From Xestospongia bergquistia (taxonomy: Eukaryota > Porifera > Demospongiae > Haplosclerida > Petrosiidae): 64,000 nt of DNA. The position numbers and the translations under genes are program-made. Of this stretch, positions 1 through 64,000 are shown one piece after another (within the stretch, counting starts at the first letter, position 1; each line of letters starts with the position of its first letter). The stretch is from NCBI GenBank assembly GCA_963965975.1, contig OZ014411.1, positions 3,829,001-3,893,000 of the forward strand, written 5' to 3'. A model generated the notes under the pieces. That model was given only the letters and a program-made list of their open reading frames with translations. It ran no database searches and was not told the DNA's origin.

Positions 1-5705
<5,705 letters not shown>

Positions 5706-6924
5706 AGCTTTAAATAATGATGTAGTAATGTAAACTTCATCTTGAAAGAAACATTGCATTTTGTGCACACCTAATATATTGTTTTTGCTGATTACCTATT
5801 GTCCTTTTGTCATTTTATTTTTGTAATCCAAAATCACACAATAATAAAATGTTTTCAATAAATAAAGTAGTAAGTTAGTTCATTACTAACTAAATACATC
5901 GATGTTGATTCTAGCAAATTTCAAAATATCAGTATATTAATAAATAATAATCAAATAGCTATTAGTTCTTTGCTTAACTTTAAATACATCGTTGTTGCTT
6001 CTCAAAGTTACATTTAAGAAATATAAAATTCTTTAGGAGAAAGAAAATAGGAAAATTAATTATATGAAGTTGTAATTCTGAATTTTAAGCATCCTTCTTT
6101 TAAGACTAAGGTGGTTGCGCCTCTAAATTTTTAATTTGCTATATAATAATTATTAGTTAATCCAACCTTTATTGTACAAAACAAAAAAATCTATAAATAT
6201 AGTAATGATTCCAGAATCATTTCAAACAAGTCCAAACTAGAAAGTTTGAACATCTCTATATAATAGCCACAATTTTATGTGCTAAATGTTTATTTTTTGA
6301 AATAGTTATAGCAGATCTGTGATAATATTGTAATTTTGAATGATAAATAATTCATGAAACAACTTCATATTTCATAGTAACACACAAAAAATATTTTTGT
6401 CCAATTTTCCATCACATCAAGTTCACATTAACCTTGAAACGTAAACCAAACCTTCATTATCAAAAAAAATCTATTACTCCTTCATTACAGCTGCACTAGG
6501 AATAAAATAAGCAAAAAAAAACTTTTACGCATTTTGATTTTTTTAAAAAAATAATGCAACTTTGTAAACTGCACAAAGTTTATCACAATAACTATGTAAA
6601 TAAATATAACTTGCAAATCACAAATAAATATCTTCTAAGAAGTTAACAATAACATTATGTTTAGTAAACAATAAGATCAAAAACATAAACTCACTTTTAC
6701 TCTCCGACCTTATTATATCGTTATGGGTGTGGCTAATAGTGAAAATCTTTGATAAAACTTTGAAGATAATGTTCAAAGAAAACAAACTTTTCAACTTCTA
6801 ATAAACAAAAACACAAGTAAGGCTATTCGTGAAAGATCAAGCAAAATAATAAGTTTATATAACATTATGCAGAATTAACTTGGGACAGCAATAGTAATAG
6901 GGATAGCATGAGATAAGTTTTAAC

Positions 6925-6928
<4 letters not shown>

Positions 6929-7005
<77 letters not shown>

Positions 7006-7008
7006 ATA
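6929..7008. repeat. (TA)n microsatellite
   Basis: About 80 bases of nearly uninterrupted TA dinucleotide with one TT interruption. Confidence 0.95.
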
Positions 7009-8169
7009 TCTTGGAATATAGAGAAATTAGAGTTAGTATATCATAACATTTTAATATAAAATTTGTTTTGTACTGAAATTGAAAAAAATATCATACTATT
7101 CAGTGTTATCTTTACCGTTATAAAATTGTACTGTACAGTATATTGTATTAAAATTTGTAACTCGTGATTTTGGTCTGGTACATATACGTTTATATATGCT
7201 CCACTTACCAGATATTTTTTTTCTATTGTTCTTTAATTTCTATTCATAATAATCAAATTTAAAAGAAACAATATCTTACCAAAACTGAAAAATTATGTCA
7301 CAGTAAACAATTTTTCTTCTAATAATAGAAGGAAACTGTTTTTTGCTATAACTGCTCCAATTATATTGTATAATTATATTACTGACTGACCTGTACACTA
7401 GCTAAGTGCAGTGTAGCCGTGATCAATATAGTAGATGCCTAATTGTATAATAGATTCCGGCCTTTATGAACCAAAAGAGTTTGAATTCCATAAACAATGT
7501 TTTTAACTCCTATTCTGGTTTACAATTCTTGCTGGACGATATTTCTTTAACGTTATGTGCCTCATATATGTACCTTGTTAATTGAAATATTTCACATATA
7601 TATATATATAAAATATTCCCATTGAATTCATTTTCAAGTTTTATCAATGTTAGTTTTTACAACATAGTAATAATTCATGATAATTTTTACAAAGATATAG
7701 ACTTCCATGTTCAATGCTGCTAAAAGTGTAAGCTTTGAAAGTTAATTGGAGTACATTATAAAAACTCTCAATATGTTTTTAGGTGTTGAAAATTACACGC
7801 TTTTTCTGAAATTGATTTTGAATAATAGACTTACTGATCTTCACGATAAATTTTCCATCTCTTGCTCATTAATCATAAATCAATAGCCTTGTTAAGTTAT
7901 ATATTGATACTAAACTACACGTAGATGTCAAGCATAGATTCTTGATATTTTTTAAAATAAATATGGAAACATTTAAAACAATTATATGGCTGATTAACTC
8001 ATATTTGTTTATTCACTATTAACTACTCCTGTCAAATGTTCTCTTCCAAAGAACAGAGTGTTCAAGTGTTTAATATTTAATTTGTTTTTTTAGATATTTT
8101 ATGGACTTAAGTATCGAGCTCAGTTGATACTTTTCTGTGATTTATTGATAGACTAGATTGTTTCTAGCT

Positions 8170-8680
8170 TATGCTGAGAGCACTTCTCTTGAACCAATAG
8201 CAATAGAGGATGCCTTTTTTCCTCATTATGGTGCTACAAAAACTTGGCAGTCAAAGACCAAAGATGACATTGCTCTTTTAGATTGCCGTTTAAAGATCAG
8301 ATGTGTTTGGTTCTTGAAAAATCAATAGCAGTTTACATTTTGAACCAACCTTTCAATGGGAATTATTTTGTGTCTTCATTCTCTCTCATTTGATGTTTTT
8401 GGGGAAAGCTTTTCAGACTCTTATCAAGTCTGACCTGGCCCAATTTCTTTTCATCATGTTTTTGTGTCTGATACACTACCTACTGACTATAATCCTCACT
8501 TGATCTCTTTTGAACAATTAGATTATCTTATCATTAAACATACTCTGCTCCAAAGCTAGAGTGGCTAAATGTTCTTCCTTGGACCTTCCTGCTGGAAATG
8601 TCTGCCTAATTCATTTACATCTCTTTCTGATAATCTTTGAGATTCACTTGCTATTATTGTACAAGATTTTGTATAGCAAA
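8170..8680 (+). pseudogene. decayed coding remnant, family not recognised
   Basis: An open stretch of about 50 codons (from about 8172, ending at a TAG near 8327) is followed by further coding-like text in another frame, broken by several stops up to about 8680. The composition is less AT-rich than its surroundings. I do not recognise the family. It could be an old transposon or retrogene relic, or chance. Confidence 0.22.
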
Positions 8681-8922
8681 TGTAAAAGCAATTAGAATCT
8701 CTTCTCTTGTGGTATTTTCTTTAATTGCTCTCCATAAATACCCTTGAGTTTGCCTCAAGTTTTTATAGAATTATTTGGAATATTACTACTGAAGTACATC
8801 CAGTCACTACTGGCTGTTGTTAAGCCACTATTTGGCATACATAATTACTGCTTTTGATGAACAGAATTAAGAAATGTATCACTATTCTTGCGAAAATCTA
8901 CTGAATATTATTAATTACCAAT

Positions 8923-9140
8923 GACTACAATTAATCTCAGTGACGTTTACATAAGGTCTAATTATGGTGTAAAGCTGTCTCCTGATACTAGAGAAATTGA
9001 ATCATGCTGATAGAATGGCATCTAACGAATAAGTATGACACTTAATACCCTAGATAGACCCTTAGCCTTAAACATTATAAAACAAGGTACTTTTCTTTTA
9101 CTTGGACATGAGATAATTTATATCTTTTGTTGCATACATG

Positions 9141-9189
<49 letters not shown>

Positions 9190-9260
9190 CTCGGAAACTA
9201 GTATATTAATAACCCTAACATTTGCTGTTATTGTTTGCAATGAAATCATAGAAAATAGGG
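8923..9260. repeat. dispersed repeat copy A (cognate of 12275-12461)
   Basis: Blocks such as GTAAAGCTGTCTC, GATACTAGAGAAATTG and CTAACATTTG occur in the same order here and at 12275-12461, where the second copy is interrupted by the LTR retrotransposon. This copy therefore shows roughly what the target looked like before insertion. Family unknown. Confidence 0.55.
9143..9185. repeat. (TA)n microsatellite
   Basis: About 42 bases of pure TA repeat. Confidence 0.93.
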
Positions 9261-9582
9261 TATTTGACTTCTCAACAGGAATTATGAAATGTACCTAGTA
9301 TATGATGTATTAATCAGATTTTAAACATAATTTTTCTTAAGAAAAAATCAAAAACATTTATCCAGCAAAATACAAATACATTTCATATAGAGTGTTATAC
9401 AAAACAGCTGTAATTTGCCATATTTCCTAAGTTTCAGTATTGCTAAAATTGTTATTATAATGATTCTTTGTCATCAAATATATTGAACACAATGATTGTA
9501 AAAATTATCATCTATAACTACACAACAATATAAGAAAAGAATACTTTCAGTTTAAGCAGCATAAAGAAACTACAATTTTAAT

Positions 9583-10311
9583 TTAAAAACGACTACGCTT
9601 TTCATATTCAGAATAATAGGTATAGTAATAATTGTAATAGTAATAATAATCATCGTAGGAGTAATAGCTATTGTCACTTTTTCCACTAGTAGTTATTACG
9701 GATGCAGCAATAATTATAATGATGAGTAAAATCAAGCCCCACACAATAGAAACAATGTTAAGGATCAAAGAAACTCGACCTTTAAATTTAGCTCCTTTTA
9801 CATCACCTCGCTTATGAGAATGAATGGCCTGTAGGTATGTATACATAATAATAAATACATCATAACATTAATTATACTAACACTTAGTGAAAATATAATA
9901 GCTGGAATAGTACAAAAAGCAGAGATCAAATTTCCGAAGGATAACCAAATAAATGTCGCAGTAATGGATAATTTTAAGTAGTGGTCACTGATATTAAAAA
10001 CCACTCTCTTTGTAACTACGGGAGTTGGTTGTGATTTTACTACAACACGATTAGACTAAAGACAAAAAATAATTGTTGTTAATCAATAAACTCACAGTCT
10101 TTTGCTGTTTGACAGGAGCAGCTTTGGTAGTTGGTTTGTTGGACTGTTGTTTGGGAGGTGGAGGAACATCTGATGACAGAATTAATTGTAATTCATTGGT
10201 ATTTGTGTTCTTACATTTGGTTCCTTCAGGTGGGTAACTTTGTTGGGTGGGTACTTCTTGCTGTGGTGGGTATTGCTGATTGGTGTTCTTGTGTTCTTGT
10301 GGTGGATCTTG
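9583..10311 (-). CDS. CD225/dispanin-type (IFITM-like) two-pass membrane protein, first exon not located
   Basis: Four exons on the minus strand join in phase: 10311-10215, 10169-10096, 10055-9882, 9828-9583. The N-terminal part is rich in proline and glutamine. It is followed by a hydrophobic segment ending PAIIFSLS, then AIHSHKRGDVKGAKFKGR and a second hydrophobic segment. A 'P-x-I-I-x-S' segment followed by a basic loop with GDVxGA is the hallmark of the CD225 domain shared by IFITM, PRRT and SynDIG/TMEM91 proteins. These proteins insert in plasma or endosomal membranes. The tail after the second helix carries about 14 tyrosines in some 30 residues. Splicing joins SLS directly to AIH, which restores the domain. 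The start codon lies in an upstream exon I could not place. Function in sponges is unknown; antiviral activity cannot be inferred from the family alone. Confidence 0.8.
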
Positions 10312-10951
10312 CTAAATAATCATCATAGATTATATTAAATATATTTAGTGCTATAAGGTATGACATGTACACATATTATGTTATATTCCAGTGATTTTAA
10401 TTGTGAGTGATGCATGTAGTGATCTTGTGTAGCTTTACCAGAAGTATATAGCCTGTTCCTACATGATGAAGAGAGTGAGTGCAGATAAACAATTTTTTTA
10501 AAAATACAACTTTTCCCCCTTATTAACAATCAAGATTATTATTAAATTGTTACATTATTGAAATATTAAATGCTAAATGGGTGTTATTCTTGTATAAAAA
10601 ATACATTAAAATACTTTATAATGATCTAGTAAATCATGCTTCTGGTGTATATATATATATTTAAATGTGATTAGACTAATAACAAAGCATATATATTACA
10701 TATATACTGTAATGTATGTATTCTTTGATCAGGTGTGATGCAATAATTGTTCCAAGTTGATATTTGTCATTCTGACAAACATGATAAAGATAGTGAGATG
10801 AAGTAAGGGGAGTTTTCAGAAAGGTTTCTTCACTTTTCCCACAAAAGTCATGGCAAAAATAAAGAAGCTCTACTAATTAGTTTATGTATGTTGTTAACAT
10901 GTGAGTGTTGATTCAAGGTCATATATGAGATGAAACAATCTATTTTAGTAG

Positions 10952-10976
10952 TAATATCACATAATATGTGATATTA
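10952..10976. repeat. 25-base perfect palindrome
   Basis: Twelve-base arms beginning TAATATCACATA flank a single central base. The AT-rich sequence could extrude as a small cruciform, or it may be a relic of a small transposon end. Confidence 0.7.
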
Positions 10977-11175
10977 TGTTGTTTTGATTAATAATTACTA
11001 TGGAATGGACAATTAATGTCCTTCAACAGATGATTGATTTATAAGACCATCCTATTGTAAATTCTGTTGTAATAATGGTGATATATAGTCCAACATACAT
11101 GAAAATTCTTGTGTCTATTTAATGACATTTTAAACTAAGTCTTTATAACTGGACAATTAAATTTTTGACAACCAT

Positions 11176-11277
11176 AGCAATGTAAGCTATATTGTTATAA
11201 TAACAATAGCAATGTAAGCTATATTGTTATAAGAAATGTAAGCTATATTGTTATAATAACAATAGCAATGTAAGCTA
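11176..11277. repeat. tandem repeat of ~32 bases with internal symmetry
   Basis: Four occurrences of AATGTAAGCTATA followed mostly by TTGTTATAATAACAAT. The unit itself contains inverted sequence (TTGTTATAATAACAA), and one unit is shortened. It abuts the long inverted repeat that begins at 11278. Confidence 0.85.
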
Positions 11278-11552
11278 TACTTTATGATAGTCAATTTCTA
11301 AGTAAGTAATAATCAAAATAGTATATGCCTTGTAATGTATTTGATGGGAATGCATTCAAACTAAGTGACCTTGAATCAATTGAAACAACCAATCTAACTT
11401 AGTAGCATTGTTATTATAACTATATTTCTAAGTTAGATTGGTTGTTTCAATTGATTCAAGGTCACTTAGTTTGAATGCATTCCCATCAAATACATTACAA
11501 GGCATATACTATTTTGATTATTACTTACTTAGAAATTGACTATCATAAAGTA
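11278..11552. repeat. perfect 125-bp inverted repeat with a 25-base loop
   Basis: The left arm 11278-11402 is the exact reverse complement of the right arm 11428-11552; I compared them base by base and found no mismatch. The loop is 11403-11427. It is most simply a very young foldback element or an inverted duplication. It could also be transcribed into a long hairpin RNA. No coding potential seen. Confidence 0.93.
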
Positions 11553-11988
11553 GCTAGAACATACATATACTAAAGCCCAAAAATACAGCTGACATCTACG
11601 TGCACATGCAACTGAATACCATACAACATTCATTCATAAAGAGATGCCATTCTAAAATAGAGACATTTACCTTCCATGTTAGCTATATTTTCGTAATTTC
11701 AATGACAATTGACTGCTTCTAACTTTGTTTTAAAAAGATGACCAGCGTTGTCAACGTCAGACCATGTATCACATTTCAAATTTTTGCGTAGGTGTATACC
11801 GTAATTACCAATACAAGCACTTTTCTTTTGCTTTATTTGACATTTTATTCCTGTTGTCATAATGTTGAAGGTCTTTGGAAATCTAAGTCATTGTTCTAAA
11901 TGATTAATTAGACAAAAATTTGTTCTTAAAACTGTATTTGTAATGTTTTATTGCTATATATATAAATGATTTTTCTAGATGATCTTCA

Positions 11989-12038
<50 letters not shown>
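11989..12038. repeat. (TA)n microsatellite
   Basis: About 50 bases of TA repeat with one AA interruption. Confidence 0.93.
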
Positions 12039-12070
12039 ACATAGGCTTGATGATTTAAAATACATGATCA

Positions 12071-12235
12071 TTAACTGTATATTTCCTTAGGATCAACAGC
12101 AGCACCATGAACAATATGGTAAAGTCGAAAACAGTCATTTTCTCGACCATTATGACAAAGCAACATCTCACAATCATGGCAGTACCAAACAGTTTCTTGA
12201 TGTCTGATAGTATTGGCTAGAGTAGTGACAATCAT
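12071..12235 (-). CDS. small Cys-rich ORF (54 aa), possible terminal exon
   Basis: An ATG-initiated minus-strand ORF (ATG at 12235-12233, TAA at 12073-12071) with WYCHDCEMLLCH and a later cysteine. The CxxC-x4-C spacing with an adjacent His is zinc-site-like, and composition differs from flanking AT-rich DNA. It may be the last exon of an otherwise lost gene, or a fragment carried by a repeat. No neighbour or upstream exon was found, so function is unassigned. Confidence 0.3.
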   Translation of the reverse strand: MIVTTLANTIRHQETVWYCHDCEMLLCHNGRENDCFRLYHIVHGAAVDPKEIYS

Positions 12236-12274
12236 GAACTCTCAACTCCACGTACAGGGAAGTGATATTGTCCA

Positions 12275-12461
12275 AATTCTACATAATAATCTTAGTGATG
12301 CTTATTTCAGGCCTAACTATCATGTAAAGCTGTCTCTTGATACTAGAGAAATTGTATCATGCTGAAATAATGTTACCAAATGAGAAAGTGTGGTCACTAA
12401 ATAATATACATATACTTGGAAACTAATATGTTAGTAATCCTAACATTTGTGTTATTGTTAG
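12275..12461. repeat. dispersed repeat copy B, interrupted by the LTR element
   Basis: Shares ordered blocks with 8923-9240. Its text continues on the other side of the retrotransposon at 16769 (CAGTGAAAATAG compared with GCAATGAAATCATAG in copy A). The LTR element therefore landed inside this repeat. Confidence 0.55.
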
Positions 12462-12603
12462 TGTGATAACTTTGGTTATAACTTTATTATTCTGAACAAA
12501 ACAATAACTCGACTTACATAAATAGAGAAACTATCAAAACACATTACATCATTACAAACACATTACATCACTAAATAAACAATGCATGTATAGAGTTACT
12601 ACA
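12462..12603 (-). repeat. 3' LTR (element orientation)
   Basis: 142 bp, TG...CA ends, identical to the other LTR except for T versus C near position 12. It is short for the class. Confidence 0.95.
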
Positions 12604-12617
12604 TTCCTCCACCTTTA
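12604..12617 (-). promoter_or_regulatory. polypurine tract for plus-strand priming
   Basis: Read on the minus strand, the bases just inside the 3' LTR are AAAGGTGGAGGAA, a purine run with one T, directly against the LTR boundary as expected for a PPT. Confidence 0.75.
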
Positions 12618-12623
12618 GCTTCT

Positions 12624-13745
12624 TCAGTATATGATAGGGTGATTAAAACGGTCAGGTGGATTATGTATTCGAGTTGATCGGCGCAACAGTCCTTCCGAAT
12701 TACTTCCAGTTGAGCGTTCCCCACGGTGAGGTGTGGGTTCTGATGGTGTGGCAGATGATTCTACAATACTGAATGGTACAAAGTCATATACTTCAGGTTC
12801 CACATGTTCGTCCTGGTGTTGATCAACATTATTAGGTAAAGATGATAAGGATTTTGCCTTACGAATATGGTCAACGTGACGGTAAGTTTCAATACCATTA
12901 GACAATTTAATGAGATAGGATAAAGGACCAGTTGATCGGATAATTTCCCCACTAAGCCACTTAGGATTAGATGATCTGAAATTTTTAGCCAAAATTTTAT
13001 CTCCTTGTGCAAACATTCTCAATGTTTTACTGTTATCGTGGTTTTCCTTTTGTTTCCTCTGAGATCTTTCAACCCTCCCACTAACATCAGGAAATAGGAA
13101 ATCCAAACAACATCTAGGTCGTCGATTAATCAATAATTCTGCTGGTGAAACACCAGTAGTTGTATGTGGCATAATCCGGTACTTAAACAAAAACTTAGAG
13201 AGCTTATCTTGAATGGTTTTTCCTTCCGTACATTTTAGTCCTCGCTTAACAGTTTGTACCGCCCTCTCTACTAGCCCATTTGAAGAGGGATGATATGGAG
13301 CTGTAGTCACATGTTTGATGCCATTTGCTTCCATAAATTCCTTAAATTCCTGACTGATAAATGAAGGGCCGTTATCTGTCACAACTTTGCGAGGTAGTCC
13401 ATGAGTTGAAAATATGATTCGAAGTTTCTCAATAGTTTTGGCTGATGTTATTGACTGCATAACATGGGCTTCTATCCATTTCGAGTGAGCATCGACTAAT
13501 ATCAAAAACATGTGCCCCATAAATGGTCCTGCAAAATCTAAGTGCAGTCGACTCCAGGGCTGAGTAGGCCACTCCCAGGGATGCAAGGGTGCTACTGAGG
13601 GCAAAGGTTGTGAGCCTTGACAAACAGTACAGTCTTTCACCATGGCTTCAATCTCACTATCCATCTTTGGCCACCAAACATATGATCGAGCTAAAGCCTT
13701 CATTTTATTTGAGCCTGGATGAGCTTGATGTAGTTCTTTCAACAC
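12624..13745 (-). CDS. pol: Ty3-type integrase region of pol (373 aa), downstream of an in-frame stop
   Basis: Continues the gag-pol frame after one TGA. It begins with a GTG codon only two codons past the stop, so it is not an independent gene. A zinc-binding HHCC region is seen (HxAHPG, then CTVCQ). The DDE catalytic core follows: LDFAGP, VTDNGPSF and, about 35 residues later, SNGLVERAVQ supplying the Glu. The C-terminal part has a basic, SH3-like stretch (GDKILAKNF, GPLSYLI) and ends near the polypurine tract. Integrase inserts the element's DNA copy into the host genome. The cysteine, histidine and DDE residues all appear intact. Production would need readthrough of the stop or complementation by another copy. 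Confidence 0.93.
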   Translation of the reverse strand: MLKELHQAHPGSNKMKALARSYVWWPKMDSEIEAMVKDCTVCQGSQPLPSVAPLHPWEWPTQPWSRLHLDFAGPFMGHMFLILVDAHSKWIEAHVMQSITSAKTIEKLRIIFSTHGLPRKVVTDNGPSFISQEFKEFMEANGIKHVTTAPYHPSSNGLVERAVQTVKRGLKCTEGKTIQDKLSKFLFKYRIMPHTTTGVSPAELLINRRPRCCLDFLFPDVSGRVERSQRKQKENHDNSKTLRMFAQGDKILAKNFRSSNPKWLSGEIIRSTGPLSYLIKLSNGIETYRHVDHIRKAKSLSSLPNNVDQHQDEHVEPEVYDFVPFSIVESSATPSEPTPHRGERSTGSNSEGLLRRSTRIHNPPDRFNHPIIY

Positions 13746-13751
13746 GTCACT

Positions 13752-16592
13752 TCAACATGGTTTAGGTACAAGTATACATGAACCCCATAGCACACAGCCA
13801 TGAAGAACACTTAATTCATTTCGTCTAGAGAAAAATGGTCGCATCTCTTCCTCATCAATGCTAACTGGCCATCCAGACTGAATATATTGGCGGACTCTTG
13901 ACAGCACTGCACCCTTATCTGTTAGTTCCTTGATGTTTATAGCACTTAAAGATGTTGTAGTTGACAGATGGGTTAACAAATTAATAAGATCACCTGGAAG
14001 ACAGTCAGAGGTGGTTGTAACTGGTCTAGGTAATCGACTAAGAGCGTCAGCATTGCTAAGGTCCTTTCCAGATTTGTAGCGAATAGAGTAATGGTAGGCG
14101 CTTAAGGTAAGTGCCCATCTCTGTATTCTAGATGAAGCCATTTGAGGAATTTGCTTATTCTCACTAAACAAAAATGATAAGGGTTTATGGTCAGACTCAA
14201 TAGTGAAATGTCTGCCAAACAGATAGTTATGAAATTTCTTAGTACCAAAAACAATGGCCAATCCTTCTTTTTCTAACTGAGAATATTTCTTTTCAGCGAC
14301 AGTTAAAGTTCGTGAAGCATAAGCTACTGGACGATCAGTGCCATCTTCCATAGTGTGTGATAGGATTGCACCTATCCCATAAGGTGACGCATCACAAGTC
14401 AGTACTAAAGGTTTTGAATCATCATAGTGAACAAGCAATGAGTGTTTTTGTAACGCATTCTTCGCTATCTCAAATGCTGTATCTTGCTTAGTAGTCCAGG
14501 ACCATCGTGACTGCTTGCGTAATAAGTCATACAAAGGTGTTAACTGAGCTGCAAGGTTAGGTAAAAACCGACTATAGTAATTGATAATGCCCAAAAATGA
14601 TCTAAGCTCTGCCACATTCTTAGGTTTTGGGGCTTCTTGAATAGCTTTAACTTTTTCTGTTGCGGGGTGGAGTCCCCTTTCGTCAATGATGTGACCAAGA
14701 TACTCCACGCTTGGTTTTAGAAAGAAACATTTAGACCTTTTTAAACGTAAGCCTGCAGCTAAAAGCTTACTTAAAACAACATCAAGATTTTGCAAATGGT
14801 CTGCTTCTGTAGACCCAGTGACTAAAATATCATCCAGGTATACTGAGACTCCTTGACAACTTTGTAATAGGCTCTCCATGCACCTTTGAAAAATGGCAGG
14901 TGCAGCTGCTACACCAAATGGCAATCGATTATATCTAAATAAACCCTTGTGGGTGTTTATAGTTACATATTGTCGTGAGTCTTCATCAATTTGAACCTGG
15001 AGGTATGCTTGCAAGAGGTCTAACTTTGAGAAATACTTTCCCCCAGATAACCTGGAAAATAATTCTTCTACTCTGGGGAGAGGGTATGAATCAATTTGTG
15101 ACACTTGATTAATGGTGACTTTAAAGTCCCCACAAATTCTAACTGAGCCATCTTGTTTTAGTACTGGTACTATAGGGGCTGCCCATTTAGAGAACTCTAT
15201 AGGTGATATTATACCCATGGTTACTAATCTCTCTAATTCAGTCTCTACTTTCTTTCTTAATAAAAATGGAACAGGTCTAGGCTTGAAAAATCTAGGAACA
15301 GCTTTGTCATCAACTCTGAGTTGAACTTTGACCCCTTTTAGGCAACCTAAGCCTTCAGAGAATACAGGGGAGTGTCTATCTAGGACTTCATTTAATGTTG
15401 TCTGAGGTGCTAGACTATGGATAGTGGCTAGGTTTACTTTGAGTTTACCCAACCAGTCCCTGCCCATGAGATTTGGGCCACCTCCATCAACCACAAGGAG
15501 TGACAGACCCTCCTCTTGTGTATCATACTGTACATGTACATTAATAGTACCTAGTATGGGAATACACTCACCAGTGTAAGTCTTTAACTTGACCTTTGAC
15601 TCTTTAATAGGACTAACACTTTCAGCACAAATTTTCTTGTAAGTGGATTTGTTGATAACAGTTAGAGAGGCACCTGTGTCCAATTCCATTGGTACTAAAA
15701 CATTGTTCAGTTTCACATGTATAATTAGTGGGTTTGATGAGCTACTTCTTGCTGTAAACATAGCATATGACTCGTCCTCTGAGGACTCTTGAGTAACTTT
15801 TTCCTCTGCAATACTTGATATGAAGTGATTTCGCTGAGAGTTCTTGTGTTTGGTGTCTTGTTTGCTCTTCACTCGACACATCCTAGAAATATGTCCCCTT
15901 CTTTTACAATTATGACAGTCGAAGTCTTTAAAGCGACAGATTGTGGGTGAGTGTTTACCTCCACATCTGTGACATGGTTTTCTAGTATGAGGTGGAGTAA
16001 ATTTCGATCGTTGGTTATGTTCCTGAGAAGTGTAATTAAGTCCTTGACCTCGATTTTGAGTAGTATCTTGTATAGTAAGATCTTTGGTCCCCTTTTCAGC
16101 AGCTTCTAGGGCTTGAGCTATGTCTAGAGCCTTTGTGAATGTGAGATCCTTTTCTGCGAGTAATCTCTTTTGAATGCCTGCATGATTTACACCACAGACT
16201 AACCTATCTCTTAACATCTCTTGAAGAGTGTCTTTGTAATCACAGTGCTCGGCTAATTGACGTAACGCTGCAATGTATGTCACGATCGATTCGTCCATTG
16301 CCCTGACTCGAGAATTGAACTTATACCGCTGAACGATAACAGACGGTTTTGGATCATGAAAATCTTTGACTAGTTTCACCAGTTCATCGTACGATTTGGA
16401 ATCAGGAGCATCGTCTACTAAGCTGCGTACAAGTTTGTACGTTTTCGGACCACAAGCAGAGAGAAATATAGCACGCTTCTTGTTAGCATCTACCACGTCA
16501 TTTGCGATGAAATACTGGTTGAGCCGTTCAACATACAGTGACCAAGTCTCTGTACTTGCATCGAATGGAGATACAGAACCACGAAGAGCCAT
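13752..16592 (-). CDS. gag-pol: Gag-protease-RT-RNase H polyprotein (946 aa)
   Basis: Starts at ATG 16592, 30 bases inside the 5' LTR boundary, and runs to TGA at 13754-13752. A Gag capsid-like region occupies residues 1 to about 180. Cysteine-rich knuckles follow (CHRCGGKHSPTIC and CHNCKRRGHISRMC, about 207-239), then the protease LDTGAS (about 304-309). Reverse transcriptase covers about 430-690, with YLDD at 585-588, and RNase H starts around LTCDAS (733), with the usual ADALSR motif near its end. Gag and Pol share one frame with no frameshift, unlike many Ty3 elements. The frame is closed by a single TGA just before integrase, while sequence on both sides stays conserved in the same frame. 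That suggests a recent nonsense change in this copy; programmed readthrough is the alternative. Confidence 0.95.
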   Translation of the reverse strand: MALRGSVSPFDASTETWSLYVERLNQYFIANDVVDANKKRAIFLSACGPKTYKLVRSLVDDAPDSKSYDELVKLVKDFHDPKPSVIVQRYKFNSRVRAMDESIVTYIAALRQLAEHCDYKDTLQEMLRDRLVCGVNHAGIQKRLLAEKDLTFTKALDIAQALEAAEKGTKDLTIQDTTQNRGQGLNYTSQEHNQRSKFTPPHTRKPCHRCGGKHSPTICRFKDFDCHNCKRRGHISRMCRVKSKQDTKHKNSQRNHFISSIAEEKVTQESSEDESYAMFTARSSSSNPLIIHVKLNNVLVPMELDTGASLTVINKSTYKKICAESVSPIKESKVKLKTYTGECIPILGTINVHVQYDTQEEGLSLLVVDGGGPNLMGRDWLGKLKVNLATIHSLAPQTTLNEVLDRHSPVFSEGLGCLKGVKVQLRVDDKAVPRFFKPRPVPFLLRKKVETELERLVTMGIISPIEFSKWAAPIVPVLKQDGSVRICGDFKVTINQVSQIDSYPLPRVEELFSRLSGGKYFSKLDLLQAYLQVQIDEDSRQYVTINTHKGLFRYNRLPFGVAAAPAIFQRCMESLLQSCQGVSVYLDDILVTGSTEADHLQNLDVVLSKLLAAGLRLKRSKCFFLKPSVEYLGHIIDERGLHPATEKVKAIQEAPKPKNVAELRSFLGIINYYSRFLPNLAAQLTPLYDLLRKQSRWSWTTKQDTAFEIAKNALQKHSLLVHYDDSKPLVLTCDASPYGIGAILSHTMEDGTDRPVAYASRTLTVAEKKYSQLEKEGLAIVFGTKKFHNYLFGRHFTIESDHKPLSFLFSENKQIPQMASSRIQRWALTLSAYHYSIRYKSGKDLSNADALSRLPRPVTTTSDCLPGDLINLLTHLSTTTSLSAINIKELTDKGAVLSRVRQYIQSGWPVSIDEEEMRPFFSRRNELSVLHGCVLWGSCILVPKPC

Positions 16593-16608
16593 TTTGAGTG
16601 ATTTTTCA

Positions 16609-16619
16609 CCTCGTCGCCA
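16609..16619 (-). promoter_or_regulatory. primer binding site, tRNA-Ser (GCU)-like
   Basis: Two bases inside the 5' LTR the element reads TGGCGACGAGG. This pairs with the expected 3' end (...CCTCGTCGCCA) of metazoan serine tRNAs of the AGY class, over 11 bases. The tRNA sequence is from general knowledge. Confidence 0.7.
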
Positions 16620-16621
16620 AC

Positions 16622-16763
16622 TGTGATAACTTCGGTTATAACTTTATTATTCTGAACAAAACAATAACTCGACTTACATAAATAGAGAAACTATCAAAAC
16701 ACATTACATCATTACAAACACATTACATCACTAAATAAACAATGCATGTATAGAGTTACTACA
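16622..16763 (-). repeat. 5' LTR (element orientation)
   Basis: 142 bp, flanked outside by GTTAG, matching the duplication on the other side. It should contain the promoter and polyadenylation signals of the element. Confidence 0.95.
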
Positions 16764-16768
16764 GTTAG

Positions 16769-17394
16769 CAGTGAAAATAGTGTCAAATAAATACTCTACT
16801 GGTACATGACTTTGTTGACAGTGAATGGCAGTTGTCTTCCTCCATGTATTACTCTGTTATCAATTGGTAAAATTATTGGCTATTACCATAGAAACTAATA
16901 ATGTACGCACATCAATATTGGTTAAGTTTTATAGGAAATAGAGACAAATATTACAGGAGACAGTGAACTCATGAACCTTAGTATGCTTGAAGCAATTGAA
17001 GATATGATACAGAGTATTTCAAATTAATACTATGACTGTTTCCACTTTCAACATAGACGAGGGTATGGTGTTTGATGTGTTTGTGTTAGTTTGTCTGTCT
17101 GTTACCAAGCAATGCACTTGTTCAAACTCCTCTAACAGAGCAATGACAGTAACTGGAGTCAATAAAAAAGCTGCAAAAAAGTTGTAGAGAGGCAAAGATT
17201 TTGCACTATGAATTTGTTTTAGCTAAAAGGCTATAGAAAGCTTAAAAATTGGAAAAACCATTAAAAAGGCACTGGCAAGATGGAAGGTAAAAATTTACTG
17301 TGTGTACTACCTACGTGGGCATTCTTGAAAAAAAATCATTCCGAAGTAATACGAAAAATTAAATAACATTGTAAGTAATAAACGTCATTCATCC
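16769..17394. other. intergenic DNA, no gene seen
   Basis: Continuation of the dispersed repeat interrupted by the LTR element, then AT-rich sequence without a recognisable gene up to the TIR at 17395. Confidence 0.5.
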
Positions 17395-17514
17395 TATAGA
17401 GGTTATTCGATGACGTCACTTTCCCTAGTTACAAACGAACGCTGTAACTAAGATGCCATGCTGAGTGGCAAAAAGCGGCGTTAAGCAGTAGCTGACTGTA
17501 CACGTGTGTTTTGA

Positions 17515-18121
17515 GATGGATACTGTTGGTCGGAAATTTTCTGAGTACTACAATGAACTGGATACCAATGTCAAGAAAAGATACCAAGAGAAGCTAAAGA
17601 GTATTGGGGAAAATGTAGACGATCCTTACATATTTTGTCCTGGACCTGGCATTACTGACTTCATGCCAGAAGTTGAGTACCCAGATATTTACAACTTCCT
17701 TTTCAATACTCCCGGTCCTTATACCAAGGACGAGTTGAAAGGATACAAAAGTCTTGAGGGCTATCAGTACCTTGTTGCTGGCTTGGTTAGTAATACATAG
17801 TGTGTCTAGTGATAATACCAAAGTAGTTTTAACTGCATGAGATAGACACTCTAAAGCTGTTTCAGCAACACCACTTAGGCCATGGGTTGCTGTAGAAAGA
17901 TGCAGAACAATCATTTGTGCTCACTGTACCTGCATGGCAGGCCTTGAGGAGGCATGTTCTCATATTGCAGCACTATTATTTGCTGCCTAGGCACACACAA
18001 AAATGATCAAGGATACTTCATGCACATCTCGGCCATGTGCATGGCTCTCCTAACATGGTAAATGTTAATTATGCTCCAATTGCAGACATTGACTTTTCTA
18101 CTCCAATTGCTAAAAGAAAAA
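17515..18121 (+). pseudogene. decayed SWIM zinc-finger protein gene
   Basis: A first exon-like open frame starts at ATG 17515 (an upstream ATG at 17504 is less likely) and runs to 17800: MDTVGRKF, DDPYIFCPGPG, FNTPGPYTKDELKGYKSLE. After it, in a frame broken by TGA and TAG, sequence at about 17825-18000 reads as a SWIM zinc finger (AHCTCMAG..EACSHIAALLF), the C-x-C-xn-C-x-H pattern. Farther on, in another frame, APIADIDFSTPIAKRKK is seen (to about 18120). I recall proteins of this layout as a multicopy family in sponges and cnidarians, often linked to YqaJ-type nuclease domains and mobile DNA, but that is memory and not a search. This copy has at least two stops and a frameshift. Confidence 0.7.
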
Positions 18122-18541
18122 AGATGTCCTATCAACTCCACCTGTTCTTAATGATGGGACTATATACACTACTATAATGTCTGCTAGTGATCCTACCTTG
18201 TACAAAGGATGGATATGTAATTGCTAACTTTAAAATGGTTTATATTTTATTATGTACTTATATTTTGTGTGTGAAATGTTGATTGTGTAAATGCAATTTA
18301 CACAACTTCCTTGTCCCTAAATATATTATTTACATTTTATGATAGCCAGCTGTGCTGGGTAGGCAACCATTTTTCTCGCTTTAAGGCAGCTACCCACTTC
18401 AATCTGCAGTCGGGATCAGCAGGAAAACTAAAAACTGAGTGTGTTCCCTTTCATGGAACGATTAGAACAGCAGCACAACTCTACCATCTTGCCACTCAAT
18501 ATGGCGGAGGGGCGTGGTTGCTCCACGGATGACGTCTTCAC

Positions 18542-19786
18542 AGATAGTATAGACTACGTAACCGGGATTGAAACGAATCACGTGATCCCATCGACCTGAC
18601 TGAACATTTAAAAACGCACTCCGTGTCCAAAAAAATCAATTAATTTTTATTACCTGACATTGTAAACTAGACACACTCTTACCTGTATTGTATTACTCTA
18701 CAAAGACATTAGTGTTATTTTTATTTATCAACACATTGACTATATATTCTTTTTTATATTCTATTATTAAAATAGTCAATAATACTGACATTCACTTTTA
18801 AATTAGTTATTTTTCAATGAAAATGGCACTTAAAATAGTTTTGTCGCTCTTTATTCTTACAGCAATGTTACCACTAAAAGCCTTAGGACAAATTATTTAG
18901 AACAAATAAGAATACATTGGTTTAGACTGTTTTTATGTTAGTAAAGTCGCGCTATTCTTATGGAAAACACTAAAACGACATAAGATATAGGTACACTTTT
19001 GGGACTATAGCCATTGTTTTAAGTTATGTGGACATAAATTACAACTTTTCATCTAAAGACGAAAGATTTCTGTGTTGGTTTAGCTTGTTATTATTTACTT
19101 TGGCAATCTCCTGTCATATTTATGTAAGATACAAAATACGCGTACATATTCAGTACTAAATAATTATCAATAATTAATTTCCTTCAGATGGATAAGAGAC
19201 TGTACTATAGATAGCACAGATCAATTCCCAGGTCTTTAATTGTAACTCTTCCAATGCAAAGTTAATTTATTATATTCATGCTCCTTTCTATTCCTTGTCT
19301 GCGCTAAAAGAGAGATTCCATTCCTTGGGATTATTGCCTAAATAATCAGATGACAGGTCATTTATTAGATTGGTTGCAAAAGTTGATACTATCTCCCTTG
19401 TTCAGGGCTAGAGCACCAGGAGGTCTGCACTATCTAACATTTGTGTAGCAACTCATGTACCAATTTTAAAACCTTCATCTGAAAAAGCTCCTTGTATATA
19501 GTATAATGTATATTATACTAGCAAAAAGACTTCTGTGTTTCTGTGACTAACATTATCAGTAAAATTAATTGTCAGATAAATAATAATTACTTCAAATAAG
19601 TATTTATTATAAAGTAACACTTAATTAAAGTATAAATTCCAAAATACCACATGCTTGTTTCAGAAGAAACAGGACCACTGCAAGCTATATAATTATAGTT
19701 TATATGCTTGTCAGGTGGAGCCGGACAAGGAGTGTACCGGAAATGCGTGGGCGTTCCCAATCCCGGTTACGTAGTCTATACTATCT
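18542..19786. repeat. inner 29-base inverted repeat pair
   Basis: Bases 18542-18570 (starting AGATAGTATAGACTACGTAA) are the exact reverse complement of 19758-19786. A short GATGACGTC stretch precedes the left arm, as it does just inside the outer TIR. This may be a second, nested element or a rearranged end of the outer one. Confidence 0.8.
18817..18900 (+). other. 27-codon ORF resembling a lone signal peptide
   Basis: MKMALKIVLSLFILTAMLP-type hydrophobic sequence ending at TAG 18900. It has the look of a secretory signal peptide without a mature protein. It is either the first exon of a lost gene or chance. Confidence 0.15.
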
Positions 19787-19811
19787 ATGCGTCAATCGAA
19801 TAACCTCTATA

Positions 19812-20952
19812 TCCACACCCGCCTCAACTAGCAGCCACACCCCGCGCTCTAATTTTTGAGAAAGCATTATCTCTTCCCCGAACTTTGTCCTATACATTAC
19901 TAATGCTTTCCCACAATTAACTCACAACTGCTGAAACACAACCTGTGTCTCATTTCAAGACAGGATTTCTGAAACTCTACAACTACTGCCCAGCTCATAG
20001 TGCCTATCATAGTCAGCATACAATTAGGGTCCTCTGGTACTTTCTTTTTTTTATTAATTATTGAAAGGACAGATAAAAAAATTCGAAGTTACACGACTAC
20101 AGCCCCAAGAACCATAGATACTTCAGGTGAGGTATCTATGGAAAACAATTCTAAGTCTGCGTGGGCGTTTGTCACAACATGACAACAAAGGGTTAAATAA
20201 TCGATTCCTCAGAACGGAAATAAGTAGTGAATAATTATTACTGTTACTACCACTACTTCTATCATCTTTCTCGTGTTCTTTCGAGCATATAGACAATCCA
20301 CGACAGGAGTACTACATACATTGTAAATTTCAGGGAGTTATATAGTCTGATCCTGAGGCCAGGTAGTACAAACTACAGATAGAAGCTGATAAGAATCAAC
20401 CTTGGTAAGAAAAGTAATGTTTACCAATGGAAAAAACCTATATGAATTGATTATTGTCATTTACTTATAATATTTATATATAAATAATCATTTACTTGCA
20501 AAGCAAAACTATGAAATATCCTTGAAATAGTGTCATGCTATTTCATCCTAAAACCTGTACCTGGTTTTAAAAAGACAATGTATAGTTATCCCTTTTTGTT
20601 AGAGCATTATAAGGCTGACTTTGGAAGACTAATGACCCTATACCATATTTATAAATGAATGGTACTTAGTTTAAAGATGCCAATGATGTACACAATGTTT
20701 ATATATCCCTAAACTAACCTTAAGGTGGTAGTATTCAGTTTATATATCTTTAAAGATAACAGATGTTGTTATGCTATCAACTGCTGATTATAAGGTTAAA
20801 GTGCAGTAATATTACAAGATATGCATATCAGAAAGTCTCACTATTTCAACTATGAATATTAACTCACACCCAGAAATCCTTAAAGTTCTATATAATGATA
20901 ACTTGTTTGTAGAACATTGAAGATAAAATATAAATTGAAATTATTTTTTCAG
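19812..20952. other. intergenic DNA and probable 5' leader of the glycosyltransferase gene
   Basis: No protein gene is supported. A good donor (CTTG|GTAAGA at 20404/20405) and an acceptor (TTATTTTTTCAG ending at 20952) frame a likely intron in the 5' untranslated region of the next gene. Confidence 0.45.
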
Positions 20953-20971
20953 ATCCCTTATTACAAAAAAA

Positions 20972-22579
20972 ATGCATCTTGTGATCTTACATGGTTACTT
21001 GCTACGTGGTACTGGTTCTAATGTCTACACAGCCAATGTTGCTGAAACCTGGAAGAACCAAGGTCATGCTGTGACTGTCGTTTGTCAAGACCACTTAGCA
21101 AATACACTTCCATTTGTGGATGAATTGATTGTCGGTACAGATAACATTCCTTCCACTCCTCCAGCCAATGGTACAGTTAGGGTGGTTGTTCCTGATATTG
21201 GTGGATTACTGCTCGTGTATAACTATGATCGTTATGAGGGTTTTGAGGTCAAAACCATGCGTGAATGTAGTCTTAAGGAAATCGATGCACATATTGAGTT
21301 GACTGTTAAAGGACTCAAGCGTGTGATAGCTCAAGGTGTTGATAGGATACTCACAAATCATACAATTTTGAGTCCTGTCATTGCTAGTAGAGCTTGTCAA
21401 GATACCACAATCCCATATGATGTTAAAATTCATGGAAGTAGCATTACTTTCTCAATCAAACCACGTCCTGAGCTTAAGCATTACGCCATTGAAGGTTTAA
21501 GAAGCTGCCACAAAATCATTGTCGGTAGCACTTACTCTAAAAAATTGTTAATGGAAACATTAAATGAAGACAGTCAGTCCCTTAGACTAGAGCAAAAGAT
21601 TGTCCTTATACCATGTGGAATGAATCCTAGTGTATTTAAACTAGCAGATGGAATATTTAAAAATCAAACACGATTTTTAGCAAATGTCCAAACGTTTATT
21701 CAGAAACGGCCAAATGGCAGAAATGCTCAAAGTGTCACACTTCCTTTGTCCTCCTCTCCTTCTTTAGAGAAAGACCTGACAACGTTAGCCAATACCTATG
21801 ACCAGAATGCTGTAGATGCAGATTTATTGGGACGCTGGATTACTATCGAAGAAGGCGAACCAGTTCTTTGCTATTTTGGGAAATTCCTGAACACAAAGGG
21901 AGTGGGAGAAATAGTTGCAAGTATTCCTTCAATTCTTGTTAAGGTTCCAAATATCCGAGTGATACTTGTAGGCTTTGGCAATTATCGTGAGCACATAGAA
22001 GGAATGCTAAGTGCCATGAAGAGTGGAGATATGAATGCCTTTAAAGCTTATGCCTATGCCGGTGACTTTGTTGACAACATTCCAGATGACTTGCTTAAGA
22101 AAATATTCAGAAAACTATCAGATGAGGAATTAAATCGAATTACCATTACAGGTATTTTGGAACATGAACAATTATGTGAGATCTTGCCTCTTGCAAGCAT
22201 TTCAGTTGTTGCAAGTAAAGCCCCTGAAGCTTTTGGAATGGTATCAATAGAGGCCATGGCTGCTGGAGTACTTCCTTTATGTAACAGACACACAGGCTTA
22301 GCAGATGTATTACAATGTGTAGAAGGGATAGAGCCAGAGCTTGGTAGTCTGATGGGAATTGAGACAAGTCCAGGTGGCATTCATGGTGCTGCAGATGGCG
22401 CCTACTTTATTGAGAAGTTGCCAGCAAAAGTGGAAACAGCTCTTACTTTTCTTTATCCAAATGGCTTTCAAGATGATTCAAGACGGAAAGAAATATCTCG
22501 AAAGCTCCGTGAAATTGCTGTGTTACATTTTTCATGGGATGGAATAGGCAAGCGTCTCACTGAAGAACTGTCATATTAA
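20972..22579 (+). CDS. GT4-like glycosyltransferase (535 aa), intronless coding region
   Basis: A GT-B fold, GT4 (retaining) glycosyltransferase by reading. The N-terminal Rossmann half starts LVILHGYLLRGTGSNVYTAN with a glycine-rich loop, followed by KIHGS and VGSTYSKK. The C-terminal nucleotide-sugar half has CYFGKFLNTKGVGEIV (about residue 300), VILVGFGNYREHI, and the EX7E motif EAFGMVSIE (about 418-426) followed by AMAAGVLPL. These enzymes move a sugar from an activated donor; the donor and acceptor here are unknown. There is no signal peptide or TM helix, so it is probably cytosolic. The coding region is one exon, unlike most neighbours, but a strong acceptor 19 bases before the ATG points to a spliced 5' leader, so it is a host-type transcription unit. 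The overall style is bacterial-like, which makes horizontal acquisition possible but unproven. Confidence 0.88.
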   Translation: MHLVILHGYLLRGTGSNVYTANVAETWKNQGHAVTVVCQDHLANTLPFVDELIVGTDNIPSTPPANGTVRVVVPDIGGLLLVYNYDRYEGFEVKTMRECSLKEIDAHIELTVKGLKRVIAQGVDRILTNHTILSPVIASRACQDTTIPYDVKIHGSSITFSIKPRPELKHYAIEGLRSCHKIIVGSTYSKKLLMETLNEDSQSLRLEQKIVLIPCGMNPSVFKLADGIFKNQTRFLANVQTFIQKRPNGRNAQSVTLPLSSSPSLEKDLTTLANTYDQNAVDADLLGRWITIEEGEPVLCYFGKFLNTKGVGEIVASIPSILVKVPNIRVILVGFGNYREHIEGMLSAMKSGDMNAFKAYAYAGDFVDNIPDDLLKKIFRKLSDEELNRITITGILEHEQLCEILPLASISVVASKAPEAFGMVSIEAMAAGVLPLCNRHTGLADVLQCVEGIEPELGSLMGIETSPGGIHGAADGAYFIEKLPAKVETALTFLYPNGFQDDSRRKEISRKLREIAVLHFSWDGIGKRLTEELSY

Positions 22580-24059
22580 TACATTATGTATTATTCTTAT
22601 ATGTATTGTTATAAAAAGTTGTATTAACACAGAAACCTTATATATAATTGTCATGTTTGTATGATTCTTAACAACCTTTTAGTTTAACAGTTGTCATGGG
22701 CTAATTAAAGAGAGAATTCCATTAAACTGGAAACTCTACACATTTCAATGTTTAATTGGTAGTTTTGTCTTTGTAAATTATAGATCATGTCATAAGTTTA
22801 AATTTGATACGCATGTGCCATTCCTGTTTGATGCGTTAAATTTATTTGGGGCTTGAAGCTGCTTATTTGGGATTATGCAATGGGTATTATTTTCCTGGGT
22901 GATTCCCTTACAGCATTACAACAACATTGTCCCACTCCAGTAAATGGGCGTTGGATAGATGTAGAGGCTGTTATATGGATATTCAGATAAATAAATTGAT
23001 GCATAAGTGAATGAACAGAGAGATAGATTTATAGACAGATTAATGAATGAATGAGTAAACAGTAAATATATTAAAAGATAAACTAATATGTCACCTGATT
23101 TGCAAAAAGAGACCACTTTTGTCAAAACATTTGTGAACTGATTTGTCGAAAATAAACTGTTCAAACATCTCAAAAAGCAGTTATGTATACATACATTTGT
23201 TATATATGCATAACTATTCTATATATATATGAAACTGTTTTTAGTATTTTTTAACATTGTTTTTTTTATCACATATTAGGTCACAAATATGTTGACAGAA
23301 GTGATCTTTATTTGCAAATCAGGTCACATATATAGAATAGTTATGCATATATAACAACTGTATATATACAAAACTGTTTTTTGAGATGTTTGAATTGATT
23401 TTTCACAAATCAGGTCACAAATGTTTTGACAGAAGTGACCCCTTTTTGCAAATCAGGTAACATATATATTGTGTTTTCATGCTTGGTTTCAATGTAACTA
23501 ACTACCTGAATATTCTAACATACCTTACTAGTAGTACTAATCCCAGTATTATCAATTATGTACCAATACTTGATGCAAAGTTAAAATGTCTTGTGATGAT
23601 AACACTAAATGCCCTGAAACATTTGAACATGACAACAAGCTTTATGTTTTGTCCTAATATGTACAATGTATATATCTGGGGCAAGACCATGTCTATGAGT
23701 TCATTCTAATTGTGTTAATGTTTTGGCTTCGTCAGATCAGGAGGTCTCCACATAGAATAAGCATGTTTACTGCTAATGGTTTGTTTTAAAATAATATGAT
23801 GTTATAGTTTAATATTTCATTTCATCTACATCCTGCATGATCTCAGACTTGATATGTGTAAACTTTGAAACAACAGGAAAAGCTAGTTATCATTGAGCAT
23901 GGCTACATAATTGAAAGTGGTAAAGGGGAATTTTTTTAATGATAATGAAAGCATAAAATCTATATATGATGTAGTATAGTTGCTGATACTGTATTTACAA
24001 ATGGTAGCCTTGTTACAAAATACACAGGAAGCAGAAAACAGGTTTAAAACATCAAGAAA
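22580..24059. other. intergenic DNA with a long imperfect inverted repeat
   Basis: No gene supported apart from short chance ORFs. Contains the foldback at 23090-23461 (separate entry). Sequence from about 23750 begins to resemble the upstream flank of the VWC array. Confidence 0.5.
23090..23461. repeat. foldback element, ~140-bp imperfect inverted arms
   Basis: The left arm 23090-23230 (TCACCTGATTTGCAAAAAG ... TATATGCATAACTATTCTATA) pairs with the right arm 23326-23461 with scattered mismatches. The middle holds a third copy of the AAATCAGGTCACA motif. This is typical of a MITE or foldback transposon. Confidence 0.8.
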
Positions 24060-24345
24060 GATGACCTACATAAAACATATACTAACCTCTCCACTCATAT
24101 CACTAGCAAACCAAGCTGTCAGTATGTAACTCTGCACCTTGCCACACTATCACAACATTACTGTACTGTATTGGTGACTGAACATGCCTGTGATAAGTCA
24201 ATGTTTACAAGAAACATAGCTTTGATGTAAAGCAATTGAAAGCGTAAACTTTGTGCACATGAAGAACATATCAAGATATTGAGACACCATAGATTATATT
24301 CCAGTGGTCGCCCCAACTCAACCTGCTCAATCAAGTCATTAACTA
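24060..24345 (+). pseudogene. VWC-array pseudogene 1 (internally deleted)
   Basis: Starts ATGACCTACATAAAACATAT, matching the signal-peptide start of the intact copies (MTYIK..., then NQAVSM). It hits a stop in the next few codons, then jumps to the region encoding the TVSVTEH-type segment and decays. The whole VWC domain is deleted. Confidence 0.8.
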
Positions 24346-24687
24346 TTGCTTAATGTTATCAATGAAATTTTATAAATTAGATGTTCAATAATTTTAATAC
24401 CTATTAAATAATTCCTATTATTACGACGGTCAATCAATGTACAGACAAATACATTTAGTGAAAAAATTAATGACTCAATCAATAGATCAAATAATGTATG
24501 AATAAAAGATCAATTGAAAATGATCAGATAAATTAAATTATTTAATTAATACGTTTATAATATTGCAATTATTATAGTAGAAGGATATGGCTTCATAAAA
24601 GTGAAATACAACTTTAATATTAATAATATAGCAATAAAGATTTGTTATAGCAATGCTACCAAAAAATCCCAAACTAGAAGGTTCATG

Positions 24688-25213
24688 ACTGCTCAAAGAG
24701 TAAATGTCAATTCGATGGCTGTGTTAAACTTTTGAGCTCATGGACCCATATGGCATCCATCACCATGTTTAACATGTGTTTGTAAAGATGGACAAACTCA
24801 TTGTACAAATATCTCCTCAACATGTCCAGATTGTGAAGGACAGAGATATAGAGCTAAATATGTTGAAGGTCAATGTTGTCCAGTATGTGACTATGGAATT
24901 GCTAACGATATAGCTGTGGTTTAATAAGAGTTCGTAACCACACCATCAAAGTATCACTGGACAATCAAGATGAATGTACTGTATCAGTGACTGAACATGG
25001 CTGTGTTAAACCAATGTTTACAAGAAACAATGTTCGATATCGATGTAAAGCAATTGATAGTGTACATATTGTGAAGAGTGTTTGTTGAGACATTGAGAAG
25101 TTGTAATATAGAAATGTCATAGAATATATTCGAGAGGTTGTCCCAAATCGATTTGTACCTGATTTCTTGAAACTTGGCAAAAGAGAGTTTGCATGTTCAT
25201 TGCAACTACTATA
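24688..25213 (+). pseudogene. VWC-array pseudogene 2 (no N-terminus, frameshifted)
   Basis: Begins inside the region corresponding to DCSKSKCQF and runs to the C-terminal end. Nucleotide identity to the intact copies is high, but a base insertion after TTAAAC, extra bases near 24909 and stops around 25085-25105 break the frame. Promoter and signal peptide are absent. Confidence 0.88.
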
Positions 25214-28200
<2,987 letters not shown>

Positions 28201-28239
28201 AAAGAAAACTATAGCGATAGCTAAGTGCCGTGGTTCGCC

Positions 28240-28248
28240 TATATAAAG
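28240..28248 (+). promoter_or_regulatory. TATA box of VWC gene A
   Basis: TATATAAAG, 71 bases before the ATG, within a conserved block (CTAAGTGCCGTGGTTCGCC upstream) repeated ahead of all intact copies. Confidence 0.75.
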
Positions 28249-28310
28249 AAGTTAGCCTTATCTAGCAAATCAGATATATACAGAACGTAGAACTCAAACC
28301 ATCTAAAAAT

Positions 28311-28982
28311 ATGGCTTACATAAAAAATTTCCTCTTCACGTCTCTTTTCATATTATTAGCAAACCAAGCTGTCAGTATGCAAGTCTGCAACAAGACCAAG
28401 TGTCCGGCGTATCATACCTGCGCTGATCCAGACTACACGATTGACCCATGCTGTGGTGACTGTTCAAAGAGTAAATGTCAATTCCATGGCTGTGTTAAAT
28501 TTGGAGCTCATGGACCTACTTGGCATCCAACACCTTGTTTAACATGTGTTTGTGAAGATGGACAAACTCATTGTACAAATATCTCCTCAACATGTCCAGA
28601 TTGTGAAGGACAGAGATATAGAGCTAAATATGTTGAAGGTCAATGTTGTCCAGTATGTGACTATGGAATTGCTAACGATAGTTGTGGTTTAATAAGAGTT
28701 CGTAACCACACCATCAAAGTATCACTGGACAATCAAGATGAATGTACTGTATCAGTGACTGAACATGGCTGTGATAAACCAATGTTTACAAGAAACAATG
28801 TTCGATATCGATGTAAAGCAATTGATAGTGTACATATTGTGAAGAATGTTTGTCGAGACATTGAGGAGTTGGAATACAAAGATGTCATAGATTGTATCCC
28901 AGAGGTTGTCCCAAATCTTTTTGTACCTGATTTCTTGAAACTTGGAAAGAGAGAATTGCCATGTTCATTACAACTACCATAA
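28311..28982 (+). CDS. secreted VWC-domain protein, copy A (223 aa)
   Basis: A single-exon ORF with a clear signal peptide (hydrophobic residues 5-20, cleavage near 22). Residues about 26-55 form a first cysteine cluster (PCCGDC). A VWC-like module at about 56-116 shows C..G...W.P.PC..C.C..G...C and the closing GQCCPVC. The C-terminal part (about 125-223) has six or so more cysteines and ends in a KR-ELPC segment without a TM helix. The NISS and NHT sequons suggest N-glycosylation. VWC modules often bind growth factors of the BMP/TGF-beta class or matrix proteins; the ligand here is unknown. The gene has its own TATA box. It differs from copies C and D at about ten positions. Confidence 0.88.
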   Translation: MAYIKNFLFTSLFILLANQAVSMQVCNKTKCPAYHTCADPDYTIDPCCGDCSKSKCQFHGCVKFGAHGPTWHPTPCLTCVCEDGQTHCTNISSTCPDCEGQRYRAKYVEGQCCPVCDYGIANDSCGLIRVRNHTIKVSLDNQDECTVSVTEHGCDKPMFTRNNVRYRCKAIDSVHIVKNVCRDIEELEYKDVIDCIPEVVPNLFVPDFLKLGKRELPCSLQLP

Positions 28983-31900
28983 ACTTAAGCATTGAACAAT
29001 TTAATAATCTTATAGTTTAATGTGTTCAATAATTTCTAAACAATCTCTGTAATTGTATGTTATATTTGATGTGTCAGTATATGTGTGGTTATATCTAGTT
29101 ACTGTAACATGCAATACTTTATTCAACTGCTGCAATATTGTTTAAATTGTTGTTGTATACTTTTACCAAAGTCGGTATGCACATTTCCATTAAATAACCT
29201 CATAAAATATCAATTGTAATTTGAATATGAAATTGATTCCTACATAATGTAAATATACTGGGAAAGTCAATATCATACTTTAAAATAATTAAAATTCTAA
29301 GTTGCTCAAAATTTGTTATTACAATACAAAGCATTTCCAAGTACAAAGGAATAAATGTATGAGTAGATGGATTGATGAATGGATAGATAGATTGATACGT
29401 TAATCAAAAAGATGAAAGCTAGAAGAATGGATGGATTGATATCTTAACAAATGGTCAGATTAAGGATTAATGAATCAATTAATACATAAAGAATTAGATG
29501 AATGAAAGAACGATGGACAGATCAATACATATATATAAATAACTTAATTATCTATATGCATATTTAAGTTAATTCATCAAATTAATATCAACTGTAATAT
29601 GACTTATTACAATTTGTTATAATAAGAGGACATTGCTTAATACAAGTATAATACAAGTCAAATATCTAACTTCAAAACAAGAGTGACTAATTACTACTAC
29701 CAAAACCAACAAAAGTAGCACTACTACCAAAAGAAGCCAATATTATATCACTGTAAAACCTGTTTGGTTGATTTAACCAATGTATGGTTATACAAGTTGC
29801 ATGTATTTATCTAGTGCAAACTAGAAACAAACACAATACTGCTTTCATTACTAATGTACTATAAATAGTAAATTCAATAGATCAACCATCAGTTTTTATA
29901 GTGAAAGTGCATTTAGCAATGACAACAGTATGATGTTTACTTTCAGTTTGTGCTTAATATAACATATAACTATTATTTGTTAAATTAACCAATCAGTTTT
30001 TAGAGTGATATATCTACATAGATATACAAAGAAGAGACCTAACTATATCATTATGTGTATATGCTTAAGTTACTACAACACAGAGAATTTCAAAAAATAT
30101 TTCTTACAAAGAGTAGAAGCTCATAGCATAACTCACTACCGTTTAAAAATGTAAGTTCTATGTACAAATTGAGCAGACTGAATATATTCATGCTAACTAA
30201 TTTGTAATGAATATCTGTGTTCATGCTTGCAATATTTCAATCAATAAGTTTGTATGGTAGCTCAAAGCATTACGCATTATTGTAAACGATTCGTTAGTCA
30301 AGAGCTAATCAATTAAATGTAATAACAGGAATAAGTATATGTAATACACAGAGAAAGAGAGAGAAGAGATACAGACATTAACATACACATACACACAGAC
30401 TCTTAACACAGATAGAAATGCATACACATATACAGACACACACACATAGAAGGCAGTGAGGTGATCAGAGGAAGGAAGCAAAGAAATATAAGTCATTGAC
30501 ATGTCCATTCATATAAACAATCTCATGATCAATTGATATCACTTGTATTCCAAGGAAGTAAGCATAAAATTATATGAAGTAGTCATTGTCAGCAATTGCA
30601 TGTACACAAACATGTCCTAGAAAAGGGAATAATTGTTACATCAAGGAAGGAAAAAAGCCTATATAACTACTGGGTAAGGAAGGAAGGTGAGCAAGGTCCC
30701 AGAATAAAGACCTAGAATAATGATATCTACTGTAACCAAGGAAATAAGCAAACCAATTTGTATTAAGTAAGCAAGCATATATATGAAGTTAGTTGAAATA
30801 ACGTTTTATAGAATTTTTACTATAGCTGAAAGATATCACCCACATTTAATATAATTTAAATTAAGCCACTGTTACATTGTTAATATTAGATTAATAAATA
30901 TAGAAAATTGTATATACTATATTAGCATTGAGGTGTCCTCACTATTAATGCTGAATAATATACTAAAGTATTAGTATAGGACTAAAACAATTAACTAAGT
31001 GCTTTAGAAAATAGACATGTCCTTAAACAAACGACTGTGCTATATGAGAGGTTCATTATACATATAGAGGAAGAGGAGTAATAAAACAATATACTTAATT
31101 AATACAGTATGAAACATGTGTATCATTTATCTTGAACTGTAAAAAGACAGCAACATTCAGTTAGAACACCTTCTTCCTTTTTATTAACTACAGTAAATAA
31201 CTTATAGATCAGGGAGGTCTGATACTAGATCATGTTGAATAAAGGAATAAGAGTAGACACTTAAGCACTTTGCATATATTTCATGTTGATATTTACTATT
31301 AGTTTGAAGTATAATCTTGTGCACATAAAAATTACTGTCTTTTTTTATCATTTAGTAATTTCTATTAATATTTTGCATTATTATTATTCTCTCTTGTATA
31401 TTATCTCAAGACTTATTTTTACTAACCTAACTAAAGTAGTTGTAGTCTCATGGATCAATGTGACTATTATCAATTTTATCCATCACAACATGGAATCGTT
31501 AAAATACCACAACACTTATAAGGTTAATTTACTACATTTTTGAGCCAACATCAAAACAAAATTATCAGCTAGCTAGCCCTTCTTAAGTTAGGCCTGAATA
31601 GAGTAGGAAGGAATAATTAGGCTCTTAGGTTGGTTTTTAAATTTAATGATACCTTATTGTATAACTATAAATCTTAATAGCTACAAAACTGATGAAAAAA
31701 CGGACAAACAAATTGATGCAAAAAACGTAGGTACTTGAAGTAGAATTGTAATGATAGTATAAATAAAACATTGAGGAATATTTGTGCTATACAACAGAAT
31801 TAATATAAATAAAATGTTAACCAAATAATGTAACAACTGCTCCAATTCTTTCTTGTTTTAGGAGAGAGATTGGGTTAACAATTACCTTATAATAATGATC

Positions 31901-32380
31901 TGCTAGTGTCAAACAATAATAAAATAAACTCCTCTAATATTACAATATACCTTATTGTCTTACTAATATTACTAATCCTAGTATCATTAATAGTATACCA
32001 GATGTGATAGTAATATATATCTTTGATGATACCACTAACTAGCCCTGAAACTCTTAAACATAAAAACAAGTTACTTCCTGTACAGACATATATATGGATT
32101 AAACTCAGTGACTTCACTCTAATTATATTTATATCAAAGGTATCTTAAGACAGGTGTGTCCACTTACGATAAACACTTACCACTTACAATGATGTCATAA
32201 AGTGTAAGACAAGGAAATATTGTTTTGATTTTTCAGTTACTTTACCGACTTCCTGAATGATCTCAGAACTGCTACCTCACTTTATGTAAAAAGTCCATAA
32301 TTTAAATATTTTATGCAATTAATATCTTTTGAGTTTGCGTTGACAGGCATTGTTTTTACACTTAAAGGAAACTATGGTGA
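28983..32380. other. array spacer (unit 2)
   Basis: Diverged repeat-unit DNA homologous to the other spacers, without a supported gene. The 31887-32120 part matches the upstream blocks that precede each gene copy. Confidence 0.7.
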
Positions 32381-32465
32381 TAGCTAAGTGCCGTGGTTGA
32401 CTAAGAAGTTAGGCTTATCTAGCAAATCAGATATATACAAAAAAGAACTCAAACCATCTAAAAAT

Positions 32466-32630
32466 ATGGTTTACATAATATATCTTCTCTTCACTTCTCT
32501 TTTCATATTATTAGCAAACGAAGCTGTCAGTATGCAAGTCTGCAACAAGGCCAAGTGTCCAGCGTATAATACCTACGCTGATCCAGACTACACGATTGAC
32601 CCATGCTGTGGTGACTGTTCAAAGAGATGA
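32466..32630 (+). pseudogene. VWC gene copy B, truncated after the first Cys cluster and lacking its TATA box
   Basis: Reads from MVYIIYLLFTSL through the signal peptide to DCSKR and then a stop. After the codons for CSK the text switches to ATGAATTATATTATGAAGAAA, which matches the 3' spacer near 25890, so an array recombination removed the rest of the gene. Upstream, the conserved promoter block reads GTGGTTGACTAAGAAG where intact copies have GTGGTTCGCCTATATAAAGA. The TATA box is deleted. In-frame ATGs farther upstream (32388) are not conserved. Confidence 0.9.
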
Positions 32631-35400
32631 ATTATATTATGAAGAAATAGATGAATGAAAGATCAATGGACAGATCAATAGATAAATTAACTTAATTATT
32701 ATAATGACATTAGTTAATTACTATCAAATATAATATAACTTATTTACAATAAAAGAAAATGACTTAGTTAAGTTTAATACAAGGCATTGCAAATACCTAA
32801 CGTCATTAGAAGAAAGTCATATCATAGCACTACAGTCAAAAGAACAGTTTGTGTCAAATAATAATATGTAATCTATATTAAAAACAACTTTATTACAATT
32901 AAATGTATGGGTAACATTTTTCATGTACAGATTTAGCAAACTGAATATATCAATGTTAACTTATTTGTAGTGTACTTTGTGCACAGTCAAGATTTCATGC
33001 TGACAATATTTCAATCAACAAGTTTGTATGGTAGTCCAAAATACTATGCATTACTACAACTGATATGATAGTCAAACTCTGACCAATTAAACATAATATT
33101 AGACATAAGTATATGTATTGAAAAAGAGACAGACAAATAGACACAAATACACAAATTCTAACACAGACAAACGGACATACACATATACAGACACACACAT
33201 AGAAGACAGTCAGATGATCATAAGAAGGAATCAAAGAAATATAAGTCCATTAATGCATTTATTAATGTAAGCAATCTCATGATCAATTGATATCACTTGT
33301 TTTCTAAGAAAGTAAGCATAAAATTATATGAAGTAGTCATTGTCAGCAATTGCATGTATCCAAATATGTCCTAGAAAAGAGAATAACTGTTACACAAGGA
33401 AGGAAAGAAGCCTATATAACCATTGGGTGATGGTAGCAGCTCTGAAATCATTCAGGATGTCGGTAAAGTAATTCAAAACAATCAAATCATTATTTCCTTG
33501 TCACAAGTGGAGATTACACTTTAAGACATCATTCTAAATAGTAAATATAATTATTGTAAGTGGACACACCTGTCTTAAGATACCTTTGATAAGAATAAAA
33601 TTAGAATGAAGTCACTGAGTTTAATCCATATATATGTCTGTACAGGAACTAACTTGTTTTTATGTTTAAGAGTTTCAGGGCTAGTTATCAAAAATATTTA
33701 TTACTAACACATCTAAGAAAGTAAGCATAAATTTATATGAAGTAGTCACTTATTTGTAGTGTACCTTGTGCACAGTCAAGATTTCATGCTGACAATATTT
33801 CAATCAAAAAAGTTTGCATGGTAGTCCAAAATACTCTGCATTACTGACTCTGACCAATTAAACATAATATTAGACATAAGTATATGTATTGAAAAAGAGA
33901 CAGACATAGACACAAATACACAAATTCTAACACAGACAAACGGACATACACATGTACAAACACACATAGAAGACAGTCAGATGATCATAGGAAAGAATCA
34001 AAGAAATATAAGTTCATTTATGAATTTATTAATATAAACAATCTCATGATCAATTGTTTTCTAAGGAAGTAAGCATAAAATTATATGAAGTAGTCATTGT
34101 CAGCAATTGCATGTATACAAATATGTCCTAGAAAAGAGAATAATTGTTACACAAGGAAGGAAAGAAGCCTATATAACCATTGGGTTAGGAAAGAAGGAAG
34201 GATAAGGTTTCTTTAACTGTTAAAGCCAATTTCACAGAATAAAGACCTAGAATAATGATATCTACTGCAACCAAGTAAGGAAGCAAACCAGTTTGTATTG
34301 ACTCAGGAAGCATATGTATGAAGTTCATTAAAACAAACTATAACTGAAAGATATCACCCACATTTAATATAATATGTAAATTAAGCTATTGTTGCATTGT
34401 TAATATTACATTAATAAGTATAACAAGATTTGTCTATATACACGCTATAATAATTAATATGCTAAAGTTTGAAGTAATACACAAATGTCTTAAGTATGAG
34501 ATTTAACCAAATGTCAGTAATGACAGTAAAGTACATGAAAACAACAAGTTGTCTACAAGATGGTCAAGATCATTGATCCTTCTTAGGACTGGCTACTTGA
34601 GACAAATTGCTATAAGTACTCATGGTGCAGTAGATAATATGAGGTGGATATTTCTTAAAATAGTAATTAATACTTACTAGATGATTGCTATAAATAAGTC
34701 TATTTTGTCTATTGAAGGAGATTATTTGTTGCAAATAACTTAGCTAAGGACTTGAAGTAGAGTTGTAATGATAATATAAATGTAACATTAAGAAATATTT
34801 TGGCCCTAGTTTATACAATATAATAGAATTGATATAAATTATATGTTAACTAAATAAAGTAATAACTATACCAGTTCTTTCTTATTTTAGGAGAGGGAAT
34901 AGGTTAACAATTATCTCTAATAATGATCTGACAGTGTCAAACAATAATGAAATAAACACCTCTAATATTACAATACACTTTGTTGTCTTACTAATATTAC
35001 TAATTGTAATATCATTTATAGTATACCAGATGTGATAGTAATAAAAATCTTTGATGATACCACTAACTAGCCCTGAAACTCTTAAACATAAAAACAAGTT
35101 ACTTCCTGTACACACACATATATGGATTAAACTCAATGACTTCACTCTAATTCTATTCTTATCAAAGGTATCTTAAGACAGGTGTGTCCACTTACGATAA
35201 TTGTATTTACTATTTAGAATGATGTCTTAAAGTGTAATCTCTACTTGTGACAAGGAAAAAATGATTTGAATTTTTCAATTACTTTACCGACATCCTGAAT
35301 GATCTCAGAGCTGCCACTCTCACTCTATGTAAACAGTGAATAATTTAATATTTTATGCAACTAATTTCCTTTGAGTTTGCGTGAATATTTTACACTTAAA
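32631..35400. other. array spacer (unit 3) with an inverted promoter block
   Basis: Spacer DNA carrying the inverted segment described at 33427-33703. Sequence around 32960-33420 is repeated at 33745-34170, flanking the inverted block. No gene supported. Confidence 0.75.
33427..33703 (-). repeat. inverted copy of the VWC upstream region
   Basis: The reverse complement matches the region upstream of the intact genes (about 27840-28110 and 35040-35315), including TACTTTACCGACATCCTGAA. It stops short of the TATA box, so it is not a working promoter copy by itself. Confidence 0.85.
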
Positions 35401-35436
35401 GGAAACTATGGCGATAGCTAAGTGCCGTGGTTCGCC

Positions 35437-35445
35437 TATATAAAG
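35437..35445 (+). promoter_or_regulatory. TATA box of VWC gene C
   Basis: TATATAAAG, 70 bases before the ATG, in the same conserved block as copies A and D. Confidence 0.75.
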
Positions 35446-35506
35446 AAGTTAGCCTTATCTAACAATTCAGATATATACAGAACAAGAACTCAAACCATCT
35501 AAAAAT

Positions 35507-36178
35507 ATGGCTTACATAAAATATCTTCTCTTCACTTCTCTTTTCATATTATTAGTAAACCAAGCTGTCAGTATGCAAGTCTGCAACAAGGCCAAGTGTC
35601 CGGCGTATCATACCTGCGCTGATCCAGACTACACGATTGACCCATGCTGTGGTGACTGTTCAAAGAGTAAATGTCAATTCCATGGTTGTGTTAAATTTGG
35701 AGCTCATGGACCTACATGGCATCCAACACCTTGTTTAACATGTGTTTGTAAAGATGGACAAACTCATTGTACAAATATCTCCTCCACATGTCCAGATTGT
35801 GAAGGACAGAGATATAGAGCTAAATATCTTGAAGGTCAATGTTGTCCAATATGTGACTATGGAATTGCTAACGATAGTTGTGGTTTAATAAGAGTTCGTA
35901 ACCACACCATCAAAGTATCAATGGACAATCAAGATGAATGTACTGTATCAGTGACTGAACATGGCTGTGATAAACCAATGTTTACAAGAAACAATGTTCG
36001 ATATCGATGTAAAGCAATTGATAGTGTACATATTGTGAAGAATGTTTGTCGAGATATTGAGGAGTTGGAATATAGAGATGTCATAGATTGTATCCCAGAG
36101 GTTGTCCCAAATCTTTTTGTACCTGATTTCTTGAAAGTTGGCAAAAGAGAATTGCCATGTTCATTACAACTACCATAA
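35507..36178 (+). CDS. secreted VWC-domain protein, copy C (223 aa)
   Basis: Full-length paralogue of copy A with every cysteine conserved: signal peptide 1-22, VWC-like module about 56-116 (CVKFGAHGPTWHPTPC to GQCCPIC), then a Cys-rich tail. The flanking DNA is nearly identical to that of copy D over a 3.8-kb unit, so these two share the most recent duplication or gene conversion. It is intact and expected to be transcribed from its own TATA promoter. Confidence 0.88.
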   Translation: MAYIKYLLFTSLFILLVNQAVSMQVCNKAKCPAYHTCADPDYTIDPCCGDCSKSKCQFHGCVKFGAHGPTWHPTPCLTCVCKDGQTHCTNISSTCPDCEGQRYRAKYLEGQCCPICDYGIANDSCGLIRVRNHTIKVSMDNQDECTVSVTEHGCDKPMFTRNNVRYRCKAIDSVHIVKNVCRDIEELEYRDVIDCIPEVVPNLFVPDFLKVGKRELPCSLQLP

Positions 36179-39100
36179 GTGATGATGAAAATGTTTATGT
36201 AGTTAATGATTTTAAAGTTTATTATGTTCAATAATTCCTAAATAGTTCCTGTATTTAATTGATGTGTCATAATGGTTATTTCAAGTTATAGAATAAAAAC
36301 AATTATAAATTTAACTGTTGTGTATCATTGCTTAATAAGCTGTTACTTTTTACAAAAGTTGGCATTTACTAAATAACCACATAATTAGTCAATTATAAGT
36401 TGACATCTAATTACTATATAATGTAAAAAGTAATAATTATACTAGGAAATTCAATATAATACTATAAATCTGTGGTAACTTAAACCACTGAATTCACAAA
36501 ATATGATATGAAAGTAAATCTCTTTATAATTATCAATAACAACAGCAAGCAAGTAAAAGTATGTAGAAGACATAAATATATATTTATGTTCATGATTAAA
36601 TTGTTACAACTAATGAAGAGTTTCAAACAATAAGTTTTTACAAAGAGTGGAAGCTCATAAAACAACTTTATTACCATTAAATGTATGGGTAACATTTTTC
36701 ATGTACAGATTTAGCAAACTGAATATATCTATGTTAACTTATTTGTAGTGTACCTTGTGTACAGTCAAGATTTCATGCTGACAATATATTTCAATCAACA
36801 AGTTTGTATGGTAGTCCAAAATACTATGCATTACTACAACTGATATTATAGTCAAACTCTGACCAATTAAACATAATATTAGACATACGTATATGTATTG
36901 AAAAAGAGACAGACAAATGGACACAAATACACAAATTCTAACACAGACAAATGGACATACACATGTACAAACACACATAGAAGACAGTCAGATGATCATA
37001 GGAAAGAATCAAAGTAATATAAGTTCATTAATGAATTTATTAATGTAAACAATCTCATGATCAATTGATTTACTTCTTTTCTAAAGAAGTAAACATAAAA
37101 TTATATGAAGTAGTCATTGTCAGCAATTGCATGTATCCAAATATGTCCTAGAAAAGAGAATAATTGTTACACAAGGAAGGAAAGAAGCCTATATAACCAT
37201 TGGGTGAGGGTAGCAGCTCTGAAATCATTCAGGATGTCGGTAAAGTAATTCAAAACAATCAAATCATTATTTCCTTGTCACAAATGGAAATTACACTTTA
37301 AGACATCATTGTAAATAGTAAATATAATTATTGTAAGTGGACACACCTGTAACAAGATACCTTTGATAAGAATATAATTAGAGTGAAGTCACTGAGTTTA
37401 ATCCATATATATGTCTGTACAGGAAGTAACTTGTTTTTATGTTTAAGAGTTTCGGGGCTAGTTAGCGGTATTATCAAAAATATTTATTACTAACACATCT
37501 AAGAAAGTAAGCATAAATTATATGAAGTAGTCACTTATTTATATTGTACCTTGTGCACAGTCAAGATTTCATGCTGACAATATTTCAATCAACAAAGTTT
37601 GCATGGTAGTCCAAAATACTATGTATTACTACAACTGATATGATAGTCAAACTCTGACCAATTAAACATAATATTAGACATAAGTATATGTATTGAAAAA
37701 GAGACAGACAAATAGACACAAATACACAAATTCTAACACAGACAAATGGACATACACATGTACAAACACACATAGAAAACAGTCAGATGATCATAGGAAA
37801 GAATCAAAGAAATATAAGTTCATTAATGAATTTATTAATATAAACAATCTCATGATCAATTGATATCACTTGTTTTCTAAGGAAGTAAGCATAAAATTAT
37901 ATGAAGTAGTCATTGTCAGCAATTGCATGTATACAAATATGTCCTATAAAAGTGAATAATTGTTACACAAAAAAAGGAAAGAAGCCTATATAACCATTGA
38001 TGGAAGGAAGCATAAGGTTTCTTTCTAAATTAGAGACTGTTAAAGCCAATTTCACAGAATAAAGACCTAGAATAATGATATCTACTGCAACCAAGGAAGG
38101 AAGCAAACCAGTTTGTATTGACTCAGGAAGCATATGTATGAAGTTCATTAAAACAAACTATAACTGAAAGATATCACCACATTTAATATAATATGTAAAT
38201 TAAACTATTGTTGCATTGTTAATATTACATTAATAAGTATAACAAAATTTGTCTATATACACGCTATAATAATAAATACGCTAAAGTTTGAAGTAATACA
38301 CAAATGTCATAAGTATACTATTTAACCAAATGCCAATAATGACAGTAAAATACATGAAAACAACAAGTTGTCTACAAGATCATTGATCCTTCTTCAAACA
38401 GGCAAGACTGGTTACTTGAGACAAATTGCTATAAGTACTCATGGTGCAGTAGATAATATGGGGTGGATATTTCTTAAAATATTAATTAATACTTACTAGA
38501 TGATTGCTATAAATAAGTCTATTTTGTCTATTGAAGGAGATTATTTGTTGCAAATAACTTAGCTAAGGACTTGAAGTAAAGTTGTAATGACAATATAAAT
38601 GTAACATTAGGAAATATTTTGGCCCTAGTTTATACAATATAATAGAATTGATATAAATTATATGTTAACTAAATAAAGTAATAACTATACCAGTTCTTTC
38701 TTATTTTAGGAGAGGGGTTGGGTTAACACTTATCTCTAATAATGATCTGACAGTGTCAAATAATAATAAAATAAACACCTCTAATATTACAATATACCTT
38801 GTTGTCTTACTAATAGTACTAATTGTAATATCATTTATAGTATACCAGATGTGATAGTAATAAATATCTTTGATAATACCGCTAACTAGCCCTGAAACTC
38901 TTAAACATAAAAACAAGTTACTTCCTGTACACACACATATATATGGATTAAACTCAGTGACTTCATTCTAATTTTATTCTTATCAAAGGTATCTTAGGAC
39001 AGGTGTGTCCACTTACGATAATTATATTTACTATTTAGAATGATGTCTTAAAGTGTAATCTCTACTTGTGACAAGGAAATAATGATTTGATTTTTTCAAT

Positions 39101-39230
39101 TACTTTACCGACATCCTGAATGATCTCAGAGCTGCTACCATCACGTTATGTAAACAATGCATAATTTAAATATTTTATGTAACTAATTTCCTTTGAGTTT
39201 GCGTGAATATTTTACACTTAAAGGAAACTA
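36179..39230. other. array spacer (unit 4) with an inverted promoter block
   Basis: Spacer homologous to unit 3, with the same inverted insertion at 37207-37501 flanked by duplicated spacer text. No gene supported. Confidence 0.75.
37207..37501 (-). repeat. second inverted copy of the VWC upstream region
   Basis: The reverse complement of the pre-gene block, as at 33427-33703 and somewhat longer. Its presence at the same place in two units shows that the inversion predates the duplication of those units. Confidence 0.85.
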
Positions 39231-39260
39231 TATGGCGATAGCTAAGTGCTGTGGTTCGCC

Positions 39261-39269
39261 TATATAAAG
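39261..39269 (+). promoter_or_regulatory. TATA box of VWC gene D
   Basis: TATATAAAG, 70 bases before the ATG. Confidence 0.75.
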
Positions 39270-39330
39270 AAGTTAGCCTTATCTAACAATTCAGATATAT
39301 ACAGAACAAGAACTCAAACCATCTAAAAAT

Positions 39331-40002
39331 ATGGCTTACATAAAATATCTTCTCTTCACTTCTCTTTTCATATTATTAGCAAACCAAGCTGTCAGTATGC
39401 AAGTCTGCAACAAGGCCAAGTGTCCGGCGTATAATACCTGCGCTGATCCAGACTACACGATTGACCCATGCTGTGGCGACTGTTCAAAGAGTAAATGTCA
39501 ATTCCATGGCTGTGTTAAATTTGGAGCTCATGCACCCACATGGCACCCAACACCTTGTTTAACATGCGTTTGTAAAGATGGACAAACTCATTGTACAAAT
39601 ATCTCCTCAACATGTCCAGATTGTGAAGGACAGAGATATAGAGCTAAATATCTTGAAGGTCAATGTTGTCCAATATGTGACTATGGAATTGCTAACGATA
39701 GTTGTGGTTTAATAAGAGTTCGTAACTACACCATCAAAGTATCAATGGACAATCAAGATGAATGTACTGTATCAGTGACTGAACATAGCTGTGATAAACC
39801 AATGTTTACAAGAAACAATGTTCGATATCGATGTAAAGCAATTGATAGTGTACATAATGTGAAGAATGTATGTGGAGACATTGAGAAGTTGGAATATAGA
39901 GATGTCATAGATTGTATCCCAGAGGTTGTCCCAAATCTTTTTGTACCTGATTTCTTGAAAGTTGGCAAAAGAGAATTGCCATGTTCATTACAACTACCAT
40001 AA
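39331..40002 (+). CDS. secreted VWC-domain protein, copy D (223 aa)
   Basis: Full-length paralogue with all cysteines kept. Differences from copy C are few (for example NTC for HTC, HAPTW for HGPTW, NYT for NHT, EHSC for EHGC, GDIEKL for RDIEEL), and most lie in the VWC loop and C-terminal tail. The NYT change keeps the glycosylation sequon. Signal peptide and promoter are as in copy C. Confidence 0.88.
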   Translation: MAYIKYLLFTSLFILLANQAVSMQVCNKAKCPAYNTCADPDYTIDPCCGDCSKSKCQFHGCVKFGAHAPTWHPTPCLTCVCKDGQTHCTNISSTCPDCEGQRYRAKYLEGQCCPICDYGIANDSCGLIRVRNYTIKVSMDNQDECTVSVTEHSCDKPMFTRNNVRYRCKAIDSVHNVKNVCGDIEKLEYRDVIDCIPEVVPNLFVPDFLKVGKRELPCSLQLP

Positions 40003-42107
40003 GTGATGATGAAAATGTTTATGTAGTTAATGATTTTAAAGTTTATTATGTTCAATAATTCCTAAATAGTTCCTGTATTTAATTGATGTGTCATAATGGT
40101 TATTTCAAGTTATAGAATAAAAACAATTATAAATTTAACTGTTGTGTATCATTGCTTAATAAGCTGTTACTTTTTACAAAAGTTGGCATTTACTAAATAA
40201 CCACATAATTAGTCAATTATAAGTTGACATCTAATTACTATATAATGTAAAAAGTAATAATTATACTAGGAAATTCAATATAATACTATAAATCTGTGGT
40301 AACTTAAACCACTGAATTCACAAAATATGATATGAAAGTAAATCTCTTTATAATTATCAATAACAACAGCAAGCAAGTAAAAGTATGTAGAAGACATAAA
40401 TATATATTTATGTTCATGATTAAATTGTTACAACTAATGAAGACTTTCAAACAATAAGTTTTTACAAAGAGTGGAAGCTCATAAAACAACTTTATTACCA
40501 TTAAATGTATGGGTAACATTTTTCATGCACAGATTTAGCAAACTGAATATATCTATGTTAACTTATTTGTAGTGTACCTTGTGCACAGTCAAGATTTCAT
40601 GCTGACAATATTTCAATCAACAAGTTTGTATGGTAGTCCAAAATACTATGCATTACTACAACTGATATGATAGTCAAACTCTGACCAATTAAAAATAATA
40701 TTAGACATAAGTATATGTATTGAAAAAGAGACAGACAAATAGACACAAATACACAAATTCTAACACAGACAAATGGACATACACATATACAGACACACAC
40801 ATAGAAGACAGTCAGATGATCATAGGAAGGAATCAAAGAAATATAAGTCCATTAATGCATTTATTAATGTAAACAATCTCATGATCAATTGATATCACTT
40901 GTTTTCTAAGAAAGTAAGCATAAAATTATATGAAGTAGTCATTGTCAGCAATCACATGTATACAAATATGTCCTAGAAAAAAGAATAATTGTTACACAAG
41001 GAAGGAAAGAAGCCTATATAACCATTAGGTTAGGAAGGAAGGAAGGATAAGGTTTCTTTCTAAATTAGAGAATGTTAAAGCCAATTTCACAGAATAAAGA
41101 CCTAGAATAATGATATCTTCTGCAACCAAGGAAGGAAGCAAACCAGTTTGTATTGACTCAGGAAACATAAATATGAAGTTCATTAAAACAAATATTATTT
41201 ACTATAATTGAAAGATATCACCCACATTTATTATAATATGTAAATTAAGGCATTGTTAATATTACATTAATAAGTATAATAAAATTTGATACACGCTATA
41301 ATAATAAATACACTAAAGTTTGAAGTAATACACAAATGTCTTAAGTATAGTATTTAACCAAATGTCAGTAATGACTGTAAAGTACATGAAAACAACAAGT
41401 TGTCTACAAGATGGTCAAGATCATTGATCCTTCTTAGGACTGGCTACTTGGGACAAATTGCTATAAGTACTCATGGTGCAGTAGATAATATGTGGTGGAT
41501 ATTTCTTAAAGTATTTATTAATACTTACTAGATGATTGCTATAAATAAGTCTATTTTATCTATTGAAGGAGATTATTTGTTGCAAATAACTTAGCTAAGG
41601 ACTTGAAGTAAAGTTGTAATGATAATATAAATGTAACATTAGGAAATATTTTGGCCCTAGTTTATACAATATAATAGAATTGATATAAATTATATGTTAA
41701 CTAAATAAAGTATTAACTATACCAGTTCTTTCTTATTTTAGGAGAGGGGTTGGGTTAACACTTATCTTAATGATCTGACAATAATAAAATAAACACATCT
41801 AATATTACAATATACCTTGTTGTCTTACTAATAGTACTAATTGTAATATTATTTATAGTATACCAGATGTGATAGTAATAAATATCTTTGATAATACCAC
41901 TAACTAGCCCTGAAACTCTTAAACATAAAAACAAGCTACTTCCTGTACACACACACATATATGGATTAAACTCAGTAACTTCATTCTAATTTTATTCTTA
42001 TCAAAGGTATCTTATAACAGGTGTGTCCACTTACGATAATTATATTTACTATTTAGAATGATGTCTTAAAGTGTAGTCTCTACTTGTAACAAGGAAATAA
42101 TGATTTG
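40003..42107. other. array spacer (unit 5)
   Basis: Homologous spacer DNA without the inverted block. Ends in the pre-gene block (about 41745-42106), which is joined directly to a 3' gene remnant. No gene supported. Confidence 0.7.
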
Positions 42108-42214
42108 AATTGTATCCCAGAGGTTGTATCCCAGAGGTTGTCCCAAATCTTTTTGTACCTGATTTCTTGAAACTTGGCAAAAGAGAATTGCCATGTTCAT
42201 TACAACTACCATAA
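42108..42214 (+). pseudogene. VWC gene remnant E (C-terminal end only)
   Basis: The upstream block breaks off at GATTTGAA and continues with codons for the last ~35 residues of the protein (IPEVVPNLFVPDFLK, then GKRELPC) and the TAA. A 14-base stretch (GTATCCCAGAGGTT) is tandemly doubled at the junction, pointing to slippage or microhomology repair. Promoter proper, signal peptide and VWC are missing. Confidence 0.9.
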
Positions 42215-43665
42215 CTTTACCAGTTATAGTAAACATTATTTACTATAACTGAAAGATATCACCCACATTTAATATAATATGTAAATTAAGGCATTGTTAC
42301 ATTGTTAATATTACATTAATAAGTATAACAAAATTTGTCTATATACACGCTATAATAATAAATACACTAAGTAATACACAATGTCTTAAGTATAGGATTT
42401 AACCAAATGTCAGTAATGACAGTAAAGTACATGAAAACAACAAGTTGTCTACAAGATGGTCAAGATCATTGATCCTTCTTAGGACTGGCTACTTGAGACA
42501 AATTGCTATAAGTACTCATGGTGCAGTAGATAATATAATTAATACTAAATATTAAAATATTAATTAATACTTACTAGATGATTGCTATAAATAAGTCTAT
42601 TTTGTCTATTGAAGGAGATTATTTGTTGCAAATAACTTAGCTAAGGACTTGAAGTAGAGTTGTAATGATAATATAAATGTAAAATTAGGAAATATTTGGA
42701 CCCTAATTATACAATACGATAGAACTGATATAAATTATATGTTAAATAATTAAGTAATAACTATACCAGTTCTTTCTTATTTTGGGAGAGAGGTTGGGTT
42801 AACACTTATCTCTAATAATGATCTGACAGTGTCAAACAATAATAAAATAAACACCTCTAATATTACAATATACCTTGTTGTCTTACTAATAGTACTAATT
42901 GTAATATCATTTATAGTATACCAGATGTGATAGTAATAAATATCTTTGATAATACCACTAACTAGCCCTGAAACTCTTAAACATAAAAACAAGTTACTTC
43001 CTGTACACACATATATATGAATTAAACTCAGTGACTTCATTCTAATTATATTATTATCAAAAGTATCTTAAGACAGGTGTGTCCACTTACGATAATTATA
43101 TTTACTATTTAGAATGATGTCTTAAAGTCATGGAGAAGATCACATTCACCCAAACTGTCCTACATTTAACATAGATCTGTATTAGTTGTATCACACCTAT
43201 AATGATGTATAGACACAACACCCGAGAGCCCAAGTGAACATGGCATATAAATGCTATATTGCTAGGTGGTTGAGTTATGATAGTAGGTGGCTTATGAATT
43301 ATCAAGACATAGCATCTTAAATACATAATAAAAATATATATTATAAAGTGCACTAATAAGCATGACTATTGTTTACTGGTACACTTATCACTTATTGTCT
43401 TAACTCTCACATAGTACTTTACAGACAAGTCAACATAAACAATAGGCAGACAAAATTAGGTTAAACAAATAAATCCTGACAAATAGGCATAATTGTTACT
43501 TATTTCCATTTTGTTCATTGCCCCGTATACAACAATCCATATAATGATGATGGTATAGAATATATACTGTCACATTTAATAAACCTGCTATACTAACTAC
43601 TACTAATAACTAATTAACATCTGTCACGCCCTACGTCAAAAAAGTACGAGATATCCGGCTTCGCA
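42215..43665. other. last array spacer and boundary to unique DNA
   Basis: Unit-type spacer continues to about 43127, where homology to the pre-gene block ends at TCTTAAAGTCATGG. From there to the TRAF gene the sequence appears unique. No gene seen. Confidence 0.65.
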
Positions 43666-45054
43666 ATGGAGAGAGAGATGATCTTTGATGTTGATAACTT
43701 ACTATTTCTTTCTCCTTTTCCTGATTTCTTATCCATTAAGTGCCCAGTTTGTTTAGAACTACTAGTGGAAGGTCATCTTGTCAGTTGTTGCGGTCAACAT
43801 TTTTGTAAGGACTGCATATACAAAGTTCGAGTTTGCCCAACTTGTAAGGCAGAACAATTTGATGTTATGTCCGATAAATCTCACCAACGTGCTATAAAAT
43901 CATTACAAGTTCATTGTGTAAGGAAAGATAAAGGATGTGACTGGATTGGAGCTATTGTCAACCTAGAAATTCACTTGAAAAATGAATGTCAATACCGGTT
44001 AGTTGAATGTAGCAACCGATGCGGCACTTCTATCATTTCTTGTCTACTGAAGCACCATCAGCAAGAAACCTGCCCAAAACGCAAATATAAGTGTCCATAT
44101 TGTTCACTTGTTTCAACTTATGATGAAATTACAGAGACGCACATCGACTTGTGTCCATTAGCACCTGTTAAATGTCAAAATGGATGTCACAAAACAATAA
44201 AAAGAAAAGAACTACAACATCATACACAGCTAGATTGCCCATTTCAAGATGTTGCATGTGATTTCAATGTTGTTGGTTGTAGACACAAACCACAGAGACA
44301 AGACCTCGAGCAACACATAAACAATGATTGTCCAGTGCATTTAAATCTAGTTATGAAGACTGTCAAACAACAAGAAAAATTGATACAGGACCTTGTTGAG
44401 AAAGTTTATGTTCTGGAAGAGGAAAACAAACAGATTAAAGTTTTGCTTAAAGGTCTTGCTGACAATAAACGTAGTGATATTTTAAGCTTCAAGACAGACA
44501 CAACTGTCAACGTTGGGCAAAAAGAGTCTCAAGGTCTAAAAGTCAATGAAGCAAGCTATAAACAAAAATCCAAACTATCACGGCCTATTTCAGTAGTACA
44601 TTGTAGGCAGTCATTGAGTAATTTCAATCGTCACAAACTGGAAAATACCACTTTCACATTAAGTTCTTTCAATGTTGGTGTTACAGAGCATCGCATGGCT
44701 CTTCATATTGTTCCCAATGGCCAAGGTAAAGGTTTGGGAACTCATGTTTCAGTTTTTGTTAGACTTGTGAGAATTTCTGACTGTTGTGCTAGCCATCTTC
44801 AATGGCCTTTTCGAGGATATGTTAAAATAAGACTTGTGAATCAAGGTAATGACTTTAACCATATTGTGGCTACAATACACTATGATGATAATACCCCTGA
44901 TTTATGTGCTCTTAATCCTATGGATAGCCAATTTTCTCATCCTCATGGTATTGAAAGATTCATTCCACACAAGCTTCTTCAAACACGTAATGCTCAATAC
45001 TTGAAACAAGACAGGATCATTTTTGAAGTTGTTGAAGCATCTGTTTCCATATAA
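43666..45054 (+). CDS. TRAF-family RING/zinc-finger protein (462 aa), single exon
   Basis: A RING finger at about 26-60 (CPVCLELL, CCGQHFCKDC, CPTC) is followed by TRAF-type zinc fingers at about 80-225 (repeating C-x-H-C patterns such as CDWIG, HLKNEC, CPYC, HHTQLDC). A coiled coil lies at about 225-260 (EKLIQDLVEKVYVLEEENKQ). The C-terminal MATH/TRAF-C region at about 310-460 includes MALHIVPNGQGKGLGTHVSV and FEVVEA. RING-TRAF proteins act as ubiquitin ligases and adaptors downstream of TNF and Toll-type receptors in the cytoplasm. The length fits the family. The lack of introns suggests a retrogene origin or the intron loss common in expanded sponge TRAFs. It lies between the VWC array and the CHAT/Death module. 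Confidence 0.93.
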   Translation: MEREMIFDVDNLLFLSPFPDFLSIKCPVCLELLVEGHLVSCCGQHFCKDCIYKVRVCPTCKAEQFDVMSDKSHQRAIKSLQVHCVRKDKGCDWIGAIVNLEIHLKNECQYRLVECSNRCGTSIISCLLKHHQQETCPKRKYKCPYCSLVSTYDEITETHIDLCPLAPVKCQNGCHKTIKRKELQHHTQLDCPFQDVACDFNVVGCRHKPQRQDLEQHINNDCPVHLNLVMKTVKQQEKLIQDLVEKVYVLEEENKQIKVLLKGLADNKRSDILSFKTDTTVNVGQKESQGLKVNEASYKQKSKLSRPISVVHCRQSLSNFNRHKLENTTFTLSSFNVGVTEHRMALHIVPNGQGKGLGTHVSVFVRLVRISDCCASHLQWPFRGYVKIRLVNQGNDFNHIVATIHYDDNTPDLCALNPMDSQFSHPHGIERFIPHKLLQTRNAQYLKQDRIIFEVVEASVSI

Positions 45055-45674
45055 AGACTGTTTTTTTTTCTCTTATCATGTCATAACATTTGTAAGTTTA
45101 TACTATCATAGATAGTAGAGTAAATACTATTATGTCTTATAATCTATTTCAATCTTTATAATCATAGTAACAAGTGATAACCAATTGATGATGTTGACAC
45201 TATAACAAGGAAACCATAAACAATAACAATACAAGGTTAATATGTCTGTAATGTATTAGTATGTGAGTGTAAATTTTAAGCAGAGATAACCAATTCAATA
45301 AATAATTGATCTCAAATATTACAGAATAAAAACATTCATTTAATTTAGATAGGGAAATATACACATATCCTTTATGCTACCAATAAAAATGTATAATATA
45401 AAAATACTCTTCATTTATAATTAAGACAGTTCTTTACATTTTTCTAATGTAGTGTCTGCAATTGGTTTTCATTATGTCTGACATGCTTAGTAACATTAAT
45501 TGTATAATACAAAGGCTCATTATTATCATCTACTTACATATAAGTCTGCTTGGCAAGGTCATCATATAACCAACACAGTCAGACAAACTACTGAATTGCA
45601 ATGATAACCTTTATTCGTGTAGTTTATCTTTTTCTATAGTACACACAATGTACACTGTAGTATTTGTAGGTGTA

Positions 45675-45725
45675 TTAGAAGCCTTAGTTAGAGAGGTAGA
45701 CTACCTCTCTAACTAAGGCTTCTAA
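45675..45725. repeat. 25-bp-arm perfect hairpin
   Basis: The arm starting AGAAGCCTTAGTTAGAGAGG and its exact reverse complement are separated by one base (45700). It is far less AT-rich than the surroundings. Could be a cruciform, a small foldback element or an RNA hairpin. Confidence 0.9.
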
Positions 45726-46397
45726 AAATTATTATAGAGAAAACGCTATATAGATACTTGAAGGCGTGGCTATGCAGTAGTTTCGAGCACAGTGAGACGT
45801 TCTTCCAAAGTAAATCTTGGGCTAATGTCTGTCGTGTCTGCTGACCAGTTAGAAGATCAAAACGATAATATTTGTGCATCTAACTGTCTGTTAGCTGATG
45901 AATGACTCTATAGTTGTTGTTTGATTGGTTGCTAAGGGCTCTTTAAATAATGTTTGATTAGCTATTATATTGTATAATTATTGTATAAATTGTTTGTCTT
46001 GTTTGTGAGTCAAATTATATCGGTTATCTAGAAAAAATAAAGTCTGTTATGTCCTTTTCCTATTATCACTGTAGTTTTGAAACTAAAACTAACTTGCTTA
46101 AATATTTTAATACGTCTCTTTTTGAGTGGATTCATTTCTGGCTGTTGATAACATGCCTAACATTTGTCAGCTCCTCCATAGCATAAGTGTGTTGGGGAAA
46201 GTTAGTAGTAATTAGTACTGTAAAACTGATTCTTTGAGGTGAATAATGATAAGAAATTTAATATTTTAACTGATAGCTGGTTGTCACAATGGAACCTCAA
46301 ATATAGCAGCACACTTTGTAATAATTACATCCTTGAACCTAGTTTAGAGTATAAATAGGACTGTTTTTTCATTCATGCGTTTATTATTATGTAGTCA

Positions 46398-46429
46398 CTG
46401 ATGATGACAGTTGAACTAACTGTTGAAAC
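46398..46429 (+). ncRNA. hammerhead-like motif (weak)
   Basis: CTGATGA at 46398-46404, a 6-bp stem (ACAGTT/AACTGT, 46407-46412 and 46418-46423) and GAAAC at 46425-46429. This is the spacing of a hammerhead ribozyme core with stem II. There is an extra unpaired U next to the core, and I could not find convincing stems I and III. Such motifs are common in Penelope-like and other retroelements. Confidence 0.2.
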
Positions 46430-47064
46430 GTTTGGCAAAAAAATTTGTTTTGTTTGGTTAAAGATCAAAAAAATGAACATTATTATAATTACATCCTCTG
46501 TATTCAAGACACTTTGTTTCGTCCTATAGCAACACTGTAGTGTATTATTATTCAGCCTTTGATAGTGAGAACACCTTACTAAAAATAGAGTGTACATAGG
46601 CAATTATGTGTGATACAGTAGTTTTCTAATCTACTGTTTGATAAATTTAGGTTCTTCCTCCTTTAAACATGGACTATTTAGAGCCTTGCATGTTGTCAAA
46701 TTTTCTAGCTAACACTTGGATGCATGTTTAGTCCATATTTGTCACTGTCACAAGCAATATCTAATTCAATGCAACCCTTTTCTTTTTGAAAATTTTTTTG
46801 ACACAAATGTTTAATTTTATAAATAAATTACTTTTATGGTTAATATTTCATATCTTAATAACTTAAGAAGGTATGGTTTGACTCATTAATCGTCTAATAT
46901 ATTCATGCACTAGTTGCAAATGGCATTGAATAAATATGACAAGAATTGTCTATTAACAGCATCATTTTTATATCACCAAAGAGATATGCTACTTAATTGA
47001 CCAAATTTGTTGACTCATAACTTTATTAGTAAAATTACAAAAAATACATAACTAATGAAACTAG

Positions 47065-50000
47065 TCAAATCAAAGGTTTGTCCAAACCATAACATACAAA
47101 TGATCCCCAGTGTGTCCAATGTCTCCATAAAGGATCTAAAAGGAACTTGTTTTTAGCATACACTAGTGCTTGGGATGGCCGTATACCTGGGTTTAACAAG
47201 TGATCGTAAAAGTACTTTGAGAACTCAGCAGCAGACTCATCTTTAACAGGCCATAATGTACCAATGACTGTTTCAACACCAGCAGTAATGAATGCCCGTA
47301 CAAGTGTAACTGCTGCTTCTTGTGTTGCTAACAAACCAGCAGCTGAATTGCACATTGACAAGTATACTAACTTTGTACCATGTAGATTCATTGATGAAAT
47401 GGCTAATGATGGTAGCTGTCCAATGCTGCAATCAGGATTTATTTGATTATATAGCTGCCTAGAATAGGTATTGAATCCTGCAAGAGCAATGCCACATGAC
47501 ATGTTAGTGAAGAAATTGCCACGAATTATTGGTAAACGTTGATTTTGTCCATAACCATGAGTGGAGAAATGCATCATCAGTGGAGATTCAATAGCGAGTA
47601 CAGTACAAAGATTGGCATCATCCTGAAGTAATGTTTTCACTTTGAGACCACAAGTTGATAAACGATAGGATACAAAATCAGCTTCACTTTTGGAATGGTC
47701 TAACTGGTTAACAATAGGTTTAGGTGATTCAGAAATAACTAAATAGCTGGTGATGAGGTCTGCAACTTTATCAAAAAATGAAAGCCCCGGTTTGCAAAGT
47801 TGTGAGTCAAAATTTGGATTAGCTATGATATAACAAACTTGATCTTTAGATGTTGATGGTATAGACAATTGTGGATATTCTGGTTGATTTTTCGGAAACA
47901 ACTCGTGAACAGACGTCAAAATAACTACTGATGCTACTTCATCAAACCTTTTTTCTACATCTGTTAAAGGTAGCATCCCAAATGGAATGCAACCAATATC
48001 ACCATCTGGACACACATATATCTGTGTTATCTCATTAGTCAGCATGCTTTTGAGAACATCAGGTAAAAGAAGGTCGGACAATACAATCAACTCTTGATTT
48101 AATTCACTATCTCCTAAAGCACTGTCTTTTTGAGACCAAAATAAGCCTCTAGTCTTAGTCATTACATCAATTACAACAGCTACTTGCTTTCGTATCTTGT
48201 CAAAAGATAGATCCAAAATTACAGGATTCTTTCCTTTTTTAGTGATAACACAACATGCTTCCATGGAAGACTCAGATGTAAGTGGTACAAAACATACATA
48301 ATCAATTACTAGCGTGTTCTCATCGAGACATTCTTGTATTGACTTGTACTGTCTCCCCATTATTATTGAGAAAACACTCTTAGAAACAGAAGCTAAAAGA
48401 GCATCTTCCTTCTCCATTGCTTCTAGTAAGCTTTTTTGTAAGATTTCTTTTGAATCATGTTTTGAGGTAGTCAACTTATTAATATACAAAAGAAAAGAAT
48501 TAGCTAGTGAATTTCCTAAGCCGTATCGAATAAACAGAGACCGTATTTCTGTGAATAAGCATTTCCAACGAAGAGCGATATCTGCAAATAGCACTGAATT
48601 GGATAGTTTCTTGGCATATAATAATACCATTTGACGAAATGGAGCAATGGTGGGTGAACAATCATTAAGTCTTAAGGCATTTGACTCTACATTTCTTCCT
48701 AAAACCCGGAAAAATTCCCGTTCACCTCTGACAAGAGCATCAGTGGCACTTTCTCTGTCCCCAAGATCATTGAACAAACCTATAATGTAAAAAAATATAC
48801 TAGTTACTTTAAAAATACATAATCAAAAAAGAAACTGTTTATTGTGTACTTCAAGTATGCCTAGTATTATCATGAATATGGTTAAAGCTCAAATGCTTTA
48901 TTATAAAAAAAGTAAAACATACTTGTCATAGTTATCAATTCCTCAACTTCTCCCAATGTAAGAAACTCAATTGATTTTAATACACTAAATCGTTTAGTTA
49001 AGAATGTTCGTACTTTCTCAGGATCTTGTTGAATAAAATTTGAGGCATTTTCTACAGTTAAAGGATGATCTAAACCAGATGCTGGTAAGCTAGTAGCTGC
49101 TGGTTGAAGGACATTGCAATTAATATTATGTAAAGTTTGTTCAACAAGGACTTTATTTTTGACGTAATCAAGAAAATCTTTGGGATATTTAGCAATTTTT
49201 TTTTCAAGTTTACTATAGTAAAGCTTTATGGTCTCGATTTCCAAAGGAGTCAACTTGTATAAACGGCCAATATAAGAATCTAAAATTGCACATAGTCGTC
49301 CAATATGAAAATGACAAAACTCATCAGTATTAAGTAGAGAAGATTCAAATAGAGGAATAAGAGCTCGATTCATTAGCTCTGCAGCATGATGGCCTGAATT
49401 AGATTCTGTTAAAATGTTAGTACGATTTAATACAACAAGCACTGCTAAACCTAGAATTGGTCGAAGTACTAAGTACAAGCTAGAATTGACTTCTTTTTCT
49501 AGAAATAAGATGAAAGATTCAGTACGATTTGTTAATTCTTTATTAAACTTTTCTCTTTGTGTTTCCTCGACAACTTCAGGATAGATATCTACAATTAGGT
49601 TAGCACCCCACTCTTTAATTAACGGATGAACTGGTTCACCAAAGCACGTCAGTACCTCTTCAATTTGTTCGGCACAGGCTGCTAAACATTGTTTAGCAGT
49701 CACATTATTAAGTGGCTGTTCCCCACTAAGTGATCGCATTAGATGAATAAGAACATTAAGATATTTTTGTGAAAGTATGTGAATACCACATGGAAGCTCA
49801 ATATTTCCTTCTGGTAGCTGATTAATCAACTGATTGGCCTCAAACCAATGCTTAATAAACACCTTTCTTAAGTCATTACCAGAAGCACACTTAAAAGCCT
49901 CTTCAGCTGCTTCCATTACGTTTGGGAAGTCTTTCATACCTTCCAGGGCAATTATCTTCCTAAGATAACCTTTAGACCATCCCCGACTGTGATGAATACA

Positions 50001-50198
50001 CTGACAGGCATCGTGTAAGGCATCTTCATAGTTGCCTAGTTTGGAGTGTGCAGCACTACGATTACTGTACAAAGTAGCATTACAGTTGTCAAATGACAAG
50101 GCTTCTGTATACTTACTGACGGCTTCTGAGTATTTTTCTTGTTTGAATAAAGCGTTGCCTTCTGTCTTCAGAACGTCCACTTTATCAGCACCAGCCAT
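47065..50198 (-). CDS. TPR-CHAT caspase-like protease (996 aa, two exons)
   Basis: Exon 1 is 50198-48923 and exon 2 is 48779-47065. The 143-bp intron has GT (GTATGT) and AG borders and splits a serine codon; total coding length is 2,991 bases, in frame. The N-terminal TPRs (about 5-115) begin LKTEGNALFKQEKYSEAVSK and continue CNATLYSNRSAAHSKLGNYE. A long helical middle follows. The C-terminal CHAT domain (about 690-990) shows the expected catalytic pair: His in HFSTHG (about 833) and Cys in LSMCNSA (about 902). It also has the family signature TLWPVKDESAAEF, and WGSFVCYG near the end. CHAT proteins are clan CD (caspase/separase-like) proteases; TPRs usually bind partners or regulators. The substrate is unknown. 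The gene is divergent from a kelch-Death gene across only 82 bp. Confidence 0.92.
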
Positions 50199-50280
50199 TG
50201 TCTAAACACACCCAATTAACAAATGTTAATGGGGCGGTACTCTAATTCTTAACTCTTGATCCAATCCTTAATGAAGAGCT
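50199..50280. promoter_or_regulatory. bidirectional promoter, unit 1
   Basis: Only 82 bases separate the two ATGs. Contains ACACACCCAATTAACAAAT and a GC-box-like GGGGCGGTAC. The same text precedes unit 2, and a partial form precedes unit 3, so it is the conserved hub of the module. Coordinated expression of the two genes is inferred. Confidence 0.75.
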
Positions 50281-53200
50281 ATGAGTGGTGAGCCTAGCGC
50301 AAGATGGGGACACTCTGCTGTGACTGTTAGAGAAAAGATGTATGTATGGGGTGGATGTACTGCTGATATGCCCAGAGATTGCTCTAATGATTATAAGACA
50401 CAATTACTATCAAAGGTATTTGAATTTGACATCCAATCTTCTCAATGGAAAGCTCATCAAACAACTGGAGTGCCTCCTAAAGCAGTTTGTGGAGCAGCAG
50501 CATGTACCAGAGATGACCATAACAGAATATTCACATTTGGTGGTTACTGTGGACATGGATATCACTGGTACAATGAATTACATGAACTTAAGTTGCTGCA
50601 AGATCACATTCAGTGGCGTCTTATTGAATCTGTAAACAATGATGTAGAACCAACAACCAAACAAGATTGTGGAATTGTTTACTTTGGTTCTGATGATGAT
50701 GATATGAATGTTTGTGTGTTTGGAGGAGCAGGAAATAAAAGAGGAAAACCAAACAAGTGGGCTGTATTTGATGAGTTACATGTTTTCAATCTTGTTACTA
50801 GTAAGTGATTATAAATATTATAGTTGGTAAGTAACTTATGAATCATTCATTAATAAACTTAATACAAACATATACATTATTATAGCCAAAATATTAACAA
50901 ACTTATCAAATTTTAAATTGTAGCATTACCTATTGTACATGTATGTTATTTTAACACTAACAGCATGTTTCTCCTATTTCTCACATAGGTACATGGCATG
51001 TTCCTGATGTCAGTGGATCTTGTCCACCTCCTTGTTCAGGATTCTCTTTTGACACGATTGGTATTAGACAAGCTTTGTTGTTTGGTGGTAAAACCAATAA
51101 AGATACTGTCCTTAATGATGTCTTTCTTTTATCACTTGACAAATGGGTAAGTAAGTGTCTTGTATGTATGGCTTATCAGCATATGCTATTAGGATGGTGC
51201 TATAAAGAATTATTAAATAATAAATTAAATATTACTAATGACACTTTCCTCTCTTTATACTTCTTTTAGATGTGGCAAAAAATCCCGATGACATTAGGTA
51301 TTGAACTTCCAATGCCTAGAGAAAGTCATTGTTCTATTTGCATCGACAATCATTTAATTGTGATTGGTGGAATTAACTCAAAAAAGGAAATAGTTCCAGA
51401 CAGCTGGGTGCTTCATACAAGAGACCATACTTGGAAAAAGGTTGGTTTTGCATGTTAGTTTTGATTGATTTCTTCTTACAAAAATTTTTGTCTGTAGTTA
51501 TAATCGTTTTGATGATTGTGTTAAATGTTATTAGTAGGCAAGCAAGGGCATGTATAATTATTATAAGGGTGTGGTTTATACCACAGTGCACTCTAAAAGA
51601 ATTGAACATCATGTTTTCAAAATTATTGATAAAGCTCTTTGCTAAAACAATGACTTCTATAATTGATAAATTGTTAGAAAAGGCAGCTATGTGTGTAAGA
51701 ACAAACAACACAATTCAACTTGTTTACATCATATCTTAGCACTCATATTGAGCAATTTGACAATGTACATTCTATCCCCAAACATAAAGGAATTCAATAG
51801 AAACCAGTATATGTTTCACATATTGCTAAGGAAAACATTGTTTGGACATATTATTCACATTTTATTCAGACATTTTTTAATATTGGGCCGTCATCAACTG
51901 TACATTTTAAATACAAACTATGTTGACAAAGCTTACACTTTTATATTTCATAATTATAGATAAATATTCCTGATGAAATGACAAAACGAGTTTCACCAAT
52001 AGTAGTTGCTGAAAAATGTAATGAAAACTATCAAATAATTATATTTGGAGGTCTCGTGAATTGGATAACTGGGACGTTTCACTCTGAACAGCCCATGATA
52101 TCCAAGACAATTGTATTATCTCTAGGTAATAAGTAATTATATCTTTGATTTGTGTTCATTACCTACATTCACTTACTTTATGTGATGATTAAAGTTACTG
52201 ACTTTCTCATTATTGTTTTAAAAATTGCATTTTTGTTAGATGTTTCAGAAGATGTTATGCTATCATATTGGTATGACTTGACTCCACTGGGAATTCAGAT
52301 TAAGCAACTATCAAAGGATTTAATAGAAACAAGAGAAATTCTTGGCACAACACGAGCTAAATTAGACAAATTGGAATCAACATTGTCAAGACATACTGTG
52401 TCTTCTCAAGGGAGCATTGAATTAGAAATTGACAGCTATCAAGATGAAGATGAACAACATGTAAGTTTTAACTAAAGACATAACTATTTGTCTTTAGTTA
52501 CAGTATCATAATGGCATGTACTAAAGTGATATTTTTATGTCTTTTCTCAATACTCCATGTCTGTTAATTGTCTTTATTGTCAATTCTTGATAGAGTGTAG
52601 ATACATGAACATGACATACACTCAAATGATGCTACAAGTTATTTTCACTTCAGTTAATTAACCTAATTTATTAACAAACTAATTATTGAACCTCTCCTTT
52701 TACTCATTTAATTTATTAACTTCTTTGTACCCCTTCACTGAGCCACTTTGGTACACATGTTTGAGCTCTTAAAGTGTGTAGTGTTCTTATTAAGAGAATT
52801 AACTTTTTCATTATTTATAAGGGAAACAGTTATCATTTATTATTTTATTGAAGCCAATACCGTTTGTAGACCAGTAGCCTGTTCAAGCAACAAAGTGAAC
52901 CAGGTTGGAGGAGGGACATGGCTAAAGCCATTACATGGATCAATGCTGTTGATGATACTGACCTAGGTAGGATGCCATACGTTACCTAGTAAGATAATAA
53001 CTAAAGATATAATGTTAAATCAAGTGATTCAAGTCAATCCATTAATCAATATTGATTGTGGTGTAGTGACAAACATAAGTAAAATGATGCTGCTACAAAT
53101 CTCAGACTGTTGTAATTTTAATTTTTTTTACTAAATTTATTTTAAAACTTTTATGTCTGTTCATCCAGCTAATTGTTCTTAACCATAGCATGTGCACAGT

Positions 53201-53658
53201 GTAATGACGTGCTTAAGCTTGCTAAGATTTAATAATTACATTAAACTAATTGTTGTTTTTTATGAGTATTAGGTAGTTAGTTTGTAAACATTTTGAGCAT
53301 TAGTTCTTTTACTATTCTTTCTTTTCTTTTCTATATAGACACAGACCATGCATCTGATGTGCTTGAAGCAATTGGCGATATCAGTGAATGGAAACCATTT
53401 GGTCTTGCTTTAGGTCTCCATATCTCCACATTGAATAAAATTAGTGCTCAGTACAAAGATGTTCAGAGTTGTAAGTATGAAGTTGTGTCCGCGTGGCTTA
53501 TGAGAAAAGATATGGTTATCAAAAAATGTCCACCAAGTTGGAGATCATTAGTTACTGCTGTTAATGGTAATCTTGTGATGTACCCACATCTTGCTAAAAA
53601 AATAGCAATGTCACATCCTCTAAGCCCTGTTCTTCAAAGAGCTATCAGCACTCCTTAA
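50281..53658 (+). CDS. kelch-coiled coil-Death domain protein A (550 aa, 7 exons)
   Basis: Exons 50281-50800, 50989-51146, 51270-51440, 51960-52125, 52240-52460, 52870-52966 and 53339-53658 join with consistent phases (1,653 bases). Six kelch-type blades are suggested by GG motifs (YVWGGC, FTFGGY, CVFGGA, LLFGGK, IVIGGI, IIFGGL), forming a beta-propeller in residues 1 to about 338. A coiled coil follows (IKQLSKDLIETREILGTT, about 350-385). Exon 6 is a short linker. Exon 7 encodes a Death domain (about 446-535) with WKPFGLALGLHISTL, VSAWL and PPSWRSLVTAV, then a short tail. Death domains assemble homotypic signalling complexes in apoptosis and NF-kB pathways; the kelch part likely provides ligand or partner binding. 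No signal peptide or TM, so cytoplasmic. Shares a promoter with the TPR-CHAT gene. Confidence 0.9.
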
Positions 53659-53742
53659 CAATAACTGTTTGTTTTAAAAATTATGTATTTATTAAACTTT
53701 ATATGAATACGTCATTTTAATAATTCCAGCACATTGTGTGAT

Positions 53743-54478
53743 ATGACTGAATTAGATTCTGTTAAAATGTTAGTACAATTTAATACAAGAAGCTAGAATT
53801 GACTTCTTTTTCTAAAAATAAGTTAAAGATTTGGTACGATTTATTAATTCTTTGTTAAACTTCTCTCTTTGTGTTTCCTCAACAACTTCAGGAAAGATAT
53901 TTACAATTAGGTTAACACCCCACTCTTTAATTAACAGATGAACTGGTTCACCAAAGCATGCCAGTACCTCTTCAATTTGTTCGGCACAGGCTACTAAACA
54001 TATTGTTTAGCAGTCTCATTATTAAGTGGATGTTCCCCACAAGAGATCGCATTAGATGAATAAGATCATTAAGATATTTTGTGAAAGTATGTGAATACCA
54101 CATGGAAGCTCAATACTTCCTTCTGGTAGCTGATTAATCAACTGATTGGCCTCAAACTAATGCTTTCCTTTCTTAAGCCGTTACCATAAGCACTCTTAAA
54201 AGCCTCTTCACCTGTTTCCGTTACGTTTGGGAAGTCTTTCATACCTTCCAGGACGATTATCTTCCTAAGATATCCTTTCAACCATCCAGGACCACAATGA
54301 ATATACTGACAGGCATCGTGTAAAGCATCTTCATAGTTGCCTAGTTTGGAATGTGCGGCACTACGATTACTGTACAAAGTAGCATTACAGTTGTCAAATG
54401 ACAAGGCTTCTGTATACTTACTGGCGGCTTCAGAGTATTTTTCTTGTTTGAATAAAGTGTTGCCTTAGAACGTCCACC
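53743..54478 (-). pseudogene. broken TPR stump of unit 2
   Basis: The minus strand matches the first ~270 codons of the TPR-CHAT gene (for example CNATLYSNRSAAHSKLGNYE), with deletions and frameshifts. A deletion right after the start codons changes the frame, and several further gaps (for example near 53800 and 54175) follow. No CHAT part exists; homology ends where the preceding kelch gene finishes. Confidence 0.92.
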
Positions 54479-54588
54479 ATATCGTTTATTTAGCGAGATC
54501 TTAATAAACGATAAACACACCCAATTAACAAATCTTAATGGGGCGGTACTCTAATTCTTACTCTTGATCCAATCCTTAATGAAGAGCT
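54479..54588. promoter_or_regulatory. promoter, unit 2
   Basis: Nearly the same sequence as 50199-50280, with an extra ~20 bases (TTTATTTAGCGAGATC...) on the TPR side. It is still expected to drive the kelch-Death B gene. Confidence 0.65.
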
Positions 54589-57500
54589 ATGAGTGGTGAG
54601 CCTAGCGCAAGATGGGGACACTCTGCTGTGACTGTTGGAGAAAAGGTGTATGTATGGGGTGGATGTACTGCTGATATGCCCAGAGATTGCTCTAATGATT
54701 ATAAGACACAATTACTATCAAAGGTATTTGAATTTGACATCCAATCTTCTCAATGGAAAGCTCATCAAACAACTGGAGTGCCTCCTAAAGCAGTTCGTGG
54801 AGCAGCAGCATGTACCAGAGATGACCATAACAGAATACTCACATTTGGTGGTTACTGTGGACATGGATATCACTGGTACAATGAATTACATGAACTTAAG
54901 TTGCTGCAAGATCACATTCAGTGGCGTCTTATTGAATCTGTAAACAATGATGTAAAACCAACAACCAAACAAGATTGTGGAATTGTTTACTTTGGTACTG
55001 ACGATGATGATATGAATGTTTGTGTGTTTGGAGGAGCAGGAAATAAAAGAGGAAAACCAAACGAGTGGACTGTATTTAATGAGTTACATGTTTTCAATTT
55101 TGGTGACCGTAAGTTAAAAGTTGATACAAATGTGATGTTTATGAATTATAAGTGATATATGTCAAAACGTGATCACTCTTTTTATAGTTGATATTTAAGT
55201 AACTTGCAGATAATTTGTTCGCAAATTTAATCCAAACTTATGGACTACTTAGTGTATAATTTTTTTATGCATGTTCTTTTATCACTTACAACTGCTTTTC
55301 GTCGATATAAATGCATGCATGTCCATAATTGTATACATACATTCCCTTAGGTACATGGTATGTTCCTGATGTCAGTGGATCTCGTCCACCTCCTTGTTCA
55401 GGATTCTCTTTTGACACGATTGGTATTAGACAAGCTCTGTTGTTTGGTGGTAAAAACATTACAGACTCTGTCCTTAATGATGTCTTTCTTTTATCACTTG
55501 ACAAATGGGTAAGTAAGAGTCTTGCATGTATGGCTTATCAGCATATGTATTAGAGGTGGTGCTATAAAGAATTATTAAATATTAAATTAATTATTACTAA
55601 TGACACTTTCCTCTCTTTACACTTCCTTTAGATGTGGCAAAAAATCCCGATGACATTAGGTATTGAACTACCAATGCCTAGAGAAAGTCATTGTTCTATT
55701 TGCATCGACAATCATTTAATTGTGATTGGTGGGATCAACTCAATAAAAAAAATAGTTCAGGACTGTTGGGTATTTCATACAAGTGACCGTACTTGGAAGA
55801 AGGTTTGTTATGTATCCACTATATAACTATTTTCTTCATACGCTAATTTTTGTCTTGTGTTATAATCATTTTAACATTGTGGCAATCAAGGCATAATTTT
55901 TTGATCCAGATCATAAAGATATGATTATACTTTCATTGATTACACTCTGTAAGAATTGAAAAGTATGATTTCAAAAATTTATAAACAAAGCTATTTTCCC
56001 AAAACCGTGACTTGTATAATTCATGAATCATTAGAAAAGGTGCCAATATGTGTGAGAAGAAACATCACAAATCAACTGTACTATTTAATTTGTATATCAT
56101 ACCTTAACACACATATCGAATACTTTATGTGCATTTTATTACCAAACATAAAGGAAAATAATATAAACTAATTTATGTTTCACATATCACTAAAAGTAAT
56201 TCAATTTGTACTATACACATTTTACTTAGAAATTGTTTAACAATGGGTTATATGGCTTGTCATCAACTATACATTTTGAAAAATGAAATGTGTTGACAAA
56301 ACATTCACTTTTATATTCTTGTAGATGAATCTTCCCAGTGAAATGACTAAACGAATTTCACCAATAATTGTTGGAGCAAAAATAAACGAAAACTATCAAA
56401 TAGTTACATTTGGAGGTCTCATGAATTGGATAACTGGGAAGCGTCACTCTGAACAGCCCATGATAGACAAGACAATTGTATCATTTCTTGGTAAATGATT
56501 ATATTTTTGATTCGTGTTCATTACCTTTACATGTACATTCAATGAAGAATCATAACTTTAAATGATGATTTACTGACTTTTTGCACGGTTACTTTAATAA
56601 ACAATTAATAGGTAACATGGCCGTGGGTAGACTATTATGGAATGTAGTATATATTTATGTCAATTACTCACTGTATAATTTGTTGGTATGTTATACATTG
56701 TAACAAATGACATAGTGAGCAATTTACTTAAATTTTCAATTCCATAATCATTAAGGCATGAAAACTACAAAATAATTGTTTAAAGTGACATATTAATTTT
56801 ACAATGTTATATTGACATCCAAATTTCATTTTTGTTAGATGTCCTAAATGACGTTAGGCTATCATATTGGTATGATTTGACTCCAATGGGAGTGCAGATT
56901 AAGGAGCTATATAGCAAACTAAATGAGAAATCAATAGAATTATTAGAAACAAGAGAAATTCTTGGCACAACTCAAGCTAAACTAAAAACATTGGAATCTT
57001 CTATGTCAAGACGTACTGTGTCTTCTCAAAGTAGTATTGAAGTCGAAGTTGATGGTTATCAAGATAAAGATATACAATGTGTTAGTCTAATTAAAATTAA
57101 ATTAAACTCAAAATTAATTAAAATTAATCTAATTAAAATCTAATTATACTAGATGTGATTTTCATCAATTTTTTTCATAAAATTATGAAACATTTCTTTT
57201 TAATACTTAGCTCATGCAGCAGGCTAAAGTATCCTTAGATAGTTCTCAACAAGGTGCTAACCAGATACAGGTAAGCACCACACTTTGTTCTAATGTTATA
57301 TGTGACCATCAACTAAACAATTTTAATAGAGTAACTATTTTGTTTGATAAAGCAACAACAATTTCTTACAATTATAATTTTCTTTTAATCTTTCAATTAT
57401 AATTATTTGCATAACATGAAATCAATTTTGTTACATGTAGCACGTTAAATTTTGAAAATAAATGATTGTATCAATTTCAAGTTGCATCTATGCTTGTAGG

Positions 57501-59209
57501 TGTTCATGTATCAAGATTTCATTCTTGCAAAACTTAATCATTAATTTTACTCTTTCTTTCTTATATCTTTTTGTTCACTAGCTATTATGTAATGTATTGT
57601 TAATCTTTGTATTAGTTATTAATTTCGAAGTGTCTTCATAAAATATCACTATTGAAAAAAATATTCTATTTATAGCGCCCTATTACTACTTCATACCAAA
57701 ACCAATAAAATGTTTCCCTTTTGAAGGCATCTACCCTAATTAAACAACAAAGTGAACCAGCTAATATAAGAGGCATCAGCAATGAAGGCACACAACATCA
57801 AGTCCAAAAACATGTATGTTCAGCAATAAAGCCATACTCTTATCATACTATTGGTGTTGGATGTTAGTATTTTTGTGATAAAATTTTAAGTTAGAGTTAT
57901 ATTTTGGGCATACATTGTGAGCATGATTAATTCAGAATAAAACATACTTTGACTCTTTCTTTTGTTATCATCATTTGACTGTTTCGTTATCATAATATAC
58001 TCTCAGATTTAGAGTAGTTTTAAAAGCTATATTTATTTTTAGAAAACACTGATAATTATAGTTCACAATAGTCAATAACATATTTCTTACTTGTAGGCCA
58101 ATAGCCTATTTAAACAAAAAAGTGAATCTTATAATATGGAAGATGCTGCTGTAATCAATGTTATTGATGGTAGTAAGCTAAGGAAAATGTCGCATAGGTG
58201 AGAAATGTTGATATTTTAAATCTACATTCTAACTTTCAACTGCTTGCTTTCATTCTGTTTTTGCTTAAAAGAATTCCAATTTCATAGAAATACACTAAAG
58301 TTAGAAAAATTGTTAGTTTAAGTGTATTAATTAAGTACAAAAAACTCAGAATAGAAAAGTAACCTACAAGAATTAAAAACTTCATAAACTATAATTGTTC
58401 ACATAGCTTGGGTATTGCAGTTTAACTTTATATTTTTATTATTTAAACTGATACAAATAGAATAAATCTGAAAGAATATATTTGTAAAATTTGAATTATT
58501 ATAGGACTATAGGGTATGCGGAGTGCACCATGTGGTAATGAAAGCCAATTGATATTATGTAGTTTAATTAAGTCCACACTAGACCATATCTATAGAAAAG
58601 TAAATATTTTTTCATAATTCAGATAGACATTGATGAAAATGTTATTAGTGGCTTCATTATATAATATATTTATTGTCAATGAATTGAAATAATGAATGGA
58701 AACAAAATTAATCTATTCTATCAGCATTACAATTGAATAAAGTAGTGTTTACCATCATTCCATATTTAAATACTGTCTTAACTAAATATTGACTTATACA
58801 TTTTCTATTAAATATTGATAGCAACAGCGAGAAAAAGGTGAATTATACTTTACTAGGTGAGTATCTTAACAATACCACTAGGTCACTTTCTTTCTGGTTT
58901 TCTACAGACAAACGTCCAGATAAGCTGGATCTTCAAAAGCTGTTAGCTCCTATTGTACATCAGTGGCGACCAATTGCTGAGGCATTGAAAGTGGATCATG
59001 GGTCAATCATGTCTGTTGAGAATAATGCTGCATACAATGATTCTGTTCGACTCTCACATATATTACAACTATGGATGGAGCAAAACCCGAGTTCTGTAAC
59101 TTGGGGTACAATTATAGATGCAGTTGAGAATCCTCCTGTAAATAATTCTGCCATAGCTAAGAAAATACATCTTTTCCTTTTACAACCTAACACAATCTCC
59201 CGTACATGA
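54589..59209 (+). CDS. kelch-coiled coil-Death domain protein B (613 aa, 10 exons)
   Basis: Exons 54589-55108, 55351-55508, 55632-55802, 56325-56490, 56839-57080, 57211-57270, 57727-57813, 58097-58197, 58822-58856 and 58908-59209 join in phase (1,842 bases). Exons 1-4 match gene A in length and sequence (exon 1 differs at about a dozen residues). Exon 5 has 7 extra codons in the coiled coil. Two additional small linker exons are present, and the last exon encodes a Death domain (about 517-605: LQKLLAPIVHQWRPIAEAL, LQLWMEQ, TWGTIIDAV, AIAKKI). It keeps the Death fold pattern but is barely alignable with that of gene A. The 51-bp last intron is divisible by three and stop-free, so retention would insert 17 residues. 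The role is presumably as for A with a different signalling partner. Confidence 0.88.
56634..56748. repeat. 115-bp foldback (MITE-like) in kelch B intron 4
   Basis: Ends are ATTATGGAAT and ATTCCATAAT in inverted orientation, and the interior is an imperfect palindrome (CAATTACTCACTGT ... CATAGTGAGCAATT). The corresponding intron of gene A lacks it. Confidence 0.7.
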
Positions 59210-60350
59210 ACCAATCTCTAAAACTTTTGAGTATATACATTAACACTATAACATGAAATTATTTATTTTTTAGTATCAGTTTATTGATTTTAGCGAAAAG
59301 AGTTATAATATCTTAGTTTTGCCATTTCCTTTAAAAAGATGTTTTTAGTCAAAAAAGAAAACAATTACCTTATTGTTGTCTCATCTATCATAGGCTGTTC
59401 AGAGTAACACGTTCCAGTCATTCAATGCAAAAGACCTCCAAATGTAATAGTTAGTGAAAATTTTGAAAATTTGTTGATTAAATTCTTTCTGTTATTTTCA
59501 TTTCATTGGAAAGATTTACTTAGATTTGTGTTCCAAAACAATTATAAAAATAAATAAAGTTATGAATGATTGGCTTTTTAAATGCTGTTATTAGTATTCT
59601 GGTTATTAAGCAGTGTTCACCAAGCTAGATATCATTATCATTACTCTTTTTGGATAGTGGTGCTAGACTTATTAAAATATATATATTACATTACATAATG
59701 ATGATATTTAATAAAAAAGACTGTTGTTCGTAAGGAGACAGATAGCTCTATGAACAGTAGGCTTTACATGATGTGGCTCAGCTGTTTTTAGTAAGATGTG
59801 GATTCATCACAAGATTTCATATGATGAGAATTTCCCACTATTGGCTACTGTTGTAAATTGTATTCTAGTTCCTTAACACTAGTAGTATGTGGAGTTATCA
59901 AATATTGTGTAGTGACATTGTATGGTAAAGGTTTAGGTAAAATGTAGAATTTTTATGAAATTAACGTAAGCAATAAATAGTGAATTCTAAAGCCCAAAAC
60001 CTACTATGTTATAAATGGTTTACCATAATACGACAATGCATGTATAACAGTATTTAGGATGGTTCATGCATGTATGTTCCCTTTAATGCAGTAACAATTT
60101 ACAGTGCAAAAGGTGTTTGGTTCTATTTGTTTGGTTGAATTCAGAGTCATGAACTAAGCCTCAGCCCGAGCCACACCCTTCCCAAAGCCTACCCACAATC
60201 GGGTGTGGCTTACATGAGACTAAAACTTAATATTCATAATAGAGGTGGTCTTTTATTAATTATTACATAGTGAAAAATAAACAGTAATAAAACGTATTGT
60301 ACATGACAGTTTGGACTGTGAAATTAGTTGAAAAAAATAACAAAACAACA
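59210..60350. other. intergenic DNA between unit 2 and unit 3
   Basis: Contains the inverted kelch exon fragment (next entry). The rest is AT-rich without a supported gene. Confidence 0.6.
59372..59465 (-). pseudogene. inverted kelch exon-4 fragment
   Basis: Read on the minus strand it contains ACATTTGGAGGTCT, ACTCTGAACAGCC and ATGATAGA in the order found in exon 4 of kelch A and B (about 56400-56480), with mismatches. No other exon is attached, so it is a relic of a further kelch copy in opposite orientation. Confidence 0.8.
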
Positions 60351-60803
60351 TATTGTTTAGCCTCATTATTAAGTGGATGTTCCCCACAAGAGATCGCATG
60401 AGATGAATAAGAACATTAGGATATTTTGTGAAAGTATGTGAATACCACATGGAAGCTCAATACTTCTTCTGGTAGCTGATTAATCAACTGATTGGCCTCA
60501 AACCAACCTTTTCCTTTCCTTTCTTAAGCCGTTACCATAAGCACTCTTAAAAGCCTTTCATACCTTCCAGGACGGTTATCTTCCTAAGATATCCTTTCAA
60601 CCATCCGGACCACAATGAATACACTGACAGGCATCGTGTAAAGCATCTTCGTAGTTGCCTAGTTTGGAATGTGCGGCACCACGATTACTGTACAAAGTAG
60701 CATTACAGTTGTCAAATGACAAGGCTTCTGTATACTTACTGGCGGCTTCAGAGTATTTTTCTTGTATGAATAAAGTGTTGCCTTCTGTCTTTAGAAAGTC
60801 CAC
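60351..60803 (-). pseudogene. broken TPR stump of unit 3
   Basis: Matches the first ~200 codons of the TPR-CHAT gene and shares several lesions with unit 2 (for example the PDG/GPG change and the same loss of bases near the TPR end), plus its own deletion near 60560. The ATG region is lost. An open stretch of 68 codons (60597-60803) is all that remains of the TPR frame. Confidence 0.92.
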
Positions 60804-60903
60804 TCTCTTTTATGTAGCGCTATAAAGCCAATGGTCTTAATAAACGATAAACACACCCAATTAACTAATCTTTATTGGGCGTGGCTAATTACTCTTGATC
60901 CTA
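60804..60903. promoter_or_regulatory. promoter remnant, unit 3
   Basis: Retains AAACACACCCAATTAAC and TTACTCTTGATCC from the divergent promoters. The GC-box text has become GGGCGTGGC and the kelch start has been replaced by a minisatellite. Confidence 0.6.
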
Positions 60904-60904
60904 T

Positions 60905-62414
60905 GACACAATTTTTATACAATATTAATGCAATTTTAACACCATTTTAACACAATTTTAATGTAATTTTAACACAATTTTAATGCAATTTTAACTACAT
61001 TATAACACAATGTTAATGTAATTTAACACAATTTCAATGCTATTTTAACTACATTATAACACAATTTTAATGCAATTTTAACACCATTTTAAGACAATTT
61101 TAATACAATTTTAACACAATTTTAATACAATTTAAATGCAATTTCAACACCATCTTGACAAAAATTTTAATACAATTTTAACACAATATTAATGCAATTT
61201 TAACACCATTTTTACACCATTTTAACACAATTTTAATCTAATTTTAACACCATTTTAACACAATTTTAATCTTATTTTAACACCATTTTAATGCAATTTT
61301 AACACAATTTTAATGCTATTTAAATGCAATTTCAACACCATCTTGACACAATTTTAATAAAATTTCAACACAATTTTAATACAATTTTAATGCAAGTTTA
61401 ACACCATTTTAACACATTTTTAACACAATTTTAATGTAATTTTAACACCATTTTAACACAATTTTAATACAAATTTTAACGCAATTTTAATGCAATTTAA
61501 ATGCAATTTCAACACCATCTTGACACAATTTTAATACAATTTTAACACAATTTTAACACAATTTTAATCTAATTTTAACACCATTTTAACACAATTTTAA
61601 CACAATTTTAATGCAATTTAAATGCAATTTCAACACAATCTTGACACAATTTTAATACAATTAACACAATTTTAACACAATTTTAATGCAACTTAAACGC
61701 AATTTTAATGCAATTTTAACACAATTTTAATGCAAATTTAACACCATTTTAACACAATTTTAACACAATTTTAATGTAATTTTAACACCATTTTAACACA
61801 ATTTTAATACAATTTTAATGCAATTTTAATACAATTTTAATCTAATTTTAACACCATTTTATCACAATTTTAACACCATTTTAATGCAATTTTAACACAA
61901 TTTTAATGCAAGTTTAACACCATTTTAATGTAATTTTAACACCATTTTAACACAATTTTAATGCAATTTTAATGCAATTTTAACACCATTTTAATACAAT
62001 TTTAATGCAATTTTAATTTCATTATAACACAATTTTAATACAATTTTAATGCAATTTTAACACAATTTTAATGCAATTTTAACTCAATTTTAATGCAAGT
62101 TTAACACCATTTTAATGTAATTTTAACACCATTTTAACACAATTTTAATGCAATTTTAACACCATTTTAATACAATTTTAATACAATTTTAATACAATTT
62201 TAATGCAGTTTTAACACAATTTTAATGTAATTTATAACATAATTTTAATCCAATTTTAACTTCATTATAACACAATTTTAATACAATTTTAATGCAATTT
62301 TAGCACAATTTTAATACAATTTTCATGCAATTTTAAGACAATTTTAACACAATTTTAATAGAATTTAAATGCAATTTCAATACCATATTGACACAATTTT
62401 AATACAATTTTAAC
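60905..62414. repeat. 1.5-kb minisatellite of an ~11-base unit
   Basis: More than a hundred imperfect copies of units such as TTTTAACACAA, TTTTAATGCAA and TTTTAACACCA, with higher-order alternation. It contains no ORF and sits precisely after the unit 3 promoter remnant. Confidence 0.95.
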
Positions 62415-63618
62415 CGGCATATCTCACTTTTTTCATTGAATACCCATCACCAAAACTAAAGAAAATGGCGGATTAGTAAATCTGTTGTTGTGAGGTAGTT
62501 TTTGAAATTGCTTCTCCTTATTGTAATGACATATAAGTAACTACAAATGAAAATCTTTATGATCTTCTCACACCTGATAGACTATTTGTGCTGAGACGTG
62601 TGATGCTGATAGAATCTCAGTTAATTTTCTTCCACCTCAAGCTCTTCCTTTCGTATTGTTATGTACATTTGAATAGTCAATTGGTAAATTCTTACTGAAA
62701 ACAAAGTACAATAGCATCAACCTCCCACTCACATGGATTCTTGTTTATGTAACATGACTTAATATTTATTTTGTTAATGTTGATTGATTGTTTTATTCAA
62801 TTGTATGACACTTTTGCCATATACACTATATATTGTATGTTAGACTAGTGAAGGTGGTAACAGTTTGAACTATACTCTGTGATAAGTTTTATAGACTTGC
62901 TGAGAAGTGAATCATTAACTAAGATGGACAAGTTAGCAAGTAAGATGGCAAAATACTTTTATTTTGTACTTATTCTAGTTTAGGACATCTGACAGTACAG
63001 CTTGTTTTGTGGCTAAATTTATTTTTATTGTGTATGTGCATGTCCTTTCTTTACCTCATGCTAACTAATACATTCACAAACAAATTATGAATTCACACAA
63101 ATAATTCAAAAAACAATTGAACAAGTCCAAAAAATTCCTACATAAACTATAATAATATTATATTAAATTTTATTAAAGAAAGGGCTGTTAACTAGAACTA
63201 AAGTATTAAATATTGCTGTACAATTGTCAGTTTCATGTATCTCGAATGGATGTAACACCAATGAGACTTACTTCATTGACAACTATCCCTTATTGACTTG
63301 TGAGACTAATACTGACATTGGCTACTTATGTAGCGATTTTTTGGACTTGTTTTCCTTCCTTTTTGGCAAAGCCATCCCTACATCATCCTTAATTTTCTAA
63401 AATGTTTTCATTACTTGTATAAATCTATATACATTAGAGTCGTCCTTTAAATAACTGTTAGTTTTTTTAATTACCTTTAGTTACAGTATATTAATATTAT
63501 AGACCCTTTAATAAAATTTATAGCAATAACAAAACAACACTATATATATATCATATAGCGCAGCTAGTAACATGACAAGATACACATGTCTATTGAGTCA
63601 CATATTTATTTCACAACA
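62415..63618. other. intergenic DNA, no gene seen
   Basis: AT-rich. An AAAATGGCGGATTAG stretch near 62460 resembles a YY1-type ATGGCGG element but opens only a three-codon frame. Confidence 0.5.
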
Positions 63619-63726
63619 GCAAGATTATGTGAGTGACACTGAACAAATCATTCTGCCAGCCCGTTTGAAGCTGGGTGATAGGTAGCACATCAAATATGTT
63701 TAATCTCATTGGATTTCAAAAAGTGG
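63619..63726 (-). pseudogene. fragment of a Ty3-type integrase
   Basis: Read on the minus strand it gives the conserved YHPASNGLAE signature of retroelement integrases, preceded by an EIKHI-like stretch, with two in-frame stops. About 36 codons survive. It is older than, and separate from, the element at 12462-16763. Confidence 0.75.
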
Positions 63727-63739
63727 GAGAAATCGGTGG

Positions 63740-64000
63740 TGCTGTAAGGAATTATTAAATAATAAATTAATTATTACTAATGACACATTCCTTTATTTAA
63801 ACTTCTTTAGATGTGTCTGAAAAATTGTGATTGGTGGAATCAACTCAATAAAAGAAATTGTTCAGGACTGTTGGGTGTTTCATACAAGTGATCATAATTG
63901 GAAGAAGGTTTGTTAAGTATGCACTATATAACTAATTTCTTCATACATTAATTTACTCTGGTGCTATAATCATTTTAACATTTTGGCAAGCAAGGCATAA
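63740..64000 (+). pseudogene. kelch exon-3 fragment of unit 3, running off the window
   Basis: The intron 2 tail (TTATTACTAATGACACATTCC) and the acceptor are followed by exon 3 at 63811-63908. A deletion joins ATGTG almost directly to the codons for VIGGINS, so the frame is broken. The donor GTTTGTTA and the following intron also match kelch B (55803 on). Confidence 0.88.

Follow-up and report, generated by a model that had tools for sequence, protein, structure and literature searches.

A TPR-CHAT protease-like gene and a kelch-Death gene with a common divergent start region in the sponge Xestospongia bergquistia, the latter apparently one of a large family with differing signalling ends

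The window analysed here is the whole stretch of 64,000 nucleotides of the Xestospongia bergquistia genome (contig OZ014411.1, positions 3,829,001 to 3,893,000), and positions without a contig label refer to it. An earlier reading made from the sequence alone (hereafter the sequence-only reading) had placed in it two genes starting 82 bases apart on opposite strands, one protease-like and the other encoding a kelch propeller, a coiled coil and a Death domain, and this arrangement was confirmed. The gene models were built by hand, with exon ends picked to satisfy GT-AG borders and phase. The features of the pair and of a neighbouring gene are the following:

43618-45054, plus strand: TRAF-like gene with TRAF zinc fingers (zf-TRAF, 1.4e-15), MATH (5.4e-19) and a weak RING (0.011, below cut-off)
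50198-47065, minus strand: TPR-CHAT gene, two exons, 996 aa without internal stop (hand-built spliced model)
48923-50198, minus strand: TPR-CHAT exon 1, N-terminal TPR (TPR_11, 1.4e-7), with the ATG at 50198 (spliced model)
47065-48779, minus strand: TPR-CHAT exon 2, middle part and CHAT (Pfam, 1.8e-37) with His833 and Cys902, stop at 47065-47067 (spliced model)
50199-50280, no strand: 82-base spacer between the start codons of the spliced models, presumed shared promoter
50281-53658, plus strand: kelch-Death gene 1, seven exons, 550 aa, six GT-AG introns in phase (hand-built model)
50281-50800, 50989-51146, 51270-51440 and 51960-52125, plus strand: gene 1 exons 1-4, kelch propeller (spliced model; Pfam; PDB)
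52240-52460 and 52870-52966, plus strand: gene 1 exons 5-6, coiled-coil-like linker (coiled coil by eye only)
53339-53658, plus strand: gene 1 exon 7, Death domain (spliced model; weak in Pfam; relatives), stop at 53656-53658

The single intron of the TPR-CHAT gene is GT-AG and in phase in the spliced model. In agreement with the sequence-only reading, Pfam assigns to its product both CHAT (PF12770, 129.8 bits against a curated cut-off of 24) and TPR, the TPR matches being confined to about residues 8-76, and reports neither a Death nor a kelch domain on this protein. The motifs HFSTHG and LSMCNSA, which had been taken for an intact His/Cys pair, are both found in the gene, and the two residues (His421 and Cys490 in the numbering of the CHAT exon, His833 and Cys902 in that of the protein) do not vary in 12/12 CHAT sequences aligned, out of 13 CHAT loci identified by a genome search. 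The locus omitted from this alignment, C7:364455, has stops, and two others (C7:3057k and C15:4058k) entered it by their open part alone. A profile derived from the alignment matched, in the PDB, a bacterial CHAT protein (7.2e-6) and separase (approximately 0.02), both aligned around the Cys, while the CHAT exon as a single-sequence query had no match in either the PDB or PADLOC. The same profile gave weak matches to gasdermin-B and others (0.19 and above), which involve a different region of the profile and were taken as chance. From its sequence, the TPR-CHAT gene is predicted to encode a cysteine protease, and it is in the same sense that we infer protease activity for the protein.

The window gene has close company in the genome. 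Seven other loci match the N-terminal and CHAT parts of its product, in order (at C1:6448k the match begins at residue 53), and in a quick tree it falls in a group of eight genes, apart from four other CHAT loci with a support of 0.989, the support within the group being mixed (0.15 to 0.93). By these similarities, it is a member of a small paralogous group, with eight genes in the genome. TPR-CHAT proteins are already known in animals, namely human TTC28 and the expansions of corals (available part of PMC12314368). The sequence-only reading knew of no described metazoan pathway combining such parts; this has to be amended as far as TPR-CHAT itself is concerned, but it stands for the combination, as no pathway joining TPR-CHAT to kelch-Death proteins was found in the literature searched, which was largely open-access. 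The long TPR array ahead of a single C-terminal CHAT that marks the TTC28 type was not found in the window gene, and many TPR matches were seen in both scanned loci of the four other CHAT loci (2/4 scanned). The split from those four loci, in a tree that did not contain TTC28 itself, and the short TPR match therefore place the window gene in a divergent group that is not clearly TTC28.

On the opposite strand, kelch-Death gene 1 has the order of parts that had been read from the sequence, each part with its own degree of support. The kelch match is very strong (9.6e-49 in Pfam; PF24681 at 166 bits against a cut-off of 50), and the best PDB match of the propeller is KLHDC2 (6e-24, residues 5-319). 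The residues that we take to be those with which KLHDC2 reads C-end degrons are not evident as kept in the gene 1 alignment, and KLHDC2-like degron reading is unsupported. Neither NACHT nor LRR is seen by Pfam in this protein. The linker was judged to be a coiled coil by eye. The Death domain (PF00531, cut-off 22.6 bits) reaches 18.3 bits in gene 1, with values of 0.038 for the whole protein and 0.0025 for the exon, below the Pfam cut-off both times. It is the relatives that back this domain. The Death exon with its linker has at least 119 matches in the genome, a figure that includes two exons of its own (best 150 of 277 candidates); of seven relatives scanned, six give Death values of 0.0003-0.006, none of them passing the cut-off, and the seventh has no match. 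A profile of ten relatives matched the Death domains of CRADD, RIPK1 and PIDD in the PDB (0.012-0.068, unrelated matches being at 0.3 and above), where the exon as a single-sequence query had no match. The Death identity of exon 7 is thus weak in its own copy and supported by its relatives.

The pair forms a tandemly repeated unit, of which unit 2 occupies 53747-59209 and unit 3 consists of fragments of TPR and kelch:

53747-54466, minus strand: second copy of the TPR half, decayed (stops), without the CHAT half (similarity search)
54589-58169, plus strand: kelch-Death gene 2, exons 1-8, kelch, coiled coil and extra linker exons (hand-built model)
58908-59209, plus strand: last exon (9) of kelch-Death gene 2, whose Death domain belongs to a different subfamily (Pfam, 6.7e-7)
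60352-60904, minus strand: third TPR fragment, decayed; kelch fragments of the same unit run from 63737 across the window end

Further TPR fragments lie at C1:3903k and C1:3923k, and no CHAT half was found with the tandem copies of the unit. The spacer between the two starts is 97% identical over the 78 bp upstream of kelch-Death gene 2, and the TPR-CHAT and kelch-Death genes may be co-expressed from this divergent start region. A bacterial promoter scan gave no match in the spacer, but such a scan has no bearing on an animal gene. Between the units, kelch exon 1 is as similar as the spacer.

Kelch-Death gene 2 (54589-59209) is open, with GT-AG introns, its last donor having been chosen over an alternative GT because only the former keeps the frame. 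Its Death domain scores 29.8 bits, above the Pfam cut-off, and is nearest in the PDB to FADD (0.05). The two genes are identical at 340/398 positions (85%) over kelch and coiled coil and at 16/69 (23%) over the Death domain. The alignment score of the two Death domains (52) is higher than in all of 300 shuffles (peak of 48), and the two are thus distant relatives. Death 1 has 36-50% identity to ten relatives and Death 2 has 47-64% to six others, each set having been retrieved by a search with its own Death domain, with only weak matches between the sets; each Death domain is closer to relatives elsewhere than to that of the other tandem copy. Along the genes, dS climbs from 0.018 (exon 1) through 0.06 (exon 2) and 0.2-0.33 (exons 3-5) to approximately 1.25 in the last two exons. 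The disparity between 85% and 23% identity fits an exchange of the output (3') exons in one copy, to which, because of the dS gradient through exons 1-5, gene conversion holding the 5' ends alike has probably contributed as well; alternatively, the Death exon may have diverged fast. Over kelch and coiled coil, dN/dS between the two genes is 0.64 (bootstrap range 0.44-0.99; for exon 1 by itself 1.82, from 15 changes), and with an upper bound of 0.99 constraint on genes 1 and 2 is only modestly shown.

The kelch part is abundant in this genome, with at least 134 matches (best 119 of 427 candidates), of which the 115 of first-exon type entered the count, without 19 second-exon or partial pieces. 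Downstream of these 115, on the same strand and within 6 kb, lies a related kinase in at least 85 cases, Death in at least 12 and, among the matches listed, neither in 18: the kinase set was the best 150 of 379 candidates, and the Death set comprised 295 matches on nine kelch-bearing contigs, duplicates dropped, the Death searches covering the best 150 of 983, 150 of 277 and 150 of 887 candidates, with counts that are lower bounds. Shifting the positions 500 times as a control gave a mean of 8.4 (maximum 33) for kinase and of 1.9 (maximum 7) for Death. Among the matches listed, the median distance from kelch to kinase is 3187 bp, and 72/80 kelch matches of contig C11 are followed by a kinase. 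The upstream side, again on the same strand and within 6 kb, also has matches (kinase 42, Death 4, among those listed), which tandem arrays explain and which mean that distance alone is no proof of one gene. On contig C1, Death follows 9/18 kelch matches, with a shifted mean of 0.17 and 0/2000 shifts reaching 9, in a test that used 103 Death matches with a few duplicates among them; on contig C3, whose extent was guessed, the one kelch match (1/1) is followed by Death, as happens in 19/2000 shifts. Two individual loci, both taken unspliced, exemplify the order of exons: kelch, coiled coil, Death (3.4e-9) and ZU5 (6.4e-6) at C1:6118-6126k, and, at C11:1440-1446k, kelch exons ahead of a single frame of 446 aa in which a coiled-coil-like stretch accompanies a protein kinase (2.4e-27).

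The kelch gene of the window therefore appears to be one of a genome-wide family of approximately 100 genes, in which a common sensor part is joined to differing signalling ends, with the kelch and the kinase or Death exons presumably joined in one mRNA. This family may be a kind of innate sensor so far unrecognised: no kelch-coiled-coil-Death or kelch-coiled-coil-kinase family was named in the titles and abstract openings of the literature searched, largely open-access and mostly sponge-focused. A lineage-specific expansion of combinatorial Death-domain proteins has already been described for Amphimedon (available part of PMC8195603). In sponges given bacterial cell-wall material, listed Death-domain genes go up and kelch-motif genes go down, and TRAF2 goes up in Dysidea avara (available part of PMC6208332); since the responding genes are not identified there as the present family, a role of the latter in innate immunity is something that we infer.

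We also asked how far the neighbourhood of the two genes is special. The TRAF-like gene that the sequence-only reading had noted 2 kb beyond the CHAT gene is indeed there, convergent with it and with 2.0 kb between the ends; it is a neighbour, and nothing ties it to the CHAT/kelch pair. TRAF-MATH has at least 150 matches in the genome (best 150 of 270 candidates), and because Death, TRAF/MATH and kelch genes are all numerous, such neighbours are not very surprising. Among the matches listed (best 119 of 427 kelch candidates), a kelch lies within 190 kb of 1/13 CHAT loci, that of the window, and for the other 12 the nearest is 193 kb away; hence in this genome the pair was neither seen to recur nor retained in its copies, whose TPR parts are decayed. 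When positions on contig C1 were shifted at random, CHAT near kelch (1/6) gave P = 0.057 and CHAT within 10 kb of Death (2/6) gave P = 0.05, borderline values that are weak because the coincidence is what this locus was selected for. A rough density estimate predicts that 0.27-0.74 of the 13 CHAT loci would lie 10 kb or less from a Death match. A weak tendency of CHAT and Death genes to be neighbours may exist, given the two of six CHAT genes on C1. A second CHAT-Death pair considered, at C1:6443k-6450k, was discarded, since its Death gene is real (2e-11) but an NNMT-like methyltransferase gene intervenes. Gasdermin, sought as a neighbouring substrate, had no match in the genome, and as the control genomes gave none either, its absence is not established.

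In our view, the best explanation, with a probability of roughly 0.6, is that the kelch-Death protein is a member of a large intracellular sensor/adaptor family with interchangeable outputs, and that the TPR-CHAT gene is most likely a separate gene turned neighbour. The KLHDC2-like kelch propeller would bind a ligand, the coiled coil would cluster the protein, and the C-terminal part would set the output, i.e., a kinase in most family members, Death here, and Death with ZU5 in one further member or more; Death-domain partners would presumably be recruited by the Death output. The TPR-CHAT and kelch-Death genes would have the 82-bp divergent start region in common, yet would not make up a dedicated two-protein device. 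Counted against this is the conservation of the spacer in unit 2, as coupling predicts, with kelch exon 1 equally similar. The sequence-only reading proposed instead a candidate sensor-protease module; in a dedicated form of it, the kelch-Death protein would sense a signal and either activate the TPR-CHAT protease or be its substrate. The close divergent starts, the spacer kept in the duplicate and the intact dyad speak for such a module, as does a fungal two-gene cluster in which a TPR-bearing CHAT protease activates the adjacent gasdermin (available part of PMC12881547). However, the pairing occurs at a single CHAT locus among the matches listed, the duplicates lack CHAT and have decayed TPR copies while kelch-Death gene 2 is still open, and Pfam places neither Death nor kelch on the TPR-CHAT protein. 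The dyad, the kelch-Death architecture and the divergent start of that proposal thus stand, its dedicated pairing does not, and we regard the module as quite improbable.

Somewhat less improbable, though still unlikely, is that the TPR-CHAT gene is a housekeeping one like human TTC28, its CHAT fold perhaps mainly structural, with the kelch gene unrelated to it. TTC28 is a TPR-CHAT protein too, cited as taking part in cytokinesis (available part of PMC12314368), but the window gene belongs to the eight-gene group set apart from the four other CHAT loci, the two scanned ones being TPR-rich; its own TPR match is short, and both His and Cys are kept throughout the alignment. That the kelch-Death genes are decaying, functionless copies of their family would agree with the dN/dS values and with the fragmentary unit 3; both genes are open with GT-AG introns, and we consider this very improbable. 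More ambitious than the sensor/adaptor family that we prefer, and in our opinion doubtful, is the proposal that the approximately 100 kelch-coiled-coil proteins are an unnamed intracellular receptor system with exon-exchanged kinase, Death and Death-ZU5 outputs in tandem arrays, to which would be added, at this locus, a promoter shared with a TPR-CHAT protease that executes the Death output or is controlled by it.

The repertoires of intracellular immune-type proteins in early animals are large and still poorly mapped. Should the proposal for the kelch-coiled-coil family be right, a propeller-based class of sensors with swappable outputs would join them, alongside the NLRs, and one whose output domains would be seen changing between tandem copies. 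The eight genes of the TPR-CHAT group, in turn, would give a single animal genome a set of candidate proteases other than caspases, whose active site is open to test.

Compared with known systems, the TPR-CHAT protein of the window has the N-terminal TPR and C-terminal CHAT of the animal proteins (human TTC28 and those of corals), but its TPR is followed by a long middle part with no domain assigned, and 13 CHAT loci contrast with the one or two genes of this architecture in most animals outside the anthozoans (available part of PMC12314368). It has in common with Csx29, the TPR-CHAT protein of Craspase, and with separase the His/Cys dyad of the CHAT/separase fold, the Craspase equivalents being H585 and C627 and the likeness to separase having been reported (available part of PMC9729208); unlike Csx29, it is encoded by an animal gene with an intron, whose CHAT exon had no PADLOC match. 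Like the sponge NLRs with Death (available part of PMC12909245), the kelch-Death proteins are expanded intracellular Death-domain proteins, although protein 1 lacks NACHT and LRR in Pfam. The Death/TRADD-N/beta-propeller expansions of Amphimedon and others also involve Death-superfamily domains expanded by lineage, some of them with propellers, whereas here the propeller, of the kelch type, stands at the N-terminus and Death or a kinase at the C-terminus, and the word kelch is absent from the available part of that text (PMC8195603). KLHDC2, finally, has the nearest solved propeller, after which kelch-Death gene 1 adds a coiled coil and a Death domain.

A genome search on contig C11 of the sponge genome revealed arrays at approximately 0.07-0.37 Mb and 1.35-2.30 Mb, in which at least 72 kelch matches are each followed by a related kinase. 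Among the matches listed, the kinases within these arrays share approximately 62-100% identity with the query, the majority exceeding 80%, and the kinase at C11:1766996 (minus strand) is identical to that at C11:1445224 (plus strand). In two whole-genome searches for Death domains, the best 150 of 983 and the best 150 of 887 candidates were scored; since both candidate sets extend well beyond those scored, Death-like domains are very numerous in this genome. On another contig of the genome, a TRAF-MATH match was observed approximately 3 kb from another CHAT locus, whose frame carries stops (G000:C7:361259-365624).

Other features of the window are as follows.

1894-4739, plus strand: exons with SRCR and von Willebrand type D domains
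12624-16643, minus strand: two neighbouring long ORFs, gag-pol-type retroelement-like (by eye, from the ORF listing)
20939-22579, plus strand: intronless group 1 glycosyltransferase frame of 546 aa (domain match, 4.9e-14)
28266-28982, 35453-36178 and 39277-40002: three consecutive small secreted-looking proteins

The two long ORFs look like a gag-pol-type retroelement, and the SRCR and von Willebrand type D exons perhaps derive from a single extracellular protein. The three small proteins are mutually very similar, the first of them matching the von Willebrand type C domain. As for the glycosyltransferase frame, a study of coral genomes describes enrichment of both the group 1 glycosyltransferase domain and CHAT in regions that are non-syntenic (PMC12314368).
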